Below, in pieces: positions 1 through 64,000 of a stretch of 64,000 bases of DNA. Position numbers and translations under genes: made by a program. Numbering within the stretch: the stretch's first letter is position 1; each line of letters begins with the position of its first letter. The notes beneath the pieces were generated by a model. It was not told the origin of the DNA. It did not search any database and saw only the letters and a program-made list of their open reading frames with translations. Source of the stretch: Streptomyces sp. cg36 (GTDB lineage Bacteria > Actinomycetota > Actinomycetes > Streptomycetales > Streptomycetaceae); contig NZ_CP163520.1 in assembly GCF_041080675.1 (NCBI RefSeq), forward strand, positions 8,151,501 to 8,215,500. Reading direction: 5' to 3'.

Positions 1-312
1 GTCGGAGACCCAGTGGGCGCTGACCGGGGCTCCTGCGGCGAGCAGTTCCTCGATCATCACATAGCGCTCCAGGAAGCCGCGGCCCGCGCCGCCGTACTCG
101 GTGGGCAGGGCCATGCCGACCCAGCCGCGCCCGGCGAGGCGTCGGCTGAAGCCGGGGTCCCAGCCCGCCAGCCAGGAGTCGGGGCGGCCGAGCACGGTGC
201 CGCGTACGCGTTCCTCCTGGAGAAAGGCACGGACCTCGGTGCGAAGCAGACGGGCCGATTCGGGCAGGGCGACATCAGGGAACGCGAGCGGTGAAAGCGT
301 GGAAGGGGACAT
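1..312 (-). CDS. Acyl-CoA dehydrogenase, N-terminal part (cut by window edge)
   Basis: Reading the minus strand from the ATG at 312 gives 104 residues that run off the window. They match the N-terminal helical domain of acyl-CoA dehydrogenases: a segment like LRTEVRAFLQEE, then GRGWVGMALPTEYGGAG and a helix ERYVMIEELLAAGAPV. The family oxidises acyl-CoA thioesters at C2-C3 with FAD. The active-site and FAD-binding parts lie outside the window. It follows two CoA-transferases on the same strand, 85 nt after the nearer one, so it probably acts on the CoA ester they form. The exact substrate cannot be read from this fragment. Confidence 0.85.
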   Translation of the reverse strand, partial: MSPSTLSPLAFPDVALPESARLLRTEVRAFLQEERVRGTVLGRPDSWLAGWDPGFSRRLAGRGWVGMALPTEYGGAGRGFLERYVMIEELLAAGAPVSAHWVSD

Positions 313-397
313 GGTTCATTCGCTCCCGGGTTGGTGAGGGGATCGGTGCGTCTACGTCGGGGACACGGGTCCGTGCGTGGGGTGCAGCAGGGACGGG

Positions 398-1591
398 TCA
401 GTGCGTGGAGTGGAGCAGGGACGGGTCGAAACCGGCTTCGCGGAGCACCTCGTCGGTGTGCTGGCCGATGCCCGGACAGGGGCGCAGGCGCGGCTCGGGG
501 TCGGCCGAGTAGCGCACCGGGCTGCCGATGACCCGGTAGCGGCCCTCGGTGGGGTGCTCGGCCTCGTACAGCAGGCCGCCCTCCTGGGCGTAGGCGGTGG
601 TCGCGGCGGAGGCCAGGTCGAGGACGGGGGCGGCGGCGATGCCCGCCTGGTCGCAGAACTCCTGCCAGGCGGCGCTGGTGTGCCGCGGTGTCAGCTCCGC
701 GAGCAGCGGGTAGAACTGGTCGGCGTTGCGGGCCCGGTCGGGGGCGGTGGAGAAGCGCGGGTCGCAGGCCAGTTCGGGGCGGCCGACGAAGGCGGCGAAG
801 TCCTGCCAGTTGCGGTCGCTGTGCGGCAGGATGCACATCCAGCCGTCGGCGGTGCGCAGGGCGCGGCGCCGAGGGCTGAGCGAGCGGGCCGAGCCGAACG
901 CCCCGTCGGCCTCCAGAGAGGCATCCCCCAGGTGCTCGACCAGGTTGAAGGCGAGCATGGTGTCGGCCATCGGGACTTCGACGCGCTGACCGGTGCCGCC
1001 GTGTTCCCGGTAGTGCAGTGCCGCCAGGACCGACTGGGCGATCTGCATGCCGCAGATCTTGTCGGCCAGGACGGTGGGGACGTAGTGGGGTTGGCCGGAG
1101 ACCTGGTGGTTGAGCCAGACCAGGCCGCTGGCCGCCTGGATGATGTCGTCGTAGGCGGCGTGGGTGCCGTAGCGGCTGTCGCTGCGGAAGCCCTGGGCCT
1201 GGGTGTAGATCAGACCGGGGTTGACGGCCGCGACCTCGTCGTATCCGAGGCGGAGTCTCTCCAGGGCCTGCGGGCGCAGGTTGGTGATGAAGACGTCGGC
1301 GGTGCGCAGCAGGGCGAGCAGGGCATCGCGGCCGTGCGGGGCCTTGAGGTCGATGACGGCGCTGCGCTTGTTGCGGTTGAGGTTGAGTGCCGGGCCGCCC
1401 ATGCCGGGGTGGCGTCGCGGCGGGTAGTGGCGTGTCATGTCGCCCGTGGGCGGCTCGACTTTGATCACGTCCGCGCCGAGGTCGCCGAGCTGCTGGGCGG
1501 CGTACGGGGCCATGATCACGCTGGCCAGTTCGATGACGCGGATCCCGGCGAGGAGTCCGCGGCCGGACGGGACGGTCGGTTGCTCGGACAT
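398..1591 (-). CDS. CaiB/BaiF family CoA-transferase
   Basis: A 397-residue class III CoA-transferase, the usual length of the family. It moves CoA between carboxylic acids or racemises 2-methylacyl-CoAs. The N terminus has the typical Rossmann-like start (LLAGIRVIELASVIMAPYAA, then LGDLGADVIKVEPP). Asp177 in LADKICGM aligns with the catalytic Asp of formyl-CoA transferase. I chose the ATG at 1591 because AGGAGG sits just upstream; the reading frame extends further 5' without homology. It lies between another CoA-transferase and an acyl-CoA dehydrogenase, so activation of an acid followed by dehydrogenation is the likely job. Substrate unknown. Confidence 0.9.
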   Translation of the reverse strand: MSEQPTVPSGRGLLAGIRVIELASVIMAPYAAQQLGDLGADVIKVEPPTGDMTRHYPPRRHPGMGGPALNLNRNKRSAVIDLKAPHGRDALLALLRTADVFITNLRPQALERLRLGYDEVAAVNPGLIYTQAQGFRSDSRYGTHAAYDDIIQAASGLVWLNHQVSGQPHYVPTVLADKICGMQIAQSVLAALHYREHGGTGQRVEVPMADTMLAFNLVEHLGDASLEADGAFGSARSLSPRRRALRTADGWMCILPHSDRNWQDFAAFVGRPELACDPRFSTAPDRARNADQFYPLLAELTPRHTSAAWQEFCDQAGIAAAPVLDLASAATTAYAQEGGLLYEAEHPTEGRYRVIGSPVRYSADPEPRLRPCPGIGQHTDEVLREAGFDPSLLHSTH

Positions 1592-1692
1592 GGTCCGGTG
1601 CCTCCTGGAGACGGGGATGGGACGGTGGTGTGGCGCGGGCGGCGGACACGGGGTGCTTGCCGGGGCGGCGCGTTGGCCGGGTGGAGGTGGAC

Positions 1693-3138
1693 CTAGAGCC
1701 ACTGGAGCGGGGCAGAGCCGAGTGGGGAGCGTCGGCCGGGCTGGGGGACCGGACGCCCGCTGTACGTGAACGGTGTCGCCGGTTCGGTGAGCGGGCCGAA
1801 GTCGGTCGCGGTGGTCGACAGCGCGGCGAACGGCGTACGTCCGGGCCGGGGCAGATCGATGACGTCCTCCCGTGTGAGGAGTCCGAGCTCCTGCACCCAG
1901 TGGCACACCCCGGCCAAGGTCACGCGGATCCGCCAGGAGCCGCCCTCGGTCGCGCGTCGGCGCAGGACCGTTGCCACGGCGGCGGCCCCGAGATACGCGG
2001 CGAGGTAGTCATTGAGCAGATACGTCGGCGGCAGCGACGGCCGGTCGGTCCACTCCTCGACCGCGAACCCGGTCGCGGAGCAGGCGAGTTGGTCGAATCC
2101 GCCGCGCTCGCCCCAGGGGCCTTCGGCACCCCAGGCGTGGTATTCGAGGGTGATGAGGCCGGGGCGGCGCCGCACGAGGTCCTCGGTCGACGCCCCGTGC
2201 CGGGCGAGTCCCCGGTAGGCGTGTACGAAGACGTCCGCATCCCCGAGCGCGTCGTGGAAGGCCGCACGGTCGTGCTCGTCGCGCAGGTCGCAGTAGGCGT
2301 TCCGCTTGCCTGCGCCGGTCATCGCGATCATGGGGACCGGGTCGGGGCGGTCGGGACGTGACAGGTGCAGTACGTCGGCGCCGAACTGGGCGAGCAGCCG
2401 GGCCGCGACCGGCCCCGCGATGACGTGGGTGAGATCGAGTACCCGTACGCCCGCGAGTGCCTCCTGGGCCGCAGGGACCGGTGTCAGTGGCCGGGCCGGT
2501 GCGTCCGCGACACGGTCGATCTCGACGACCGGGCGCCGCGCGACAAACCGCCCCGCCGGGTGGGCGAGCCACTCCGACCGGCTGCGCACCACGCAGGCGG
2601 CGCCGCCCCGCGCGCAGACGGCCTCCTCCAGGGTGAAGGCGTCCCAGTCGGCCGCGGCCCGCGCGATCCCCACCTTGTCGAGCCCGCACCGGAGCACGGA
2701 GTGGACCGCGTCGCGCAGATGTGGATAGGTGGTGATGAGGAAGATCCACCGGCCGTCGCGGGTCCGGTAGAAGTCGTTGTGGGCGAGCAGCGCCGGATCG
2801 TCGAAGAGCGTGCCGAGGGAACGCCCCGCCAACGTCGTGTGGTACGTCGCCATGAGCTGGTCGATCGCGGCCCCGGCTTCCACCTGAACCCGCTGGTGCG
2901 GGTGACCGCGCAGTTCGCCGAGCGCCGCCGTCTGCCGCCCGAAGACCCCGATCGCGGCGGACATGGCATCGGCGAGGCGGTGCACCGAGGGCACCAGGGG
3001 ATCGGCCCCTACGACGGTGATGTCCTCGGCGCCCCGGGCCGGGTCAGGACCTTCGAGGGTGTGCAGCAGCCCGGAGAGTATGTCGCCGGTGGACGGCGCA
3101 GACGCCTGCTCGGTCGTGGTGAGCGTGTGTGAAGTCAT
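1693..3138 (-). CDS. Second CaiB/BaiF CoA-transferase, divergent and extended
   Basis: A 481-residue protein. The core class III CoA-transferase signature (ALAGVRVLDLTHVIAGPVAARLLAQFGADVLHL) starts only at about residue 228, and the first 220 residues contain transferase-like pieces such as DGRWIFLITTYPHLRDAVHSV. It therefore looks permuted or duplicated, as in several two-domain family III proteins. Asp in LNDYLAAYLGA is the likely catalytic residue. It is 101 nt upstream of the first CoA-transferase in the same direction. The product might form a heteromer with its neighbour or act on a different acid. I cannot tell which. Confidence 0.8.
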   Translation of the reverse strand: MTSHTLTTTEQASAPSTGDILSGLLHTLEGPDPARGAEDITVVGADPLVPSVHRLADAMSAAIGVFGRQTAALGELRGHPHQRVQVEAGAAIDQLMATYHTTLAGRSLGTLFDDPALLAHNDFYRTRDGRWIFLITTYPHLRDAVHSVLRCGLDKVGIARAAADWDAFTLEEAVCARGGAACVVRSRSEWLAHPAGRFVARRPVVEIDRVADAPARPLTPVPAAQEALAGVRVLDLTHVIAGPVAARLLAQFGADVLHLSRPDRPDPVPMIAMTGAGKRNAYCDLRDEHDRAAFHDALGDADVFVHAYRGLARHGASTEDLVRRRPGLITLEYHAWGAEGPWGERGGFDQLACSATGFAVEEWTDRPSLPPTYLLNDYLAAYLGAAAVATVLRRRATEGGSWRIRVTLAGVCHWVQELGLLTREDVIDLPRPGRTPFAALSTTATDFGPLTEPATPFTYSGRPVPQPGRRSPLGSAPLQWL

Positions 3139-3179
3139 GCCGGGATGCTCGTTCCCGGCACCCTACGTGCGCCCGCATC

Positions 3180-3193
3180 CACGGATATCCGTG
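3180..3193. promoter_or_regulatory. 14-bp perfect palindrome, candidate IclR operator
   Basis: CACGGATATCCGTG is a perfect palindrome 42-55 bp upstream of the CoA-transferase start at 3138 and just behind the stop of the IclR-family gene. IclR proteins commonly bind short palindromes near the promoters of adjacent catabolic operons. The assignment to this regulator is inferred from position only. Confidence 0.4.
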
Positions 3194-3207
3194 AACTGAT
3201 GCGCACG

Positions 3208-3945
3208 TCACGTCTGCCCCTCCTGGATGTGCGCGAGCAGCCGGGCCGCCGCACGGTCCAGACTCAGCCGCTCCGAGCGGCCACGGCGCCGGTGCGTCAG
3301 AACGAGCGCGCCCGTGACGGTGGACCCCTCGGTGACAGGGATCGCGAGCGCGCTGACCTCGGGGTCGGCAAGCCCCTCGTTGCGACTGATGCGTGACGCG
3401 CGGATCGAGGGAAGGGCGCGGCGGAACTCCGCGACCGCCTCGGGGTCGTGACAGGCGAGCTCGTCGAGCAGCCCGCGTCGCTCCGTCTCGTCGGTGAAGG
3501 CCAGCAGCAGGCGCCCCGCGGCGGTGCGCAGCAGCGGCCGGGACATGTGCTCGTCAGCGAGATGGAGGAGGCGGGGAATCTCGTCCTCGCCGCCGCGCGC
3601 GAGGTGTACGGCGGCGAGCCCGACCCGTACCGTGAGCAGCACCGGGGTACCCGCGACGCGGCTCAGTTCATTGAGCTCGGCCTGACTGATCCGCGGAACG
3701 GCCCGGCCCGCGATGAGATTGAGGACGTGCGGGGCCGGGCCGAGCCTGAAGCGCCCGTGCTGTTCCAGCAGAAACCCGGTCGCGGCAAGGCCGTTGACCA
3801 GGTCCTGCACCGAGCTCGCCGGCGCCCCGACCGTCCGCGCCAACGCGGCCACGGTCACCCCGCCGGGCGCCCGCGCGGCAGCCTCCAGGATCCACACGAC
3901 CCGGTCCACCGTACGGTGATGCCGCCGTCGGCCGTGCTCGCTCAT
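3208..3945 (-). CDS. IclR-family transcriptional regulator
   Basis: 245 residues with the IclR layout. The N-terminal winged helix-turn-helix (residues ~10-70) includes GGVTVAALARTVGAPASSVQDLVNGLAATGFL. The C-terminal effector domain has typical segments (PVLLTVRVGLAAVHLARG, then MSRPLLRTAAGRLLLAF and VTEGSTVTGALVLTH). The start at 3945 is preceded by AAGGTGGGGGCGGG; an in-frame ATG at 3984 is possible. The gene is read in the same direction as the CoA-transferase/dehydrogenase operon, 69 bp downstream, and probably controls it in response to an acid or CoA ester. Confidence 0.88.
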   Translation of the reverse strand: MSEHGRRRHHRTVDRVVWILEAAARAPGGVTVAALARTVGAPASSVQDLVNGLAATGFLLEQHGRFRLGPAPHVLNLIAGRAVPRISQAELNELSRVAGTPVLLTVRVGLAAVHLARGGEDEIPRLLHLADEHMSRPLLRTAAGRLLLAFTDETERRGLLDELACHDPEAVAEFRRALPSIRASRISRNEGLADPEVSALAIPVTEGSTVTGALVLTHRRRGRSERLSLDRAAARLLAHIQEGQT

Positions 3946-4134
3946 CCCGCCCCCACCTTGTCCTTCACGTAAACCATCGGCCATGAGTGCCGAACCGGCG
4001 CGTCGATCCTCGCCCGCACTGCACCGCCGCCTCACGCCCCTTTGTGAGGTCGGCATCCACCTGCGACCAGGTATGCGCGGTCGGCCCGAGTAACGTACCG
4101 GCCTCCGCGGAACAGGAGGTGAGCGGGCTTGACG

Positions 4135-5109
4135 TCAGCCGCTCGCCGGGTCAGGGGCGTCTCCGTCACCGTCCGGCCCGGTCGGCGAGGGGCTGGGGGA
4201 GGCGGTTGGCGGAGCGAACAGTGACTGGAGGATTTCGGCGGCCGTCTCGCGCAGCCAGGTGTGGGCGCGGTCGTCGTCGTAGCGCTGGTGCCACAGCAGG
4301 TACAGGGGGACGTCCGGCAACTGGAGCGGCAACGGCAAGGTTGCCAGGCCGAGTTGCTCGCGGGCCGCGCGCGTGACCGCGTCGGGAAGGGTGACCACCA
4401 GGTCGGTGGCGAGCGCGAGTTGCAGGGCGAAGGCGGCGCTGGGCCCGGCGGCGGTGACACGGCGCCGGAGGCCGTGGGTGGTGAGGGCGTCGTCGATCGG
4501 GTCGCGCAGACTCCCGCGCCGCGAGACGGTGAGGTGTTCGGCGTCCGCGTAGCGCTCCATGCTCAGCGGCCCTTCGGTGAGCGGGTGGCCGGGGCGGACG
4601 GCGACGACCAGCCGGTCCCTGCCGATGAGTTGGTGGCGGATGTCCGGGAGCGCGGGAAGGCCGGAGCTCGATTCGAGGTCGACTTCACCCCGGCGCAGCT
4701 CGGGGGTGTCGGTGCCGGGCTCGGCGGTCAGGCGCAGCTGGACGCCCGGGGCCCGGCGGTGGACAGCGGTGATCAGATCGGTGCCGCAGGCGGCGGCCAG
4801 AGCGTCGTGCCAGCGCACGGTGAAGACCCGCTCCAGCTCCGCCAGGTCGAGTTCCTGCTGCGCGGACAGAAGTTGATGGGCCTGCTGGACGAGGGCGTGG
4901 ACCTCGGCGCGCATCGCCAGCGCCCGGGTGGTGGGAACCATGCTGCGGCCGGTGCGCACCAGGATCTGGTCGCCGGTGGCCTTGCGTATACGGCCCAGGG
5001 AGCGGCTCATCGCCGGTGCGGTGACATGGAGGCGGGATGCGGCACCGGCGACACTGCCCTCTTCCAGCAGGGCGTCCAGGGCGGTGAGCAGATTCAGATC
5101 CAGTTGCAT
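4135..5109 (-). CDS. LysR-family transcriptional regulator
   Basis: 324 residues. The N terminus (MQLDLNLLTALDALLEEG, then VAGAASRLHVTAPAMSRSLGRIR) is a typical LysR winged helix-turn-helix. The rest matches the two-lobed LysR substrate-binding domain. The last ~25 residues are a low-complexity Pro/Ser/Asp tail. The ATG at 5109 was chosen because it starts exactly at the conserved HTH; the frame is open further upstream. It is divergent from the IMPase-like gene at 5235, and an inverted repeat lies in the 125-bp gap. This is the classic layout of a LysR activator and its target operon. Confidence 0.9.
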   Translation of the reverse strand: MQLDLNLLTALDALLEEGSVAGAASRLHVTAPAMSRSLGRIRKATGDQILVRTGRSMVPTTRALAMRAEVHALVQQAHQLLSAQQELDLAELERVFTVRWHDALAAACGTDLITAVHRRAPGVQLRLTAEPGTDTPELRRGEVDLESSSGLPALPDIRHQLIGRDRLVVAVRPGHPLTEGPLSMERYADAEHLTVSRRGSLRDPIDDALTTHGLRRRVTAAGPSAAFALQLALATDLVVTLPDAVTRAAREQLGLATLPLPLQLPDVPLYLLWHQRYDDDRAHTWLRETAAEILQSLFAPPTASPSPSPTGPDGDGDAPDPASG

Positions 5110-5121
5110 GAGAGTAACTCT

Positions 5122-5144
5122 ACAAGTGACAAGCATGCACTTGT
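5122..5144. promoter_or_regulatory. Inverted repeat in the LysR divergent promoter
   Basis: ACAAGTG at 5122-5128 and CACTTGT at 5138-5144 are perfect 7-bp arms separated by 9 bp, 12 bp upstream of the LysR start and about 90 bp upstream of the divergent gene. LysR boxes are interrupted dyads in exactly this kind of position. Recognition by the adjacent regulator is inferred. Confidence 0.5.
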
Positions 5145-5234
5145 TGTTAATGATTCGGCGGCCTACCTTCGAGGTGTGCGGGAACGGAAACCGCTCCCGC
5201 ACACACCGCACACACCGCACTCAAGGAGACCGTC

Positions 5235-6047
5235 ATGAGCACAGCCATGCCTTTCGCCGCCGACACGCCGCTCCTGTCCGAGGTGATCGCCGCGGTGAAG
5301 ACCGCGGGCACCACGCTGCGCGACCGCTACACCCCGCACGCCCGGGGCGTGAGTCTGGACGGGATCGTCGCGGAGATCCACGCAAATGACGACGCGGTGC
5401 TGGACGTGCTGCGCGAGCCGCTGCTGCGGGCGCGCCAAGGATCGCAGTGGGCGGAGGACGAGCTGGCCGGCGGCGCGCTCCCGCCGGGGGAGTGGTGGGT
5501 CGTCGACCCCGCCGAGGGCAACATCAACCACGTCCACGGCATGGAGGACTGGGCCGTGACGGCCACCCTGGTCCGCGACAACAAGCCGGTGCTCACCGTC
5601 GTCCACCTTCCCCTGACCGGCGACACCTACACCGCGGTCGCCGGGGGAGGCGCACACCTCAACGGGCACCCCCTGAAGGTGTCGGCCAAGACCGACCTGG
5701 ACGCCGCCCTCATCGGCACCGGCCAGGCCAGGCCCGGCGAGGACGAGCGCGTCTTCCGGCAGATCGGCGACTCCGTCACCGCCATGCTCATCAACGGCCT
5801 GGTCGTACGGGTGTCCGTGCCCGCCACGATGCAGCTCATCCACGTCGCCGCCGGACGCATGGACGCGTTCTGGCAGTTCTCCGACGTCCGCTCCGGCCTG
5901 GTCGCGGGAGCCCTGCTGGTCGCCGAGGCCGGAGGCACCGTCACCGACCTGGCGGGCGAGCCCTGGAGCACGGCCGGCCACGACTTCCTGGCCGCTGCCC
6001 CCGGCATCCACGCCGACGCCCTCAAGGTCCTCGCGCCGATCGCCTGA
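5235..6047 (+). CDS. Inositol-monophosphatase-like protein with altered metal site
   Basis: 270 residues, the family length, with a good Shine-Dalgarno (AAGGAG). The overall fold matches Mg-dependent IMPase/FBPase-like phosphatases: AEDE at 73-76, WVVDPAEGNINHVHG at 88-102 and AGALLVAEAGG at 224-234. The metal-binding signature is degenerate: DPIDGT has become DPAEGN, and the Asp of WDxAAG is replaced by Gly221. It may be a phosphatase with a different metal geometry or a binding protein that has lost activity. It is followed 48 nt later by an NADP-binding protein, and both are probably controlled by the divergent LysR gene. Confidence 0.75.
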   Translation: MSTAMPFAADTPLLSEVIAAVKTAGTTLRDRYTPHARGVSLDGIVAEIHANDDAVLDVLREPLLRARQGSQWAEDELAGGALPPGEWWVVDPAEGNINHVHGMEDWAVTATLVRDNKPVLTVVHLPLTGDTYTAVAGGGAHLNGHPLKVSAKTDLDAALIGTGQARPGEDERVFRQIGDSVTAMLINGLVVRVSVPATMQLIHVAAGRMDAFWQFSDVRSGLVAGALLVAEAGGTVTDLAGEPWSTAGHDFLAAAPGIHADALKVLAPIA

Positions 6048-6095
6048 CCGTCCCCCTCCACTCTGCCCACCCCGAAACCGCAAGGAGCACCACCC

Positions 6096-6728
6096 ATGAC
6101 CCACATCGGCATCCTGGGCGCCGGCCGCGTCGGCATGAACCTCGCCGACAAGCTCTCCGCCGCCGGACACCGCGTCACCCTCGGAGTCCGCGACCCGCAA
6201 GGGACCGCGGCCCTTCCCCCGCGCACGAACTTCGCCGACCAGGCCACCACCGCACGTACCGCGGATGTCGTCATCAACGCGACGCCCGGTGACAGCGCCC
6301 TCGACCGCCTGGGCGCTCTGCGCGCCGAACTCAGCGGCAAGATACTCATCGACGTCTCCAACGCCACCCACGACGACGCCGACGGCCTGCCCGGCGATCT
6401 GTGCTACCCCGGCAGCAGCCTCGCCGAGAAGCTCCAGGCCCAACTCCCCGACACCCACGTGGTGAAGACCCTCAACACGATGCTGTTCACGGTCATGACC
6501 GCTCCCGAAATCCTGGCCACACCACCGACGGCGTACCTCTCGGGTGACGACCAGAACGCGAAGGAGATCACCGCCGCCCTGCTCGGCGACCTGGGCTGGC
6601 AGCCCGCGTGGATCGAGGACCTCGGTGGCATCACCACGGCCCGCGCCACCGAGGCCATGATCCTGGTGGTTCCCCACCTCCTGCGCCGGCATGGCTTCAA
6701 GCCCTTCGCGGTCTCGCTCGCCCGCTGA
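6096..6728 (+). CDS. NADP-dependent oxidoreductase of the F420-dependent reductase-like family
   Basis: 210 residues. It starts with a dinucleotide-binding Rossmann motif (IGILGAGRVGMNLADKL, GxGxxG) and has the family's central features: VINATPGDSALDRLG, KILIDVSNAT, HVVKTLNTM and a late GDLGWQPAWIEDLG. Family members reduce F420 with NADPH or are related NADP-binding oxidoreductases of unknown substrate. The ATG follows AAGGAGCACCACCC. It is the second gene of the LysR-controlled pair and ends 24 bp from the convergent MDR gene. Substrate cannot be inferred. Confidence 0.82.
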   Translation: MTHIGILGAGRVGMNLADKLSAAGHRVTLGVRDPQGTAALPPRTNFADQATTARTADVVINATPGDSALDRLGALRAELSGKILIDVSNATHDDADGLPGDLCYPGSSLAEKLQAQLPDTHVVKTLNTMLFTVMTAPEILATPPTAYLSGDDQNAKEITAALLGDLGWQPAWIEDLGGITTARATEAMILVVPHLLRRHGFKPFAVSLAR

Positions 6729-6752
6729 CCCACCGCGAGACTCACGACCGGA

Positions 6753-7682
6753 TCAAACGGTGAGGACGAGCTTGCCTTGAAGGTGACCGTGGTCCAGCAA
6801 TCGGTGCGCCTCGGCGGCGTGCGCGAAGGGGAACGTCTTCTGCACGTGGACGCGGAGACTGCCCTCTTCGACGAGTGCGGCGAGGCTGCGCAGGGCGACC
6901 GGATCGGGGTCGACGGCGATGCCGCTGAAATGCCTACCGGCCGCCTCGTACGTGGCGGCGAGCTGCGTGTCCTCCTCGGCGACCGCCGTCACCAAGTGAC
7001 CTCCCCGGCGGAGGACTTCGAGGGAGCGCTCTGCGGTGTCGCCGCCGATCGTGTCGAGCACGACGTCGATGTCGTGGACCGCCTCGGTGAAGTCGACCGA
7101 CGTGTAGTCGATCACCTCGTCGGCGCCGCATCCCTCGACGAAGGCGCGTTTGCCCCGGCCGGCGGTCGTGATCACGTGTGCGCCGAGCGCCTTCGCGATC
7201 TGGATCGCGACGTGGCCGACCCCGCCGCCACCGCCGTGGACCAGGACGCGGTCGCCCTCCCGTACACCGGCGAGGTCGACGAGCCCCTGCCACGCCGTCA
7301 GCCCCACGAGCGGCAGTGCCGCCGCCTCGGCGTACGAGAGCGACGCCGGCTTGTGTGCCAGGTGCAGCGCAGGAGCCGACACGACCTCGGCGTACGCGTT
7401 CGCCGCCCGGGGGAACAACGGCATCCCGAAGACCTCGTCGCCGGGCCTGAACCGCCACGTCTGCGGTGCCTGGTCGACCACGCCGCTGATGTCCCAGCCG
7501 AGGGTGAACGGCGGCGGGCCGATCAGCGGGAACTCGCCGGCGCGCAGGCGCGCCTCCAGCGGGTTCAGCCCGATCGCCTTGACACGCACGAGAACCTCGG
7601 TCGGGAGGGGACGGGGCTCGGGCGCGTCCACGACGGTGAGCACCTCGGGACCGCCGAGCCTGTGCTGGGTGATGACTCGCAT
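6753..7682 (-). CDS. Zinc-independent MDR oxidoreductase (quinone-reductase-like)
   Basis: 309 residues. It has an N-terminal GroES-like domain (VKAIGLNPLEARLRAGEFP, then FTLGWDISGVVDQ) and an NADP-binding domain with HGGGGGVGHVAIQIAKALGA. No structural zinc Cys cluster is visible, so it belongs with quinone oxidoreductase and enoyl-reductase-like MDR enzymes. The start at 7682 gives a clean family N terminus, MRVITQHRLGG. It is divergent from the DHFR-like gene at 7839. It probably reduces quinones or activated alkenes in a stress or detoxification role. Confidence 0.88.
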   Translation of the reverse strand: MRVITQHRLGGPEVLTVVDAPEPRPLPTEVLVRVKAIGLNPLEARLRAGEFPLIGPPPFTLGWDISGVVDQAPQTWRFRPGDEVFGMPLFPRAANAYAEVVSAPALHLAHKPASLSYAEAAALPLVGLTAWQGLVDLAGVREGDRVLVHGGGGGVGHVAIQIAKALGAHVITTAGRGKRAFVEGCGADEVIDYTSVDFTEAVHDIDVVLDTIGGDTAERSLEVLRRGGHLVTAVAEEDTQLAATYEAAGRHFSGIAVDPDPVALRSLAALVEEGSLRVHVQKTFPFAHAAEAHRLLDHGHLQGKLVLTV

Positions 7683-7838
7683 GACTCTCCTGGTTCAGGA
7701 AGGGGGGGCGAACCCAGACTAGGAACCCGATGGGCACCGGCAGGTACCTCAACGAATGAGGCATCGTCACGACCGATGAGTTTCCCGCTCCGCGCCGGTC
7801 TGTACGCGTAAGACCGACTCACACGGAAGGCTGGCGCC

Positions 7839-8405
7839 ATGCGGAAGCTGATCTACGGCATGAACCTGACCCTGGACGGGTACATCGCCGCGCCCGGGCA
7901 CGACATCGGCTGGAGCGGGCCGCCGAGCGACGAGCTGTTCCAGTTCTGGTCCGACCAGTTGCAGGCGACCGACGTGTCTCTGTGCGGGACCAGGCTCTGG
8001 CACACGATGAGCCCCTACTGGCCGACGGTCGACCAGCAACCCGGTGCCACCCCGGCGGAGATCGAGTTCGGGCGCCGCTGGCGGGACATGGCGAAGGTGG
8101 TGTTCTCTTCGACGATCGAGAAAGCCGACTGGAACACCCGCCTGGTCACCGGGGACGCGGTCGCCGAGATCACCCGGCTCAAGGCCGAGGACGGCGGCCC
8201 GATGGACATCGGCGGCGCGACGCTCGCCGGGGCGGCCATGCGGGCCGGGCTGATCGACGAGTACGTGCTGGCCACCGCGCCGGTCCTGGTGGGCGGCGGC
8301 ACACCGTTCTTCGCCGCTGTGGACAACTGGGTGTACCTGAACCTGGTGGAGACGCGGAGGTTCCCCGGCGGCGTGGTCCTGAGCCGGTACGAGACGAGAC
8401 GCTGA
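7839..8405 (+). CDS. Dihydrofolate-reductase-like (RibD C-terminal domain) protein
   Basis: 188 residues of the RibD-C/DHFR-like family: the N terminus MRKLIYGMNLTLDGYIAAPG, a central TRLWHTMSPYWP, and near the C terminus GGPMDIGGATLAGAAMRAGLIDEYVLATAPVLVGGG. The ATG follows GGAAGG. These proteins bind NADPH and are widespread in actinomycetes with unknown substrates; true folate reduction is unlikely. It is transcribed away from the MDR gene. A second, distinct family member is at 31464-32069. Confidence 0.85.
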   Translation: MRKLIYGMNLTLDGYIAAPGHDIGWSGPPSDELFQFWSDQLQATDVSLCGTRLWHTMSPYWPTVDQQPGATPAEIEFGRRWRDMAKVVFSSTIEKADWNTRLVTGDAVAEITRLKAEDGGPMDIGGATLAGAAMRAGLIDEYVLATAPVLVGGGTPFFAAVDNWVYLNLVETRRFPGGVVLSRYETRR

Positions 8406-8696
8406 GGGTCCGTCGCGAGGTGTGCGGGACCCCGCCTTGCGCCTGTGCTCCCGGTAGGCGCGCCGAGCGTGCGTACCGGCCTCTGCCGTGCCGACCTGCC
8501 TCCCGTGGCCAAGGTCGCCATCGGCGGTGACGACGCCTTTCCGTGACTCCTGCGTCGACCGGCCGACGCAGGTGATGTGCGTGTCCGTATCGGGCTCGTT
8601 GAGGGGCGGGGCGTGGGGTCGTGCGGCTGCGGCACGGTCGCCGCAGCCGCTGGCCGTCGCGCGGGGTACCGGGCGTCAAGGGATCCGGGTTGTCGG

Positions 8697-10193
8697 TCAC
8701 TGACGGGTTGTGTAGATGTAATCGTCCAGTGAGAACGTCCTGGCGGCGCGCTTCGCGGCGGATGCTGTTGTGGGCCGCCAGAGGGGAGAGTCTCCGTGGT
8801 GGTCCAGGAAGAAGGTGTTCGAGCCGGCGCAGTCGTTGGTGTACACCAGTGACTTGCCGATGCGTTCTCGCGCGAATCGCAGGAACCTGTCATTGGCCTC
8901 TTGTGTCACCTCGACGGCGGTCGCACCCCGCCTGCGGGTCTCGGTGATCACCCGGATCGCGTGTGTGGACAGGGTTTCCACCATCCCGGGCCACGAACCT
9001 CCGCTCCAGGAGTAGGGCCCGAAGATGAAGAAGTGGTTCGGCAGCTTGGGAAGGCTGACACCTTCATATGCCTGGACACGCTGGTGGGTGAAGAACTCGG
9101 CGAGGTCGAACCCATCCCTGCCCCGGACCGGCACCTTCCGGTAGTTCTCCGGATCGTAGAACAGGCGGAACCCGGTCGCGAGGATGAGGGTGTCGATCTC
9201 ATGCAGGCGGCCGTCGCTGCCGAGTACCCCCTTCGACGTGATGCGTGCGATACCGGTGGTGACCAGCTCCACGTTGGGCCGGGTGTAGGTGCGGAAATAG
9301 GCGTTGGACACGCTGGGTCGCTTGCACAGGAACTTGTAGTCCGGAATGAGTTTTCGGCGCAGCGCCGGGTCGGGGACCTGCGTGCGCAGGTAGACCCGGA
9401 CCAGGGCGGCTGCGAACCTGGCTATCACCGCACCCGGTTTACCCAGCAGGAAAATGCCGACCAGCAGCATCTCCACCACCGCCGAGCTGATCGTCCGCAG
9501 TGCGGCGTTGACCAGTGGTACCCGGGCCAGCAGACCTCGCAGCCAACGCGGGATCGGCGGGTCCGGCTTGGGGAACACCCAGATGGCGCTCCGCTGGAAG
9601 ACGGTGAGTCTGCCGACTGCCTCGGCCACCTTGGGGATCAGTTGCACGGCCGACGCGCCGGTGCCGATCACGGCAGCGCGCTCGCCGGTAAGGTCGTGGG
9701 CGTGGTCCCACCTGGCGCTCTGGATCACCTTGCCGGTGAAATCGTCCAGTCCCGCAATGTCCGGCCGCAGCGGTTCCGTGTACAAGCCGACTGCGGTCAG
9801 CACGAAACGGGCGGTCAATGTGCAGCCGTCGGCCAACCGCACGTGCCACAGGTGCTCTTTCTCGTCCCACTGTCGCGAGGTCATCTCGGAATTCAGTCGG
9901 ATGTGCCCGCGCAGTCCATATTTGTCCGCCATGTGGTCGATGTACTGCTTGACTTCCGATCCTTTGGGGAACAGGCGGGTCCAGTGCGGATAGAGCTCGT
10001 AGGAGAACTGGTAGACGAACGAAGGCAGATCGACGGCGACGTCAGGATAGGTGTTGTCCCGCCAGGTGCCGCCGATGTCGTGGGATCGCTCGATGATCAG
10101 GAAGTCGATCAAGCCGGCGCGCAGCAAGGCCGCACCGGTGCCGATACCGCTGATTCCGGCCCCCACGACAAGGATTTCGTGATCTGGCGTCAT
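8697..10193 (-). CDS. Flavin-containing monooxygenase, Baeyer-Villiger type
   Basis: 498 residues. An FAD site (VVGAGISGIGTGAALL, residues ~9-24), an NADP site (AAVIGTGASAVQLIP, ~173-187) and a late ILATGF are class B flavoprotein monooxygenase marks. The fingerprint FxGxxxHxxxW reads FTGKVIQSARW (152-162), with Gln158 in the His position. The ATG at 10193 is preceded by GAAGGAG. It is the last gene of the PKS operon, 253 nt after the reductase. A role in late oxidation of the polyketide, such as oxygen insertion next to a ketone, is likely but inferred. The Gln may reduce or redirect Baeyer-Villiger chemistry. Confidence 0.85.
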   Translation of the reverse strand: MTPDHEILVVGAGISGIGTGAALLRAGLIDFLIIERSHDIGGTWRDNTYPDVAVDLPSFVYQFSYELYPHWTRLFPKGSEVKQYIDHMADKYGLRGHIRLNSEMTSRQWDEKEHLWHVRLADGCTLTARFVLTAVGLYTEPLRPDIAGLDDFTGKVIQSARWDHAHDLTGERAAVIGTGASAVQLIPKVAEAVGRLTVFQRSAIWVFPKPDPPIPRWLRGLLARVPLVNAALRTISSAVVEMLLVGIFLLGKPGAVIARFAAALVRVYLRTQVPDPALRRKLIPDYKFLCKRPSVSNAYFRTYTRPNVELVTTGIARITSKGVLGSDGRLHEIDTLILATGFRLFYDPENYRKVPVRGRDGFDLAEFFTHQRVQAYEGVSLPKLPNHFFIFGPYSWSGGSWPGMVETLSTHAIRVITETRRRGATAVEVTQEANDRFLRFARERIGKSLVYTNDCAGSNTFFLDHHGDSPLWRPTTASAAKRAARTFSLDDYIYTTRQ

Positions 10194-10446
10194 CTCCGCA
10201 GCTCCTTCTCGGAAGGTAATTCTCACGGTTGCGGGGATCGTCTTCAAGGTGCTGTTGCATGACTGTCAATGCAATCGATTGTGTGAGCTGAACTTGTGGC
10301 TTCCGGTCTGCGGGCGCTGCCGGATTTGTGGGTTCCCGGTGCGTGTTGTCGGGCGGATTTGTCTTTCGCGCCCGTCAGTGCCGTGCTCGGGCCGCGTGTC
10401 CAGTGGCGAGGGGGTGGCCAGAACGGCCCCGTTGCCTCCCTGGTGT

Positions 10447-11538
10447 TCACAGGACGGCGACGAGGCGGTCGAGGAAGGCGGAGTCGAGGGCGGGGGCCCG
10501 GACGCCGAGGGCCGCCAGCTCCGACCAGGTCGCTTCGGACCGCATGTGCGGGGCGGAGAAGCTGGTGAGGCCGATGAGGTGGGAGACGAGTTCGATGTTC
10601 ACGGCTCGCTGCCGGGCGGCGGGCCGGGTGTTGCTTTTGACGTGCTGTTGCCAGTGGTCGGGCGGTATGACGTCCAGCCGGAAGCCGGCTCGGGTCAGGG
10701 CGGAGAACAGCTCGGCGGCCGGCAGCGGCTGCGGCCGGACCAGGTGGTAGCAGCGGGTCTCCCCGGGCGGTGCCGCCCGGACGAGCAGGGCGACGGTCCC
10801 GGCGGCGACCACGTCGATCATCTCGGTGGGGGCGCCGCCCGATATCCGGGGTGCGACGCCGAGTTCGGCGAGCGCGCCCATGATGTCGCGCAGCAGGTCC
10901 CAGCCACTGGTCCGGGCGGTACGGGAATCCCCGGTGATGATGCCGGGGCGCAGGATCGACACCGCCAGACCGCGGCCGGCGGCCTCCCTCAGCACGCGCT
11001 CGGCCGCGACCTTGCTGCGGGCGTAGCCGAGTGACCCGGCCGTCGCTTCGGTGGGGATGGTGGTCTCGTCGATCTCGCCGAGCCCCTGCGACCTTCCCGC
11101 CATGAAGGTCGCCAGGGTGGACACGAAGCCGAAGTGCGGCCACTGTCCGGTCAGTTCGTGCCGCCGCTGCGCCAGGGCGATCATGTGGAGGGTGCCGTCG
11201 ACATTGTGGGGGGCGAGACGCTCGTAGCTTGCCGCGAAGTTGACGGCGGCCCCGCAGTGGATGAGCAGTTCCGTCCTGGCGGCGAGCCCGTCGTAGGCGG
11301 TGGGGTCCAGCCCGAGCCGGGGATGGTCGAGGCGGCCCGGGAGTATGGTCATGCGCAGTGCCGCAGGCAGGCCCAGACGGTCGATGACACGGGTCCGTGC
11401 GGCCTCGGTGTCGGGCGCGCGGACGAGGCACACCACGTGCACCGCGGCGGTGTCGAGCAGTTGGCGTGCGATCTCCGCGCCGAGACCGCCGGTGACGCCG
11501 GTCAGCAGGACGGTGCGGGGCGGTGCCGGGTGTGTCAC
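10447..11538 (-). CDS. Stand-alone thioester-reductase-like SDR, probable chain-release enzyme
   Basis: 363 residues of the extended SDR type used as terminal reductase domains. It has NADP binding at VLLTGVTGGLGAEIARQLLD (residues ~10-29), LLIHCGAAVNFAASYERL, a catalytic GYARSKVAAE (Tyr and Lys) and the typical SILRPGIITGDS. Such domains reduce carrier-protein thioesters to aldehydes or alcohols. The upstream PKS has no thioesterase or reductase domain and ends in an ACP, so this protein may release its chain in trans. It is encoded 52 nt after the ADC-like gene in the same direction. Confidence 0.82.
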   Translation of the reverse strand: MTHPAPPRTVLLTGVTGGLGAEIARQLLDTAAVHVVCLVRAPDTEAARTRVIDRLGLPAALRMTILPGRLDHPRLGLDPTAYDGLAARTELLIHCGAAVNFAASYERLAPHNVDGTLHMIALAQRRHELTGQWPHFGFVSTLATFMAGRSQGLGEIDETTIPTEATAGSLGYARSKVAAERVLREAAGRGLAVSILRPGIITGDSRTARTSGWDLLRDIMGALAELGVAPRISGGAPTEMIDVVAAGTVALLVRAAPPGETRCYHLVRPQPLPAAELFSALTRAGFRLDVIPPDHWQQHVKSNTRPAARQRAVNIELVSHLIGLTSFSAPHMRSEATWSELAALGVRAPALDSAFLDRLVAVL

Positions 11539-11590
11539 TGGGCCTCCCCGGGCGGTGGTGGAGCGCGGGCGCGCGGGCGGGACGGACCGG

Positions 11591-12226
11591 TCAGGGCGGG
11601 CCGATCATGCGAGGCGGGCGGACGGTCAGCGTGAAGTCCAGGCGCAGTGCGAACGAGGCTTGGTGGCTGGTCAGTTCGGGGAAGTGGCCGGGCCACTCGT
11701 CGAGGCGCAGGCTTATGGGCCGAGCCGTGGCGCGTCCCGGTGCCTTGACGAGGCCCAGGCGGTCGCCGTCCGACACGAAGTAGGTGAACGTGATCGGTGT
11801 GGGGAGCGCGAGCCGGGCGCGGTCGCGCCAGGAGAGGGCCGCCGTCGCCTTCTCCGAGGAGACCGAGAGGCCGGAATCCTCCCAGGTGAAGACGCCGGGG
11901 TCGGACGGTGTGAGGCCCTGCGCCCGCCCGACGTGCCGGACGCCGGGTTCGTCGACCCACACCTGTCGCAGGACCAGTGCGACCCTTCCCTTGCGCCGTA
12001 CCAGGGACGCCAGTCCCAGCACCTCGTAGGAGGCGTCACCGCCGCGGTAGCGGTTGACGAAGACCATCAGCTTGCGGGGTGCGAGCGCGTGGAGGCCGCC
12101 GGGTACGTCCAACGGTCGTGCCAGGGTGAACACTCCGGCATGGGCGATGCCGGGCAGCCGCCATGGCAGCGGAGGAGGCAGTGGCAGGCCGGCCTCGTGT
12201 GCCTGGGAGTCGTCCAAGGGTTTCAT
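11591..12226 (-). CDS. Acetoacetate-decarboxylase-like protein lacking the catalytic Lys motif
   Basis: 211 residues. The pattern RYRGGDASYEVLGLASLVRR, then LRQVWVDEPGVRHVGRAQGLTPSDPGVFTWE, resembles acetoacetate decarboxylase proteins (VD-E-SR--GRE-WG-PK). At the catalytic Lys position it reads TPS, so Schiff-base decarboxylation is unlikely; related non-decarboxylating members act as cyclases, dehydratases or aldolases. Its ATG overlaps the PKS stop as ATGA, so the two are translated together. It probably processes the PKS product. The family assignment is by motif only and could be wrong. Confidence 0.5.
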   Translation of the reverse strand: MKPLDDSQAHEAGLPLPPPLPWRLPGIAHAGVFTLARPLDVPGGLHALAPRKLMVFVNRYRGGDASYEVLGLASLVRRKGRVALVLRQVWVDEPGVRHVGRAQGLTPSDPGVFTWEDSGLSVSSEKATAALSWRDRARLALPTPITFTYFVSDGDRLGLVKAPGRATARPISLRLDEWPGHFPELTSHQASFALRLDFTLTVRPPRMIGPP

Positions 12227-15200
12227 GGCGTCGACACCTCCGCTTGCGTGAGGGTTCCGGTGGACCGGTCCTGGATGAGCTGGGCGAGTGCGGTCAGGTG
12301 CGCGGCGCTGGAGATCTCCAGACCGGTGAGCCGGCAGCCGAAGGTCCGCTGGGCGGCGGTGGCGAGCTCGGTCGCCATGAGGGAGTCCACGCCGACGAGG
12401 TCGAGTCGGCGGCCGTGGTCGATCCTGCCGGGTTCGGTCTGCATGATCTGCGCGAGCAGCCCGGTGAGGGTGTCCGCGATGAGGGCCACCGCCTCCCCGG
12501 GGGCGAGGCCGGTCAGGTCGACGCGTGCGGGCCGGGCGGCCCGGCGGGCCTGCCCCGAGGCGACGAGGTGGGTGGTGCGCGGGGCGGTGATGTTCGGATA
12601 GGTGTCGGCCAGGCGGGCGCCGTCGAACCTGAGTACCGCGACGACGGGTGCACCCGGGTCCAGCAGGTGTTGCTTGAGCACTGTCAGGGCCTCCCGGGAG
12701 CGGACGGGCACGATGCCGTACGCGTCCAGTTGGCTCCCGATCCCCCGACGCGCCACATAGCCGCTGTCCTCGATGTGGCCCCACTGGACGGAAAGGCCCG
12801 GCAGACCGGCGGCGCGCCGCTCGCGTACGAGGGCGTCGAGCACCATGTTGGCCCCGGCGTAGGCCGACTGCTGGAAGTGGCCGAGCACGGTGGTGGCGGA
12901 CGTGTAGACGACGAAGAAGTCCAGGTCCCGCGCGCGGGTGAGCCGGTCGAGGTGGTACCCGCCGGTGACTTTCGGGGCGATGACGCGGCGCAGTTGGTCG
13001 TCGGTGAGGTCGGTGAGGGGGCCGTCGTCCAGCACCATCGCGGCATGCACGACACCGGCGAGGGGGCGGCCCGTCGTGTCGATGTCGGCGAACAGGCGCT
13101 CCACCGCGTCTGCGTCGGTGACGTCGACGGCGGGCGCGGTCACGGTCACCCCCCGGTCGCGCAGCTCCGCGAGGAGCGCGGGTGCCTCGGGTGATGCCTC
13201 GCCGCGGCGGTTGCACAGTACGAGGTGGCGGGCGCCCTGATCGGCGAGGAACCGCGCGGTCTCGGCGCCGAACCCGCTGAGCCCACCGGTGATGAGATAG
13301 GTGGCGTCGGGGCGGAGCGCGCTGTCCGCGGGCCGGTGTGCGAGCGGTACCGGTTCGTCGAAGGTGAGGACGACCTTGCCGAAGTGCCGGGAGAACTGCA
13401 GGCAGGCGAAGGCATCCGCCACCTGTGCGGCCGGATAGGTCCGGAAGGGCAGCGGGCGGTAGTCGCCGTGGTGGAGGCGTCGGGCGATGGTGTCGCGGCA
13501 GGCGTCCATCAGCGGCGAGTTCTCCACCTCTTCGACCAGCGGGCCGATGTCGACCCCGAAGTAGCTGAGGTTGTGGAGGAAGGGTGCCAGGGGCAGCGTG
13601 TTGTCGGCGAGGATGTCGCGCTTGCCGAGCTCGATGAACCGCCCGCCTGGTTTGAGGACGTCGATGCCCCGCGTGACCGCCTCGCCCGCGAGCGAGTTGA
13701 GTACGACGTCGACGCCCTGTCCGCCGGTGATCTCCATGACCCGGTCGGCCCAGGCGAGGTCGCGGGAGTGCAGTACGTGTTCCATTCCGAGCAGGTGCAG
13801 CAGATCGCGTTTGGCGGGGGTGCCGGCGGTGGCGATGACGGTCGCGCCGATGGTGCGGGCGTACTGCCAGGCGGCGAGCCCCATGCCGCCCGCGGCGGCG
13901 TGGACCAGCAGGGTCTCGCCGGGTGCCAGCCGGGCGAGGTGGTCCAGGCTGTGCTGCGTGGTGTAGAAGACGACGGGGATGGTGGCGGCCTCGGCGAACG
14001 ACATGCCGTCGGGGATCGCGATGGCGCGGTCGGCGCGCACCACGACCTGGGAGCTGCGGTAGGGGGCGGTGGAGCAGACCCGGTCGCCGACGCTGATGTC
14101 GTGGACGGCGCTGCCGACGGCGATGACGGTCCCGGCGCAGTCGGTGCCGAACGGGAACTGGCCGGGGCGGTGCTTGCGCGGCAGGATCGGGGAGACGGCT
14201 CCGGTGACCGTGGCGATGTCCCGGTAGTTCAGGCCCGCGGCCCGTACATCGATCGTGATTTCGTCGGGTCCTGGCTCGGGTACCTCCACGCTCTGCCACC
14301 GCAGCTCGTACCGCTGGCCGGTCCTCGGGCAGTCGAGGCCGAACGGCTGGGCAGCGCTGCTGGGCGTGGTCCGTTGCCGCGGCCGGTCGGGCAGCAGCCG
14401 GGGCACGAAGCGTCCGGCGGCGGTCAGGAGCACCTCGTCCTCGTCGGTCGCCGCGGCGATCTCCGCGAGGAGGGCGTCGACGACGGCGTCGGTGTCGGCG
14501 GGATGGCCGGGCGAGCGGCCGAGAGCGATCTTCCGGATGGCCAGGGCCGGGGCCTCGTTGGCGAGGGCGCGTGCCGCACCCCAGGCGGCGGCGGAGGCGC
14601 CGGGAGCGGGCGGCAGTGCGAGGGGGGCGGGCTGGTGGGAGTTCACCACGAGCCACAGGCGCGGCTGGGCACTCGTCGGGATCCCCGCGGTGGCGCGGGC
14701 GATGGCGCCCAGCTCGGCGCAGTGGCGGACGGCCTGCTCGGTGACGGCGGCGGGCGCGGCGGCGGCCGTGTCGTCGGCGTCCAGCAGCAGGACGATGTCG
14801 GCGGGCGCGCCGCACTCCGACAGGGCCTGAGCCCATGCCTCCGTGGAGCTGTCGGCCGCCATCCGGCGCAGCGGCCCGGGGGCCCGCGTGGCCAGCCGCG
14901 CGGCGGTCGTCGCACCGCCGTTGCCCTCGTACACACCGATCAGCAGGGGGCGCCGTTCGGCGCCGGGCGGGTCCGGGCGGTGTGCGACGGGCGCGTCCGG
15001 TGCCCGTGCGGCGAGGATCACCGACAGGTCGCCGCGCGCGGGTTCCTCGGGGTCGCCGGCGCAGACGACGTCGCGGTACCCCTCGCGCCGCAGCAACTGG
15101 CTCCAGTGGTCCCGGTTCAGGAGCGGGCCGTGCGGTCGCAGGTCGGGGTCGGTGTTGACCCAGAAGGAGTCCAGGAGTCCGAAGACGCCCGCCATCAGGG

Positions 15201-18200
15201 CCACGTTCGTCGGTTCGATGGCGAGCAGGTGGCCGCCGGGAGCCAGCAGGGAGGCGGTCTTGGCGACCGTGGCGGCCAGGTCCCGGGTCGCGTGCAGGAC
15301 ATGTCCGGCGACCACCAGGTCGTAGCCGGCGAGGTCGAACCCCTGCTCCGCCGGGTCACCGTCCAGGTCGAGCGTCTGGAAGTGCAGGAAGTCGTAGGCG
15401 CGGAACCGTTCGCGGGCAGCGCCGAAGAACACCGCGGACACGTCGGTGTAGGTGTAGTGGGTGCGGGCGGCGGGCAGCAGCGGCAGCAGGTGCCGTGTGG
15501 TGGCGCCTGTCCCGGCACCGACCTCCAGGACGCGCAGGGGCCGGTCGGCGGGCCAGTTCGCGATGGCCTCGCCCAGGAGCAGGGCCGCGGTCTCGTTGAG
15601 GTACGTCATGACGGGGGTGCTGTCGTAGAGCCGGGCGGCGAGCGCGTCCGATTCGGAGAACAGCAGGTCGAGCGGGTCCGTGGCGCCGGTGAGCACGTCG
15701 AGCAGGTGGCGCCCGCAGACGCCGTAGCCGTGCACCAGGACGCTGTGGAAAGGCAGGTCCAGCAGGGCCTGGGCGAAGATCCGTTCGGGCTCGGGGTGCG
15801 CGGTGTGCCGCCACGCGCCGGCGCCCGTCGGCGTGACCAGGCCGCAGCCGTCCGCGAGGTGCAGCAGTGACCGCAGCAGAGGCGTGTGTTTGGTGTCGAC
15901 GCCGGCGGCGCACAGGTCGGCGAGGGTGAAGGTGTCCCGGCCGGGCAGCAGGGTACGGGCAGCCGCCGCCGCGAAGTGCGCGCTGACAGCCAGCAACCGC
16001 GGCTGCAGGTCGCGGTAGCGCAGAGTGCGGAAGCGGTCGGTGATCGTGCGGCGGGCGGCGGCGGTTCGCTCCAGGACCTGGCTGGGAGCAGGCAGTGGCG
16101 TGGGCGCGACGGGCCGCCCGGGCAGGGGTGCGGCCCGCAGTACTTCTGACATGACCGGGACGGGCTCGGCCTCGCCGCCGCTGAACCGCCGCATGCGCGC
16201 CCCGCGCAGCTCCAGCGCGACCGTGCCGTCCCGCCCGGTGACGGTCAGGTCGACCAGGAGTTCGGCGCCGGGCGCCGCGCCGTTCGCCCGGGACCGGAGG
16301 TGGATCCGCCCGGTGTCGGGGAGCGGCTGCCACCATCGCACGACGTCCACCCCGACGGGGAGGAACGGTGCGGACACGCCCTGCTCGTCCAGCAGCCCGA
16401 TGGCGGCCTGCAGGGCGCCGTCGAGTGCGGCCGGGTGGGCGTGGTGCCCCGTGTCGGCGGCGGTAGTGAGCCGGTAGTCGGCGAGCACCTCACCCGCCCC
16501 GATCCGGATCCGCCGCAGCACCCGGAAGGCGGGGCCGTATCGAAGGCCCAGCTCCTCGCACCGTGCGTAGTGGTCGGCGGCGGTGCGCTCCCGGGGCGTC
16601 CGCGCGGCCAGCGCCGCCACGTCCAGGGCGGCGGGCCGGGCATGCAGCAGGCGGCGGACCCGGCCGCGTACGTGTTCGGTCCAGCCCTCCTGCTGCCCCA
16701 CCCGGCTCGCCACCGTGATCCGGCCGTCGTCCGGGGTGACCCGGGTCTGCAGACGGACGTCGGCGCCGGGGTCGTCGAACGGCAGGACCAGCGGGGCGCT
16801 GATGGCGAGGCTGCGCACCTCGACCGGGCCGTTCCAGATCCGTCCGCCTGCCGACAGGACCATGTCGAGGTAGCCCGCGGCGGGCATGACGGCGGCGGCG
16901 CCCACCCTGTGGTCGGCGAGCCAGCCCAGCCGGCCCGGGTCGATCCGCTGCTGCCACTGCGGGTCGGGGGTCGCCTGCCGCCGTCCCAGCAACGGGTGGC
17001 CCGCTTCGCCGACGGCGTCGTCGGAGCCCAGCTCCAGCCACCAGCCCGGCTCTCCGTTCCAGTGCGCCTCGCGCTGCCAGGGGTAGGCCGGAAGGCTCAC
17101 CACACGGCCGCCGTCGGGAAAGCAGGTGCCGAGGTCGAAGTCGGCGCCGGCGGCCAACAGTCCTGCCAGGGCCGCATCGAGGGCGTCCGCCCCGCAGGCG
17201 GTGCGCGTCAGCGTCCCGACGACCTCGACCCGGTGGTCGGCGGCCGTGGCGACCCGGCGCAGGTAGCCGCCGAGGATCGGGTGCGGACCGATCTCCAGCA
17301 GCACATCACAGCCGCCCTCACCGAGCATGGCGTTGATCGCGTCGAGGAAGCGGACGGGCTCGCGGATGTTGCGCCACCAATAGTCGGCGTCCAGGGGCTG
17401 ATCGAGGGCCGAGCCCGTCACGGTCGAGAACAGCGGGATACGGGACGGGCCGGGCGCGATCCCGGCGAGGTTTGCGGCGAGCATGTCGCGCAGCCCGTCC
17501 ATCGCGGGGCTGTGGAAGGCGTACTCCAGGTTCAGGCGGTGGAAGGAGATTCCCTCCTCCTCCAGCTCCCGGCCCCACCGCTCCAGGGCCCCGCCGGCGC
17601 CGGAGACGGTCACGTCGCGGTCGCTGTTGATGCCGGCGACGACCAGCTCGCGCTCCAGGCCGGCCGTGCGCAGGCGCTCCTCCGCGTCCAGGGCGCTGAG
17701 ACCGACCGCGGCCATCCTCCCGGTGCCGTGGGTGGTGGCCTGGGCACGGCTCCGCTCGGCGATCACCAGACAGGCGTCCCGCAGATCCAGGAACCCGGCG
17801 CAGTAGGCAGCCGCGACCTCGCCCACACTGTGCCCGGCCACCGCGGCAGGCCGGATGCCCCGCCGCGCCATGGCGGCGACGAGCCCGGCCTGGACGGCGA
17901 ACAGCAGCGGCTGGGCGACATCGGCGTGGTCCCAGCGGCGCCGGTCACCCGGCAGGGCGAGTTCGTCGCGGACCGACCAGCCCAGGAGCGGCCCCAAGAC
18001 CGCCTCGACCCGGGCGACCTCGGCGGCGAACGCCGGTTCTGCCTCCAGCAGTTCGGTGCCCATCCCGATCCACGCGGCGCCGTTGCCGGAGAACACGAAC
18101 CCGACGGCCCCCCGGTCGACCGCCGAGGCCGTCGCGGCGCCGTCGACCTCGCGGCCCGCGGCCAGCCCGCGCAGCTTCACCGCGGCCTCCGCGGCACCGG

Positions 18201-19746
18201 AGGCGAGGACCGTCAACCTGCGGTCGTGCCGTGCCCGCGGTCGGCAGCTGCTGAACGCGACGTCCTCGAAGTGCGCGGCGGCCGGGCCGTCGAGGTGGTC
18301 GGCCAGACGGGTCGCGGCAGTGTGGAGGGCCGCGTCGGTGCGCGCCGACACCAGCACCGGCAGCAGCTGCTCGCGCGGCCCCGGCTGCTTCGGCGGGGCG
18401 GCCGGGTGGGCGGTCAGCACGACGTGCGCGTTGGCGCCGCCGAAGCCGAAGGAGTTGACGCCCACGACGGTCCGGTCCCCACGCGGGGCGAGGTCCAGGG
18501 CCTTGGTCACCGGTGTCAGACCGAGCCCGGCGAAGTCGATCGCCGGATTGACGGGCTCGCTGTGCAGCGTCCGCGGAATCCGGCCCTCGCGCAGAATGAG
18601 CAGCGCCTTGCACACGCCCGGCACGCCCGCACCGGCCTCCAGATGCCCGACGTTGGACTTGACCGACCCCACCGGAATCGGCGCCCCGCCGTTGCGCCGG
18701 CCCAGCGCCGCACCGAGCGCCGCGCACTCGACCGGGTCGCCGGCCTGCGTACCGGTGCCGTGCGCCTCGATGTAGGCGATCTCCGACGGGTCGACCCCGG
18801 CGACGGCGTAGGCCCTCTGCAGCAGTTGCGCCTGGGCGGTGGCGCTGGGCATGGACAGGCCCGCGGTCCGGCCGTCGCAGTTGACCGCGCTGCCCAGGAT
18901 CACCCCGTGGACCCGGTCGCCGTCGGTGACCGCGGTGCTCAGCGGCTTCAGGACGAACACGCCCGCGCCCTCGGCGCGCACGAACCCGTCGGCCAGCGCC
19001 GAGAAGGGATGGCACCGGCCGGTCGGCGACAGCATCGAGGCGTGCGAGGCGGCGACCCAGGCGTACGGGCCGAGCACCACGTTGACCCCGCCCGCCAGGG
19101 CCACCGCGCTGGCGCCCGAGCGTACGGATTCGCATGCCTCGTGCAGGGCGCTGAGCGCTGACGAGCAGGCCGTGTCGAGGGCGGCGGAGGGCCCGCGCAG
19201 GTCGAAGGAGTACGAGAGGCGGTTGGCGGCGTTGGAGTTGGCGGCGCCGGCCATGGTGTAGGCGTTGTAGGTCCGCAGCCGGCGGGTCTGCAGCTCGTTG
19301 TAGTCGTTCGTGGAGATGCCGATGAACACCGCGGTGTCGCTCCCGGCGAGCTCGGCCGGGTCGATGCCGGCGTCGTCGAACGCCTCCGCAGCGCACTCCA
19401 GCAGCAGCCGGTGCTGGGGGTCGATCCGTGACGCCTCCTTCGGCGAGATGCCGAAGTAGTCCGCGTCGAAGCCGGCGATGTCATCGAGGTAGCCGCCCGC
19501 GGAGGTGTATGCCTTCCCCGGGCTCTGCCCCGCGGGGTTGACGAACGCCGAGTGGTCGAACCGGTCGGCGGGTGCCTGGTCGGAGACCAGGTCGATGCCG
19601 TCGGCCAGTGCATGCCAGAACGCGTCGAGCGAGGACACACCGCCCGGGAGCCGCAGCCCGACGCCCACGATGGCGACCGCTGTTTCGGCACTGCCGGGGC
19701 TGTGGGGACCGTCGGGAAGAGACCTCAAGCTGCGCAACGCGTTCAC
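12223..19746 (-). CDS. Single-module highly reducing PKS: KS-AT-DH-MT-ER-KR-ACP
   Basis: 2507 residues from the GTG at 19746. KS is ~24-445 (Cys194, His329, His368). AT is ~548-860 (GHSVG with Ser640; YAFHS at 742-746, malonyl type). DH is ~916-1190 (His946, Asp1109). C-methyltransferase is ~1370-1590 (EVGAGTGATT from 1408). ER is ~1805-2130 (AAAGGMG). KR is ~2145-2390 (GGLSGFG; Tyr2296, Asn2300; LDD as in B-type). ACP Ser2455 is in GVDSL. There is no thioesterase. Domain order and motifs such as YTYTDVSAVFF recall fungal highly reducing PKSs and suggest iterative use to build a methyl-branched, mostly reduced chain. It leads an operon with an ADC-like protein, a discrete reductase and a flavoprotein. 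The open frame extends 77 codons upstream without homology. Confidence 0.93.
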   Translation of the reverse strand: MNALRSLRSLPDGPHSPGSAETAVAIVGVGLRLPGGVSSLDAFWHALADGIDLVSDQAPADRFDHSAFVNPAGQSPGKAYTSAGGYLDDIAGFDADYFGISPKEASRIDPQHRLLLECAAEAFDDAGIDPAELAGSDTAVFIGISTNDYNELQTRRLRTYNAYTMAGAANSNAANRLSYSFDLRGPSAALDTACSSALSALHEACESVRSGASAVALAGGVNVVLGPYAWVAASHASMLSPTGRCHPFSALADGFVRAEGAGVFVLKPLSTAVTDGDRVHGVILGSAVNCDGRTAGLSMPSATAQAQLLQRAYAVAGVDPSEIAYIEAHGTGTQAGDPVECAALGAALGRRNGGAPIPVGSVKSNVGHLEAGAGVPGVCKALLILREGRIPRTLHSEPVNPAIDFAGLGLTPVTKALDLAPRGDRTVVGVNSFGFGGANAHVVLTAHPAAPPKQPGPREQLLPVLVSARTDAALHTAATRLADHLDGPAAAHFEDVAFSSCRPRARHDRRLTVLASGAAEAAVKLRGLAAGREVDGAATASAVDRGAVGFVFSGNGAAWIGMGTELLEAEPAFAAEVARVEAVLGPLLGWSVRDELALPGDRRRWDHADVAQPLLFAVQAGLVAAMARRGIRPAAVAGHSVGEVAAAYCAGFLDLRDACLVIAERSRAQATTHGTGRMAAVGLSALDAEERLRTAGLERELVVAGINSDRDVTVSGAGGALERWGRELEEEGISFHRLNLEYAFHSPAMDGLRDMLAANLAGIAPGPSRIPLFSTVTGSALDQPLDADYWWRNIREPVRFLDAINAMLGEGGCDVLLEIGPHPILGGYLRRVATAADHRVEVVGTLTRTACGADALDAALAGLLAAGADFDLGTCFPDGGRVVSLPAYPWQREAHWNGEPGWWLELGSDDAVGEAGHPLLGRRQATPDPQWQQRIDPGRLGWLADHRVGAAAVMPAAGYLDMVLSAGGRIWNGPVEVRSLAISAPLVLPFDDPGADVRLQTRVTPDDGRITVASRVGQQEGWTEHVRGRVRRLLHARPAALDVAALAARTPRERTAADHYARCEELGLRYGPAFRVLRRIRIGAGEVLADYRLTTAADTGHHAHPAALDGALQAAIGLLDEQGVSAPFLPVGVDVVRWWQPLPDTGRIHLRSRANGAAPGAELLVDLTVTGRDGTVALELRGARMRRFSGGEAEPVPVMSEVLRAAPLPGRPVAPTPLPAPSQVLERTAAARRTITDRFRTLRYRDLQPRLLAVSAHFAAAAARTLLPGRDTFTLADLCAAGVDTKHTPLLRSLLHLADGCGLVTPTGAGAWRHTAHPEPERIFAQALLDLPFHSVLVHGYGVCGRHLLDVLTGATDPLDLLFSESDALAARLYDSTPVMTYLNETAALLLGEAIANWPADRPLRVLEVGAGTGATTRHLLPLLPAARTHYTYTDVSAVFFGAARERFRAYDFLHFQTLDLDGDPAEQGFDLAGYDLVVAGHVLHATRDLAATVAKTASLLAPGGHLLAIEPTNVALMAGVFGLLDSFWVNTDPDLRPHGPLLNRDHWSQLLRREGYRDVVCAGDPEEPARGDLSVILAARAPDAPVAHRPDPPGAERRPLLIGVYEGNGGATTAARLATRAPGPLRRMAADSSTEAWAQALSECGAPADIVLLLDADDTAAAAPAAVTEQAVRHCAELGAIARATAGIPTSAQPRLWLVVNSHQPAPLALPPAPGASAAAWGAARALANEAPALAIRKIALGRSPGHPADTDAVVDALLAEIAAATDEDEVLLTAAGRFVPRLLPDRPRQRTTPSSAAQPFGLDCPRTGQRYELRWQSVEVPEPGPDEITIDVRAAGLNYRDIATVTGAVSPILPRKHRPGQFPFGTDCAGTVIAVGSAVHDISVGDRVCSTAPYRSSQVVVRADRAIAIPDGMSFAEAATIPVVFYTTQHSLDHLARLAPGETLLVHAAAGGMGLAAWQYARTIGATVIATAGTPAKRDLLHLLGMEHVLHSRDLAWADRVMEITGGQGVDVVLNSLAGEAVTRGIDVLKPGGRFIELGKRDILADNTLPLAPFLHNLSYFGVDIGPLVEEVENSPLMDACRDTIARRLHHGDYRPLPFRTYPAAQVADAFACLQFSRHFGKVVLTFDEPVPLAHRPADSALRPDATYLITGGLSGFGAETARFLADQGARHLVLCNRRGEASPEAPALLAELRDRGVTVTAPAVDVTDADAVERLFADIDTTGRPLAGVVHAAMVLDDGPLTDLTDDQLRRVIAPKVTGGYHLDRLTRARDLDFFVVYTSATTVLGHFQQSAYAGANMVLDALVRERRAAGLPGLSVQWGHIEDSGYVARRGIGSQLDAYGIVPVRSREALTVLKQHLLDPGAPVVAVLRFDGARLADTYPNITAPRTTHLVASGQARRAARPARVDLTGLAPGEAVALIADTLTGLLAQIMQTEPGRIDHGRRLDLVGVDSLMATELATAAQRTFGCRLTGLEISSAAHLTALAQLIQDRSTGTLTQAEVSTP

Positions 19747-20094
19747 CGACCCTCTCGTTCCGCCGTCCTGCTGTGCCGGGTTGACTCGCGCTCGGGACCT
19801 CACGGTTTCCGGGGGCGACCGGGGCTTCTCCGCCTGGAGGAATGCCTTGTGTTTATACGATTTAGAGCGCCAGGTGCAGGTTCCGGGAGGCGCGGGAGGG
19901 GGCATACGGGCTGCCTCCCGTGCTCCAGGGCGCGGGCCGGTGCTCCGAGGCGCACAGGGCTGCGGATGATGCGCCAAGTGCGACCCCCCGCCATGGTTTG
20001 GGCCTGATCCTGCCTGGTCAGCGGGTGCTTGAGGGGGCGTAGCGACTGCTGTCAGGGGGATTCGGAACTGGTCGAAGGAGGGCCCAAGGCTGTC
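19747..20094. other. Gap between the two PKS operons; probable promoter region of the first PKS
   Basis: 348 bp without a convincing gene. A short AT-richer stretch around 19845-19870 is a plausible promoter position for the minus-strand PKS that starts at 19746. The open frame that continues through it lacks homology to PKS N termini. The part near 20018-20094 is the 3' flank of the membrane-protein gene. I saw no strong hairpin. Confidence 0.35.
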
Positions 20095-20769
20095 TCAGCT
20101 CTCTGGGGTGCCTTCTGCGGGGATGCGGACGAGGGCGATTCCGGCGGCCAGGACCCAGGCGTAGAAGGTGAGGTAGGCGGACAGGCTGTACAGGGTGGTG
20201 GGGGCCAGCCGGCCGTCCTTGTCCAGCAGGAAGAAGGTGCCGGACATGACGGGGATGGCCACCCAGGGCGTGATGGTGGTGAGCCGGCGGGGGAAGGCGG
20301 AACTGCGGCGCATCGCCATGCCCGTGGCGAAGAGCATGAACGCCATGAAGAAGTGGACGGCGGTGTATCCGACGGCGATGGACAGCTCGTAGGCGAGCCG
20401 GGCACGGTCGGGCGGGAGGTCGCGAAGCGCCGCCACCCACCACATGCCGTTGGTCTGTTGCAGGGTCACGGCCTGGGCGAGCGCGCAGGGAACGATCAGA
20501 GATGTGTACACCGAGGGCCGGGAGTCCGTGCGCAGGGCGCGTTTGACTCCGGCGGCGAGCCACACCACCAGGGCGAAGCCGAAGTTCGCCAGGTAGAACT
20601 GCACCGTGACGTTGGTCTGCTGGACGGCGAAGTGGTCGGTGATCTGCTGGTCGGTCCACTTCCAGCTGGGGTAGGGCTGGGCGGGGGTCCCGGTGAGCAG
20701 GACGACCGCAGCGCCCGTGACGAAGGAGGCGATCCCGGCCCAGCCCGCCAGGCGGATGTCCTTGGTCAT
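20095..20769 (-). CDS. Polytopic membrane protein, unknown function
   Basis: 224 residues with about six hydrophobic segments, for example GWAGIASFVTGAAVVLLTG, FYLANFGFALVVWLAAG, YTAVHFFMAFMLFATGMA and TFYAWVLAAGIALV. No recognised catalytic motif is present. The ATG at 20769 overlaps the stop of the MpaB-like oxygenase gene as ATGA, so the two are co-translated and probably work together. Given a membrane-associated oxygenase next door, it could anchor the oxygenase, handle its lipid-like substrate or export the product. This is inference from position. Confidence 0.75.
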   Translation of the reverse strand: MTKDIRLAGWAGIASFVTGAAVVLLTGTPAQPYPSWKWTDQQITDHFAVQQTNVTVQFYLANFGFALVVWLAAGVKRALRTDSRPSVYTSLIVPCALAQAVTLQQTNGMWWVAALRDLPPDRARLAYELSIAVGYTAVHFFMAFMLFATGMAMRRSSAFPRRLTTITPWVAIPVMSGTFFLLDKDGRLAPTTLYSLSAYLTFYAWVLAAGIALVRIPAEGTPES

Positions 20770-21626
20770 CGTCGGCCGCCGGGTTCGGCGAGGTGGCGGG
20801 GGCCGAGCTGGTCGAGGGTCCACCCCAGTGGGTAGGTCTGTGGGCTGCGGGCGTAGGCGCGGGAGGTGGGGCGTGGCGGCAGGAGGCGGACGAGTCGGCC
20901 GCGTGTGCGCAGCCCCCAGCGGACGGTGGTGGCGAACCACGCGGGCACAGCCGGCAGGTCGAGGACCTTGCGGGTGGGCTCGTCGATGAGGGCCATCACT
21001 GATCGGGTCGACAGGAACCGCAGGCCGCGCGGGCAGAGTGCGGCGATGATGCGGATGGCGTTCATCGCCATCTCCCGGTTGGCGTAGTGCCACGCTGCCC
21101 GTTCCTCCAGGTCGCTCTCCAGCCAGGCGGCGAAGCCCGCGTAGTCGACGGGGATGTTCTTGATGCCCATGAGTTCCCCGAGCCGCCGGTGGGCCAGGAC
21201 CAGGGCGTGTGTCTCCGAGGGGGACAGCTTCCGCCAGCTGTAGGAGTTGATCCAGGTGACGGCGGAGACGAGGTGGCCGGTCAGGATGTGCAGGTAGTCC
21301 TCGTTGGAGATCTCGTAGTGCGAGTGGATGTTGTTGAGGGCGCGCACGACGTCCCGGCCGTAGCGGGATTCCAGTCCGGCGCGGTGGGCCTCGTAGGGGA
21401 AGAGCATGGTGTCGTCGAAGCGTTTCATGCCGTGGTGGGCGAACTCGCCGGTGGCGGCCAGGCTTTGGGTGATGCTGGGGATGGCGAAGTCGGTGACGAA
21501 CGCGAAGGAGTAGCCCTGGTTGTAGTCCCAGGGGAACTCGTACCGGGTCACCAGTTGGAAGATCTCTTCGTAGTCGCGTTCGGGGTCGAGGGTCTGGATG
21601 TGGCGCAGGCGGCTGTAGCGTCCCAT
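20766..21626 (-). CDS. MpaB/DUF2236-family oxygenase
   Basis: 286 residues. Segments such as FDDTMLFPYEAHRAG, HSHYEISNEDYLHILTGHLVSAVTWIN and YANREMAMNAIRIIAALCP match the ER-bound oxygenase MpaB / latex-clearing-protein superfamily (DUF2236). Members carry b-type heme; MpaB-type enzymes cleave carbon-carbon double bonds oxidatively. The conserved His-containing helices are present, but heme ligation cannot be proven from sequence. It lies 85 nt after the second PKS and is coupled to a membrane protein. Oxidation or oxidative cleavage of the unsaturated polyketide is a reasonable guess. Confidence 0.78.
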   Translation of the reverse strand: MGRYSRLRHIQTLDPERDYEEIFQLVTRYEFPWDYNQGYSFAFVTDFAIPSITQSLAATGEFAHHGMKRFDDTMLFPYEAHRAGLESRYGRDVVRALNNIHSHYEISNEDYLHILTGHLVSAVTWINSYSWRKLSPSETHALVLAHRRLGELMGIKNIPVDYAGFAAWLESDLEERAAWHYANREMAMNAIRIIAALCPRGLRFLSTRSVMALIDEPTRKVLDLPAVPAWFATTVRWGLRTRGRLVRLLPPRPTSRAYARSPQTYPLGWTLDQLGPRHLAEPGGRR

Positions 21627-21711
21627 CGGGCAGCTCCAGGGATTGCGGAGTGGGTGGTGCGGTCGCGATTTCACCGGGCGATGCGGTCCGGGGTCGGTTC
21701 GACGTGGCTGG

Positions 21712-24700
21712 TCAAGCCTTCTGTGCCCCGGCCGGCTGGTGGGTCTGGTCCGGGACGACGCCCATCTCGTGCAGGAGCCAGTCGGCCAGCGCGGCGGCGT
21801 TGGGCTTGGTCCAGATGACGCCGGGGGTGATGTCGGCGCGCAGGGTGGCGGCCAGGCGTTGCTGGAGCTGGATGCCGCCGAGGGAGTCCAGTCCCAGCAT
21901 CACCAGACTGGTGTGGGGGCCGATGTGGCGGGTGGTGCCGCCGAGCAGGTCGCGCACCTGGCTGGTGATGAAGTCCGTGAGGAGGCGGCGGCGTTCGGAT
22001 TCGCTCGCGGCCGTGCGGAGTGCGTCGAGGACCGGCGAGGTGGCGTCGTCCTCGGTGGCCGGGGAACCGGTGAGGAGCTCGGTGAGCAGGGTGGAGGTGC
22101 GCAGCTGCGGGTAGGGGGCCGTCCACAGGGCGGTGTCGACGGGTGAGTAGGCGATCTGGTGGTGGCCGTCGGCCAGGATCCGTTCGAAGGCGTCCATGCC
22201 GTCCTCGGGATTGATCATCACGAAGCCGCGTCGGGCCAGGTGCCGGCCGCGGCCGACCTCGGCCCAGGCGCCCCAGTGGATGCCGGTGGCGGGCAGGCCC
22301 TCGGCGAGCCGGTGGGACACCAGGGCGTCGAGGAAGGCGTTGGCGGCGGCGTATGCGCCCTGTCCGGGGGAGCCGATGAGTGAGGCGATGGAGGAGTAGA
22401 CGACGAAGAAGTCCAGTTCCGTCTCCAGGGTGGCCTGGTGCAGTGCCCACGCTCCCTCTGCCTTGCCGCGCCAGACGCGTTCCAGGAGCGGATCGTCGAG
22501 GCGGTCGAGGGTGGCGTCCTCGACGACGCCCGCCGCGTGGACGATGCCGCGCAGTCTCGCGCCGTCCTCGGCGGCGGCGAGTGCCTGCCGGACGGTCCCC
22601 GGTGCGGCGATGTCGCCGGGGACGACCTCGATGCGGGCCGCGGTGGTGGTGCGCAGGGACTCCACCGCGCGTTCGACGGCGCCGGAGGGGGCGGTACGGC
22701 CGACCAGGACGAGGCGGCGGGCGCCGCGTTCGGCGAGGCGGCGGGCGGTGAGCAGCCCGAGGCCGCCCAGGCCGCCGGTGACCAGATAGCCGCCGTCCGG
22801 CCGTACCCATGCCGGGGCGTGGCCCGTGTGCGGGGCGGGGCCGGTACGGACCCGGGCGACGTGGCGGGTGCCGTGCCGCCAGGCGATCTCGGTGATTGGC
22901 GCCGCGTCGTCGAGCAGGTCGGGCAGGACCAGCTCCAGCGGGGTGGCGCCGCAGACTTCCACGCTGCTGGGCCGCAGTTCGGGGTGTTCGAAGGCGGCCA
23001 CCCGCAGCAGGCCGTGGATTCCCGCGGTGTTGAGGGGGTGATCGCCGCGCCACATCACCCACAGGCGCGGCGGCCTGGTGCGGGCGGCCAGCTCCTTGAG
23101 CGCGGTCACCGTGCGGCGGACGGCGGCAAGGGCACCTTGGGGCGTGCCGCCGGTGCCGGGGCCGTTGAACAGGAGCAGCAGGTGGGTCGCGTCCGGCTGG
23201 GTCGCGTCCTCCAGTGCCTCGGACAGCGGCCCGGGGGTTGGCGGACGGTCCGTGCGGTCGAGGAGCAGGCGGCTGCCCGCGGCCTTCTTGCCGAGCATGG
23301 TGGACAGCCTTTCGCCCCACCGGGTCCCCTCCGGGGCCAGTACCAGCCACTGCTGTTCACCGCAGTGCGGTGTGCGCGGGGCGGGTTGGGGGTGCCAGGC
23401 CAGGTGGGCCAGCCGCTCGGCGTAGCGCTGCTCGGGCGGGGTGATGTTGGTCAGGCGCAGGTCGCTGAGTTCGGCGACGACCGTGCCGTCGGCGGTGGCC
23501 AGGACGCCGGAGGCGGTGCAGGCGATGTCGTCGGCGTGGTGCAGGGTGACATCGGCGTAGCGGGCGTGGCCGGTGGGGCCGTACGGGCGGATCTTGCCGA
23601 ATCCGGCGACCACGACCGGCCCCGGGCAGCCTGCGCACTGCCCCAGCCAGGCCGCGACCGCGGTCTGGACGAACTCGTCGGCGAGCGCCGGGTGGAGTCG
23701 CATCGCGGCGGCCGAGGCGCGGGCACCGGCGGCCAGGCGCAGCGTGCTCACGGCCCGGCCCTGGTCGGTTTGGAGCTGGATGCGGTCGAGCGCGGTGAAG
23801 GACGGGCCGTGCAGGACCTGGTGCCGCTCGCGGAAGCGCCGGTGCAGGTCGCCCGGGGGAGAGTCGGTCCAGCCGGGAGCCGTTGTGTCGGGCACCTGCC
23901 AGGCGGGGCGCGCCTGCTGTTCCGGCAGGGCGCGCACGGTGGCACGGGCGTGGACGAGGACTCCGGCGTCGGTGCGGGTGAGTACCTCGGCCCGTAGCGC
24001 ACCGGCCGCTTCCACCAGGCGGGTGGTGACTTGGGGCTCGGGGGCGAGGATCAACGGTGCCTCGATGCGCAGCTTTTCGAGGACGAGTCGGTCGCTGCCG
24101 AGGACCTCCGCGCCCGCGGCGATCAGCATCTCGGCGAACCCGGTGCCGGGCAGCACGGGCGTCCCGGCCACCTGGTGGTCGGCCAGCCAGGGCAACCGGG
24201 CCGGGCTGATGGGCGTCTGCCACAGGTGGCGCCCGGGCTGGTCGGGATCGGTCACGTGTCCGCCGAGCAGCGGGTGCTGGGCCGCGGCGGGCAGCCGGGG
24301 GGCGATGAGCGCGTACGGGGTGGTGGTGCCGCCGTGGCGGGTGCGGTTCCAGTACGTGGTGGGCACATCGGCCAACTGCCCGTGGCCGTAGCGGGTGGTG
24401 AAGTCGATGCCGTCGAAACCCGCGGTGTGCGCGTGGGCCAGGTGGGTCAGGAACGCCTCGCTGTCGTCGGCTTCGCGGCGCAGGGTGCCGACCGCCACCA
24501 CGTCCTCGATGCCGTCCTCGGCGGCGATCTCGGTGATGGGGCGGGCCGCCAGGGGATGGGCGGTGCACTCGATGAACATCCGGTGCCCGTCGGCGAGGGC
24601 GGCTTCCACCGCCTGCTGGAAGCGGACGGTGTCGCGCTGGTTGTGCACCCAGTAGCCGGCGTTCAACGGGCCGGGGGAGCGGGGCTCTTCGCTCACGGTG

Positions 24701-26982
24701 GAGTAGAAGGTGACGGCCCCGGGAGGCTGGTCCGGCAGCTCGGCGAGGACGGCACGCAGTTCGTCGATGATCGGGTCGACCTGCGGCGAGTGCGAGGCCA
24801 CGTCCACGTCGACCATCCGGGCCACCGTGCCTGCCGCCGTCCACCGCTCGACCAGCTCCCGTACCTGCTGTGCGTCTCCGGAGACCACGGTGGTGCGCGG
24901 GGCGGTCAGCACCCCCACGGCCACCCCGTCGGCCCCGGCCGCCTCGATCGCGGCCCGGGTCTCGTCGGCGCCGAGCATCACCGAGGCCATCGCCCCGTGC
25001 GCGATGCGCGCGAGCAGGATGGCCCGGCGGCAGATCACCTTCGCCCCGTCCGCCCTGCTCAGCACCCCGGCGACCACGGACGCCGCCACCTCGCCGAGCG
25101 ACTGCCCGATCACCGCGGCCGGCTGGACACCCCAGGAGCGCCACAGCGCGGCCAGCGCCACCTGGACTCCGAACAGCACCGGCTGGATCCGGTCGACACC
25201 GACCAGCTTGCCGGGGTGCTCGATCATCTCCCGCAGGGAGAAGCCCGATTCGGCCCGGATCAGCGGCTCCAGCTCGTCGACGGCCGCGGCGAACACGGGC
25301 TCGCCGGTGAGCAGGCTCCGGCACATACCCGGATACTGCGAGCCCTGGCCGGTGAAGACGAACACCGGCCCGGGGTGGCCGGGCGGTAGCACCGGCACCG
25401 AGCTCACCACCCCCTCGGACCCCGCCCCCGCGGCGAACGCCCGGGCCCGCGCGGCCAGTTGGGGCAGGCCGTCGGCGACGACGGCGAGACGGTGGTCGGC
25501 ATGACGGCGGCGCAGTGCGAGGGTGTGCGCCACATCGTCCACCGGGACGGTCGCGCCGTCCTGCTGTGCCCAGTCGGCCAGCCGGGCACACGCACCGGCC
25601 AGGGACGCCGCGGAGCCGGCCGAGAGCAGGAAGAGGCGCTTGGCCGCAGGCGCGGCAGGGAGACGGGCGGGCCGCCTGCGCTTGATGGGCGCGGCTTCGA
25701 GGACGACGTGGGCGTTGGTGCCGCTCACGCCGTAGGAACACACCGCCGCCAGCCGCTCCCGGCCCCGGACCGGCCACCCGGTCAGCGCGGTGGGTACGAA
25801 CAGGCGCGACGCCTCGGAGCGGTCGATGCCGGGGTTCCAGCGGGTGAAGTTCTGGTTGGGAGGGATCACGCCGCGGCGCAGGCACTCCACGGCCTTGATG
25901 ATCCCGGCGATCCCGGACACCGGCTCGGTGTGCCCGATATTGGTCTTGACCGACCCCAGGGCACACCGTCCGGTGCCGCCCCGGCCGTACACGGCCTGGA
26001 TCGAGGTGTACTCGATCGGGTCTCCCACCACGGTGCCCGGCCCATGGGCCTCCACCAGTCCCACCTGGCCGGGATCGATTCCGGCCAGGTCCACCGCGGC
26101 CCTGAACAGCCGCTGCTGCATCTCGGTGGACGGGGCGGTCAGCCGGGTGGCCTGCCCGTCGTTGTTGACCGCGCTGCCCCGGATCACCGCCAGCACCCGG
26201 TCGCCGTCGCGGCGAGCGTCGGCCAGCCGTTTGAGCAGCACCGCGCCCGCGCCCTCACCGCGTACGTAACCGTCCGCGCGCGCATCGAAGGCGTAGCACC
26301 CGCCCTGCCTGGACAGCAGCAGTGGCGCCTCCATGTAGTGGGTCTGCGGTGCGAGCATCAGCAGCACACCACCCGCCAACGCCAGGTCGCACTCGCCCAA
26401 AGTCAACGCTCCGCACGCCGTGTCCAGCGCCACCAGTCCCGCCGAGCAGTGGGTGCTCACGACCATGACCGGGCCGCGCAGGTCCATCGCGAACGCCACC
26501 CGGCCCGCCGTCCCCGCCGTGTAATTGCCGAACAGGTACGGGCTGTTGGGGTAGTCCTCGACGGGACGGGCTTCGCGGAACAGGTTGTCCGGCGCGTACG
26601 TTCCGATGTACACGCCCGTACGCGAGCCGCGCACCCGGTCCACCGGCATGCCCGCGTGCTCCACCGCCTCCCAGGCGACCTCCATCATGACGCGTGACTG
26701 CGGATCCACCCAGTCACGCTCCGCCGGGGCCACTGAGAGTGCCCCGGGCTCCCACGCCCACACATCGCCCTCAAGGAAGCAGCCCAGTGCGGCCTGTCCC
26801 ACCAGCTCGGGATCGTGCAGGTCCGCGAGCCCTGCCGCGTCCCACCGGTCGGGCGGTACCGGACCCGCGGTGCGGCGGCCCTCGGCCGCCAGGCGCCACA
26901 GACCCCCCGGCGTCTCCACGCCTGCCGGGAACCGGCATCCCATCCCCACGATCGCGATCGGCTCCGCACCGGATGCTGACAT
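21712..26982 (-). CDS. Type I PKS of Mas-like type: KS-AT-DH-KR-ACP
   Basis: 1756 residues from the ATG at 26982. KS is ~8-430 with Cys179 in STHCSAG, His313 in HGPGT and His351 in NIGHTEP. AT is ~538-840 with GQSLG (Gln627, Ser628) and VASHS (728-732), the methylmalonyl-like pattern of mycobacterial Mas/Pks proteins. DH is ~903-1185 (His936, Asp1102). KR is ~1397-1610 (GGLGGLG; Tyr1544, Asn1548; VED as in B-type). ACP Ser1700 is in GLDSL. There is no ER and no thioesterase. It probably makes an unsaturated, methyl-branched polyketide. It sits 13 nt after a DUF5988-like gene and precedes an MpaB-like oxygenase. The protein is clearly paralogous to the PKS at 59123. Confidence 0.92.
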   Translation of the reverse strand: MSASGAEPIAIVGMGCRFPAGVETPGGLWRLAAEGRRTAGPVPPDRWDAAGLADLHDPELVGQAALGCFLEGDVWAWEPGALSVAPAERDWVDPQSRVMMEVAWEAVEHAGMPVDRVRGSRTGVYIGTYAPDNLFREARPVEDYPNSPYLFGNYTAGTAGRVAFAMDLRGPVMVVSTHCSAGLVALDTACGALTLGECDLALAGGVLLMLAPQTHYMEAPLLLSRQGGCYAFDARADGYVRGEGAGAVLLKRLADARRDGDRVLAVIRGSAVNNDGQATRLTAPSTEMQQRLFRAAVDLAGIDPGQVGLVEAHGPGTVVGDPIEYTSIQAVYGRGGTGRCALGSVKTNIGHTEPVSGIAGIIKAVECLRRGVIPPNQNFTRWNPGIDRSEASRLFVPTALTGWPVRGRERLAAVCSYGVSGTNAHVVLEAAPIKRRRPARLPAAPAAKRLFLLSAGSAASLAGACARLADWAQQDGATVPVDDVAHTLALRRRHADHRLAVVADGLPQLAARARAFAAGAGSEGVVSSVPVLPPGHPGPVFVFTGQGSQYPGMCRSLLTGEPVFAAAVDELEPLIRAESGFSLREMIEHPGKLVGVDRIQPVLFGVQVALAALWRSWGVQPAAVIGQSLGEVAASVVAGVLSRADGAKVICRRAILLARIAHGAMASVMLGADETRAAIEAAGADGVAVGVLTAPRTTVVSGDAQQVRELVERWTAAGTVARMVDVDVASHSPQVDPIIDELRAVLAELPDQPPGAVTFYSTVSEEPRSPGPLNAGYWVHNQRDTVRFQQAVEAALADGHRMFIECTAHPLAARPITEIAAEDGIEDVVAVGTLRREADDSEAFLTHLAHAHTAGFDGIDFTTRYGHGQLADVPTTYWNRTRHGGTTTPYALIAPRLPAAAQHPLLGGHVTDPDQPGRHLWQTPISPARLPWLADHQVAGTPVLPGTGFAEMLIAAGAEVLGSDRLVLEKLRIEAPLILAPEPQVTTRLVEAAGALRAEVLTRTDAGVLVHARATVRALPEQQARPAWQVPDTTAPGWTDSPPGDLHRRFRERHQVLHGPSFTALDRIQLQTDQGRAVSTLRLAAGARASAAAMRLHPALADEFVQTAVAAWLGQCAGCPGPVVVAGFGKIRPYGPTGHARYADVTLHHADDIACTASGVLATADGTVVAELSDLRLTNITPPEQRYAERLAHLAWHPQPAPRTPHCGEQQWLVLAPEGTRWGERLSTMLGKKAAGSRLLLDRTDRPPTPGPLSEALEDATQPDATHLLLLFNGPGTGGTPQGALAAVRRTVTALKELAARTRPPRLWVMWRGDHPLNTAGIHGLLRVAAFEHPELRPSSVEVCGATPLELVLPDLLDDAAPITEIAWRHGTRHVARVRTGPAPHTGHAPAWVRPDGGYLVTGGLGGLGLLTARRLAERGARRLVLVGRTAPSGAVERAVESLRTTTAARIEVVPGDIAAPGTVRQALAAAEDGARLRGIVHAAGVVEDATLDRLDDPLLERVWRGKAEGAWALHQATLETELDFFVVYSSIASLIGSPGQGAYAAANAFLDALVSHRLAEGLPATGIHWGAWAEVGRGRHLARRGFVMINPEDGMDAFERILADGHHQIAYSPVDTALWTAPYPQLRTSTLLTELLTGSPATEDDATSPVLDALRTAASESERRRLLTDFITSQVRDLLGGTTRHIGPHTSLVMLGLDSLGGIQLQQRLAATLRADITPGVIWTKPNAAALADWLLHEMGVVPDQTHQPAGAQKA

Positions 26983-26995
26983 CTCTCGCCCCGCC

Positions 26996-27226
26996 CTACT
27001 CCGCGATCGCCGTGCTGTACGCGAACTGGAAGACCGCCACCCGCCGTCCCTCCACCAGCTCCGTCTCGCCGGTACGCTCGAACCGCTGATGCCGCCCGTA
27101 GAACGCGACCACCACGCGTGACGCGTCACCGGCGCCGTCCGGGACCTGGTACAGCCGGGGCAGTTCGGGCGGGCCGCCGCGCAGCGCCACCAGCCGTCCC
27201 GAGCCCACCGCCGACTGCCCCGACAT
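26996..27226 (-). CDS. Small DUF5988-like protein leading the second PKS operon
   Basis: 76 residues with the pattern ALRGGPPELPRLYQV at the start, VVVAFYGRHQRFERTGE in the middle, and EGRRVAVFQFAYSTAIAE at the end. This matches my memory of the actinobacterial DUF5988 family, short proteins often encoded beside PKS genes and of unknown function. The ATG at 27226 follows GAGGTGA; an upstream in-frame start at 27286 is less likely. The stop is 13 nt before the PKS start. Co-translation suggests a helper role, but none is established. Confidence 0.7.
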   Translation of the reverse strand: MSGQSAVGSGRLVALRGGPPELPRLYQVPDGAGDASRVVVAFYGRHQRFERTGETELVEGRRVAVFQFAYSTAIAE

Positions 27227-27577
27227 ATCGATCACCTCACCAACGACGTCCGCACACACAAGCGGAGCCCGAAAGTCAGCTTTCACTTATTAGGTAGCGT
27301 GAACGGCGCACACCGGGCAGGGCGCGTCCAAGGGGCGCGCACGGTACACCGCGCGTGAAGCCGGGCAGCACGCTCCCCCTGGGGGCGAGGACGCATGCCC
27401 CCGGTGCGGGCCGCAGCGGACCCCTCGTTCCTGGCCGCGCGCCCTTTCCGTGCCGGGCCTGATTCCGCGGGGCCCGCGCGGCTCGCCGCACTCATTGGCC
27501 CGTAATCGACTAGTTACTCTCCGCTCCCCCCGGGAAGATCGACTACGTCCGACCTCGGCACGCAGAAGGAGACCTCC
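27227..27577. promoter_or_regulatory. Divergent promoter region between the PKS operon and a small + strand gene
   Basis: 351 bp without a supportable gene. AT-richer patches occur at ~27276-27298 (near the minus-strand PKS operon start) and ~27500-27520. The latter contains GTAATCGACTAGTTAC, a short interrupted dyad with 4-bp arms. No confident -10/-35 pair can be assigned. Confidence 0.35.
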
Positions 27578-27742
27578 ATGTCCGACAATCAGCCCGACGA
27601 GACGTCCACCGACGAGGCTCCCACCGCCAAGCCCGTCGCCCGGCAGGTCGGCCGGCAGACCCTGGAGAACAAGTCCATCCAGGGGCAGGTCATCACCCAC
27701 ACGATCGTCAAGCCGCTGCCCGACGGGGGATCCGAGGGGTGA
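27578..27742 (+). CDS. Small 54-residue protein, unknown
   Basis: A short frame with a strong ribosome site (AGAAGGAG, 6 nt before ATG). It encodes a polar, Cys-free peptide: acidic Thr/Asp/Glu-rich N terminus (residues 1-16), then KPVARQVGRQTLENKSIQGQ and VITHTIVKPLPDGG. Codon third positions are strongly G/C, supporting translation. No signal peptide, membrane segment or recognised domain is present. It lies between the PKS promoter region and the cold-shock gene. It could be a small regulatory protein or a precursor peptide, but nothing beside it looks like peptide-modifying machinery. Confidence 0.6.
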   Translation: MSDNQPDETSTDEAPTAKPVARQVGRQTLENKSIQGQVITHTIVKPLPDGGSEG

Positions 27743-27897
27743 CCCCGCGCTGTCGGGCGGCGGTGCGAGGGTCGGACGACAGCACCTGGGCAAGCGCGAG
27801 CACTGCGTCAAGACCCGCCCCCCCGCGCCGGTTGCCGTAGCCACGCGCGACTGACCGAGACCCGCCCCCGCCAGGGCGCCCGACCCAAGGAGTGCGT

Positions 27898-28107
27898 ATG
27901 GCGAAGTTGAAAGGCCAGGTGAAGTGGTTCAACGAGGCGAAGGGTTTCGGCTTCATCACGCCCGCTGACGGCAGCAAGGACGTCTTCGTGCACTTCTCCG
28001 CGATCCAGAGCGGCGGCTTCAAGACCCTCACTGAAGGTCAGAACGTCGAGTTCGAGATCCTGGACGGCCAGAAGGGCCCCTCCGCAGCCAACGTCACGGT
28101 TCTCTAG
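27898..28107 (+). CDS. cspA: Cold-shock protein, CspA family
   Basis: 69 residues, the normal size of a CspA-type OB-fold nucleic-acid chaperone. It carries RNP1 (KGFGFI) and RNP2 (VFVHF), starts [16 protein letters not shown] and has the usual [11 protein letters not shown] end. Start chosen at 27898, directly behind AAGGAG; an ATG two codons earlier lacks spacing. Such proteins bind single-stranded RNA and DNA and melt secondary structure. It is a single gene closed by a strong hairpin. It is unlikely to be part of the neighbouring PKS pathway. Confidence 0.97.
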
Positions 28108-28135
28108 AAGCGCCGGGCGCATGTCACCACGGCTT

Positions 28136-28178
28136 CCGACGGGTTGAGGCGGCGCTCCAGCGCCCCTCAACCCGTCGG
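28136..28178 (+). terminator. Intrinsic terminator after cspA
   Basis: CCGACGGGTTGAGG (28136-28149) and CCTCAACCCGTCGG (28165-28178) form a perfect 14-bp stem, with an inner GGCGCT/AGCGCC-like pairing. It starts 28 nt after the cspA stop. There is no U tract, which is usual for actinomycetes. Confidence 0.85.
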
Positions 28179-28287
28179 ACACACCTCACCGACCTTCTTG
28201 GGCATGTTGAGCGCCGTTGGCAAGCGGTGGACGAGTCCCCAGGTGGCCCGCCGACGGTTTTGGATCGCAGGCGATCCGCACCGGGGG

Positions 28288-28316
28288 AGGACCCCGGCCA
28301 TGACGGCCGGGGTCCT
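28288..28316 (-). terminator. Terminator facing the beta-propeller gene
   Basis: AGGACCCCGGCC (28288-28299) and GGCCGGGGTCCT (28305-28316) are perfect 12-bp arms with a 5-nt loop. It lies 65 nt beyond the stop of the minus-strand gene that ends at 28381, so it most likely terminates that gene and may also back up the cspA terminator. Confidence 0.8.
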
Positions 28317-28380
28317 CTGCAGTTCTGGAACTGCTGGTGGGAACCGGTTCTCATCGGCTGCGCGCCGGGTGGGGCGGCGC

Positions 28381-29682
28381 CTACAACCAGGTGACGTCGT
28401 CGCCGTCGACGATCAGGTTGTCCCAGGCGGGGACGCGGTAGAACTTCTTGCTCTCGCCGCCGCCGAGTTCGCTCCTGCGCCAGACACCGACGCCGTCGGT
28501 GAGGGTGTAGCGGCCCTCGTAGACCTTGTCGTAGGCGGGCACGAAGGTGCCCTGCTCGCAGGTCACTTCGGTGGACCACATGCCGTGCCCTCCGGAGTAC
28601 TCGTTGTACCGGCGCGGCATGGCATCGCGCCGGTACCGGCCGACGTACTCGGGCTGAGCCTCGGGTTCGGCCTCGCTGGCCGCGGCGGCCACCACGGCCA
28701 GCGGTGCGCCGGCCAGGCGGGCGGGAGCGGATGCCTCTGCGGCGTCGGGGGCGATCACGGTACAGGTGTGGTCGGAGTAGGCCACGCACACAGTGCCGTC
28801 GGGGGCTACGGCGATGGCGGGCGCCCTGTCCGGGGTGCTGGGGAAGGTGCCGGTCTCGGTGAGGTCGGTGGCATTGAGGATGCTGCCCGCGCGCTCGGCG
28901 TGGACGGCGTAGAGGAGGTCGCCGTCCGGGGACAGCGCGAGGGCGGTCGGCGCGGGGCCCTGGGCGCGGGCGGTGACGGTCAGGGTGGCGGTGTCGATGG
29001 CGACCAGCGGGTCGGGCTGATGGGGCACGAACGCGTACAGGGTGGCGCCGTCGGCGCTGAGGAGGACCTGGACGGCACGGAACTTCTCCGCGGGGGCGGC
29101 GATGTCGACCGCCTGCCCCGGTCCCGGATCGGCCTCCTCCGCGCTGTCGTCCTGCGTGTTGCTTCCGTCCTGGGCCTTCTCGGGGACGTCCATCGCCAGC
29201 ACGCAGGGGGTCGCTTCGCGGTTCGAACTCTCAGCCTGTCGGCCCAGGTAGAGGCGCTTGCCGTCGGGGGACACCGCGATCGTTCCCCAGATGGCGAAGA
29301 CGGGCTTCTGCGGGACGGGGTATTCCTCCTCCTTCCCGGAGGCCGTGTCCACCTCCATCACGCCCGGGCCCTGGGCCAGGAACAGACGGCTGCCGTCGGC
29401 GTTCGCGGCCACGTCCATCGGCCAGAGATCCTCTTGCTCGGCGTAGAGGGTGTCCGTCTCCAGGGTCCGGGTGTCGACCGTGCTGATGTTGCGGCCTCCC
29501 TCGGACAGGGCGTAGAGCTTCGTCGCGGTGCCGCCGGAGCGGGCGGTCAGGCCGCGGCTGGGCATCAGGGCCCGGGCCGCCCTGATCTGGCCGGTTCCCG
29601 CATCCAGCACCGCGATGCCGCCCGGCTCCGGCCCCGTCTGCCGGTAGGTGATGTAGAAGTGAGACACATCGGACTGCGTCAC
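28381..29682 (-). CDS. Beta-propeller (YVTN/WD40-like) repeat protein
   Basis: 433 residues from the GTG at 29682 (GGGAGGAA upstream). The first ~330 residues are repeats of the YVTN/40-residue type: IAVLDAGTGQIRAARAL, TAVSPDGKRLYLG-like IAVSPDGKRLYLGR, ALALSPDGDLLYAVH and IAVAPDGTVCVAYS. The last ~90 residues (YVGRYRRDAMPRRYNEYSGG to the end) form a separate domain. No signal peptide is visible. It probably acts as a binding scaffold. It stands alone with its own terminator, so no pathway can be assigned. Confidence 0.75.
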   Translation of the reverse strand: MTQSDVSHFYITYRQTGPEPGGIAVLDAGTGQIRAARALMPSRGLTARSGGTATKLYALSEGGRNISTVDTRTLETDTLYAEQEDLWPMDVAANADGSRLFLAQGPGVMEVDTASGKEEEYPVPQKPVFAIWGTIAVSPDGKRLYLGRQAESSNREATPCVLAMDVPEKAQDGSNTQDDSAEEADPGPGQAVDIAAPAEKFRAVQVLLSADGATLYAFVPHQPDPLVAIDTATLTVTARAQGPAPTALALSPDGDLLYAVHAERAGSILNATDLTETGTFPSTPDRAPAIAVAPDGTVCVAYSDHTCTVIAPDAAEASAPARLAGAPLAVVAAAASEAEPEAQPEYVGRYRRDAMPRRYNEYSGGHGMWSTEVTCEQGTFVPAYDKVYEGRYTLTDGVGVWRRSELGGGESKKFYRVPAWDNLIVDGDDVTWL

Positions 29683-30060
29683 GCGACGTTCCTCCCGAAA
29701 CGGCGAGTGGCCCCGGCCGCCCCATGCGCCCGCGCCCTGCCACCCCCTGCCCCGCAACGTAGCCACCCCGCCGCTCACCCAGAAAGGTCACCAAACCGTC
29801 CATAACAGGCACCCAGCCTCATTCGTCCGGAAACCGACTCTCCGTCACACCAGCCGCGTCCCAAAGGCCATGGAGGCTGTGCGGGAGATCGCCGAGAACG
29901 GCGAGTGTCCGGTGCTCCGGCCACGCGACGTGCTCGCGGCGCATGACCGTGTCCGGGTCGGAGGAGGAGTCGCTGCCCGATGAAGACGGCTGCGGTGGTC
30001 GGGCGCCGCCGCAGGCCGCCTCCGTGAGCGGCGCCCGCAGCAGGCGGGTAGCGGTCCCTG
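29683..30060. other. Intergenic region between propeller and PadR genes
   Basis: 378 bp between the divergent beta-propeller and PadR-type genes. An open frame on the minus strand (29819-30094, 91 codons) has no recognisable domain and overlaps the PadR operator. I do not support it as a gene. Otherwise nothing beyond promoter sequence is apparent. Confidence 0.3.
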
Positions 30061-30085
30061 CCATATGCTGGTGAATGGCATATGG
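30061..30085. promoter_or_regulatory. Candidate PadR operator
   Basis: CCATATGC (30061-30068) and GCATATGG (30078-30085) are perfect inverted 8-bp arms with a 9-bp spacer, ending 7 bp before the chosen PadR start at 30093. PadR regulators usually repress their own promoter through ATAT/GCAT-type dyads like this. Binding is inferred. Confidence 0.6.
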
Positions 30086-30092
30086 TGATGTC

Positions 30093-30431
30093 ATGACTGA
30101 CCGTGCGATGCAGGAGCCGACCCTGCTCCTTCTGACCGCACTCGCCGATGAACCGCGCCATGGCTACGCGATCGCGCGCGAGGTGGAAGTGATCTCGGGC
30201 GGGCGGGTGAAGATGCGGACCGGCACGCTGTACGGGGCGCTGGAGCGCCTGCTGCAGCAGGGGCTGATCGAGGTCCACGCGGAGGAAGTCGTCGACAGCC
30301 GACTGCGCCGCACCTACACCCTCACGTCCCCCGGCCGTGCGGCACTGGCCGCCGAGGCCGAGCGGATCGCGGCCACCGCGCGCGAGGCCACCCGGCGCCT
30401 GGGCTCCGTGGGCAAGGCGGCCACCGCGTGA
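30093..30431 (+). CDS. PadR-family transcriptional regulator
   Basis: 112 residues: a single PadR winged helix-turn-helix domain with the diagnostic PTLLLLTALADEPRHGYAIAREVE, the wing segment KMRTGTLYGALERLLQQGLIE and the RRTYTLTSPGRAAL ending. It is of the short PadR-s2 type. Start chosen at 30093; an in-frame ATG at 30075 lies inside the operator dyad. It overlaps the next gene by GTGA, so it is co-translated with the membrane protein it probably regulates. Confidence 0.92.
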   Translation: MTDRAMQEPTLLLLTALADEPRHGYAIAREVEVISGGRVKMRTGTLYGALERLLQQGLIEVHAEEVVDSRLRRTYTLTSPGRAALAAEAERIAATAREATRRLGSVGKAATA

Positions 30432-31330
30432 ATTCCGCACTGCTGCGTTTGTACCCCGCCCGCTTCCGCCGTGCCTTCGGCGACGAGATAGCCGAGTCCT
30501 ACCGGGAAGCGACGGAGGGGGCGGGCCCGCTCGCCCGTCTCCGCGAAACCGCCGATGTCGCCGCGCACGCACTCAGGATGCGCCTGGGCCTCGGCTCCGC
30601 ATACCCGGGCGGGCGCCTCTTCGCCACCACTGCCCCGTTCGCGCTGGCCGCGGCAGCCTCGTACGCCGCGTTCAACCTCATCGGGAGTGTGGGCGACTGG
30701 TACGTCATGCGCGGCGTGGGTACCCCCGACCGCGTGAGTGCGCTCTTCACCTTCATGAACGGCTGCTATCTGCTGACCTTGATCGGCGCGGTGGTCGCGC
30801 TGGCCGGGCGCTACCTGCCCGGTGTGCTGTGTGCGGCCGCCGGCACGGCGGGCATCTCGGCGTCCTTCCTCTACCCGGTCTGGATCGTGCCCTCCGACTT
30901 GCGGTGGGAACTCGTGGGCTTTCTGCTCGCGCCGGTGCTGATCGCCATCCTTCCGCTGGCCTGCCCACCCGACCTGCGACCGGCCCGCCGGGTACGTGGT
31001 CCGGCGGGGATGCTCGCGCTGGTGGTGTGGGCCCTCCTCCTGGTGGGCGCGGTCGTCGTCATCGACCCCCTCGGGCTCGGGCTGATGATCCCGTGGAGGT
31101 TCGGCGTTCCCACCGTCGCGGCGCTGGCCCTGGCCGGCCGCAAGGCTTTCGCCCGGATCCGCACCACGGTCCAACTCGCCGTCGCCGCAGCGCCGTTCAT
31201 GGTCACGCTGTACTTCTCGGGCTTCGTCCAGCGCGACGAGCTCCTGACGCTCCTCGGCGTGCTCGCCGTCTCCGCCGTGGCCCTGCGACTGCGGCGGGGA
31301 AACGACTCCAACACGGTGAACCCCGCCTGA
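30428..31330 (+). CDS. Membrane protein coupled to PadR regulator
   Basis: 300 residues from a GTG that overlaps the PadR stop. The N-terminal ~50 residues (LLRLYPARFRRAFGDEIAESYREA) are the cytoplasmic segment often seen in actinobacterial permease-like proteins encoded with PadR genes. This is followed by about seven hydrophobic helices, for example TLIGAVVALAGRYLPGVL and MLALVVWALLLVGAVVVI. No ATPase partner is adjacent. Probably a membrane stress or transport component; its substrate is unknown. Confidence 0.8.
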   Translation: MNSALLRLYPARFRRAFGDEIAESYREATEGAGPLARLRETADVAAHALRMRLGLGSAYPGGRLFATTAPFALAAAASYAAFNLIGSVGDWYVMRGVGTPDRVSALFTFMNGCYLLTLIGAVVALAGRYLPGVLCAAAGTAGISASFLYPVWIVPSDLRWELVGFLLAPVLIAILPLACPPDLRPARRVRGPAGMLALVVWALLLVGAVVVIDPLGLGLMIPWRFGVPTVAALALAGRKAFARIRTTVQLAVAAAPFMVTLYFSGFVQRDELLTLLGVLAVSAVALRLRRGNDSNTVNPA

Positions 31331-31463
31331 CGAGCGGTCGGCGGGGACGCTCGGGGGACCGGTTGCCGTCGGCCGGGCCCACGAGCACGCAGGCATCCGC
31401 CGGAGCGGCCCCGGACCGCGTGATCCAGGGCCAGAACCGGCGGAACGCGGTGAGTGATCCTGC

Positions 31464-32069
31464 CTAGTAGCTGTCGTAGCTGGGCTTGCCGGTCGGCCGG
31501 TAGACACCGACGACGGTGCCGCCCTTCGTCGTCGTCACGCTGACCGGCTCCAGCGCGGTGGGGACCGCTCCGTCGGCGAACAGCCGCTTACCGGTGCCGA
31601 TGATCACGGGGTGGATGGTCAGCCGGTACTCGTCGACAAGATCGTGCCGCATGAGGGTCTGGGCGAGGTCGCCGCTGCCGACGACGTTGATGCTGCCGCC
31701 GTCGGACGCCTTGAGCCTGCGCAGGGCGTCGACGGTGTCCCCCTCCAGCAGCGTGGAGTTCTGCCACTCGACGGACGTCAGGGTCCGGGACGCCACGTAC
31801 TTGTGCATGCTGTTCATCCGGTCGGTGAACGGGTTGGCGGGATCTGCGGTCGGCCAGTACGACGCGAAGATGTCGTACGTCTTGCGGCCCAGCAGCATGG
31901 CGTCGGAGTGCTCGTACCAGCCGGCGATCGCCGCGCCGACCTCGTCGTCGTCCACCGGCTTCTGCCAGCCGCCGTGTGCGAAGCCGCTCTCGGCGTCTTC
32001 GTCCGGACCGCCCGGTGCCTGCATGACACCGTCGAGCGTCAGGAACGTGCAAACGATGATCTTGCGCAT
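31464..32069 (-). CDS. Dihydrofolate-reductase-like (RibD-C) protein
   Basis: 201 residues: MRKIIVCTFLTLDGVMQAPGG at the N terminus, LLGRKTYDIFASYWP in the centre, GGSINVVGSGDLAQTLMRHDLVDEYRLTIHPVIIGTGKRLF towards the C terminus. These are the marks of the RibD-C/DHFR-like family, NADPH-binding reductases of mostly unknown substrate. The start at 32069 is the family start. It is convergent with the PadR pair and unlike the member at 7839 in detail, so it is not a recent duplicate. Confidence 0.88.
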   Translation of the reverse strand: MRKIIVCTFLTLDGVMQAPGGPDEDAESGFAHGGWQKPVDDDEVGAAIAGWYEHSDAMLLGRKTYDIFASYWPTADPANPFTDRMNSMHKYVASRTLTSVEWQNSTLLEGDTVDALRRLKASDGGSINVVGSGDLAQTLMRHDLVDEYRLTIHPVIIGTGKRLFADGAVPTALEPVSVTTTKGGTVVGVYRPTGKPSYDSY

Positions 32070-32247
32070 GGTGCGCTCCTTTCGTTGAGGGGTAGACCGG
32101 ACGACCGCGCAGAACTCATCGGCGGGTGTTCCGGTGTCGTATGTCGTACGAGCCCTCGCCCATGCGTGAAGTGGCTCATGGGCGGGTGGGGCGGCGCGGC
32201 ACAGCCGGCGGCGCCTCTCTTGATCTTCAAGGAGGCGATCGCAGGAG

Positions 32248-33426
32248 TCACCGCATCGCCTCGGTGCCCCGGTCGGCCGTGATGACCGTGAGGAGGGGGA
32301 ACGCGATGAGCAGCGCGACCGCCACGAGCAGCGCGCTCGCCCACAGCGGACCGGAACCCCCGGCCGCTGTGCCGAGTGTGGCCGCGGCGACGACAGGGCC
32401 GACGGCGGCACCCACGTTGAGAGCCGCCGTCGCATACGCACCGGCCATGGTGGGGGCACCCCCGGCCTCGTAGAGGACTCGCGTGATGAGCGTGCTGCCC
32501 AGGGCGAACGACAGCGCGCCCTGCACGAACACGAGGCCGAGCAGGGCGACCGGCTCGTGGGCCAGCACCGCCAGGGCCGGCCAGCCGATGAGCAGCATCG
32601 GGCCGCCGACCGCGATGACCGGACCGGGACTTCGGTCGGAGAGCCGTCCGGCAGCCGTGATGCCCACGAAGGACCCGGCGCCGAAGAGCACCAGAGCGAC
32701 AGAGATCCACAGCTCGCCCAGCCCGGCGCTGTCGGTCACCAGAGGGGCGAGGAAGGTGAGGCTCGCGAAGGTTGCCGCGTTCACCAGCGCCCCGAGCAGC
32801 ATCACCAGGATCAACCGCGGCCGGGCGAGCTGGGCGAACTCCGTTCGCAACGTCGGCCTGCCAGTGCCGTCTTCCGTGTCGCGTTCTGCTGGGATGCCTT
32901 TGAGGATGCCGAGAGCGGCGGGCAGGCAGAGCGCGGTGACAGCCCAGAAGGCGGCTCGCCAGCCGGCCGCCGTGCCGAGCACCGACCCGCCGGGGACACC
33001 GGCCACCGTGGCCAGGGTCGTGCCGGACAGCAGTACGGCCAGCGCGCGTCCCTTCCTGTCGGGTGGGACCAGCGAGGCGGCGGCCGTCAGAGCGACGGCG
33101 AGGAACCCGGCGTTGGCGAGCGCGGCGACGACGCGGGTGGCGAACAGGAGGGGGAAGCTCGTCGTGACGGCACCCACGATGTGAGCTGCCGCGAACATGA
33201 CGACGAACCCGAGAAGGGCTGGGCGCCTGGGCCAGTTGCGGGCAAACACGGCCACGAGGGGGGCGCCCACGAACATGCCGATCGCGAAGGCCGAGGTGAG
33301 TACGCCTGCTGTGCCGACGGGGACGTCGAAATCCGAGGCGATGTCCGGCAGCAGACCGGCGAGCATGAACTCCGAGGTGCCCATGGCGAAGACCGCCAAG
33401 GCAAGCAGATACAGCGGGAGAGGCAT
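32248..33426 (-). CDS. MFS drug exporter of the Cmx/CmlR chloramphenicol-efflux type
   Basis: 392 residues with twelve expected transmembrane helices. The N terminus (PLPLYLLALAVFAMGTSEFMLAGLLPDIA) is nearly the signature of actinomycete Cmx/CmlR chloramphenicol exporters, and PGGSVLGTAAGWRAAFWAV carries the antiporter motif C typical of DHA1 drug transporters. Start at 33426. Located between a DHFR-like gene and a long intergenic stretch, it has no partner genes. Chloramphenicol or a related amphiphile is the likely substrate by family, not shown here. Confidence 0.88.
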   Translation of the reverse strand: MPLPLYLLALAVFAMGTSEFMLAGLLPDIASDFDVPVGTAGVLTSAFAIGMFVGAPLVAVFARNWPRRPALLGFVVMFAAAHIVGAVTTSFPLLFATRVVAALANAGFLAVALTAAASLVPPDRKGRALAVLLSGTTLATVAGVPGGSVLGTAAGWRAAFWAVTALCLPAALGILKGIPAERDTEDGTGRPTLRTEFAQLARPRLILVMLLGALVNAATFASLTFLAPLVTDSAGLGELWISVALVLFGAGSFVGITAAGRLSDRSPGPVIAVGGPMLLIGWPALAVLAHEPVALLGLVFVQGALSFALGSTLITRVLYEAGGAPTMAGAYATAALNVGAAVGPVVAAATLGTAAGGSGPLWASALLVAVALLIAFPLLTVITADRGTEAMR

Positions 33427-34204
33427 CGAGTGGCTCCGAGGTGATGAGAGGCACGAGAAGGTCATCTCGTCACCGCGGCCAACCCCGAGCGCACATACGT
33501 CCCACCGCGCGAAGCGGTACGACGGCAGGGCTACGAGCGTGAGTGGTGCAGGGGGCTGACGGCGTGACCGAAAGCCCCCACCGTGTCTGACTCAGGACTC
33601 GACATGGCCCGCACGCTACCCGACCGATGGCTGTCGGAGCATCCTGGTTTCACTAGCATCGGGCTGCGCCACCAACGTCCTTTCCCCGCAGCCGGTGATG
33701 ATGGTGACTGCCGGGCGGGCTTGTGATGGGAGAGCAGAAACGGTTCTGGGCCGGCCCTGATCTACTGCGGGGTGGGGTCGCGCCATTGGCTGTGGCGTCG
33801 ACTGTGATCACTGGACGGTACGGGAATGCAGGTGTCGGCCTTGCGTTTTTCACAGGTATTGTGTGTCGACGCTGCGTAAATCGTCCGCAGGGCGAGCGGA
33901 CACAAAAGCGTCTGGGAACCCTGCTGGTCAGCGGTATGGCAGGGGATCTGTCATCACCGTACGGGTTTACAGTGCCCTTTTCCATGTCGGGCCGCATGTT
34001 TTTATCGATGCTTCCGTAGAAGAATTCTCATGCCGTTCGGATGGGAATGTTCGGCTTTCTGTTCGATGCCTTCGAAGTGAAATGTGAAACAGGCCACTCA
34101 AATATCAAGTTTGCCATTTCTTGGTGGTTCAATGTGCTTATCGCCTGCCACGGTTTGCATGCTTTCACCTTTGTGGTGAAGCGTCGAAAGAACGGAGATG
34201 AGAC
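33427..34204. other. Long intergenic region upstream of the secreted protein gene
   Basis: 778 bp without a gene I can support. The stretch ~33980-34200 is clearly AT-richer than the surroundings, which suggests promoter DNA for the secreted protein or horizontally acquired sequence. Short open frames here (for instance 33723-34019, 98 codons) show no domain, poor codon periodicity and no good ribosome site. Confidence 0.4.
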
Positions 34205-34978
34205 GTGGCAAAGATCAGGATGAGCGTCGGGCGGCGGGTCATGGCCCTGGGAGCCATGACCTGTGTACTGGTGGGTGGAGCGGCCCTGCCCGCCGTCGCC
34301 GCGGACGAACCCACGGAGGCGGAACTGATGGCGGACTGCGCCAGCGGCGTGGGGAAATGCACCTTCAACAACCCGACGATCGACCGGGCCTACCTGGGCG
34401 ACTACCACCAGGTCTCCAACACCCTCTACAACTGCAGCACTTCGCCCGCGTCGCAGGGCATGGACTGGTCGGACAGCGTGGGGTCCTCCGACAGCCTGGA
34501 GGTCTCGATCACGGCGGGCGGCAAGATCGCGGGCATCGTCGATTTGAGCGTTACGGCGAAGTACGGCCACAGCTGGACGACCGAGCACCGGGACGGCGGC
34601 TCGATCGGCATGATCGTCAAGCCCGGCGAGGTCGGCTGGATCTCGCGTGCCCAGGTGATGCAGCAGGTGTCCGGCCGCTGGCAGACCCACTACGACAACC
34701 AGCACTGGGGCCACTACTACTGGTACTGGGACGACACGGTCACCAGCCCCGCACCGAACGGCACCGACGGCATAGGCAATGTGGTGGTGGTCAAGACACG
34801 CCCCATGACCGCGGATGAGAAGGCATCCTGCGGCACGCACGGCCAGAAGGTCTTCAGCGACCGCACCAAGGTGGAGAGCGCACCCCCGAAGGCGCCGAAG
34901 CCGAGGCACGGGGCTCCGACGCCGGGGGATCCCGTGAACGGCGTGGCACGGGACGAGGAGGTCAACCGCAGCCGGTGA
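34205..34978 (+). CDS. Secreted aerolysin/ETX-like beta-structured protein
   Basis: 257 residues with a clear Sec signal peptide (charged start, then MALGAMTCVLVGGAALPAVAA, cleavage near residue 33). The mature part has an alternating Ser/Thr-rich region (SDSLEVSITAGGKIAGIVDLSVTAKYGHSWTTEH) followed by IGMIVKPGEVGWISRAQVMQQVSGRWQTHY, reminiscent of the stem and sheet of aerolysin/ETX-MTX2 pore-forming proteins. Four Cys could form two disulfides. The C-terminal ~40 residues are Pro/Lys-rich. It stands alone behind AT-rich DNA. A pore-forming or cell-surface binding role is suggested, not proven. Confidence 0.55.
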   Translation: MAKIRMSVGRRVMALGAMTCVLVGGAALPAVAADEPTEAELMADCASGVGKCTFNNPTIDRAYLGDYHQVSNTLYNCSTSPASQGMDWSDSVGSSDSLEVSITAGGKIAGIVDLSVTAKYGHSWTTEHRDGGSIGMIVKPGEVGWISRAQVMQQVSGRWQTHYDNQHWGHYYWYWDDTVTSPAPNGTDGIGNVVVVKTRPMTADEKASCGTHGQKVFSDRTKVESAPPKAPKPRHGAPTPGDPVNGVARDEEVNRSR

Positions 34979-35110
34979 TGCACTGCCGATGCGAGAGCCG
35001 GTGGATGACGGCTGTCCTGCCGACGCCGGGCTCCGCTGGAGGACCCCCGCCTCGGTGCTGTTGGCGCAACACTCGCGGCGCGGCGCCCGGGCGCGGTGTC
35101 CTCAGTGGGG

Positions 35111-36550
35111 TCAGACGGGCTGCCGATGTGCGGGCACGGGGGAGCGGGCGTTCGACGGGTCTTGTGGGGAGGCGTGCGGCTTGCTGGTGATCAGTAGGCC
35201 AAGGGCGGCGGTGACCACACCGCCGGCCGTGAGAATCCACCAGGCTGGACGTACGGCGGCGGCGAAGGCGGCGGCGTCGGTCAACGGGGCGCCGTGCAGC
35301 CCGGTGTTGAGGATCGCCCCGAGGAGGGCGACGCCCATCGCGAAGGCAGATCGGCCGAACGTGGTGAGCATCCCCGAGGCGAGCCCGGCCCGGTCCGACG
35401 GCAGGCCCGACACTCCGGCGGTCATCACGAGCGGGCTGGACAGGCCGATCCCCAGTCCGAACAGGACGTACTCGACGACGAGCAGGACCCGGGAGGCATC
35501 CTCTGCGCAGAGCGCGGTCAGAGCCCCGCTCATGGCGAGGGCCGCCCCCGCTGCGACGAGCACGGACCGCGTGCCGCACCACCGGGCGATCGCGGCGGCC
35601 CCCAGGGAGGAGGCGGCGAGCACACCGGCAGGCACCAGCATCCACAGGCCCGCCTCGGCGGCGGACATGCCCAGCGGGTTCTGCAGGTAGAGGGCGGTGA
35701 GGAAGAAGAAGCCGCCGAACGTACCGAACACGGAAACGGCGGAGGCGATGGCCCCGCCGAACCGGCGGTCACGGAAGAGTGCCAGGTCGATCAGCGGCTC
35801 TCGACGCCGGTGTTCATACGCGAGCAGTCCGGCACAGGAAGCGGCGGCGACGGCGAGGCAGACGATGACGGCGAGGGCGCTCCAGCCGGCCCGCGGCGCT
35901 TCGATCACCGCGTAGGCCAGCGGCCCCAGCAGCATGATGACCAGCAGTTGGCCGACCGGGTCCGCACGGCGCGGCCGTTCGGCCTTCGACTCGGTGACGC
36001 TGCGGACCGCGATGAGCAAGGCGATGATGCCGAAGGGAACGTTGAGCCAGAACACCGACCGCCAGCCGATGGTGTCCACCAGGACCCCGCCGACCACCGG
36101 ACCGAGGGCCAGACCGATGCCGTAGGCCCCCATCCAGACGCCGATGGCACGCAGGCGCGCCCGCTGCCTGGGGAACGCGTGCGAGACGATCGCCATGCTC
36201 ACCGGGCCCAGCCCCGCAGCGCCCACGCCCTGGAGGATCCGGAAGCAGAGCAGCGCGGGCAGGTTGGGGGCGAGCGCGCACAGCACCGAGGCGACCGTGA
36301 AGATCACGACTCCCGCGATCAGTACCCGCTTGCGGCCGATCCGGTCACCTGTCGACCCGGTCCAGAGCATCAGCGTGGCCATGGCCAGGCTGTAGGCCGC
36401 GATCGCCCACTGCATCCCCGAGACGGAGGCGCCCAGGTCCCGCTCCATGGCGGGGAGGGCGACGTTCAGTGCGGTGACGTCGATGCCGACCATGCTGATG
36501 GCAGCCGAACACACCGCCAGGGCAAGCGTGCGGTTGTGGGGGGTGGGCAT
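35111..36550 (-). CDS. MFS multidrug exporter, DHA2 (EmrB/QacA) type
   Basis: 479 residues, about 14 hydrophobic helices. Motif A (GSTGDRIGRKRVLIAG), motif C (GLALGPVVGGVLVDTIGWRSVFWLNVPFGI) and motif D1 near the N terminus (GIDVTALNVALPAMERDL) identify a DHA2 proton-driven drug exporter. The ATG at 36550 is the family start; the frame is open upstream. No regulator is adjacent. It converges on the secreted-protein gene. Export of a drug or secondary metabolite is probable. Confidence 0.9.
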   Translation of the reverse strand: MPTPHNRTLALAVCSAAISMVGIDVTALNVALPAMERDLGASVSGMQWAIAAYSLAMATLMLWTGSTGDRIGRKRVLIAGVVIFTVASVLCALAPNLPALLCFRILQGVGAAGLGPVSMAIVSHAFPRQRARLRAIGVWMGAYGIGLALGPVVGGVLVDTIGWRSVFWLNVPFGIIALLIAVRSVTESKAERPRRADPVGQLLVIMLLGPLAYAVIEAPRAGWSALAVIVCLAVAAASCAGLLAYEHRRREPLIDLALFRDRRFGGAIASAVSVFGTFGGFFFLTALYLQNPLGMSAAEAGLWMLVPAGVLAASSLGAAAIARWCGTRSVLVAAGAALAMSGALTALCAEDASRVLLVVEYVLFGLGIGLSSPLVMTAGVSGLPSDRAGLASGMLTTFGRSAFAMGVALLGAILNTGLHGAPLTDAAAFAAAVRPAWWILTAGGVVTAALGLLITSKPHASPQDPSNARSPVPAHRQPV

Positions 36551-38067
36551 GGGCGGCGGCCTTTCCCGCAGGGGATGTTTCCTCCGACGATCCGCTCGCA
36601 CGTCACCGCCCGCCATCGAGCACCTGGTGGAGTGGGGAGATACCGTTTGTCCCCCGGTCGTCGGGTTCGGCTTCCCCCGGTCGTCGGGCGTGACCGATGG
36701 CGTGGCTCGGTTCGGCTCCGACTGAGGTGGCGGGGGCAGGGGAGTGGGGCCCTCGCTGACGCGTGTTCGCACGGTGGCCCACCGCTTCGGACCGTCTGCC
36801 CTTGGGGTCGTGTCGCCGGGGCCGTTGAAATCACTTGGGTACCGGTAGTGCGAGACCGCATCAGAAGGCTGCTTTTCCTTCAGATGAATGGGCGGAAGAA
36901 ATCAGCCGCGCGTCCGCAAACACGCGATTCGATGGCGCCGAAACGAGACGTTCGGGTTGCAAGCAATCAAGGTGGCATCCACGTGGTATATGCCTGTGAC
37001 CAGTTACTTTGACTCCCTGTTTCCGTTGGTACGGTCCACTTTTTTCGGACACTCACCGGCGAGTGTCGCAGTTCGTGGATTCCTGGGCCCTATTGTCGTT
37101 GCTGCAAGTCACGGACCATGAGCAGATGGTTCGCACCTGTCCGTCATGTGGGGCGCGGGCGTGATCTGACCTGTGAGTACTCGGTGCTCGTACGGGGCGG
37201 GACACCGCGGGGAGAGGCACGGCGAGGTACTCGGGTGCGCGATCGGCCGGGTGCCCGAGGCGGCCTTCCGTTTTGAGTGAGCGTGGGGGAGGCAGTGGTG
37301 GGGTGCGAGATGCCGGGCGGGTGCCGACCGGGCTGCCATGCCGTTCATGGCCGAGGGGCGCGAAAGCGTCGCGGGCCCGAGCGGTGTCGGGGAGGCGCGG
37401 GGTGTACCACCGCTCGGCGTGCACTGCTGCGACGGCTTCCGGCGAACTCCCGCTCAGCCGCTTCCACCTGCACGTTCACACGGCATTCGGCAGTGCGTCG
37501 GTGGGTCTCCGGTTGGCGCCGGGTCTTCGCGTCCGGGCGGCGGCGACCATGGGGGTGTGGTTCGGCCCTTGGCGGTCATCCCGGTCGGTTGTTGTCCGAC
37601 CCGCCTGTTCGGTTGCGGTCCCACTGCACTCCGGCCACCGGTGTGCGATCGGGCGCGGGGACGCGCCGGGCGTGCGCCGCGTACGGATTCTGACTGTTCC
37701 TTCCCTGGGGCCAGTCCCGGCTCCGGGCCCTGACCCGAGGGCGTGGGCCCGACCCGGGCCGCCCCGATTCCGGATCGTCCTCCTCGGCGAGAGGCTTCGC
37801 GGCCATCCCGCGGGACCTCGCACCCGCCCGGCTCGATCAGCTGGGCCTGTCCGTCGGTAATCTCCCCGTTCCGCGACGAGCAACAGCGTTGATTTCCTCA
37901 TTCTTCGGGTGTCCTGACAAAAGCAGCTGCGCGGAAGAGGAAACCCGCCTGCGAATATTCCGCCCACGACGTGAGGCGCCGCTGTCCCCTGCCCTGATGA
38001 GGGTCTTCAGGGTATCCCGCGAAAGCACATCCGGGCCGGTTCAGTCCATTGCGAAAAGGAGAACCTC
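36551..38067. other. 1.5-kb region without a supportable gene
   Basis: Between the divergent exporter and decarboxylase genes lie 1517 bp. Several long open frames cross it on both strands, but their products are Arg/Pro/Ser-rich, without domains, signal peptides or ribosome sites, as expected from GC-biased noncoding DNA. The portion ~36840-37130 is AT-richer. The right end must hold the promoter of the decarboxylase cassette. I see no repeat, tRNA or mobile-element remnant. Confidence 0.45.
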
Positions 38068-39675
38068 GTGACGGAAACGCGGTCGATGAATCGTGACCTT
38101 GAACGGCGTCCTGGCGCACCGTCTCCTTCGGTCGGCGTGCAACCGGCCCCGGTCTCCCGGCTGGAGCACGGCAGTAGGCAGGGGCGGCTGCTGCGCGACA
38201 CGTTCGACGCCCGGCTGTTCCGTCAGACCTCCGGCCAGGCCATCGACCAGTTGGAGGCACACCTCTCGGACTTCTCGCTGCGGGGGGTGGAGCTGACGGA
38301 ACCCGCGGTCCTCACCGAGGCCGCCAGGTCGCTGATGACCACGGAGACCGACGGCATCGCCGAGTTCGACGAGAAGAAGCTCGCCGCGATCATCGACCTG
38401 TACATCAGGACCGGCATCCAGGTGCACTCGCCCGGCTACATGGGGCGCCAGTTCTCCGGGGTCGTGCCGCTGGCCGGGGTCATCGACTTCGTGAGCTCGG
38501 TGGTCAACCAGCCGTCGTCGTTCTACGAGGCGGGCCAGCTGCCGAACGTTGCGGAACGGATCATGGCCGATGAACTCAACCGGTTCATCGGCTGGGACCC
38601 CGGCACCTTCGCCATGCTGACCACGTCGGGAGGCTCCCTGGCCAACCTGACCGCGCTGCTCGCCGCCAGGAACCGCAAGCTCCCCGCGTACTGGTCCCAG
38701 GGTGGCTCCGCCCTGGCCGGCGGTGCCCGTCCGGCCATCGCGGTGGGCGCCGACGTCCACTACAGCATGGCCCGTGCGGCCGGGGTGATGGGCATTGGTG
38801 AGGACCAGCTCGTCCGCCTTCCCTCCAACGACCGGCACCAGATCGACGTGGACATGGTGCGCCCCACCCTCGAAGCGGCCGAGCGGCGCAACCTCAAGGT
38901 GTTCTGCCTGGTCGCCTCGGCCGGAACCACCTCGGTGGGTGCCTTCGACCCGCTCGACGAACTCGCCGCGATCGCACGGGAGAAGGACATCTGGCTGCAC
39001 GTCGACGGGGCGCACGGGGCGAGCCTGCTGGTCTCGGAGAAGCTGCGCGGAAAGCTCCGGGGCATCGACCAGGCGGACTCGCTGACCTGGGACGCGCACA
39101 AGATGATGTTCGTGCCCGCGCCCTGCACACTGCTGTTCTACCGCAGGCGGGAGGACAGTCTCGGCGCGTTCCGGCAGAAGAAGGCGAGCTACGTCTTCGA
39201 CGAGGAGCCGGACATCTATACCGAACTCGACAGCGGCGACAAGAACTTCGAGTGCACCAAGCGCCCCATGATCATGACGCTGTGGACGCTCTGGGCGGTC
39301 TACGGGCGGGCACTGTTCGCCGAGAAGATCGAGCACTTGTGCCAACTGGCGTCCGACGCCCACGACATGCTGCTGACCGAGCCGGACTTCACCCCCGTGC
39401 ACCGTCCGGAGGCGAACATCCTGTGCTTCCGCTACCGGCCGGAAGGCGTGGGCGAACAGGAGCTCCACCGGCTCCAGGTGGCGATCCGCAACCGCATCAA
39501 GCGGGGCGGCAGGTTCTTCATCTCCAAGGTGAACGTCGACGGGGTCGCCGCGCTGCGCGTGGTGATGATGAACCACGAGATCACGGCCGGGCACTTCCGG
39601 ATGCTGCTCGGCGAGATACGCAGGACCGGACAGGAGCTGCTGGCCGGCAGCGACGGCGATGACGGACAGGAGTGA
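38068..39675 (+). CDS. Group II PLP-dependent decarboxylase
   Basis: 535 residues from a GTG behind AAAAGGAG. Group II (aromatic/DABA/glutamate-type) decarboxylase motifs are all present: TTSGGSLANLTALLAARN (185-202), PLP-stacking His231 in DVHYSMARAAG, VASAGTTSVGAFDP, Asp313 in HVDGAHGA, and the Schiff-base Lys345 in WDAHKMMF. The enzyme should convert an amino acid to an amine and CO2; residues fixing the substrate cannot be read. It opens an operon with an adenylate-forming enzyme (5 nt away) and four tandem PixA/AidA-like genes. Confidence 0.9.
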   Translation: MTETRSMNRDLERRPGAPSPSVGVQPAPVSRLEHGSRQGRLLRDTFDARLFRQTSGQAIDQLEAHLSDFSLRGVELTEPAVLTEAARSLMTTETDGIAEFDEKKLAAIIDLYIRTGIQVHSPGYMGRQFSGVVPLAGVIDFVSSVVNQPSSFYEAGQLPNVAERIMADELNRFIGWDPGTFAMLTTSGGSLANLTALLAARNRKLPAYWSQGGSALAGGARPAIAVGADVHYSMARAAGVMGIGEDQLVRLPSNDRHQIDVDMVRPTLEAAERRNLKVFCLVASAGTTSVGAFDPLDELAAIAREKDIWLHVDGAHGASLLVSEKLRGKLRGIDQADSLTWDAHKMMFVPAPCTLLFYRRREDSLGAFRQKKASYVFDEEPDIYTELDSGDKNFECTKRPMIMTLWTLWAVYGRALFAEKIEHLCQLASDAHDMLLTEPDFTPVHRPEANILCFRYRPEGVGEQELHRLQVAIRNRIKRGGRFFISKVNVDGVAALRVVMMNHEITAGHFRMLLGEIRRTGQELLAGSDGDDGQE

Positions 39676-39680
39676 ACCCG

Positions 39681-41240
39681 ATGACCACGGTGAAAGCGCC
39701 GCAGGAGAATCACGTGGTACCCAGCGATGCCAATGAACTCGCCAAGTGGCTGATCCCCGACTGGGAATGGCGGCCGGACTCGGTCGACGCCGTCACCCGG
39801 CTGCCCTCCTTCGCCAGCAAGATGCGCGAGGCGGAACGGGTGTGCAAGGCGCCCTTCAGCGAAGTGGCCCACGACATCCAGGACGCCCTGGTGCTGCGCC
39901 GCCTCCAGCAGATGGTGCACACGGTGCTGCTCAATCCGCTGTGGCGCGACCGGCTGGCGAGCTCCGCGGCCGACCGTACCCCGGACTCCTTCGAGGCGTG
40001 GCAGGCGATTCCGCTCTCCGACAAGGAGGTGCAGCGGGAGTTCTTCATGGACGACCGCGCGGGCATGGTCGTCCCCCTCACCCGCGGTGAGTTCGAGATC
40101 GTGGCCAGCGGCGGCACGAGCAGCGGACGTCCGCTGGAGACGGTGTACTCGCTGGCCGAGTTGCGCGACACCTATGAGGTGGCGGGCCGTTTCATGGGCA
40201 GCTACCAGCTCGACGCGTATCTGCGCGGGGACGACCCGAAGTGGCTCTACACCACCCTGGCCGACTACCAGATGTGGAGCAGCGGCACCATGGTGGGCGG
40301 GGTGCTGCAGAGCGTGCCGGGCGTCAACTACATCGGCGCGGGGCCGGTCACCGCCCCGGTCCTTGAGCACATGTTCTCCTACCGGGGCCCGAAGGCCCTG
40401 ATGGGGATCTCGGCGGGCATCGCGATCCTGAGCGAACTCGGCGCCGGGATGAGCCGCGCGGCCAAGGAGAGCTTCCGGGTCGCGCTGTACGGAAGCGGGG
40501 TGCTCCCGCACCGCAAGCGCGCCGAACTCAAGGCGATGTATCCGAACCTGTCGATCCTGAGCTACTTCGCCGCCACCCAGGCGGAGACCATCGGGCTCCA
40601 GCTGCGGGAGGAGGTGCCCTGGCTGGCGGCGGTGCCGGGACTACACTTCATCGAGATCGTCGACGAGCGGGGCCGCTGGGTCCCCGAGGGCCAGGAGGGC
40701 GAGCTCGTCGTCACCCGGCTGCACGCCCACGAGGCGCCGCTGCTGCGGCTGAAGCTCGGGGACCGCATGATCCGCAGGCCCCGGCTGGACGGGCCCGGGC
40801 TGAAGACCCAGCAGTTCGAGTTCGCGGGCCGCACCGGGGACATCCTGCACATCAACGACAGCCAGTACTCGGCGGTCCGTGCCTATGAGGCGGTCCGTGA
40901 CGAACTGCGGTCGGTGACCGCGGTGAACCTGGACGAGGTGGCGCACGAGACCCAGTTCGTCAACCACCGCGAGGGCAAGACCATCACGCTGTTCGCGGCG
41001 GTCGACGAGGCGCACGCGCTGACGTACCGGGTGGATACGGCGCTCGGACCGTACGGCGTCCAGCACCTGTTCGTGAACGCCCTGCCCCGTTCGCTCTCCC
41101 TGTTCAACGCGGGCGAGGCGAACCCCGCGTCGATCGAGAAGACCGGGTACCAGTTCCGCCTGGTGTTCGTGCCCCGTTCCTCGCCGGACATCGAGCGGAC
41201 CGACGTCGGCAAGGTGCCGCTGGTCCGCGACCGTGGATAG
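39681..41240 (+). CDS. PaaK-like adenylate-forming enzyme
   Basis: 519 residues. The nucleotide loop IVASGGTSSGRPLETVY, the LSYFAATQAETIG region and a hinge-like FAGRTGDILHINDSQY agree with phenylacetate-CoA-ligase-like adenylating enzymes; the C-terminal ~110 residues correspond to the small lid domain. It should activate a carboxylic acid as acyl-AMP and pass it to CoA, an amine or a carrier. ATG chosen at 39681 behind ACAGGAG (a GTG at 39672 is possible). Together with the upstream decarboxylase it suggests amide or conjugate formation, but no carrier protein is encoded nearby. Confidence 0.75.
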   Translation: MTTVKAPQENHVVPSDANELAKWLIPDWEWRPDSVDAVTRLPSFASKMREAERVCKAPFSEVAHDIQDALVLRRLQQMVHTVLLNPLWRDRLASSAADRTPDSFEAWQAIPLSDKEVQREFFMDDRAGMVVPLTRGEFEIVASGGTSSGRPLETVYSLAELRDTYEVAGRFMGSYQLDAYLRGDDPKWLYTTLADYQMWSSGTMVGGVLQSVPGVNYIGAGPVTAPVLEHMFSYRGPKALMGISAGIAILSELGAGMSRAAKESFRVALYGSGVLPHRKRAELKAMYPNLSILSYFAATQAETIGLQLREEVPWLAAVPGLHFIEIVDERGRWVPEGQEGELVVTRLHAHEAPLLRLKLGDRMIRRPRLDGPGLKTQQFEFAGRTGDILHINDSQYSAVRAYEAVRDELRSVTAVNLDEVAHETQFVNHREGKTITLFAAVDEAHALTYRVDTALGPYGVQHLFVNALPRSLSLFNAGEANPASIEKTGYQFRLVFVPRSSPDIERTDVGKVPLVRDRG

Positions 41241-41320
41241 CGGGTCACCGGGCGGGCGCCGGCCAAAGGGGAAACCGGAGAAATGAAGCGGAAGTCAGCC
41301 GGAGAAGACAAGGAGTGCGC

Positions 41321-41749
41321 ATGAAACCCAATGTGAGCATCATCGCCCTGGTGGACGTGATCGGGGCGCTGTCGGACCGGACGCTGCTCAACGGCAACCT
41401 CGGCCTCGTGGACGACGGCTCGTTCGACAGCACCGGGCAGGGTACGCCCAGCCTGTGCACCGTCGTGGAGCCGGGCCAGACCGTCCAGTGGACCGCGCTC
41501 GCCGTCGACCTGCAGACACCGGTCGAAATCAGGAACATCACGTTCCTGCGGGCCGACGGCGCCGAGGCGGGTGAGCCCGCGCAGGAGGAGGCCCAGACGG
41601 ACGCCGCACGCCTCGACCTCGACGTGTGGAGCGGCGTGGTCCCGTACCTGCCGCCGGGCGTGCCCCACAAGTACCGCCTCGAACTGCAGATGTACGACGG
41701 CGCCAACAGCGTCCTGCACATCGATTCCCCCGCCCTGATGTGCCAGTAG
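41321..41749 (+). CDS. PixA/AidA-like protein 1
   Basis: 142 residues. The shared family signature reads SIIALVDVIGAL, then LNGNLGLVDDG, STGQGTPSLCT and VEPGQTVQWTA, followed by an acidic linker and VWSGVVPYLPPGVPHKYRLELQMYDG. This pattern resembles the inclusion-body protein PixA of Xenorhabdus and the AidA family: a short beta-rich cytosolic protein with no signal peptide or catalytic motif. The ATG at 41321 follows AAGGAG. First of four tandem relatives; the family identity is from memory of motifs and needs a profile search. Confidence 0.55.
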   Translation: MKPNVSIIALVDVIGALSDRTLLNGNLGLVDDGSFDSTGQGTPSLCTVVEPGQTVQWTALAVDLQTPVEIRNITFLRADGAEAGEPAQEEAQTDAARLDLDVWSGVVPYLPPGVPHKYRLELQMYDGANSVLHIDSPALMCQ

Positions 41750-41777
41750 CCGGAAATCCGACGAGGAAGGCGGGCTC

Positions 41778-42581
41778 ATGCCCCAGCAGTTAGCGATCAT
41801 CGTGCTCGTGGACGTCGGCAACGCGCTGGAGTCCGGCACGCTGGACGGGAACACCTACCTGTTCGACAACATGAAGCTGCAGGGTTCGACGAACCAGGGC
41901 ACCGGTGAGCTGGTGACCGCGATCAACGGCTCCTACTGGCTGGACGGTTCACAGGCCAGTGAGCAGGTCCTCAACTGGCTCCCGTACAGCCTGGGTTCGA
42001 TTCCGCCGACGGTGCCGCGCGGCTACACGGCCGAGCGGGCCCGCCAGACCGACCAGCAGGCGCTGGCCGACCTGGACGCGCTCTCCGTCAAGCCGCCCGC
42101 GACGGACACCGAGGCCGCCGCCGAACTGGGGCGGATCAAACGGACCGTCGGTACGCGGATCAAGACCACCCGGCGCACCCGCGGCCGGCTGTCCGGGCAG
42201 AAGATCCTGGACGTCACCGGGCAGGTGGTCACCGACGAGAACACGGGCGCGCACAGCTATCCCGCCCCGGTCATCACGGACGTCTTCGGTGCGGCGGTCG
42301 ACGAGAAGATCATGTATCCGGCGGAGTACGGCTCGCCGGACCTGGTGACCGACGGCTGGTACTGGTCCGCCACGGTCGACACCTCGCGCCCGGGAACGTA
42401 CGCCTACTCGATGCGCATCCAGCTGCACAGGCTGGTGCAGGAGGGGGGCGAGGCGCTGTGGCAGCCGGTCAACCTGACGTGCCAGTCGGACATCAAGGTG
42501 ACCAGCGCTCCCCGGCGCAACGCGTTCACCAAGGCCGGTGTGGGCATGCTCCCCATTCCGCCGTCCCCGCCGCGCCCGTGA
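41778..42581 (+). CDS. PixA/AidA-like protein 2, long form with TTA codon
   Basis: 267 residues, nearly twice the length of its neighbours. The signature is LAIIVLVDVGNAL, LDGNTYLFDN, STNQGTGELVT at the start and DGWYWSATVDTSRPGTYAYSMRIQLH near the end. A ~110-residue insert (about 70-180) is polar, with a basic stretch RIKTTRRTRGRLSGQK. Codon 5 (41790-41792) is TTA, the rare leucine codon read by bldA tRNA in Streptomyces. It starts 28 nt after gene 1 behind GAGGAAGG. The insert may mediate assembly or partner binding; function unknown. Confidence 0.5.
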   Translation: MPQQLAIIVLVDVGNALESGTLDGNTYLFDNMKLQGSTNQGTGELVTAINGSYWLDGSQASEQVLNWLPYSLGSIPPTVPRGYTAERARQTDQQALADLDALSVKPPATDTEAAAELGRIKRTVGTRIKTTRRTRGRLSGQKILDVTGQVVTDENTGAHSYPAPVITDVFGAAVDEKIMYPAEYGSPDLVTDGWYWSATVDTSRPGTYAYSMRIQLHRLVQEGGEALWQPVNLTCQSDIKVTSAPRRNAFTKAGVGMLPIPPSPPRP

Positions 42582-42616
42582 CACTCCCTGAGCCACAGCG
42601 AACGAGGAGGAAGGCA

Positions 42617-43057
42617 ATGACCACCAAACCCCGTCAGAGGGTCGAGGAGAACAACGGCGCCAAGCGGCCGATCTCGATCACGGCTGTGGTGGACTGCGTC
42701 GGTGTGCTCGCCACCGGCAGCGTCCACGGCCAGCTGTACCTGTACGACACCAACAAGGCGGGCGGTTCCACCGGGTTCGGCACCGAGGAGCTGCGGACCC
42801 GGGTGCGGCGCGGGGACCAGCTGCTGTGGAACGTCCTGGCGCTGGAGTGCGAGGCGTACGTGAGCATCGACGACATCGTCGTCGACAGGGAGGTGTGCGA
42901 GCCGGAGCGGCGGGTGTATCCGGGCACGGACGTCGCCTACTGGATCGCCACGGTGAAGAAGGACGGCATCACCTCCGTCCCGTACCAGATCAAGTTCAAG
43001 GTCGGCACCCGGACCGAAGCATTCACCGCACCGGTGTCGGCCTCCCTGGTCGGCTAG
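42617..43057 (+). CDS. PixA/AidA-like protein 3
   Basis: 146 residues. A short charged N terminus (residues 1-17) precedes the signature SITAVVDCVGVL, VHGQLYLYDTN, STGFGTEELRT and RRGDQLLWNV; the second half YPGTDVAYWIATVKKDG and PYQIKFKV matches the closing strands of the other copies. Ribosome site GGAGGAAGG directly before the ATG. It lies 35 nt after gene 2 and 43 nt before gene 4. Probably beta-rich, cytosolic and assembling with its paralogues, by analogy with inclusion-body proteins. Confidence 0.55.
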   Translation: MTTKPRQRVEENNGAKRPISITAVVDCVGVLATGSVHGQLYLYDTNKAGGSTGFGTEELRTRVRRGDQLLWNVLALECEAYVSIDDIVVDREVCEPERRVYPGTDVAYWIATVKKDGITSVPYQIKFKVGTRTEAFTAPVSASLVG

Positions 43058-43100
43058 CCGGTCGGGCAAATACGAGCGGCGTGGCCAAGGAGGAGTGTTG

Positions 43101-43661
43101 ATGAGCACGACGCAGCAGCGCGCGCAGGACACGGTGGACAAGCAGAACCCGGGACAGCTCAACTCGGTACAGCTCAACGTCGTCACGCTCGTGAACATGG
43201 AGCGGGCGGCGGAGACGGGCCAGCTGAGCGAAGCGATGTACATGATGGACAACAGCGTCGGCGGGGCCGGTCAGGGCACCCACCACCTGGAGACCGTCTG
43301 CAAGCAGGGCCAGGTCATCAACTGGATCATCCGGCCGATCGACATGGAGAAGCGGCCGGACGGCACCTGGCCGCCGATGCCCAAGATCAACAGCATCGTC
43401 TTCCTCGACACCGAACTCGGCGACGAGGAGGACGTGATCGAGCGGAAGATCTTCACCGAGCTGAAGATCTACGGGGCACCGGACCGGATGCGCGACAAGT
43501 TCACCCCGGTCTACTACTACTGGGCGGGCACCGTCCTGAGCACCGCCCGGCCCGGCGTCTACCGCTACCGGCTGGTTCTGGAGCTGGAACAGGACGGCAA
43601 GAAGGAGAAGCTGTACCTGAACACCGTCGACCACCCGGCGATCCGGGTGCTCGCCGTCTGA
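43101..43661 (+). CDS. PixA/AidA-like protein 4
   Basis: 186 residues, the most divergent copy. The signature is LNVVTLVNMERAA, LSEAMYMMDN, GAGQGTHHLET and KQGQVINWIIRP, with closing YYYWAGTVLSTARPGVYRYRLVLELEQDG. An insert (about 80-120, EKRPDGTWPPMPKINSIV and DTELGDEEDV) separates the halves. ATG at 43101 follows AAGGAGGAG. A very strong hairpin begins 20 nt after the stop, so this is the end of the cassette that begins with the decarboxylase. Confidence 0.5.
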   Translation: MSTTQQRAQDTVDKQNPGQLNSVQLNVVTLVNMERAAETGQLSEAMYMMDNSVGGAGQGTHHLETVCKQGQVINWIIRPIDMEKRPDGTWPPMPKINSIVFLDTELGDEEDVIERKIFTELKIYGAPDRMRDKFTPVYYYWAGTVLSTARPGVYRYRLVLELEQDGKKEKLYLNTVDHPAIRVLAV

Positions 43662-43680
43662 CCCCCACGCCACGGGTCCC

Positions 43681-43720
43681 GCACCGGGCCGGGCCGCCCT
43701 GCCGGGGCCCGGCCCGGTGC
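43681..43720 (+). terminator. Very strong terminator of the decarboxylase/PixA-like cassette
   Basis: GCACCGGGCCGGGCC (43681-43695) and GGCCCGGCCCGGTGC (43706-43720) are perfect 15-bp arms with a 10-nt loop. It separates the cassette from the MBL-fold gene at 43766. The outer 10 bp of the stem are the same as in the hairpin at 47551-47581. Confidence 0.9.
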
Positions 43721-43765
43721 GGACGGAAGGAGCACCACCATGAGACGGCAGGAAGGAAGACGGCC

Positions 43766-44566
43766 ATGGCACCACCGACGGGTCAGCGACCGCCCCTGAG
43801 CGTGCACTATCTGGGCGGACCCACCACGGTCCTGGAGATCGGCGGGCTGCGGTTGCTCACCGACCCGACCTTCGACCCGCCCGGCGACTACCCCACCCCC
43901 GCCGGGATCCTCACCAAGACCGCCGGTCCGGCACTGCCGCGGACCGGCATCGGCGCGATCGACGCCGTGCTGCTCTCCCACGACCAGCACCCCGACAACC
44001 TCGACGACGCGGGACGCGCCCACCTCGCCGAGATGCCGCTGGTCCTGTCCACCCGCTCCGCCGAGGAACGCCTCGGCGGGTCCACCCGCCACCTGGCCAA
44101 CTGGAGCCATGTGGACCTCCCGTGCCCGGACGGCACCGCCCTGCGCGTCACGGGAGTGCCCGCGCTCCACGGCCCGCCCGGCAGCGAACCCTTCGTCGGC
44201 GAGGTCACCGGGTTCGTCCTCTCCGGGGAGCGGGTGCCCACCGTGTACGTCAGCGGGGACAACGCCTCCCTCGACGTCGTCCGGGAGATCAAGGAGCAGT
44301 CCCCGCCCATCGATGTGGCCATCCTGTTCGTCGGGGCCGTCCAGATCTCCGCGATGCCCGGCGCCTACCTCACCCTGACGAGCGCCGAGGCCGCACAGGC
44401 CGCCCGCATCCTCGGGGCCCGCGAAGTCGTCGCCGTGCACTTCGAGCAGTGGAACCACTACACCGAAGGCCGGGACAACCTGCGGTACGCCTTCGAGGAG
44501 GCGGGCCTCGGCGGCCGGTTCCACCTGCCGGGAATGGGGGAACACGTCCTGCTGCCAGCCGGCTGA
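43766..44566 (+). CDS. MBL-fold metal-dependent hydrolase
   Basis: 266 residues with a metallo-beta-lactamase fold: LSVHYLGGPTTVLEIGGLRLLTDPTFDPPG at the start, a metal motif LLSHDQHPDNLDD (usual HDHHADN in this actinobacterial group, so one His is Gln), VTGVPALHGPPG, VSGDNASLDVV and a late VAVHFEQWNHY. The ATG follows GGAAGGAAG. The Gln may weaken one zinc position. It lies behind the cassette terminator, so it is probably a separate unit with its own hairpin. Substrate unknown; UlaG-like lactonase chemistry is one possibility. Confidence 0.82.
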   Translation: MAPPTGQRPPLSVHYLGGPTTVLEIGGLRLLTDPTFDPPGDYPTPAGILTKTAGPALPRTGIGAIDAVLLSHDQHPDNLDDAGRAHLAEMPLVLSTRSAEERLGGSTRHLANWSHVDLPCPDGTALRVTGVPALHGPPGSEPFVGEVTGFVLSGERVPTVYVSGDNASLDVVREIKEQSPPIDVAILFVGAVQISAMPGAYLTLTSAEAAQAARILGAREVVAVHFEQWNHYTEGRDNLRYAFEEAGLGGRFHLPGMGEHVLLPAG

Positions 44567-44575
44567 CCGGCCCTG

Positions 44576-44606
44576 CCCGGGCGGCGCGTACGGCCCGCCG
44601 CCCGGG
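44576..44606 (+). terminator. Terminator of the MBL-fold gene
   Basis: CCCGGGCGGCG (44576-44586) and CGCCGCCCGGG (44596-44606) form a perfect 11-bp stem with a 9-nt loop, starting 10 nt after the stop codon at 44566. Confidence 0.85.
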
Positions 44607-44741
44607 ACGTGGCGGGGTAGCGCACCCTGAGACCGCCCGGCTCCGTAGAATCTGCTCCGGCATGAGATGTGGGTTCCGGACGATGCCCGCGGTGTCGTCG
44701 TCCCGGCCGTGCGCCGGGACAGCGAAGGGGGAGGGGTGCCT

Positions 44742-45314
44742 GTGCCCGGTCGGCGGTCCATCACCGAAGCCGAGCGGCTCGCCAGGGCGAGGCTCGGCGG
44801 TGCGCCGATCCGCCACGACCAGATGGCGGTGGTGGCCAACATCTACCGCGCGGCCTCGGCCGTGCGCCAGCACCTGGAGAACTCGGTGCTGCGCGGCTGC
44901 GATCTGACGTGGACGGCGTTCGTCGTCCTGTGGGTGGTGTGGATCTGGGGCGAGTCGGAGACCCGCCACGTCGCGGAGGAGGCGGGCATCTCCAAGGGCA
45001 CCCTCACCGGCGTCGCCCGCACCCTGGAGGCGCGCGGCCTGCTGCGCCGGGCCGGGCACCCCACCGACGGCCGCCTGGTGCTGCTCAGCCTGACCGACGA
45101 GGGCGAGGAGCTGATGGGAACGCTCTTCCCGCGCTTCAACGAGGAAGAGGCGTTCGTCACCGGCCAGTTGAGCGACCAGGAGTGCCGCGGCGCCGCGGAC
45201 GCCCTGCGCCGGGTGGTGCTCCAGGTCGAGGAGCACGGTGAGGAGCGCAGGCTCGCCCTCCTCGACGGCGCCGACCCGGCGCCGCGCCGAAGTGGCCGCC
45301 GGGCCAAGGGCTGA
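44742..45314 (+). CDS. MarR-family transcriptional regulator
   Basis: 190 residues from a GTG behind GGGGGAGG (a GTG two codons earlier is equally possible). The MarR winged helix-turn-helix is clear: LTWTAFVVLWVVWIWGESETRHVAEEAGISKGTLTGVARTLEARGLLRRAGHPTDGR(L/V)-type recognition helix and wing, flanked by long dimerisation helices. It ends 22 bp from the convergent catabolic operon and is the nearest candidate for the regulator that binds the palindromes at 53116 and 53219. That link is inferred; no copy of the palindrome is seen at its own promoter. Confidence 0.88.
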   Translation: MPGRRSITEAERLARARLGGAPIRHDQMAVVANIYRAASAVRQHLENSVLRGCDLTWTAFVVLWVVWIWGESETRHVAEEAGISKGTLTGVARTLEARGLLRRAGHPTDGRLVLLSLTDEGEELMGTLFPRFNEEEAFVTGQLSDQECRGAADALRRVVLQVEEHGEERRLALLDGADPAPRRSGRRAKG

Positions 45315-45336
45315 GGCGGGACCGGTCGAGGGGCTC

Positions 45337-46068
45337 TCAGAGCCGGGCCCGGGCGACCCGCACCAGGGCGTCGAACAGGTTCTGCTGTGCGGGATCGTGG
45401 TGCGCGGTGTCCTCGGGGTGCCACTGGACGGCGCTGAACCAGCCGCGCGGTCGGGGGCCCTCCAGGGCCTCGGGGGTGCGGTCGGCGGCCCGTGCCGTGA
45501 CCACCAGGCCCGCGCCGAGCCGGTCGACGCACTGGTGGTGGTAGCAGGAGGCCGTCACCATCCCCGTACCCGTCATCCGGTGGAGCAGCGTGCCGGGCTC
45601 CACCGCCACCTGGTGCACCAGATGGCGGTGCGGGCGCCGCCAGGGGCTCATGTCCTGGTGCAGGGTGCCGCCGAGCGCGACGTTCACCACGTGCAGGCCG
45701 CGGCAGATGGCCAGGAGCGGCTGCCCCGACCCCAGGGCCTGGCGGGCGACTTCGAGGTCGAAGCCGTCCTGGTCGCGGTCGACGTCGTAGACGCTGCCGT
45801 GGACGGTGCGTCCGCCGTAGCGGCTGGGCGCCAGGTCGCCGCCGCCCGGCAGCAGCACCGCCTGGAAGCGGGCGAGGCGCACCGCCACGTCGACCGGGTC
45901 GGCGATGCCGCCCGGCGCGTAGGGGTGGACCGAGACCGGCTCGCCGCCCGCTCGCCACACGGCGTCGACCAGGGCGCGGGCGTTGACCTCCGCCGCGTAG
46001 CGCAGCGCGGAGGCACCGGCCGAGAAACGGGCGGGGATCGCGATCAGGGGCCGGGGCAGCGCGGTCAT
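45337..46068 (-). CDS. Class I glutamine-amidotransferase-like gamma-glutamyl hydrolase (peptidase C26)
   Basis: 243 residues. The nucleophile is Cys in LLAICRGLHVVNVALGGTLHQD, and the His-Glu pair is in VQWHPED, as in PuuD-type gamma-glutamyl-GABA hydrolases. These release glutamate from gamma-glutamylated amines or acids in the cytosol. Its ATG overlaps the permease stop as ATGA; it is the last gene of the minus-strand operon. A glutamine-synthetase-like ligase is encoded divergently in the same island, so the two form the expected add-and-remove glutamyl pair. Confidence 0.9.
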   Translation of the reverse strand: MTALPRPLIAIPARFSAGASALRYAAEVNARALVDAVWRAGGEPVSVHPYAPGGIADPVDVAVRLARFQAVLLPGGGDLAPSRYGGRTVHGSVYDVDRDQDGFDLEVARQALGSGQPLLAICRGLHVVNVALGGTLHQDMSPWRRPHRHLVHQVAVEPGTLLHRMTGTGMVTASCYHHQCVDRLGAGLVVTARAADRTPEALEGPRPRGWFSAVQWHPEDTAHHDPAQQNLFDALVRVARARL

Positions 46069-47510
46069 GGCCCGTTCTCCGGGCCCGGCGCACGCGGGCG
46101 GACGAGCCGGGCCGCGACCGCGCCGGCGACGAGGACGGCGGGGACGATGGCCGCGAGCCGGACGGCCGTCGCCGTGTCACCGCCGATCAGCGTGGTGAAG
46201 TTGGCGAGGATCAGCGCGAGGGCACCAGCGATGCCCAGTGCGCCGAGCGCCGGGGCGGCCACGGTGTGCCAGATGCGGGCGTCCAGACGCGCACGGCGGA
46301 AGAAGACGACCACGGAGACCGAGGTGAGGAAGTAGAGCAGCATGATGGCGAGCACGGCCACGCCGCTGAACCAGGAGAACAGCGTCAGCACCGGATCCCG
46401 CCCGGCCACCGCGAACGGCATCACGAGCAGTACCGCCACGGTGCTCTGCACACATCCCGCCACCCAGGGCGCGTGCCGCCGGTTGAGCACGCACAGCATC
46501 CGGGGCAGCACGCCTTCGCGGCCGAGGGAGAACAGATAGCGGTCGGCGGAGTTGTGGAAGGCCAGCATCCCGGCGAACAGGGAGGTGGCCAGCAGGACCG
46601 GCAGGACGTCGTCGGCCCAGCCCCCGAACCGGTCCGCGATCGGCTGGAACACGAAGGACGGGGAATCGCCGCCGGCCAGCGCCCGTCCGGCCGCGTCGCC
46701 CGCCCTCGACGCCCCGTACGCCGAGACGACCATCCACGACACGAACGCGAAGAACGCCGTGACCAGGGTGATCGACAGATAGGTGGCGCGGGGCACCGTC
46801 CGGTGCGGCTCGCGGGCCTCCTCGCCGTAGATGGCGGTCGCCTCGAAACCGAACATCGAGGCCACGGCGAACATGAGGGCCACCCCCGGGGCGCCCTGGA
46901 GCGCGGCGTGCGGGGAGAAGCTGTGGGCGAGGCCGAGTCCTTCGGGGCCGCCGCCGCGCGCGAGGGTGGTCAGGGCGAAGGCGAGGAGCACACCGGTCTC
47001 GGCGAGCACGAACACCGCCAGTACCCGGGCGCCCATGTCGATGGCGGCGGCGCCGAGCACCTGCACGACGGCCATGGTGGCCAGCGCCCAGGCCCACCAC
47101 GGCACGTCCACGCCCGCGTGGCGCTCCACGAGAGCCCGCACGGTCGCGCCGTACAGCCCGTACATCGCGGCCTGGATGGTGCAGTACGCCAGCAGCGCCA
47201 CGCCCGCGCCGGCCACGCCGGCGGTGCGGCCCAGGCCGCGGCCGATGTAGGTGTAGAAGGCGCCCGCGTCGACCACATGGTGTGCCATGGCGACGAATCC
47301 GACGGAGAACAGCAGGACCACCGCGCCCGCGAGCAGATAGGCGGCGGGTGCTCCCGGTCCGTTGCCCAGGCCCACCGAGAGCGGGACGGCCCCGGCGATG
47401 CCGGTCAGCGGAGCCTGTGCGGACAGGACGAGGAAGAGGATGCCCAGCACGCCGAGCGCGTTGGGCTTGAGTCTGGCGACGACGGGGGCGGCTCCCGGAG
47501 TCTTTCGCAT
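46065..47510 (-). CDS. APC-family amino acid/amine permease
   Basis: 481 residues with about 12 helices. The N terminus LKPNALGVLGILFLVLSAQAPLTGIAGAVP and the segment GAFYTYIGRGLGRTAGVAGAGVALLAY are typical of APC superfamily permeases, as is VASMFGFEATAIYGEEAREPHRTVPRATY. It should import an amino acid or amine by proton symport. It is coupled (ATGA) to the gamma-glutamyl hydrolase and lies downstream of ring-cleavage genes, so an aromatic amine or amino acid is a plausible substrate. A hairpin separates it from the FAH gene. Confidence 0.9.
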   Translation of the reverse strand: MRKTPGAAPVVARLKPNALGVLGILFLVLSAQAPLTGIAGAVPLSVGLGNGPGAPAAYLLAGAVVLLFSVGFVAMAHHVVDAGAFYTYIGRGLGRTAGVAGAGVALLAYCTIQAAMYGLYGATVRALVERHAGVDVPWWAWALATMAVVQVLGAAAIDMGARVLAVFVLAETGVLLAFALTTLARGGGPEGLGLAHSFSPHAALQGAPGVALMFAVASMFGFEATAIYGEEAREPHRTVPRATYLSITLVTAFFAFVSWMVVSAYGASRAGDAAGRALAGGDSPSFVFQPIADRFGGWADDVLPVLLATSLFAGMLAFHNSADRYLFSLGREGVLPRMLCVLNRRHAPWVAGCVQSTVAVLLVMPFAVAGRDPVLTLFSWFSGVAVLAIMLLYFLTSVSVVVFFRRARLDARIWHTVAAPALGALGIAGALALILANFTTLIGGDTATAVRLAAIVPAVLVAGAVAARLVRPRAPGPENGP

Positions 47511-47550
47511 GCCAACTCCTCTGGGCGGCGGGCGTGGGGAGGGGGCGCCC

Positions 47551-47581
47551 GCACCGGGCCTCCCCGTGGCAGGCCCGGTGC
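47551..47581 (-). terminator. Intra-operon hairpin between FAH-type gene and permease
   Basis: GCACCGGGCC (47551-47560) and GGCCCGGTGC (47572-47581) are perfect 10-bp arms with an 11-nt loop, in the 89-bp gap between the FAH-type gene and the permease. It could attenuate transcription so that permease and hydrolase are made at a lower level, or mark a processing site. Confidence 0.65.
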
Positions 47582-47599
47582 GGTACGTCGGTGTGGTGC

Positions 47600-48445
47600 T
47601 CAGCGCACCGGCGGCCGGATGCCGCGGAGCTCCCAGTCGCCTCCGAGAGCCGTGGAGCGGACCTCCTCGGACTCGGTGGGCTGGGCGCCGATGTCGGTGC
47701 GCAGGGGGGTGGGACCCTCGACGACACGGTTGGTGAGCCGGCCGAGGCCCTCCACCGTGACCTCCACGACGTCCCCGGGGCGTACCGGGCGGGAGCCCGC
47801 CGGGGTGCCCGAGAGCAGTACGTCGCCCGGGTGGAGGGTGATCGTGCGGGCGATGTCGGCGACGAGGTAGTGCATGTCCCAGGCCATCTCGTCGGTCGAA
47901 CCGTCCTGGGCGAGTTCCCCGTTGACGTAGGTGCGCAGGCGCTTGCCGTGGAAGTCCCAGTCGGTGACCAGCCCCGGACCGAGCGGGCACAGGGTGTCGG
48001 AGCCCTTGACGCGCAGCATGGAACCGGCGTCGGTGTCCCGGAAGTCGTGCAGCCCGAAGTCGTCGGCGATGGTGTAGCCCGCGATGTGGGCGGCTGCCTC
48101 GTGCGGTGCGATGTTGCGTGCGGCGCGGCCGATGACGATCGCGATCTCGCCCTCGTAGTTCAGCCACTTGCAGCCCCGGGGCCGCACCACCGCGCCCTGG
48201 TGGGAGTTGAGGGACGAGGTGGGTTTGTGGAAGTAGGTGGGGGCGGGCGGCAGTTGGGCCCGGAACTCCTCGACCCGGCTGCGGTGGTTCAGGTGGACGG
48301 CGATCACCTTGGACGGGACGGTGGGCGGCAGGTGCACGGCCTGGTCGGCCTTGACGCGGCGCCCGTCGCCCGCGACGAGCTCGTCGTCCTCGCGCACGAC
48401 CTCGACGGCGGCCCCGTCCAGCAGGATGCGGCGGTACTCGGCCAT
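47600..48445 (-). CDS. Fumarylacetoacetate-hydrolase-family protein (HpaG-like isomerase/decarboxylase)
   Basis: 281 residues. The C-terminal ~200 residues carry FAH-fold marks: KVIAVHLNHRSRVEEF, YFHKPTSSLNSH, metal-binding Glu residues in LNYEGEIAIVIGR and DFGLHDFRD, and LLSGTPAGSRPVRPGD. In homoprotocatechuate degradation this family isomerises and decarboxylates the ring-cleavage product. Position directly after HpaD- and HpaE-like genes (1-nt gap to HpaD) supports that role. Which of the two HpaG activities it performs cannot be told. Confidence 0.85.
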   Translation of the reverse strand: MAEYRRILLDGAAVEVVREDDELVAGDGRRVKADQAVHLPPTVPSKVIAVHLNHRSRVEEFRAQLPPAPTYFHKPTSSLNSHQGAVVRPRGCKWLNYEGEIAIVIGRAARNIAPHEAAAHIAGYTIADDFGLHDFRDTDAGSMLRVKGSDTLCPLGPGLVTDWDFHGKRLRTYVNGELAQDGSTDEMAWDMHYLVADIARTITLHPGDVLLSGTPAGSRPVRPGDVVEVTVEGLGRLTNRVVEGPTPLRTDIGAQPTESEEVRSTALGGDWELRGIRPPVR

Positions 48446-48446
48446 G

Positions 48447-49391
48447 TCATGCCTTTCGGGGTCGGCTGTGCGGTGTGCGCGGCGGCGGGGGAGCGGGCGG
48501 CCCGGTGCCGGTCCAGCCGTCGGCGGGCCGGTCGAACCAGAGGTGTGCCTGTCCGGTGCCGATCGCGTTCTCGTACGCGCCGTACTGGCGGGCGGGCGCG
48601 GTGCAGGCGTCCTCGCCGAGGGCGCCCGCGAGCATCAGGTAGTGGGCGAACCGGGCCTCGGGTTTGAAGCGTGCGAACTCCGGCATGGCCCGCAGGACCG
48701 CGTCGTGCCGGCCCTCCTTGAACCAGTCGATGCGGCGCAGGTCGGCGGCCCGGGCCTCGGGCGTGCGGATGTGGGCCGGGTCGCTCGACTCGTGGGCGCG
48801 CAGTTCCCGCAGCGGCCAGAAGGAATGCGACAGCGCCCCGGAGGCGATGAGGAGGACCCGGCGGCTCGGAGTGGCGGCGACGGCCTCGGCCAGCGCCCGG
48901 CCCAGGCGCAGGTGGTCCTCGGTGTCACCGGTCTGGCACACCCCGATGGACAGCCACTTCTTGTCGGGCAGCCCCTCGCCGAGGAACTTCCACAGGTTGA
49001 TGGTGGCGTAGTGCACCGGCAGGTAGGGGTCGTCGACCGCCGTGATCCAGGTGCCGTGCCGCTCCGCGAACGAGGCGAGGGCGTGGGCGAGTTCGGGGTC
49101 GCCGGGGTAGTCGTAGAGCATCCGGCACATCCCGCGGGGCAGTTCCTCCGAGGTGAACAGGCCGGCCCTTCGGCTGTGCGCGGTCACGACGAACTCCACC
49201 GTGGTCGCCCAGTGCGAGTCGAGGACGACGACGGTGTCGTAGTCGAGGGCCTCGAAGACGTCGTGGCGCAGCCGGCGCAGCCCCGTCACGAGGGTGATCT
49301 CCTCGCCCCCGTTGAGTTCGAGGCGGGCCGGCTCGGGCAGGACGATGGTGGGCACATGGGCGAGCAGTCCCGCCCCGACGATCTCACCCAT
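48447..49391 (-). CDS. hpaD: 3,4-dihydroxyphenylacetate 2,3-dioxygenase-like extradiol enzyme
   Basis: 314 residues of the LigB class III extradiol dioxygenase family. HVPTIVLPE near the N terminus, VVVLDSHWATTVEFVV, YTSNELP-like LFTSEELPRGM, and ASGALSHSFWPLRELRAHE follow the E. coli HpaD pattern, including the conserved His residues for iron. The last ~25 residues are a Pro/Arg-rich tail. It opens homoprotocatechuate next to a hydroxyl. It overlaps the HpaE-like gene by 8 nt. Other catechols with a side chain cannot be excluded. Confidence 0.85.
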   Translation of the reverse strand: MGEIVGAGLLAHVPTIVLPEPARLELNGGEEITLVTGLRRLRHDVFEALDYDTVVVLDSHWATTVEFVVTAHSRRAGLFTSEELPRGMCRMLYDYPGDPELAHALASFAERHGTWITAVDDPYLPVHYATINLWKFLGEGLPDKKWLSIGVCQTGDTEDHLRLGRALAEAVAATPSRRVLLIASGALSHSFWPLRELRAHESSDPAHIRTPEARAADLRRIDWFKEGRHDAVLRAMPEFARFKPEARFAHYLMLAGALGEDACTAPARQYGAYENAIGTGQAHLWFDRPADGWTGTGPPAPPPPRTPHSRPRKA

Positions 49392-50856
49392 GCTCGCTCC
49401 AGCCGGTCGGGGCGGTCACCGTGGTGTGCAGGTCGCAGTAGAAGTCGAAGCTCCAGGTGCCGCCCTCGCGGCCGATCCCCGAGCTGCGCGCCCCGCCGAA
49501 CGGGGCGCGCAGGTCCCGTACGAAGAAGCAGTTGACCCAGACGGTGCCCGCGACCAGCCGGGCCGCCACGCGGGCGGCGCGGTCGCGGTCGCCGGTGGCG
49601 AGGGTGGCGGCCAGGCCGAACCGGGTGCCGTTGGCCAGGGTCAGTGCCTCCTGCTCGGTGCGGAAGGTCTGGAGGGTGAGGACCGGGCCGAAGACCTCCT
49701 CCTGGACGATCTCGCTGTCCTGGGCCACCTGGGTGAGCAGGGTGGGCCGGTAGTGCAGCGGGCCCAGCTGGGGGTGCGGGCTGCCACCGGTCAGGACCCG
49801 GGCTCCCTGTTCCACCGCGCGCCGTACGAAACCGTCGACCTTCTCCAGCTGGCGCGGGTGGACCAGGGGACCGAGCTCGGTGGATTCGGTGCGCGGGTCC
49901 CCCTGGCGCAGCCCTTCGGCGCGCGCCACCAGGCGGCGGGTGAACTCGGCGGCGACGGGCTCCTCGACCAGCAGCCGGGTGGCCGCCAGGCACACCTGGC
50001 CCGCGTTGTCGTACTGCTCCACGGCCAGGTCCACCGCGAGGTCGAGATCCGCGTCGGCGAAGACCAACAGCGGTGATTTGCCGCCCAGTTCCAGGCTGAC
50101 GGGCGTGAGGTTGCGGGCCGCTGCCGCGGCGACCGCACGTCCGGTGGGCACCGATCCGGTGAAGCTGATGCGGCGGATGCCCGGGTGGGCGGCCAGTGCG
50201 CGGCCCGCCTCGGTGCCGTATCCCTGGACGACGTTGAGGACCCCCGGCGGCAGGCCGGCCTCGTGGGCGATGTCGGCCAGCAGTGACGCGGTGAGCGGGG
50301 ACCACTCGGCGGGTTTGAGGACCACGGTGTTCCCGGCCGCCAGCGCGGGGGCGACCTTCCACGTCGCCAGCATCAGCGGGGCGTTCCACGGTGTGATCAG
50401 CGCGCACGGTCCCGCCGGGCGCCAGGCGACCTGGTTGGTGTGGCCGCGCGTGGCGAAGTCCGGGTGCGCCAGGGAGAGGAGCCGGTCGGCGAAGAAGCGG
50501 AAGTTGTGGGCCACCCGGGGCATCACGCCGACGCGGTGCGAGCGCAGGAGCGCTCCGTTGTCGGCGGTCTCGACCTGGGCGAGCTCGTCGAGGCGCTTGT
50601 GCACCCCGTCGGCGATCGCGTGCAGGAGGCGGGCCCGCTCGGCGGGGGGTGTGGCGGCCCAGTCGGGGAAGGCGTTGGCGGCGGCCTGCACTGCCGCGTC
50701 GGCCTCGGGGGCCGCACCGCGTGCGATGGAGGCGAGGGGGCGGCCGTCGATGGGGGAGAGGTCGGTGAAGACGGTGGCGGATCCGCGGCGCCGGCCGTCG
50801 ATCCAGTGCCGGGTGTCGACGTCGGTACCGGCCACGGTGGCCAGGTGGTCGCTCAT
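49384..50856 (-). CDS. hpaE: 5-carboxymethyl-2-hydroxymuconate semialdehyde dehydrogenase-like
   Basis: 490 residues of the NAD(P)-dependent aldehyde dehydrogenase superfamily. ITPWNAPLMLATWKVAPALAAGNTVVLKPAEWSPLTASLLADI binds the cofactor; catalytic Glu is in LELGGKSPLL and Cys in DNAGQVCLAATRLL; the C terminus PFGGARSSGIGREGGTWSFDFYCD is that of HpaE/HpcC-type enzymes. It oxidises the semialdehyde made by the HpaD-like dioxygenase encoded immediately downstream. One nucleotide separates it from the preceding ADC-family gene. Confidence 0.88.
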   Translation of the reverse strand: MSDHLATVAGTDVDTRHWIDGRRRGSATVFTDLSPIDGRPLASIARGAAPEADAAVQAAANAFPDWAATPPAERARLLHAIADGVHKRLDELAQVETADNGALLRSHRVGVMPRVAHNFRFFADRLLSLAHPDFATRGHTNQVAWRPAGPCALITPWNAPLMLATWKVAPALAAGNTVVLKPAEWSPLTASLLADIAHEAGLPPGVLNVVQGYGTEAGRALAAHPGIRRISFTGSVPTGRAVAAAAARNLTPVSLELGGKSPLLVFADADLDLAVDLAVEQYDNAGQVCLAATRLLVEEPVAAEFTRRLVARAEGLRQGDPRTESTELGPLVHPRQLEKVDGFVRRAVEQGARVLTGGSPHPQLGPLHYRPTLLTQVAQDSEIVQEEVFGPVLTLQTFRTEQEALTLANGTRFGLAATLATGDRDRAARVAARLVAGTVWVNCFFVRDLRAPFGGARSSGIGREGGTWSFDFYCDLHTTVTAPTGWSEHG

Positions 50857-50857
50857 G

Positions 50858-51667
50858 TCAGTCTCCGGCGCCGGAGGTGTGGGACTCCAGCAGGCGCCCG
50901 CCGTCCCAGACGACGCCGACCTGCCGGTAGTAGGCGGCGATCGGCTCGCGCACGGCCAGCCGTGCCAGCTCCTCGGTGGGGGCCTCGAACAGTTCCAGCT
51001 CGGCCTCGCCGGTCCACGCCTGGCCGCCGTCGAAGGAGGCCGCCGCCGATTCGACCAGCTCGTCCAGGGCGAGTCCCTTGCCCTTCTCGATCGACGGGAG
51101 CCACCGGTGGTGGGCCATGGGGTGGGCGTTGACGAACCCGCTGGTGGACGAGGGCCCGTGCAGGGTCACCACCGCCTGGGCGATCCGGCGGTCGGCGGCG
51201 GCGAGCGTGGCGCCCAGCCGCGCACCGGCCTCCAGGCGGGGCGCGGGGCCGAACGGGTGCGGCCGGGTCTGGTGGATCGAGCCGAGCTTCTTGGGATAGC
51301 CCTGGTGCAGCCCCCGGGCGATCGCGAAGTCCTTGTCGACCCAGATGTACACGCAGCGGGAGTAGAGACGTCCGCGGTAGGAGCAGCGCACGGCGGCGAA
51401 CGCCTCTTTGTACTGGGCGCGCACCGGGTCGAGCAGCTCTTCGCCCGAGGCCGAGCAGGACTGCCAGTCGGCCCAGATCAGGGCGACCGCGCCCGGGTCG
51501 TCGGGGGCGGTCTCCAGCGGTGGCGGCAGGAGTTCGCGGACCCGGGCGGGATCGGTGCGGTACTCGACGGTGAGCAGGTCGCCGGAGTAGCGCCAGGGGG
51601 GAGCGGGGACCAGGGAGGCGGCACCGGTCGCCGTCTTGGGATGGAAGTAGCCACGGACGCCGGTCAC
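50858..51667 (-). CDS. Acetoacetate-decarboxylase-family protein with PK motif
   Basis: 269 residues from a GTG that overlaps the reductase stop (GTGA). LLTVEYRTDPARVRELLPPPLE, then CSYRGRLYSRCVYIWVDKDFAIARGLHQGYPKKLGSI, shows the ADC pattern, and here the active-site Lys position (YPKK) is kept, unlike the PKS-linked relative at 11591. Members decarboxylate beta-keto acids or perform related Schiff-base chemistry. Within the ring-cleavage operon it may act on an early intermediate or on the side chain; the step is unknown. Confidence 0.78.
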   Translation of the reverse strand: MTGVRGYFHPKTATGAASLVPAPPWRYSGDLLTVEYRTDPARVRELLPPPLETAPDDPGAVALIWADWQSCSASGEELLDPVRAQYKEAFAAVRCSYRGRLYSRCVYIWVDKDFAIARGLHQGYPKKLGSIHQTRPHPFGPAPRLEAGARLGATLAAADRRIAQAVVTLHGPSSTSGFVNAHPMAHHRWLPSIEKGKGLALDELVESAAASFDGGQAWTGEAELELFEAPTEELARLAVREPIAAYYRQVGVVWDGGRLLESHTSGAGD

Positions 51668-52896
51668 GGTGCGGCTCCTTGGGGGAGGAGGGAGGGCTGG
51701 CTGAGGAGCCGGGCCCGGTGGCGGGCCGCGGCGGCGGACGCGGCCGGGTTGCCGAGGGAGACCACGCCGACGAGGTGCCCGCCGCTGTGGTGGCCGACCA
51801 CGACGTCGCCCGCCGGGTCGCCGTGGAGCACCCGGATGTCGCCGGTGCCGAGTTCGGGAGTACCGAAGGACTGGAGCCGGAAGTCGTGCTGGTCGCTCCA
51901 GAAGGTGGGCAGGGGCGTGAAGGGGGCCGGTGGCGGGGGATGTCCGGCGAGCCCCGCGAGCAGGGTGCTGGCCGCGCACTTGGCCGCGTCACCGGGGATG
52001 GACCAGTGCTCCACCCGGCGTGGCACCGAGTCGTAGCGGGCGTTGGGGAAGCGGGCCACGTCACCGACCGCGACGACGTGCGCCAGCCCGCCGGCCCGCA
52101 GGTGGCCGTCGGTCAGGACGCCGTCGGTGAGGTCCAGGCCGTTGCCCTCCAGCCACTCGGTGTTGGGGCGGGCGCCGACGGCTTCGACGACGACATCGGC
52201 GTCCAGGACCCGGCCGTCGCTCAGGGCGACACCGGTGATCCTGGTATCGCCCCGGAAGCCTGCCACGCCCGCGCCGAGGGCGAAGCGCACACCGCGCCGC
52301 TCGTGGCGGTGCAGCAGTGCGCGGGCGAGGAGTTCTCCCAGCGGGCGGAGCATCGGCAGCGGTTCGGTGTCGACCACGGTCACCCGGGCGACGCCGAGTC
52401 CGACGGCGGTCGCGGCGACCTCGCAGCCGATGAACCCGGCGCCGACGACCACCAGCCTGGTCCCGGGCCGGGTGAGCCGGGAGCGCAGGGCGCGTGCGTC
52501 GGCGAGCGTGCGCAGCGTGTGCCGTCCGCTGCCCGGACCGGAGGGCCCCGCGCAGCGAAGCCGGCGGGCGCGCAGACCGGTGGCGACGACGAGGCCGTCG
52601 AAGGCGAGTTCCTCGCCGCCGTCCAGGGTGAGGACGCGCTCGTTCAGACGGGCCGCGGTGATCCGGGTGCCGAGCCGCCACCGCACGTCGGCGGCGCTCG
52701 CCCGGGGCGTGAACGCGAGCGACTCGAACGGCGCGCTGCCCGCGAGGACTTCCTTCGACAGCGGCGGGCGGTTGTACGGCATGTGGGGTTCGTCCCCGAC
52801 GACGGTGATCGCCCCGGTCCAGCCCGCCGCGCGCAGCCGCTCGGCTGCCCGCAGCCCGCCCAGGGAGGCTCCGGCCACCACCACCCGTGCGGTCAT
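51664..52896 (-). CDS. FAD-dependent ferredoxin reductase
   Basis: 410 residues: FAD-binding VVVAGASLGGLRAAERLRAAGW at the N terminus, the NADH-binding RLVVVGAGFIGCEVAATAVGLG, and the C-terminal VVAVGDVARFPN with a reductase end domain (FWSDQHDFRLQSFG). This is the type that passes electrons from NAD(P)H to a small ferredoxin for P450s or dioxygenases. It overlaps the ferredoxin gene by ATGA. The natural final acceptor is the P450 encoded divergently at 54681. Confidence 0.92.
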   Translation of the reverse strand: MTARVVVAGASLGGLRAAERLRAAGWTGAITVVGDEPHMPYNRPPLSKEVLAGSAPFESLAFTPRASAADVRWRLGTRITAARLNERVLTLDGGEELAFDGLVVATGLRARRLRCAGPSGPGSGRHTLRTLADARALRSRLTRPGTRLVVVGAGFIGCEVAATAVGLGVARVTVVDTEPLPMLRPLGELLARALLHRHERRGVRFALGAGVAGFRGDTRITGVALSDGRVLDADVVVEAVGARPNTEWLEGNGLDLTDGVLTDGHLRAGGLAHVVAVGDVARFPNARYDSVPRRVEHWSIPGDAAKCAASTLLAGLAGHPPPPAPFTPLPTFWSDQHDFRLQSFGTPELGTGDIRVLHGDPAGDVVVGHHSGGHLVGVVSLGNPAASAAAARHRARLLSQPSLLPQGAAP

Positions 52897-53090
52897 GGCT
52901 CCGAGCCCTCGATCAGGATCGCCTGCATGGGGCAGACGTCGGCGGCCTCCTCGACGTCGTCGCGCAGGGCGTCGTCGGGGTGGGAGACGTGGACGAGCTG
53001 CGCGCCGTCGTCGAGACGGAAGACGTCGGGGGCGGCGAACACGCACTGTCCGTGGTTTTGACACTTGTCCATGTCGACGACGACCTTCAT
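52893..53090 (-). CDS. [3Fe-4S]-type ferredoxin for a P450
   Basis: 65 residues. Cys10 and Cys16 are separated by five residues without the middle Cys, and Cys53 is followed by Pro, giving C-x5-C-xn-CP, the pattern of actinobacterial 3Fe-4S P450 ferredoxins. Start at 53090; an upstream in-frame ATG at 53129 overlaps the operator. First gene of the minus-strand operon, co-translated with the reductase. Confidence 0.92.
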   Translation of the reverse strand: MKVVVDMDKCQNHGQCVFAAPDVFRLDDGAQLVHVSHPDDALRDDVEEAADVCPMQAILIEGSEP

Positions 53091-53115
53091 GGGCCCGTCC
53101 TCCTGGATCCCGAAG

Positions 53116-53133
53116 TCGTTTGATGTCAAACAA
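53116..53133. promoter_or_regulatory. Operator half of the divergent catabolic promoter (site 1)
   Basis: TCGTTTGATGTCAAACAA, with inner arms GTTTG/CAAAC, lies 26 bp before the ferredoxin start. It is a looser copy of the site at 53219-53246, sharing the core GTTTGA-N2-TCAAAC-like spacing. A repressor binding both sites would control both directions. Confidence 0.65.
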
Positions 53134-53218
53134 CATAGGCGCCTGCGCAGACCAGGTCAACGCCCCGCACTCACAAAGTAGTTGGCGCCCGGACCCTTGT
53201 GGCCCGGCGCCACGCCCT

Positions 53219-53246
53219 CCATATTGTTTGACACCAAACAATATGG
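53219..53246. promoter_or_regulatory. Perfect 28-bp palindromic operator (site 2)
   Basis: CCATATTGTTTG (53219-53230), spacer ACAC and CAAACAATATGG (53235-53246) form perfect 12-bp arms. The site is AT-rich against its GC-rich surroundings, contains a TTGACA-like -35 element and lies 36 bp before the GTG of the glutamine-synthetase-like gene. It is the strongest operator candidate in the window. Confidence 0.8.
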
Positions 53247-53282
53247 ACGGTGCTCCGCCCTGGGATCCCCTGGGAGACATCC

Positions 53283-54647
53283 GTGAGTGCTCAACACGCC
53301 CAACAGGCCCACCAGCCCCACGAGGTGGTCGAACGACTCGCCGCCGAAGGCATCGACGTGGTCCGGGTCGGCTACCCCGACCTCATCGGCACCGACCGGG
53401 CCCGCGACGTGCTCCTCAGCCATCTGCCGTCCGCCTGCGCACACGGACTCGCCTTCTGCCGGGCCGTCTACCACACCACACCGCAGGGCGACGTCGTACC
53501 GGTGACCGGGGGCCTGGACGCCGGACTGCCCGACATCCTCGTCCGCCCCGACCTGGACACCCTGGCCGCCCTGCCGTGGGAACCCGGCGTCGCCTGGTGC
53601 CTGGGCGACGTCAGCGACCCCCGCACCGGGGCCCCGGCGCCCGAATCCCCCCGCGACCTGCTGCGCGCGGTCCTCGCGCGGTGCGGCGAGCACGGGCTGA
53701 GCCCGGTCGTCGGCCCCGAACTCGAATACTTCCTGTGCGAGACGGACCCCGCCGCCCCCGGCGGCTGGCGCCGCTACTGCGAGACGTCCGGCGCCGTCTA
53801 CACCACCGGGCTGCGCGCCGACCCCGACAACCACCTGCTGCGCCTGCTGAGGCTCCTGCGGGACCTGGGGATCGGCGTCACCAACGGCAACCACGAGTTC
53901 GAGGGCGCGCAGTTCGAGATCAACCTGATCCACTCCGGGGCGGCGGACGCCGCCGACCGCGCCTTCCGCCTCAAGTCGGCGGTCAAGGAACTGGCCCGCA
54001 GGGAAGGCCGACTGGCCACCTTCATGGCCAAACCCTTCAACAACGCGGGCGGGTCGGGCTTCCACCTCCACCTGTCCTTCCAGGACGCCGAGGGCCGCGA
54101 CGTCTTCGACGCCCCCTCGCGGCCCCACGGCCTCTCGGTCACCGCGCTGCACGCCGTGGCCGGACTGCTCGCCCACGCCCCGGCGCTGTCCGCGCTCGCC
54201 AACCCGACGATCAACTCCTACAAGCGCTTCGGCCCCCACACCCTGGCCCCGTGGCTCATCGACTGGGGCCTGGACAACCGCAGTGCCATGGTGCGCGTCC
54301 CGCCCGAACGCGGCGCGGGCGCCCGCCTGGAACTGCGCCTGGGCGACGCCAGCGCCAACCCCTACCTGCTCATCGCGGGCGCGGTCGGCGCGGCACTGCT
54401 CGGCATCACGGCCGGCGAAGAGCCCCCCACACCCCTCGAAGGGTACGGATACGACACCACGAGGTCGGCCCTGCTGCCCTCCGGCCTCACGGCCGCGCTC
54501 GACGCCCTCGAAGCGGACACCGCGCTCACGGCGGTCCTCGGCAAGGAGTTCACCACCGCGTTCCTCACCTACAAGCGCAACGAGATCGAGCGCTTCCAAC
54601 AGCACGTCACCGACTGGGAGTTCACCGAGTACGCCTACCACCTGTGA
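53283..54647 (+). CDS. Glutamine-synthetase-like gamma-glutamyl-amine ligase
   Basis: 454 residues from a GTG behind GGGAG. GS-fold catalytic elements are intact: PELEYFL, NHEFEGAQFEIN, MAKPFNNAGGSGFHLHLSF (ATP-binding GSG-H-H), NSYKRFGPHTLAPW, and LELRLGDASANPYLL. The length and sequence fit the gamma-glutamylpolyamine/gamma-glutamylanilide synthetase group rather than primary GlnA; a regulatory adenylylation loop is not evident. It should couple glutamate to an amine using ATP. Divergent from the Fd/FdR operon that also encodes a gamma-glutamyl hydrolase and permease, and 33 nt before a P450. Confidence 0.88.
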   Translation: MSAQHAQQAHQPHEVVERLAAEGIDVVRVGYPDLIGTDRARDVLLSHLPSACAHGLAFCRAVYHTTPQGDVVPVTGGLDAGLPDILVRPDLDTLAALPWEPGVAWCLGDVSDPRTGAPAPESPRDLLRAVLARCGEHGLSPVVGPELEYFLCETDPAAPGGWRRYCETSGAVYTTGLRADPDNHLLRLLRLLRDLGIGVTNGNHEFEGAQFEINLIHSGAADAADRAFRLKSAVKELARREGRLATFMAKPFNNAGGSGFHLHLSFQDAEGRDVFDAPSRPHGLSVTALHAVAGLLAHAPALSALANPTINSYKRFGPHTLAPWLIDWGLDNRSAMVRVPPERGAGARLELRLGDASANPYLLIAGAVGAALLGITAGEEPPTPLEGYGYDTTRSALLPSGLTAALDALEADTALTAVLGKEFTTAFLTYKRNEIERFQQHVTDWEFTEYAYHL

Positions 54648-54680
54648 CCCGTTGTTCGGGTGGGGGACAAGGAGGCTGTG

Positions 54681-55955
54681 ATGACCGAGCCCGCGCCGAA
54701 CGACCCGCTCGCCCTGGCCGATGTCGACCTCACCGACCTTGACCGGTTCACGGACGGCGTCACCCCCTGGCGGATGTTCCACACCCTGCGCCACCAGGAC
54801 CCGGTCCACTGGCAGCCGGAACCGTCGCCCAACTCCGGCTTCTGGGCACTCACCCGGCACGAGGACATCGTCCGCGTCGACCGCGACCCCGAGACCTTCA
54901 CCTCCACCAGGTTCGTCAACCTCGAAGAGCTCGACGACGACCAGATCAAGAAGCGCGCCTCGATCCTCGAACTCGACGGGGTACGCCACCGTGCGCTGCG
55001 CGGGCTGCTCCAGCGCCAGTTCGGGCAGACGGTGATCGGCGGCTACACCGACTTCCTGCGCGGTCTGACGGCGCGGACCCTGGACGCGGCCCTCGCGCAG
55101 AAGTCCTTCGACTTCGTGGCGAACGTCTCCGCCGACTTCCCCATCAACGTCCTCGCCCGCCTCCTGGACGTACCGCCCGAGGACAACCAGCGACTCATCC
55201 AATGGGGCAACCGCATCATCGGCCACACCGACCCCGACTACGCCGACGTACTGCTGCACAGCGCGGCGAGCGAGCGCTACCGCGATCTGCCCTTCCGCTC
55301 CCCGGCCGCCGTCGAGGTCTTCGCGTACGGACGGGAACTGGCCCGCCAACGCCGGGGCGGCGCGGGTACCGATCTCATCTCACGGCTGGTCAACGAGACC
55401 CCGCGGGACGGCATCCCGCTCTCCCCGCAGGACTTCGACAACTACTTCCTGCTGCTCGTGGTCGCGGGCAACGAGACCACCCGGCACACCATCAGCCACG
55501 CCATGCTCGCCCTCATCCAGCATCCCGACGAACTCGACCGGCTCCGCCGCGACCCCGCGCTGATTCCCGGAGCCGTGGAGGAGTTCCTGCGCTGGGCGTC
55601 CCCGGTGTACCACTTCCGCCGCACGGCGAGCCGCGACGTCGCGCTCGGGGGCAAGCGGATCAGGCAAGGCGACAAGGTCGTGATGTGGTTCGCGTCCGGC
55701 AACCGGGACGAGAAGGTGTTCGAGAACCCGTACGCCTTCGACACGACCCGCACCGCGATCGACCACGTCACCTTCGGCAAGGGAAGCCCCCACCTGTGCC
55801 TGGGGAACCTGCTGGCACGCACCGAGGTCCGCGTCATGTTCGAGGAACTGATACCCCGCCTCGCCGACATCCGCCTGACCGGGGACGTACCCAGGGTCCG
55901 CTCCAACTTCGTCAACGGAATCAAACGGCTGCCCGTGGAGGTGACCCTGGCGTGA
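54681..55955 (+). CDS. Cytochrome P450
   Basis: 424 residues. I-helix oxygen-binding VVAGNETTRH, ExxR in EEFLRWASP, and the heme thiolate Cys in FGKGSPHLCLGNLLAR are all present. FWALTRHEDIVRVDRDPETFTS resembles CYP125/142-type sequences of actinomycetes. It has no fused redox domain; the ferredoxin and reductase across the divergent promoter complete a three-component system. ATG at 54681 follows AAGGAGG. It probably hydroxylates or O-demethylates the aromatic substrate (or its glutamyl adduct) before ring cleavage. Substrate inferred from context only. Confidence 0.93.
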   Translation: MTEPAPNDPLALADVDLTDLDRFTDGVTPWRMFHTLRHQDPVHWQPEPSPNSGFWALTRHEDIVRVDRDPETFTSTRFVNLEELDDDQIKKRASILELDGVRHRALRGLLQRQFGQTVIGGYTDFLRGLTARTLDAALAQKSFDFVANVSADFPINVLARLLDVPPEDNQRLIQWGNRIIGHTDPDYADVLLHSAASERYRDLPFRSPAAVEVFAYGRELARQRRGGAGTDLISRLVNETPRDGIPLSPQDFDNYFLLLVVAGNETTRHTISHAMLALIQHPDELDRLRRDPALIPGAVEEFLRWASPVYHFRRTASRDVALGGKRIRQGDKVVMWFASGNRDEKVFENPYAFDTTRTAIDHVTFGKGSPHLCLGNLLARTEVRVMFEELIPRLADIRLTGDVPRVRSNFVNGIKRLPVEVTLA

Positions 55956-56039
55956 GGGCGGCAGTCGCGGCCGGCGGGTCCGGCGGGTCCGGCGGACCAT
56001 GGACGCGGAAGGCCCGAATCGGCCCCCGGGTATTCGGGA

Positions 56040-56079
56040 GGGGCCCGGCACCCCGACGACGTACAGGATGCCGGGCCCC
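56040..56079. terminator. Bidirectional terminator after the P450
   Basis: GGGGCCCGGCA (56040-56050) and TGCCGGGCCCC (56069-56079) are perfect 11-bp arms with an 18-nt loop. It lies between the convergent P450 gene (stop 55955) and the secreted-protein gene (stop 56142) and can serve both. Confidence 0.8.
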
Positions 56080-56141
56080 GGACGGCGCCGATCAGGTTGA
56101 CCGCCGCGGCGTCAGCGGGATGTCGGAACCCGACGCCCGGG

Positions 56142-56726
56142 TCAGAGCAGCTTGACCGAGCTCGCCCGGTCGTTCATCGCGTCGCCGACGTAGGGGGTGG
56201 ACGTGTTGTACTGCTGCTGGGTGCCGTTGTAGTAGATGTCCGAGTACAGCGCGACGTAGCAGTTGCCCGCCGGGATCACGGAGCTGACCCTGTCGTTCCA
56301 GTCGTCGAGGTTGTTGTACCCCCAGTCCCACTGCCCGTCGTCCTTGCACGCCGAGGGGATCGTGAGCGTGAGGGACGAACCGCCGTAGTTCCAGTCCTCG
56401 TAGAGGATGCCGCCCACGACCGTGTTCTGGGCGAGAGCGGTCCGGGTCTGTGCGGCGGAGTTGGCCGGAGCGTTGAGTTCGGCGAGGAACTTCTTGTCCT
56501 TCGCGGCCTGCTGCGGGGTCGCCGGGGCATCGGTGACCCGGCCACCGGTCGCCGCGGCGATCACCTCGCGGAAGCTGTCGTAACACCTGGTCTTGTGGGT
56601 GGAGAGGTCGGCCGTGCAGTGGGAGCCGGCCTTGGCCTTGGGCGTCGCCTGGGCGGTGGCCGCGGTCCCGGCGAGGGCCATGCTCAGCGAAGCGACGATG
56701 ATGGCTGTGCGTCTGGCGGAAAGCAC
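56142..56726 (-). CDS. Secreted beta/gamma-crystallin-like protein (inhibitor I36-like)
   Basis: 194 residues from a GTG. The signal peptide (AIIVASLSMALAGTAATAQA) is cleaved near residue 27. The C-terminal half holds two Greek-key repeats: LYEDWNYGGSSLTL with DDWNDRVSSV, and LYSDIYYNGTQQQY with MNDRASSVKLL, each ending in the Asn-Asp-Arg-x-SS motif of calcium-binding crystallin-type and peptidase-inhibitor I36 proteins. Four Cys may form disulfides. Stands alone. An extracellular inhibitor or structural role is likely. Confidence 0.82.
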   Translation of the reverse strand: MLSARRTAIIVASLSMALAGTAATAQATPKAKAGSHCTADLSTHKTRCYDSFREVIAAATGGRVTDAPATPQQAAKDKKFLAELNAPANSAAQTRTALAQNTVVGGILYEDWNYGGSSLTLTIPSACKDDGQWDWGYNNLDDWNDRVSSVIPAGNCYVALYSDIYYNGTQQQYNTSTPYVGDAMNDRASSVKLL

Positions 56727-57682
56727 GAGTGTCTCCTATGCGTCTGGATTGATCCGGTGGAGGTCTCGGTCACATCGACCGCACTCAGTGCACCTTTGAC
56801 CACTCCATACGCCATGAACGTCCCCTAAACGCGGGAACCTCCACTTGCATCAGCGTCAACTGTCCCTGGTCCACTGCTACTTCTGGAGCCGCGGCGTCCG
56901 CTGCGCAGTCCAGTGGGCAACCAGAACGCATCGGTCGGACCGAGCGCTGATCACCCTCGAGGGCTTCCTGTCCGGCCATGACACGGGCGTGGTCTCGGGC
57001 GCGCTGCTGTTCATCCGGGACACCTACGGGCTTTCGCCGTTCCAGCAGGGCTGTCTCGTCAGCGTGCTGCTGATCGGAGCCATGATCGGCGCGCTGGCCG
57101 CCGGGCGGACGCCCGATCGTCTGGGGCGCCGCGAGACGCTGGCACTGGAGGGTGCCGTCTTCGTCGTGGGAGCACTGATCGTTTCCCTGGCGCGGCCCGC
57201 CGTACCCCGATCCCTTACGAGCAAGTCCGCGGGCAACGCCGGTCGGTGCACCTGCCCAGATGCCCACTGCATCGACCGTACTCGCCTCCCGGCGGGCGCG
57301 CGGAGGCGCATAAGAGCGCAGGAGCGCGTGTCATAACTCGTTGTTCTATGCATGTGAGGAGTGAACGCGCCGTGCGCGCCCAGTGCTCCCCAGAACACCT
57401 GCGCCCCTGTTTGTGCATTCGCTCCGGATGGGGATCCCCTCAAGCGAGCCACGCGGCAGCAGGGTCGAACGGCCGGGCGCTGGGGCGGTGCGGACGCCAG
57501 TTCCGGCATTTGGCCAGAGGCGGTGCGGGCTGGTTGTGTCGCAGTCGGAACGACTCACGAGGGTCTCGGCTGTACCGGTCGAACCGGCCTGGGACGCATG
57601 ACGTTTCTTGTGCCACTTGTGATGGGTGCGAAGGCACTTGCGGTGTTGAGCGCACGTCCGGCGAAGAGGAAGGCATGGATCC
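56727..57682. other. Non-coding stretch with one gene remnant
   Basis: Apart from the sugar-porter remnant at 56944-57195, this ~950 bp between the secreted-protein gene and the acyltransferase gene holds no supportable gene. Frames across 57246-57726 are basic, domain-free and lack ribosome sites. The promoter of the acyltransferase/PKS locus should be at its right end. Confidence 0.45.
56944..57195 (+). pseudogene. Remnant of a sugar-porter MFS gene
   Basis: Eighty-odd codons read GFLSGHDTGVVSGALLFIRD, then LVSVLLIGAMIGALAAGR and DRLGRRETLALEGAVFVVGALIVSLA. This is the first helices and motif A of sugar-porter family transporters. The flanks in the same frame (56845-56943 and 57196-57336) are unrelated, there is no proper start, and the remaining ~380 residues are missing. 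It is a decayed fragment, probably left by a deletion or rearrangement before the PKS locus. Confidence 0.8.
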
Positions 57683-58807
57683 GTGTCAGTCTACGCGTGG
57701 ATGTTTCCGGGACCTGGGGCGCATAGCGCCGGCTCGCTGGGTCCGTTGGTCAGCGGCAGCGCCGAGCTGCGTGGCATGCTGGAGCGGATTGACCGCATTG
57801 CGGCGGAGTATGGCTGGGAGCCGGTGTCCGATCTCCTGCTGCGCGCCGACGAGGCCCACGCCGGTGAGGTGAAGCAGCGCCCGGAGCACTACTGGCTGGC
57901 CTTCTACTCCACCTCGCTGGTCCTGGCCGCCATGCTGCGGAGTGCGGACGTGGCGGCGGACGTTCTCGTGGGCCACAGCAGTGGGGAGGTGGCCGCCCTG
58001 GTCGCGGCCGACGCGCTGACCGCTGATGCCGGTGCGCGCGTGCTGTGTGAGCGGATCAGGGCGGTGAACGACACGGCCCTGCCCACCGGCGCGATGATCG
58101 CCGTCGAGGCTGCGGCCCGGCGCGTGGAACACATGTGTGCGGCGGTGGGCGATGTCTCCCTGGCGGTGGCCGTCGACAACGGCCCCCGCCAAGTCGTCGT
58201 CTCCGGCCGTTCGTACGCGGTCCACCGCCTGCAGCGGCTGGCGGAGGCGCTCATGGTGCGTGCGACCGTCCTCGAGGCGCCCGGGGCCTTCCACAATCCG
58301 ATGTTCGGCGGGGCCGCCCACCGATTCGCCGAGGCCACGGCCGGCATCGAGGTGCGGGCCCCGCTCGGGCGGGTGTACTCGCCCCAGCTCGGTCGCTATG
58401 TCAGGAGTGCTGGGGACGTGCGCGAGCTCCTGGCGGGGCTGCTGGTGCTGCCCGTCGCCTTCCGGCAGGCGCTGCTCCACCTCTACGACGACGGTGTGAC
58501 CGATTTCGTGGAGTGCGGGGCCGGCCAGCTTCTCACCGGCTTGGTCGCCGCGAACCTGCCCGCGACCGCGCAGGCGGTTCCGCTCCTGTCCGACGGCGCC
58601 CAGGCGCTCTCGGTGCCCGATGTGCTCGCGCGCCTGGTCGGCCGGCAGCAACGACCCCGGGACGCGGTCTCCGCCGTGAGCAGGGCGCCGCTGACCGCGC
58701 CCCGGTTCGCCGTGGCCGGCGAGGTGCCGCCGGCGGAGCGGGACCCGTCCGACCGGCCCGCCGCTGCCCCCGCGCTGACCGAGCTCACCCGCCCGGGAAC
58801 CGTGTAG
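57683..58807 (+). CDS. Discrete acyltransferase-like protein next to a PKS
   Basis: 374 residues from a GTG. FabD/AT-fold marks: AWMFPGPGAHSAG at the N terminus, the nucleophile Ser99 in VGHSSGEVAAL, VAVDNGPRQVVVSG, and GAFHNPMF with His204. The usual GQG of the oxyanion region is GPG, so efficiency or specificity may differ. The last ~60 residues are Pro/Ala/Arg-rich and probably disordered. It precedes the third PKS by 315 nt. It may act in trans on the PKS, load a starter, or hydrolyse stalled chains. Confidence 0.78.
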   Translation: MSVYAWMFPGPGAHSAGSLGPLVSGSAELRGMLERIDRIAAEYGWEPVSDLLLRADEAHAGEVKQRPEHYWLAFYSTSLVLAAMLRSADVAADVLVGHSSGEVAALVAADALTADAGARVLCERIRAVNDTALPTGAMIAVEAAARRVEHMCAAVGDVSLAVAVDNGPRQVVVSGRSYAVHRLQRLAEALMVRATVLEAPGAFHNPMFGGAAHRFAEATAGIEVRAPLGRVYSPQLGRYVRSAGDVRELLAGLLVLPVAFRQALLHLYDDGVTDFVECGAGQLLTGLVAANLPATAQAVPLLSDGAQALSVPDVLARLVGRQQRPRDAVSAVSRAPLTAPRFAVAGEVPPAERDPSDRPAAAPALTELTRPGTV

Positions 58808-59122
58808 CCGCGGGAGCTCTGTGCCCCGGGCCCGCGTGCCGGACGGTCGGGGCGCGTGAGGGTGTGGCACGTACGTGGGGGACTGGAGGGTTGGGGAAAG
58901 CTCTGCGGGTCATGGGGAGTTCGCGGTTGCGGTTCGGCTTGCAGGACCCCGGTCTGGCGTGGGCCCCGGCAGTGGTCGTCGCAAGGGGAGGAGCCAAGGG
59001 GCCAAGGCACCCCTCCCGAACCGCAGAAGACGTTCCTGAACCGCCTTCCTGGACGACCGGCGTCAGCGTGATCGCGCCGGTCTGGAGACATGCACACCGA
59101 ACCTCAGCGAGGAGGCCGCACG
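58808..59122. other. Leader region of the third PKS
   Basis: 315 bp between the acyltransferase stop and the PKS start. No gene is supportable. The sequence immediately before the start contains a strong ribosome site (GCGAGGAGG). It may hold a separate PKS promoter; no dyad stands out. Confidence 0.35.
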
Positions 59123-62100
59123 ATGTCCCGAACAGCGATGGCCGTGGACGGTCCGTCGGGCTACGAGCCGATCGCGATCGTGGGGATGGGGTGCCGGTTC
59201 CCGGGGGGCGTGGACTCACCGGCCGGGTTGTGGCGATTGCTGGTCGAGGGCCGCGACACGGCGGGGCGGGTGCCGGAGGACCGCTGGGACGCGGGGCGGT
59301 TGATGGCCTTTCAGCACCCCGATGACGCGCCCCGGATCGGCTGGGGCTGCTTCCTGGACGGTGACATCTGGGCGTGGGACCCGGAAGCCCTGTCGATCGC
59401 GAAGCTGGAGGCGGCCGTGGTCGACCCGCAGCACCGGCTGATGCTGGAGGTGGTGCGGGAGGCGATCGAGCACGCGGGTGTCCCGATGGACCGGGTCCGC
59501 GGTACGCGTACCGGGGTGTATCTGGGCTACTTCGCCGGGGACAACCAGTGGCGTTCGGCCCGTCCGGTGGAGGACCACCCCGACCCGTTGTTCATGTACG
59601 GCAACTTCAACGCGGCCGTGGCGGGGAGGGTGTCGTTCGGGCTGGATCTGCGGGGCCCCAACATGGTGGTCGAGACCTTCTGCTCGTCCAGTCTGGTCGC
59701 CACGCACCTGGCGTGCGTGGCGCTGCAGTCGGGAGACTGCGATGCGGCGCTGACCGGTGCCTCGCAGCTGATACCGGCGCCGGTGACCCAGATGCTGGAG
59801 AGCTCGCTGCTGTCCAGGCGGGGCCGGTGCCACGCTTTTGACGAGCGGGCCGACGGGTACGTGCGCGGTGAGGGCGCCGGCGTGGTGCTGCTCAAGCGCC
59901 TGGACGATGCCTTGGCTGCTGGGGACCGGGTGCTCGCGGTGATCCGAGGGTCGGCGGTCACCAATGACGGCCAGACCCAACGTGCGACCGCGCCGTCCAC
60001 GGTGGCGCAACAGGCGTGTTTCCGGTCCGCTGTGGAGCGGGCGGGCGTCGATCCGGGTGATGTGGGGTTCGTGGAGGCACACGGCACGGGCACCGAGGTG
60101 GGCGACCCGGTCGAGTACACCTCGCTCAACGCTGTGTACGGGCGCGGCCGGGGCCGGTGTGCCATCGGGTCGATCAAAACCAACATCGGACACACGGAGG
60201 CCACGGCGGGAACTGCGGGGCTGATCAAGGCGGTCTTGTGCGTTCGGCACGGCACCGTTCCCCCCAACTTGCATTTCCGTAAGTGGCATCCGGCCATCCC
60301 GGTCGACGAGGGCTCACGGTTGTTCGTCCCGACCGAGAAGGAGCCGTGGCCGGTGCACGACGGGCCCCGGCTGGCGGCGGTGTGCTCCTATGGAATCGGG
60401 GGCGCGAACGCGCACGTGATCGTCGAGCAGGCCCCCACCACCGTTGCCCGGCGAAAGGGACAGTCCAGGCTCCGGGCCCCCGGCTCGCCGGAACCTGCCA
60501 GGGTGTTCACCTTGTCGGCGGCTTCCGATCCGGCCCTGCAACCCGCCGCGGCCCGACTCGCCGAGTGGCTCGATACCGACGGCGCGGGCGTCGAGTTGGG
60601 GGACCTGGCCCACACGCTGACGCTGCGGCGCCGGCATGCCGCTGAACGCCTCGGGGTCGTCGCCTCCTCCCGGGAGCAGCTGGTCGCGCGGTTGCGGGCG
60701 TTCGCCGCTGGGCCGCATGGGGAGGGGCGCGACAGCGACGGGGTCGTGGCCGGGCAGACGGTCCTGCCGCCCGACCACGCCGGTCCCGTGCTGGTCTTCC
60801 CCGGTCTGGGCGGGCAGTGGCCCGGAATGGGGCAGGAACTGCTGGCCACGGAACCGGCGTTCACCGCTGCGGTCGACGAGCTCGACGCGCCGACCTTGGA
60901 GGCATGCGGCTGGTCGCTGCGGACCCTGATCTCCCGGCCCGGGCTGTGGGACGAGGCAGGCAACATCTACCACACCATGGTCGGCCTGCAGATCGCGCTG
61001 GCCGCGATGTGGCGGTCCTGGGGGATCACTCCAGCGGCGGTGATCGGACAGTCCCTGGGAGAGGTGCCCGCCGCGGTGGTCGCCGGTGCGCTGAGCCCGA
61101 ACGAGGCGGTCGCGGTGACCCATGCGCGGGCCGTCATCCTGGAGGCCGCTGCCGGGGGCGGCATGGCCTCGGTGCTGCTGCCCGCCGATCAGGTGGAACG
61201 GGACATCGTCGCCGTGGGTGCCGACAGGGTCTCGGTCGGCGTGTACGTATCTCCGCGGGCCACCGTGGTCTCCGGCAACCGTGTCCAGATCACGCGTCTG
61301 ATGCGGACCTGGCAGCAGCGTGGCGTGACGGCACGCTGGGTGGCCGTCAACGTTGCCTCCCACTCCCGCGACATGGACCCGGTGCTGGAGCAGTACCGGC
61401 AGTTGCTGCACGAGGTGGACCTGGCCGGCGGGCTGCCGCGCATCCCCTTCTACTCGACCGTCGCTCAGAATCCGCACGACGGTGCCCGGGTGCTCGACAC
61501 CGACTACTGGGTACGCAACACCCGCCGGCCGGTGCGGTTCTCCTCCGCCTGTGCTGCCGCGCTGGCCGACGGCTACCGGTTGTTCATCGAGTGCTCGGCA
61601 CATCCGCTGGCGATGCGGGCGATCGCTGACATCGCCCGGGAAGCCCGCACGCGTGATGTGGCGGCCGTGAGCAGTCTGCGGCGCGGCGCCCGTGAACACG
61701 ACATGTTCCTGACCAACCTGGCCACGGTGCACACCTGCGGCCACCCCGTCGGCTGGGCCGACCACTACGGCGACGGCGAGTTGGTGGAGGCGCCGACGAC
61801 GACCTGGAACCGGGTGCACCACCGGGTGGACCCGCCCTACACGCTGGTCGCCCCGAAGCTGGTGGGCGCCTCTGAGCATGCTCTGCTGGGCGGCCATGTC
61901 CACGACCCGGCTCACTCCGAGCGGCATCTGTGGCAGACCCCGATCAGCCCGGACCGCCTGCCGTGGCTGTCCGACCACCAGGTCGCCGGAGTACCGATCA
62001 TGGCCGGCGCCGGGATCTGCGAGATGATGCTGGCCGCCGCCGCCACGATCTTCGAGACCGACCGGGTGCAACTGCGGGACCTGCGGCTTGAGCGGCCCCT

Positions 62101-64000
62101 GGTGCTGGACCCCGAGCCTTTGGTGTCCGTGGTCGCCGTCCGCGACGGGGACGGCGCGCGGGTGGAGGTCCTCTCCCGCGCGACGGGAGCGGACGCACAC
62201 CAGGACCATGTCCGGCACGGCCACGCGACCGTGGCGCCGCTGCACGAAGATCCCGGTGAGCCGGACGTGAAGCAGTGGGTGCCCGCAGCGGACTGGACCG
62301 ACATCGCCCCCAGCGACCTTTATGCGTATTTCCGTGAACGGCACGGCGTCACGCACGGTCCGGCCTTCACCGGCCTGGAACGCATCCAGCTCGAACCCAC
62401 CGGCGCGCGGGCGGTGGCGACGCTCCGGCTGACCGATGAAGCCCGGGTGTCCTCCTGGATGATGCGGCTGCACCCGGCCCTGCTGGACGAGCTGGCTCAG
62501 ACGGGGGCGGCGGTGTGGCGGGATCGCCACGTGCTGGCCCCCGGCCCCGTGGTGTTCGCCGGCATCGACCGGCTGACCGTGTCCGGGCCCGCCGCGCACG
62601 CCCGCCGCGCCCACGTCCAGCTCGATGCCGCCGACCACACGTCGACCTCCGTGTCCGGCCTGCTGAGCCTGGCCGACGGACACGTGGTGGCCCAGGTCGA
62701 GGGGCTGCGCATCGTCAACGCCACCCCACCCGAGCAACGCTTCGCCTCCCGGCTGGCCCACCTGGCCTGGGTACCGGCCGAGACTCCCCGGCCCTCCACC
62801 GCCGCCGCCGCCCTCACGGACCAGGGGAGCTGGGTGGTGGTGGCCGAAACCACCGACCCGTGGGCCGAGGCCCTGGCCGGAGCCCTGCGCGGCGCTGGCG
62901 CCGAGGCCCACGTACACAAGATCGCGCTGCACGCTGATCCCGCCCCCCACATCGAGGACCTCCTCCACCACGGCCGATGCGCCGGGATCGTGCTGGCGCT
63001 GGGCAACGGCGACGGCAACGACCCGTGCGAGGCGGCTCGCTCCCGGGTCGGCCGGGCCTGCCGGATCGCCGGACTGCTGGCCACTCGGCCGCACCCAGCC
63101 CGGCTCTGGGTGGCCGCCCGCACCAACGGTGCGTCCCTGACCGCAGCCGGGATGCGGGGCGTGCTGCGCACCGCGACCTACGAATGCCCGCAGCTGGCCC
63201 CCAGCATGGTCGAAGCCGAGGCCGACACCCCTCTGGATCACCTGGCCGCCGAGATCCTGCGACCAGGACCCCCTGTGGAGGTCGCCTGGCGGGGCGGCCG
63301 TCGCCACATCGCCCGCCTGCGCTTCACCGCCCCCGACAGCCCAACCCCCGCTCCGCCGAAACCAGTCGCGCGGCCCGACGGCGCCTACCTGATCACCGGC
63401 GGGCTCGGCGGGATCGGACTGGTCACCGCAGCCTGGCTGGCCGGCCACGGAGCCCACCGCCTCGTCCTGGTGGGCCGCTCCGCGCCCTCGGCACAGGCTC
63501 AGCAGACCCTGGAGGCGCTACGCGAGCAGGGCACGCAGATCACCGTCCTGCAAGGCGACATCGGCGAGCCCGGTGCCGCGCAGGCCGCGGTGCTGGCCGC
63601 CGAACAGGAAGGGGCGGTCCTGCGCGGAGTGTTCCACTGTGCCGGCGTCGTACAGGACGCCACCCTGGCCACCCTCGCCGCAGGCGACCTGCACCAGCTG
63701 GCACAGGTGTGGCGCGGCAAGGCGCACGGGGCGTGGGCCCTGCACGAGGCCACTCTCGACCGGGACCTGGACTGGTGGGTCCTGTACTCGTCCATGGCGG
63801 CCCTGGTCGGCTCGCCCGGCCAGGCCGCCCACGCCTCGGCCAACGCCTGGCTGGATGAACTGGCCGCGTGGCGTGCCGCCCAGGGCCTGCCCGCCACCTC
63901 CATCCAGTGGGGTGGATGGAGCGAGGTCGGCGAAGGCCAGCACATGGCCGAACGCGGCTACGCGATGATCTCCCCCAACGACGGCCTGGACGCCCTGGAC
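59123..64000 (+). CDS. Third type I PKS, KS-AT-DH-KR (continues beyond window)
   Basis: 1626 residues are visible with no stop. KS is ~16-440 (Cys187, His320, His357). AT is ~556-850 with GQSLG (Ser644) and VASHS (744-748), a methylmalonyl-like pattern. DH is ~919-1200 (His952, Asp1122; the usual Pro of HxxxGxxxxP is Ala961). KR begins ~1420 (GGLGGIG), but the catalytic Tyr is His1570 in QAAHASANAW (63830-63832). No ER lies between DH and KR. The ACP should lie beyond the window. It is paralogous to the PKS at 21712-26982, down to inter-domain segments such as TPPEQR(Y/F). The KR may be inactive, so the DH may have nothing to act on. Confidence 0.9.
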   Translation, partial: MSRTAMAVDGPSGYEPIAIVGMGCRFPGGVDSPAGLWRLLVEGRDTAGRVPEDRWDAGRLMAFQHPDDAPRIGWGCFLDGDIWAWDPEALSIAKLEAAVVDPQHRLMLEVVREAIEHAGVPMDRVRGTRTGVYLGYFAGDNQWRSARPVEDHPDPLFMYGNFNAAVAGRVSFGLDLRGPNMVVETFCSSSLVATHLACVALQSGDCDAALTGASQLIPAPVTQMLESSLLSRRGRCHAFDERADGYVRGEGAGVVLLKRLDDALAAGDRVLAVIRGSAVTNDGQTQRATAPSTVAQQACFRSAVERAGVDPGDVGFVEAHGTGTEVGDPVEYTSLNAVYGRGRGRCAIGSIKTNIGHTEATAGTAGLIKAVLCVRHGTVPPNLHFRKWHPAIPVDEGSRLFVPTEKEPWPVHDGPRLAAVCSYGIGGANAHVIVEQAPTTVARRKGQSRLRAPGSPEPARVFTLSAASDPALQPAAARLAEWLDTDGAGVELGDLAHTLTLRRRHAAERLGVVASSREQLVARLRAFAAGPHGEGRDSDGVVAGQTVLPPDHAGPVLVFPGLGGQWPGMGQELLATEPAFTAAVDELDAPTLEACGWSLRTLISRPGLWDEAGNIYHTMVGLQIALAAMWRSWGITPAAVIGQSLGEVPAAVVAGALSPNEAVAVTHARAVILEAAAGGGMASVLLPADQVERDIVAVGADRVSVGVYVSPRATVVSGNRVQITRLMRTWQQRGVTARWVAVNVASHSRDMDPVLEQYRQLLHEVDLAGGLPRIPFYSTVAQNPHDGARVLDTDYWVRNTRRPVRFSSACAAALADGYRLFIECSAHPLAMRAIADIAREARTRDVAAVSSLRRGAREHDMFLTNLATVHTCGHPVGWADHYGDGELVEAPTTTWNRVHHRVDPPYTLVAPKLVGASEHALLGGHVHDPAHSERHLWQTPISPDRLPWLSDHQVAGVPIMAGAGICEMMLAAAATIFETDRVQLRDLRLERPLVLDPEPLVSVVAVRDGDGARVEVLSRATGADAHQDHVRHGHATVAPLHEDPGEPDVKQWVPAADWTDIAPSDLYAYFRERHGVTHGPAFTGLERIQLEPTGARAVATLRLTDEARVSSWMMRLHPALLDELAQTGAAVWRDRHVLAPGPVVFAGIDRLTVSGPAAHARRAHVQLDAADHTSTSVSGLLSLADGHVVAQVEGLRIVNATPPEQRFASRLAHLAWVPAETPRPSTAAAALTDQGSWVVVAETTDPWAEALAGALRGAGAEAHVHKIALHADPAPHIEDLLHHGRCAGIVLALGNGDGNDPCEAARSRVGRACRIAGLLATRPHPARLWVAARTNGASLTAAGMRGVLRTATYECPQLAPSMVEAEADTPLDHLAAEILRPGPPVEVAWRGGRRHIARLRFTAPDSPTPAPPKPVARPDGAYLITGGLGGIGLVTAAWLAGHGAHRLVLVGRSAPSAQAQQTLEALREQGTQITVLQGDIGEPGAAQAAVLAAEQEGAVLRGVFHCAGVVQDATLATLAAGDLHQLAQVWRGKAHGAWALHEATLDRDLDWWVLYSSMAALVGSPGQAAHASANAWLDELAAWRAAQGLPATSIQWGGWSEVGEGQHMAERGYAMISPNDGLDALD

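Follow-up and report, generated by a model that had tools for sequence, protein, structure and literature searches.

A cassette of decarboxylase, PaaK-family ligase and four MakC/MakD-related proteins looks like a not yet described bacterial system

The window, a stretch of 64,000 nucleotides from a Streptomyces-like chromosome, contains six co-directional open reading frames on the + strand, DC-LIG-S1-S2-S3-S4. DC (38068-39675) has a GTG start and encodes a group II PLP-dependent decarboxylase of 535 residues, while LIG (39672-41240) encodes an adenylate-forming enzyme of the PaaK family, 522 residues long when counted from a GTG start. If this start is correct the two genes overlap by 4 bp; an in-frame ATG at 39681 would abolish the overlap. 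There follow S1 (41321-41749, 142 aa), which encodes a small MakC/MakD-related protein, and three further members of the S family, S2 (41778-42581, 267 aa), which has a long insertion, S3 (42617-43057, 146 aa) and S4 (43101-43661, 186 aa). The decarboxylase, the acyl-adenylating enzyme and the four small co-directional proteins described in a first-pass annotation of this DNA are therefore all present where it had placed them. That annotation also ended the operon in a terminator with a 15-bp stem. A stable GC-rich hairpin does lie 3' of S4 (43679-43722, + strand; -52.1 kcal/mol, z -2.95, equalled by 1 of 200 shuffles), but it comprises 19 pairs with one bulge. Because it lacks a T run and does not appear in the output of a terminator scan, we describe it as a probable operon end and a putative terminator.

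Two flanking genes may be considered with the cassette. A metallo-beta-lactamase-fold hydrolase (43766-44566, + strand; PF12706, 59.1 bits) is a possible accessory gene, and homologues lie near 6 of the 83 other loci that we compared. An MFS exporter of the EmrB/DHA2 type (35111-36772, - strand; MFS_1, 198.6 bits) is a doubtful accessory that may belong to an upstream gene group; we rejected it as the exporter of a product, since its homologues were too few (4 of the 83 other loci) and distant (30-33% identity). In 26 of 84 loci a gene for an isochorismatase-fold hydrolase, with a distant likeness to biuret amidohydrolase, is no more than 1.1 kb from the cassette; a 27th match, 7.1 kb away in locus L048 with a score of 22, was taken as chance. 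This hydrolase was found nowhere in the whole window, which counts against the explanation favored below. The flank clusters from which these cases come also contain shadow ORFs, and those examined further were the isochorismatase-fold hydrolase, the metallo-beta-lactamase and MFS genes, a GNAT and an aminotransferase. PADLOC returned no match for seven proteins, so these correspond to no known defence system.

The strongest evidence that the six genes form a unit comes from comparison of loci. The same order and strand are kept in 82 of the 84 loci examined, from at least six phyla, and this synteny excludes chance as the cause of the arrangement. It also bears out the expected linkage of the small proteins to the decarboxylase and ligase. 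Two loci depart from this: one contig is truncated, and in one locus DC is fused to LIG; in the Kordia locus L083 the two make up a single ORF of 1046 aa. S3 and S4 are also joined in two fusion proteins, one of 344 and one of 339 aa, with 80% identity between them; as far as their origin is shown, the fusions derive from metagenome-type material, and assembly errors are possible. Gene distances are correlated for all 15 gene pairs (r 0.848-0.957 in 80 loci), and for each pair none of 200 permutations gave as high a value. The counts of order and strand rest on first-round profiles, the second round having also caught shadow-frame ORFs. The 79 main loci were retrieved by two LIG peptide patterns, with 80 of 90 relatives kept, so that conservation of LIG is built into the sample. 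In the window's genus, the genomes with LIG matches and those with S matches are the same 5 out of 199. Among 396 genomes of the phylum, the LIG and S3 matches were each confined to the genome of the window itself, which in so thin a sample indicates that the cassette is rare and nothing more; E. coli genomes gave no LIG match at the DNA level. The hosts are scattered among soil, root-nodule and water bacteria, including actinomycetes, cyanobacteria, rhizobia and Bacteroidota, and the cassette is partly plasmid-borne. It is co-inherited and probably spreads horizontally. S3-type proteins are nearly always annotated as hypothetical, and no account of the cassette was found in the literature searched (open-licence papers, among the titles and abstract starts listed), although this does not imply absence from print. 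The cassette itself is well supported, and it looks like a real bacterial system that has not yet been described.

DC belongs to the group II PLP decarboxylases, as the first-pass annotation proposed: it scores 174.9 bits against PF00282 (cut-off 27), and the HK of the DAHK sequence that contains the PLP lysine is kept in all 83 rows with a letter. The nearest solved structures are GAD1, GAD2 and GADL1 (E 7e-52 to 6e-51). DC thus shares its family and PLP lysine with the acidic amino acid decarboxylases GAD1/2, GADL1, CSAD and PanP, and differs from them in a His in the sequence VDGAH and in an Arg, found in all 82 rows that have a letter there, at the position aligned with Q190 of GAD67. The match to the PanP model (E 1e-51) reaches 176 bits, far below the cut-off of 606.

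LIG had no Pfam match above cut-off (AMP-binding, E 0.19), and its NCBIfam matches were weak (E 7e-8 to 7e-3), PaaK-type models accounting for most of them. Its profile nevertheless matches the PaaK-type structure 4r1l (E 9e-13), and its predicted structure (pLDDT 86) matches 4r1l/4rvo, PaaK1, NatL2, AjiA1 and ClxA. This fold, together with adenylation motifs and a lysine near the C terminus (K500, invariant in 24 of 24 rows), places LIG in the PaaK family and upholds its earlier description as an acyl-adenylating enzyme. LIG shares the PaaK fold with the natural-product AMP ligases NatL2, AjiA1 and ClxA and keeps invariant residues at the adenylation motifs, but it is 12-18% identical to them and forms a separate clade, found beside DC in the loci examined. 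NatL2 forms an ester in nataxazole biosynthesis (PMC7204872) and ClxA an amide (PMC12519233). Since the cassette has no carrier-protein gene, direct amide or ester formation or transfer to CoA would be expected of LIG. The strict linkage and the lack of a carrier would also suit a LIG that modifies the S proteins themselves, attaching to them the DC product or another acid. We consider this very unlikely, because no Lys, Ser or Cys recurs in all four slots among the columns kept in at least 97% of sequences and because the model of LIG is that of a PaaK-type ligase for small acids.

All four S proteins match the MakCD family model NF049870 below its cut-off of 110 bits: S1 with 39.2 bits (E 6e-10), S2 with 43.0 over two stretches (E 4e-11), S3 with 68.8 (E 4e-19) and S4 with 50.7 (E 2e-13). 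In addition, hhalign matches the slot alignments from 83 loci with each other at E 7e-13 to 7e-32. The four are therefore related, as the first-pass annotation had claimed. The predicted structure of S3 has the fold of MakC, MakD and PixA, a beta-sandwich, and the same fold is predicted from sequence for S1, S2 and S4. The nearest relatives are MakC and MakD of Vibrio cholerae (PDB 8rqy, 6tct), which accompany the MakABE toxin genes, whereas the four paralogues here accompany a decarboxylase and a ligase, with no toxin gene in the cassette. Among a sample of 274 genomes of the class of locus L052, MakCD matched in the centre genome only. The likeness to PixA/AidA proposed earlier holds for the modeled fold of S3 but not for the profile: PF12306, whose search had been suggested as a check, matched none of the four at E<=1. 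It also had no match at E<=1 in the window's own genome, where controls were weak, and no match in 274 genomes of the class of L052, where controls were silent. In the comparison with the PixA/AidA inclusion-body family (PDB 4lzk, 4pib), identity is 16 and 13% and the genes alongside differ. MakC/MakD have no known small-molecule partner, and PixA, AidA and MakC/MakD have solved relatives but no settled molecular role.

In 320 of 320 cases the best inter-locus match of an S protein is to its own slot, and S1-S4 are therefore distinct subunits. Just after the equivalent of the beta5 residue Cys59 of MakD, as set by the S3-MakD alignment, S3 has E77 and E79 and S1 has D63 and Q65, each invariant in 83 of 83 loci; the acidic pair is looser in S4 (D81 in 66 of 83, E83 in 44 of 83) and has no equivalent in S2. 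According to PMC11484084, MakC and MakD are cytosolic, their functions are unknown, and their crystals contain homodimers, not heterodimers, formed through strands beta5-1-2-3. We think it probable that S1-S4 form a hetero-oligomer. They might instead belong to the chemistry: after DC and LIG have acted, a complex of the four, enzymatic or chaperone-like, would complete the product, for example by cyclization or release. This appears unlikely, since no catalytic motif common to the four is evident by eye in the conserved columns, the similarity to SO1698 is at 8-9% identity and a common fold proves no function, and the functions of the nearest relatives offer no guide. Regulation was also considered, because Bnr1 of Burkholderia is described in PMC9060813 as an acidic (pI 4.81), DNA-mimic-like dimer of the PixA family, and S1 is acidic as well (median pI 4.69, below 5.5 in 69 of 83). 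S3 and S4 are not consistently so (below 5.5 in 44 and 41 of 83), and four fixed slots tied to two enzymes are unlike a global regulator, so that we regard this reading as extremely improbable.

The relatives also raise the possibility of a system directed at predators or other eukaryotes, in which the enzymes would make a toxic or signaling small molecule and S1-S4 would have the accessory role that MakC/MakD and AidA play alongside other effectors. The toxin of the nearest relatives' operon kills C. elegans and zebrafish and has been proposed to act on predators (PMC11484084), the title of PMC12872930 refers to Tetrahymena killing, and AidA is needed for virulence in C. elegans (PMC9060813). 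The hosts of the cassette, moreover, include planktonic cyanobacteria and root-nodule bacteria. This ecology is suggestive at most, however, the cassette lacks a toxin gene, and the profiled neighbors (21.7-56 kb), several of which are ORFs matching nothing, yielded no pore-forming toxin among their Pfam matches. We judge this explanation quite unlikely.

Our preferred reading is that DC converts an amino acid, whose side chain is probably anionic, to an amine by decarboxylation, and that LIG uses ATP to adenylate a carboxylic acid, which it then couples to that amine. Alternatively, LIG might activate a carboxylate remaining on the DC product. S1-S4 would be cytosolic beta-sandwich proteins that pair as in MakC/MakD, each in its own place in one hetero-oligomer, and this assembly would bind, carry or store the product or hold the enzymes together. 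The chemistry and the storage or carrier role are what we infer. A single small-molecule pathway shared by DC and LIG is very likely; binding or storage of the product by the assembly is possible but rather doubtful; and the reading as a whole is tentative, at somewhat under an even chance. The earlier interpretation, in which proteins store or carry an enzymatic product, is thus partly supported.

In weighing the preferred reading we counted for it the synteny, the DC-LIG and S3-S4 fusions, the distance correlations, the own-slot matches, the co-occurrence in the same 5 genomes, the S3 fold, the slot-specific invariant residues, the PaaK type of LIG, the Arg at the GAD67 Q190 site and the nearby isochorismatase-fold hydrolase. 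Counted against it were the MakC/MakD homodimers, the want of a known small-molecule partner for MakC/MakD, the sequence-based assignment of S1, S2 and S4, the looser S4 pair, the missing S2 equivalent, the absence of the isochorismatase-fold hydrolase from the window, the metagenome-type origin of the fusions and the LIG-based retrieval of loci.

As a whole, the cassette is an undescribed gene unit. Present in actinomycetes, cyanobacteria, rhizobia and Bacteroidota, it links members of the PixA/AidA/MakCD fold group, four in number, with two recognizable enzymes across phyla, and it provides a biochemical handle on this group. The product of the two enzymes is identifiable, and its relation to S1-S4 would then be testable. 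A bolder version, to which we give a low probability, is a self-contained, protein-housed natural-product factory in which four dedicated subunits of the MakC/PixA fold assemble at fixed stoichiometry into a cytosolic particle or fibre, with the DC/LIG amide enclosed in it or displayed on it. If true, this would add a metabolic assembly of a new kind to those of bacteria, and PixA, AidA and MakCD would for the first time have a function in common, as a scaffold for small-molecule cargo.

Between 38068 and 43661 the window carries six co-directional genes in one unit, much as the first-pass annotation had described it. DC, the first gene, encodes a PLP decarboxylase and overlaps by 4 bp with LIG, the gene for a PaaK-like ligase, provided that the GTG start of the latter is correct. 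These are followed by the genes for four small proteins, S1, S2, S3 and S4 (142, 267, 146 and 186 aa); no carrier-protein gene is found among the six. A terminator had also been placed after S4, and a GC-rich hairpin of 19 pairs does lie 3' of this gene (43679-43722; -52.1 kcal/mol, z -2.95), but because it is without a T run and is absent from the output of a terminator scan, it is only the probable end of the operon.

Judged by their sequences, the four small proteins are one family. The NCBIfam MakCD model matches S1, S2, S3 and S4 with E values of 6e-10, 4e-11, 4e-19 and 2e-13, at scores of 39-69 bits that lie below the model's cut-off of 110, and at E<=1 it matches only these genes in the organism's own genome (five stretches). 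Alignments were built over 83 loci for each slot, that is, for each fixed place in the cassette. With hhalign these alignments recognized each other (E 7e-13 to 7e-32), and hmmsearch between slots, run both ways, recovered 78 to 83 of the 83 members at E<1e-3, which bears out the similarity first proposed among the four. The suggested check against PF12306 gave nothing, since none of the four proteins has a Pfam match at E<=1. S3 by itself reaches MakC (8rqy, 2e-10) and MakD (6tct, 2e-7) by sequence, and its family profile raises these matches to 1e-19 and 3e-16; 8rqy carries the deposited name "Inclusion body protein".

A search of a plasmid collection with S3 matched seven records, and all six genes are present in each of the four examined, from Nonomuraea, Bradyrhizobium elkanii, Sinorhizobium alkalisoli and Bradyrhizobium barranii. 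GTDB genome contigs were scanned once with the LIG alignment; 102 pattern matches gave 90 relatives, of which 80 were kept, yielding 79 loci that together with the four plasmid loci and the window make 84. The order and strand of all six genes are conserved in 82 of these, so that the predicted linkage of the small proteins to the two enzymes extends to other genomes, the independent evidence in the 79 loci selected by LIG coming from the other five genes only. The exceptions are L069, in which the contig stops after LIG, and L083, from an uncultured Kordia genome, in which DC and LIG form a single ORF of 1046 aa (8345-11485) that precedes S1-S4; another, unfused DC-LIG pair lies immediately before this ORF. 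An extra DC-LIG pair is also present in L080, L084 and L087. The tree groups cover Actinomycetota, Cyanobacteriota, Pseudomonadota, Bacteroidota, Chloroflexota and Acidobacteriota, with one locus from an Aminicenantes bin; some loci are metagenome bins, in which foreign contigs are possible.

When pairwise distances were compared between the six genes over 80 loci, the correlations of the 15 gene pairs lay between 0.848 and 0.957, and for every pair none of 200 permutations gave a value as high. The best match of an S protein in another locus was to the same slot in 320 of 320 cases. LIG occurs in five of 199 genomes of the window's genus, its own included, and the same five contain the S-family matches, four per genome; over 396 genomes of the phylum, the own genome alone scored with either LIG or S3. 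The cassette is therefore rare and scattered, and is inherited as a whole. In the LIG tree the rows closest to the window are all Streptomycetaceae, in line with the first-pass view of the window as Streptomyces DNA. Pseudomonadota require four changes on this tree, of which two or more fall on starred branches; this fits transfer between phyla without amounting to proof. Four of the seven plasmid records (four of the seven were examined) are typed as conjugative, and the Bradyrhizobium and Sinorhizobium cassettes lie near transposase or toxin-antitoxin genes.

The closest relatives of DC are decarboxylases of the glutamate and cysteine-sulfinate types. Its PLP lysine is present in all 83 rows with a letter, as is the His of the VDGAH motif (83/83), and at the position corresponding to GAD67 Q190 Arg is found in 82 of 82. 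Since Q190 contacts the distal carboxylate in GAD67, the substrate of DC would plausibly have an anionic side chain. Directly upstream of the Nonomuraea cassette an ORF at L006:2252-5131 resembles a copper amine oxidase by eye, and its product might consume the amine made by DC. A structure model of LIG (pLDDT 86) resembles enzymes of the PaaK type, among them NatL2, AjiA1 and ClxA, with identities of 12-18%, and LIG looks catalytically intact, with K500, E291, D350 and R373 invariant in 24 of 24 rows. NatL2 carries out ATP-dependent adenylation leading to an ester in nataxazole biosynthesis (PMC7204872), and ClxA is described as an amide ligase in benzoxazole biosynthesis (PMC12519233).

The fixed order, the close packing and the one natural fusion make it probable that DC and LIG work jointly. 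By the same reasoning S3 probably adjoins S4 in a complex, as two natural S3-S4 fusion proteins are known to us from the database search (P0001 and P0002; 344 and 339 aa, 80% identical). MakC and MakD are described as cytosolic proteins that crystallize as head-to-tail homodimers via strands 5-1-2-3, their heterodimer being a prediction only (PMC11484084). MakD Cys59 lies on beta5, and after its counterpart in the S proteins come residues that differ by slot and in two slots are invariant (S3 E77 and E79, S1 D63 and Q65, each 83/83); the S4 counterparts are less strict (D81 66/83, E83 44/83) and S2 has no equivalent. This pattern fits specific pairing of the subunits. From the fusions, the Mak dimers and these residues, we infer that S1-S4 assemble, as four distinct subunits, into a hetero-oligomer. 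It would handle what DC and LIG make, perhaps by storing, carrying, finishing or sensing it.

In 26 of 84 loci an isochorismatase-fold cysteine hydrolase is encoded no more than 1.1 kb from the cassette, on either flank and in either orientation; the L007 plasmid copy matches PF00857, and the enzyme is distantly similar to biuret amidohydrolase. A 27th match is weak and 7.1 kb away, and the entire 64-kb window contains none. A class I/II aminotransferase separates LIG from S1 in L052, L054 and L064 (profiled in L052 only), and a GNAT-like gene is near six cyanobacterial cassettes (profiled in L055 only; 21.7 bits, cut-off 20.7). The MBL-fold gene 3' of S4 in the window recurs near six of the 83 other loci. 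Adjoining the window's cassette is a catabolic-looking group (45337-54647) comprising a peptidase C26/GATase, an amino acid permease, an FAA hydrolase, a LigB-type dioxygenase, an aldehyde dehydrogenase, a pyridine-nucleotide oxidoreductase and a glutamine-synthetase-like enzyme, a set that would suit the breakdown of an aromatic amine or hydroxyphenylacetate; flank clustering of the cassette loci did not place it among the conserved flanks. Upstream, at 21712-27129 on the minus strand, is a single-module type I polyketide synthase (KS-AT-DH-KR-ACP), to whose group the MFS exporter at 35111-36772 may for this reason belong.

Among the 120 listed of 283 S3-type proteins there is no Pfam domain, and the names, as far as visible, are hypothetical, uncharacterised or unnamed, save two. 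The UniRef names of P0070 and P0071 begin "Allene oxide cyclase barrel-like", a name that no Pfam match of the window's S3 backs. The names of LIG relatives (120 of 409 listed) are hypothetical protein or phenylacetate-CoA ligase, apart from a single CoF synthetase. We found no description of the six-gene cassette in open-licence papers, searched by titles and abstract openings. Each enzyme family is known already, and so is the fold group; their combination is not. The MakC/MakD paper gives the presence of both proteins as exclusive to V. cholerae (PMC11484084); the S-family relatives extend this group to several phyla.
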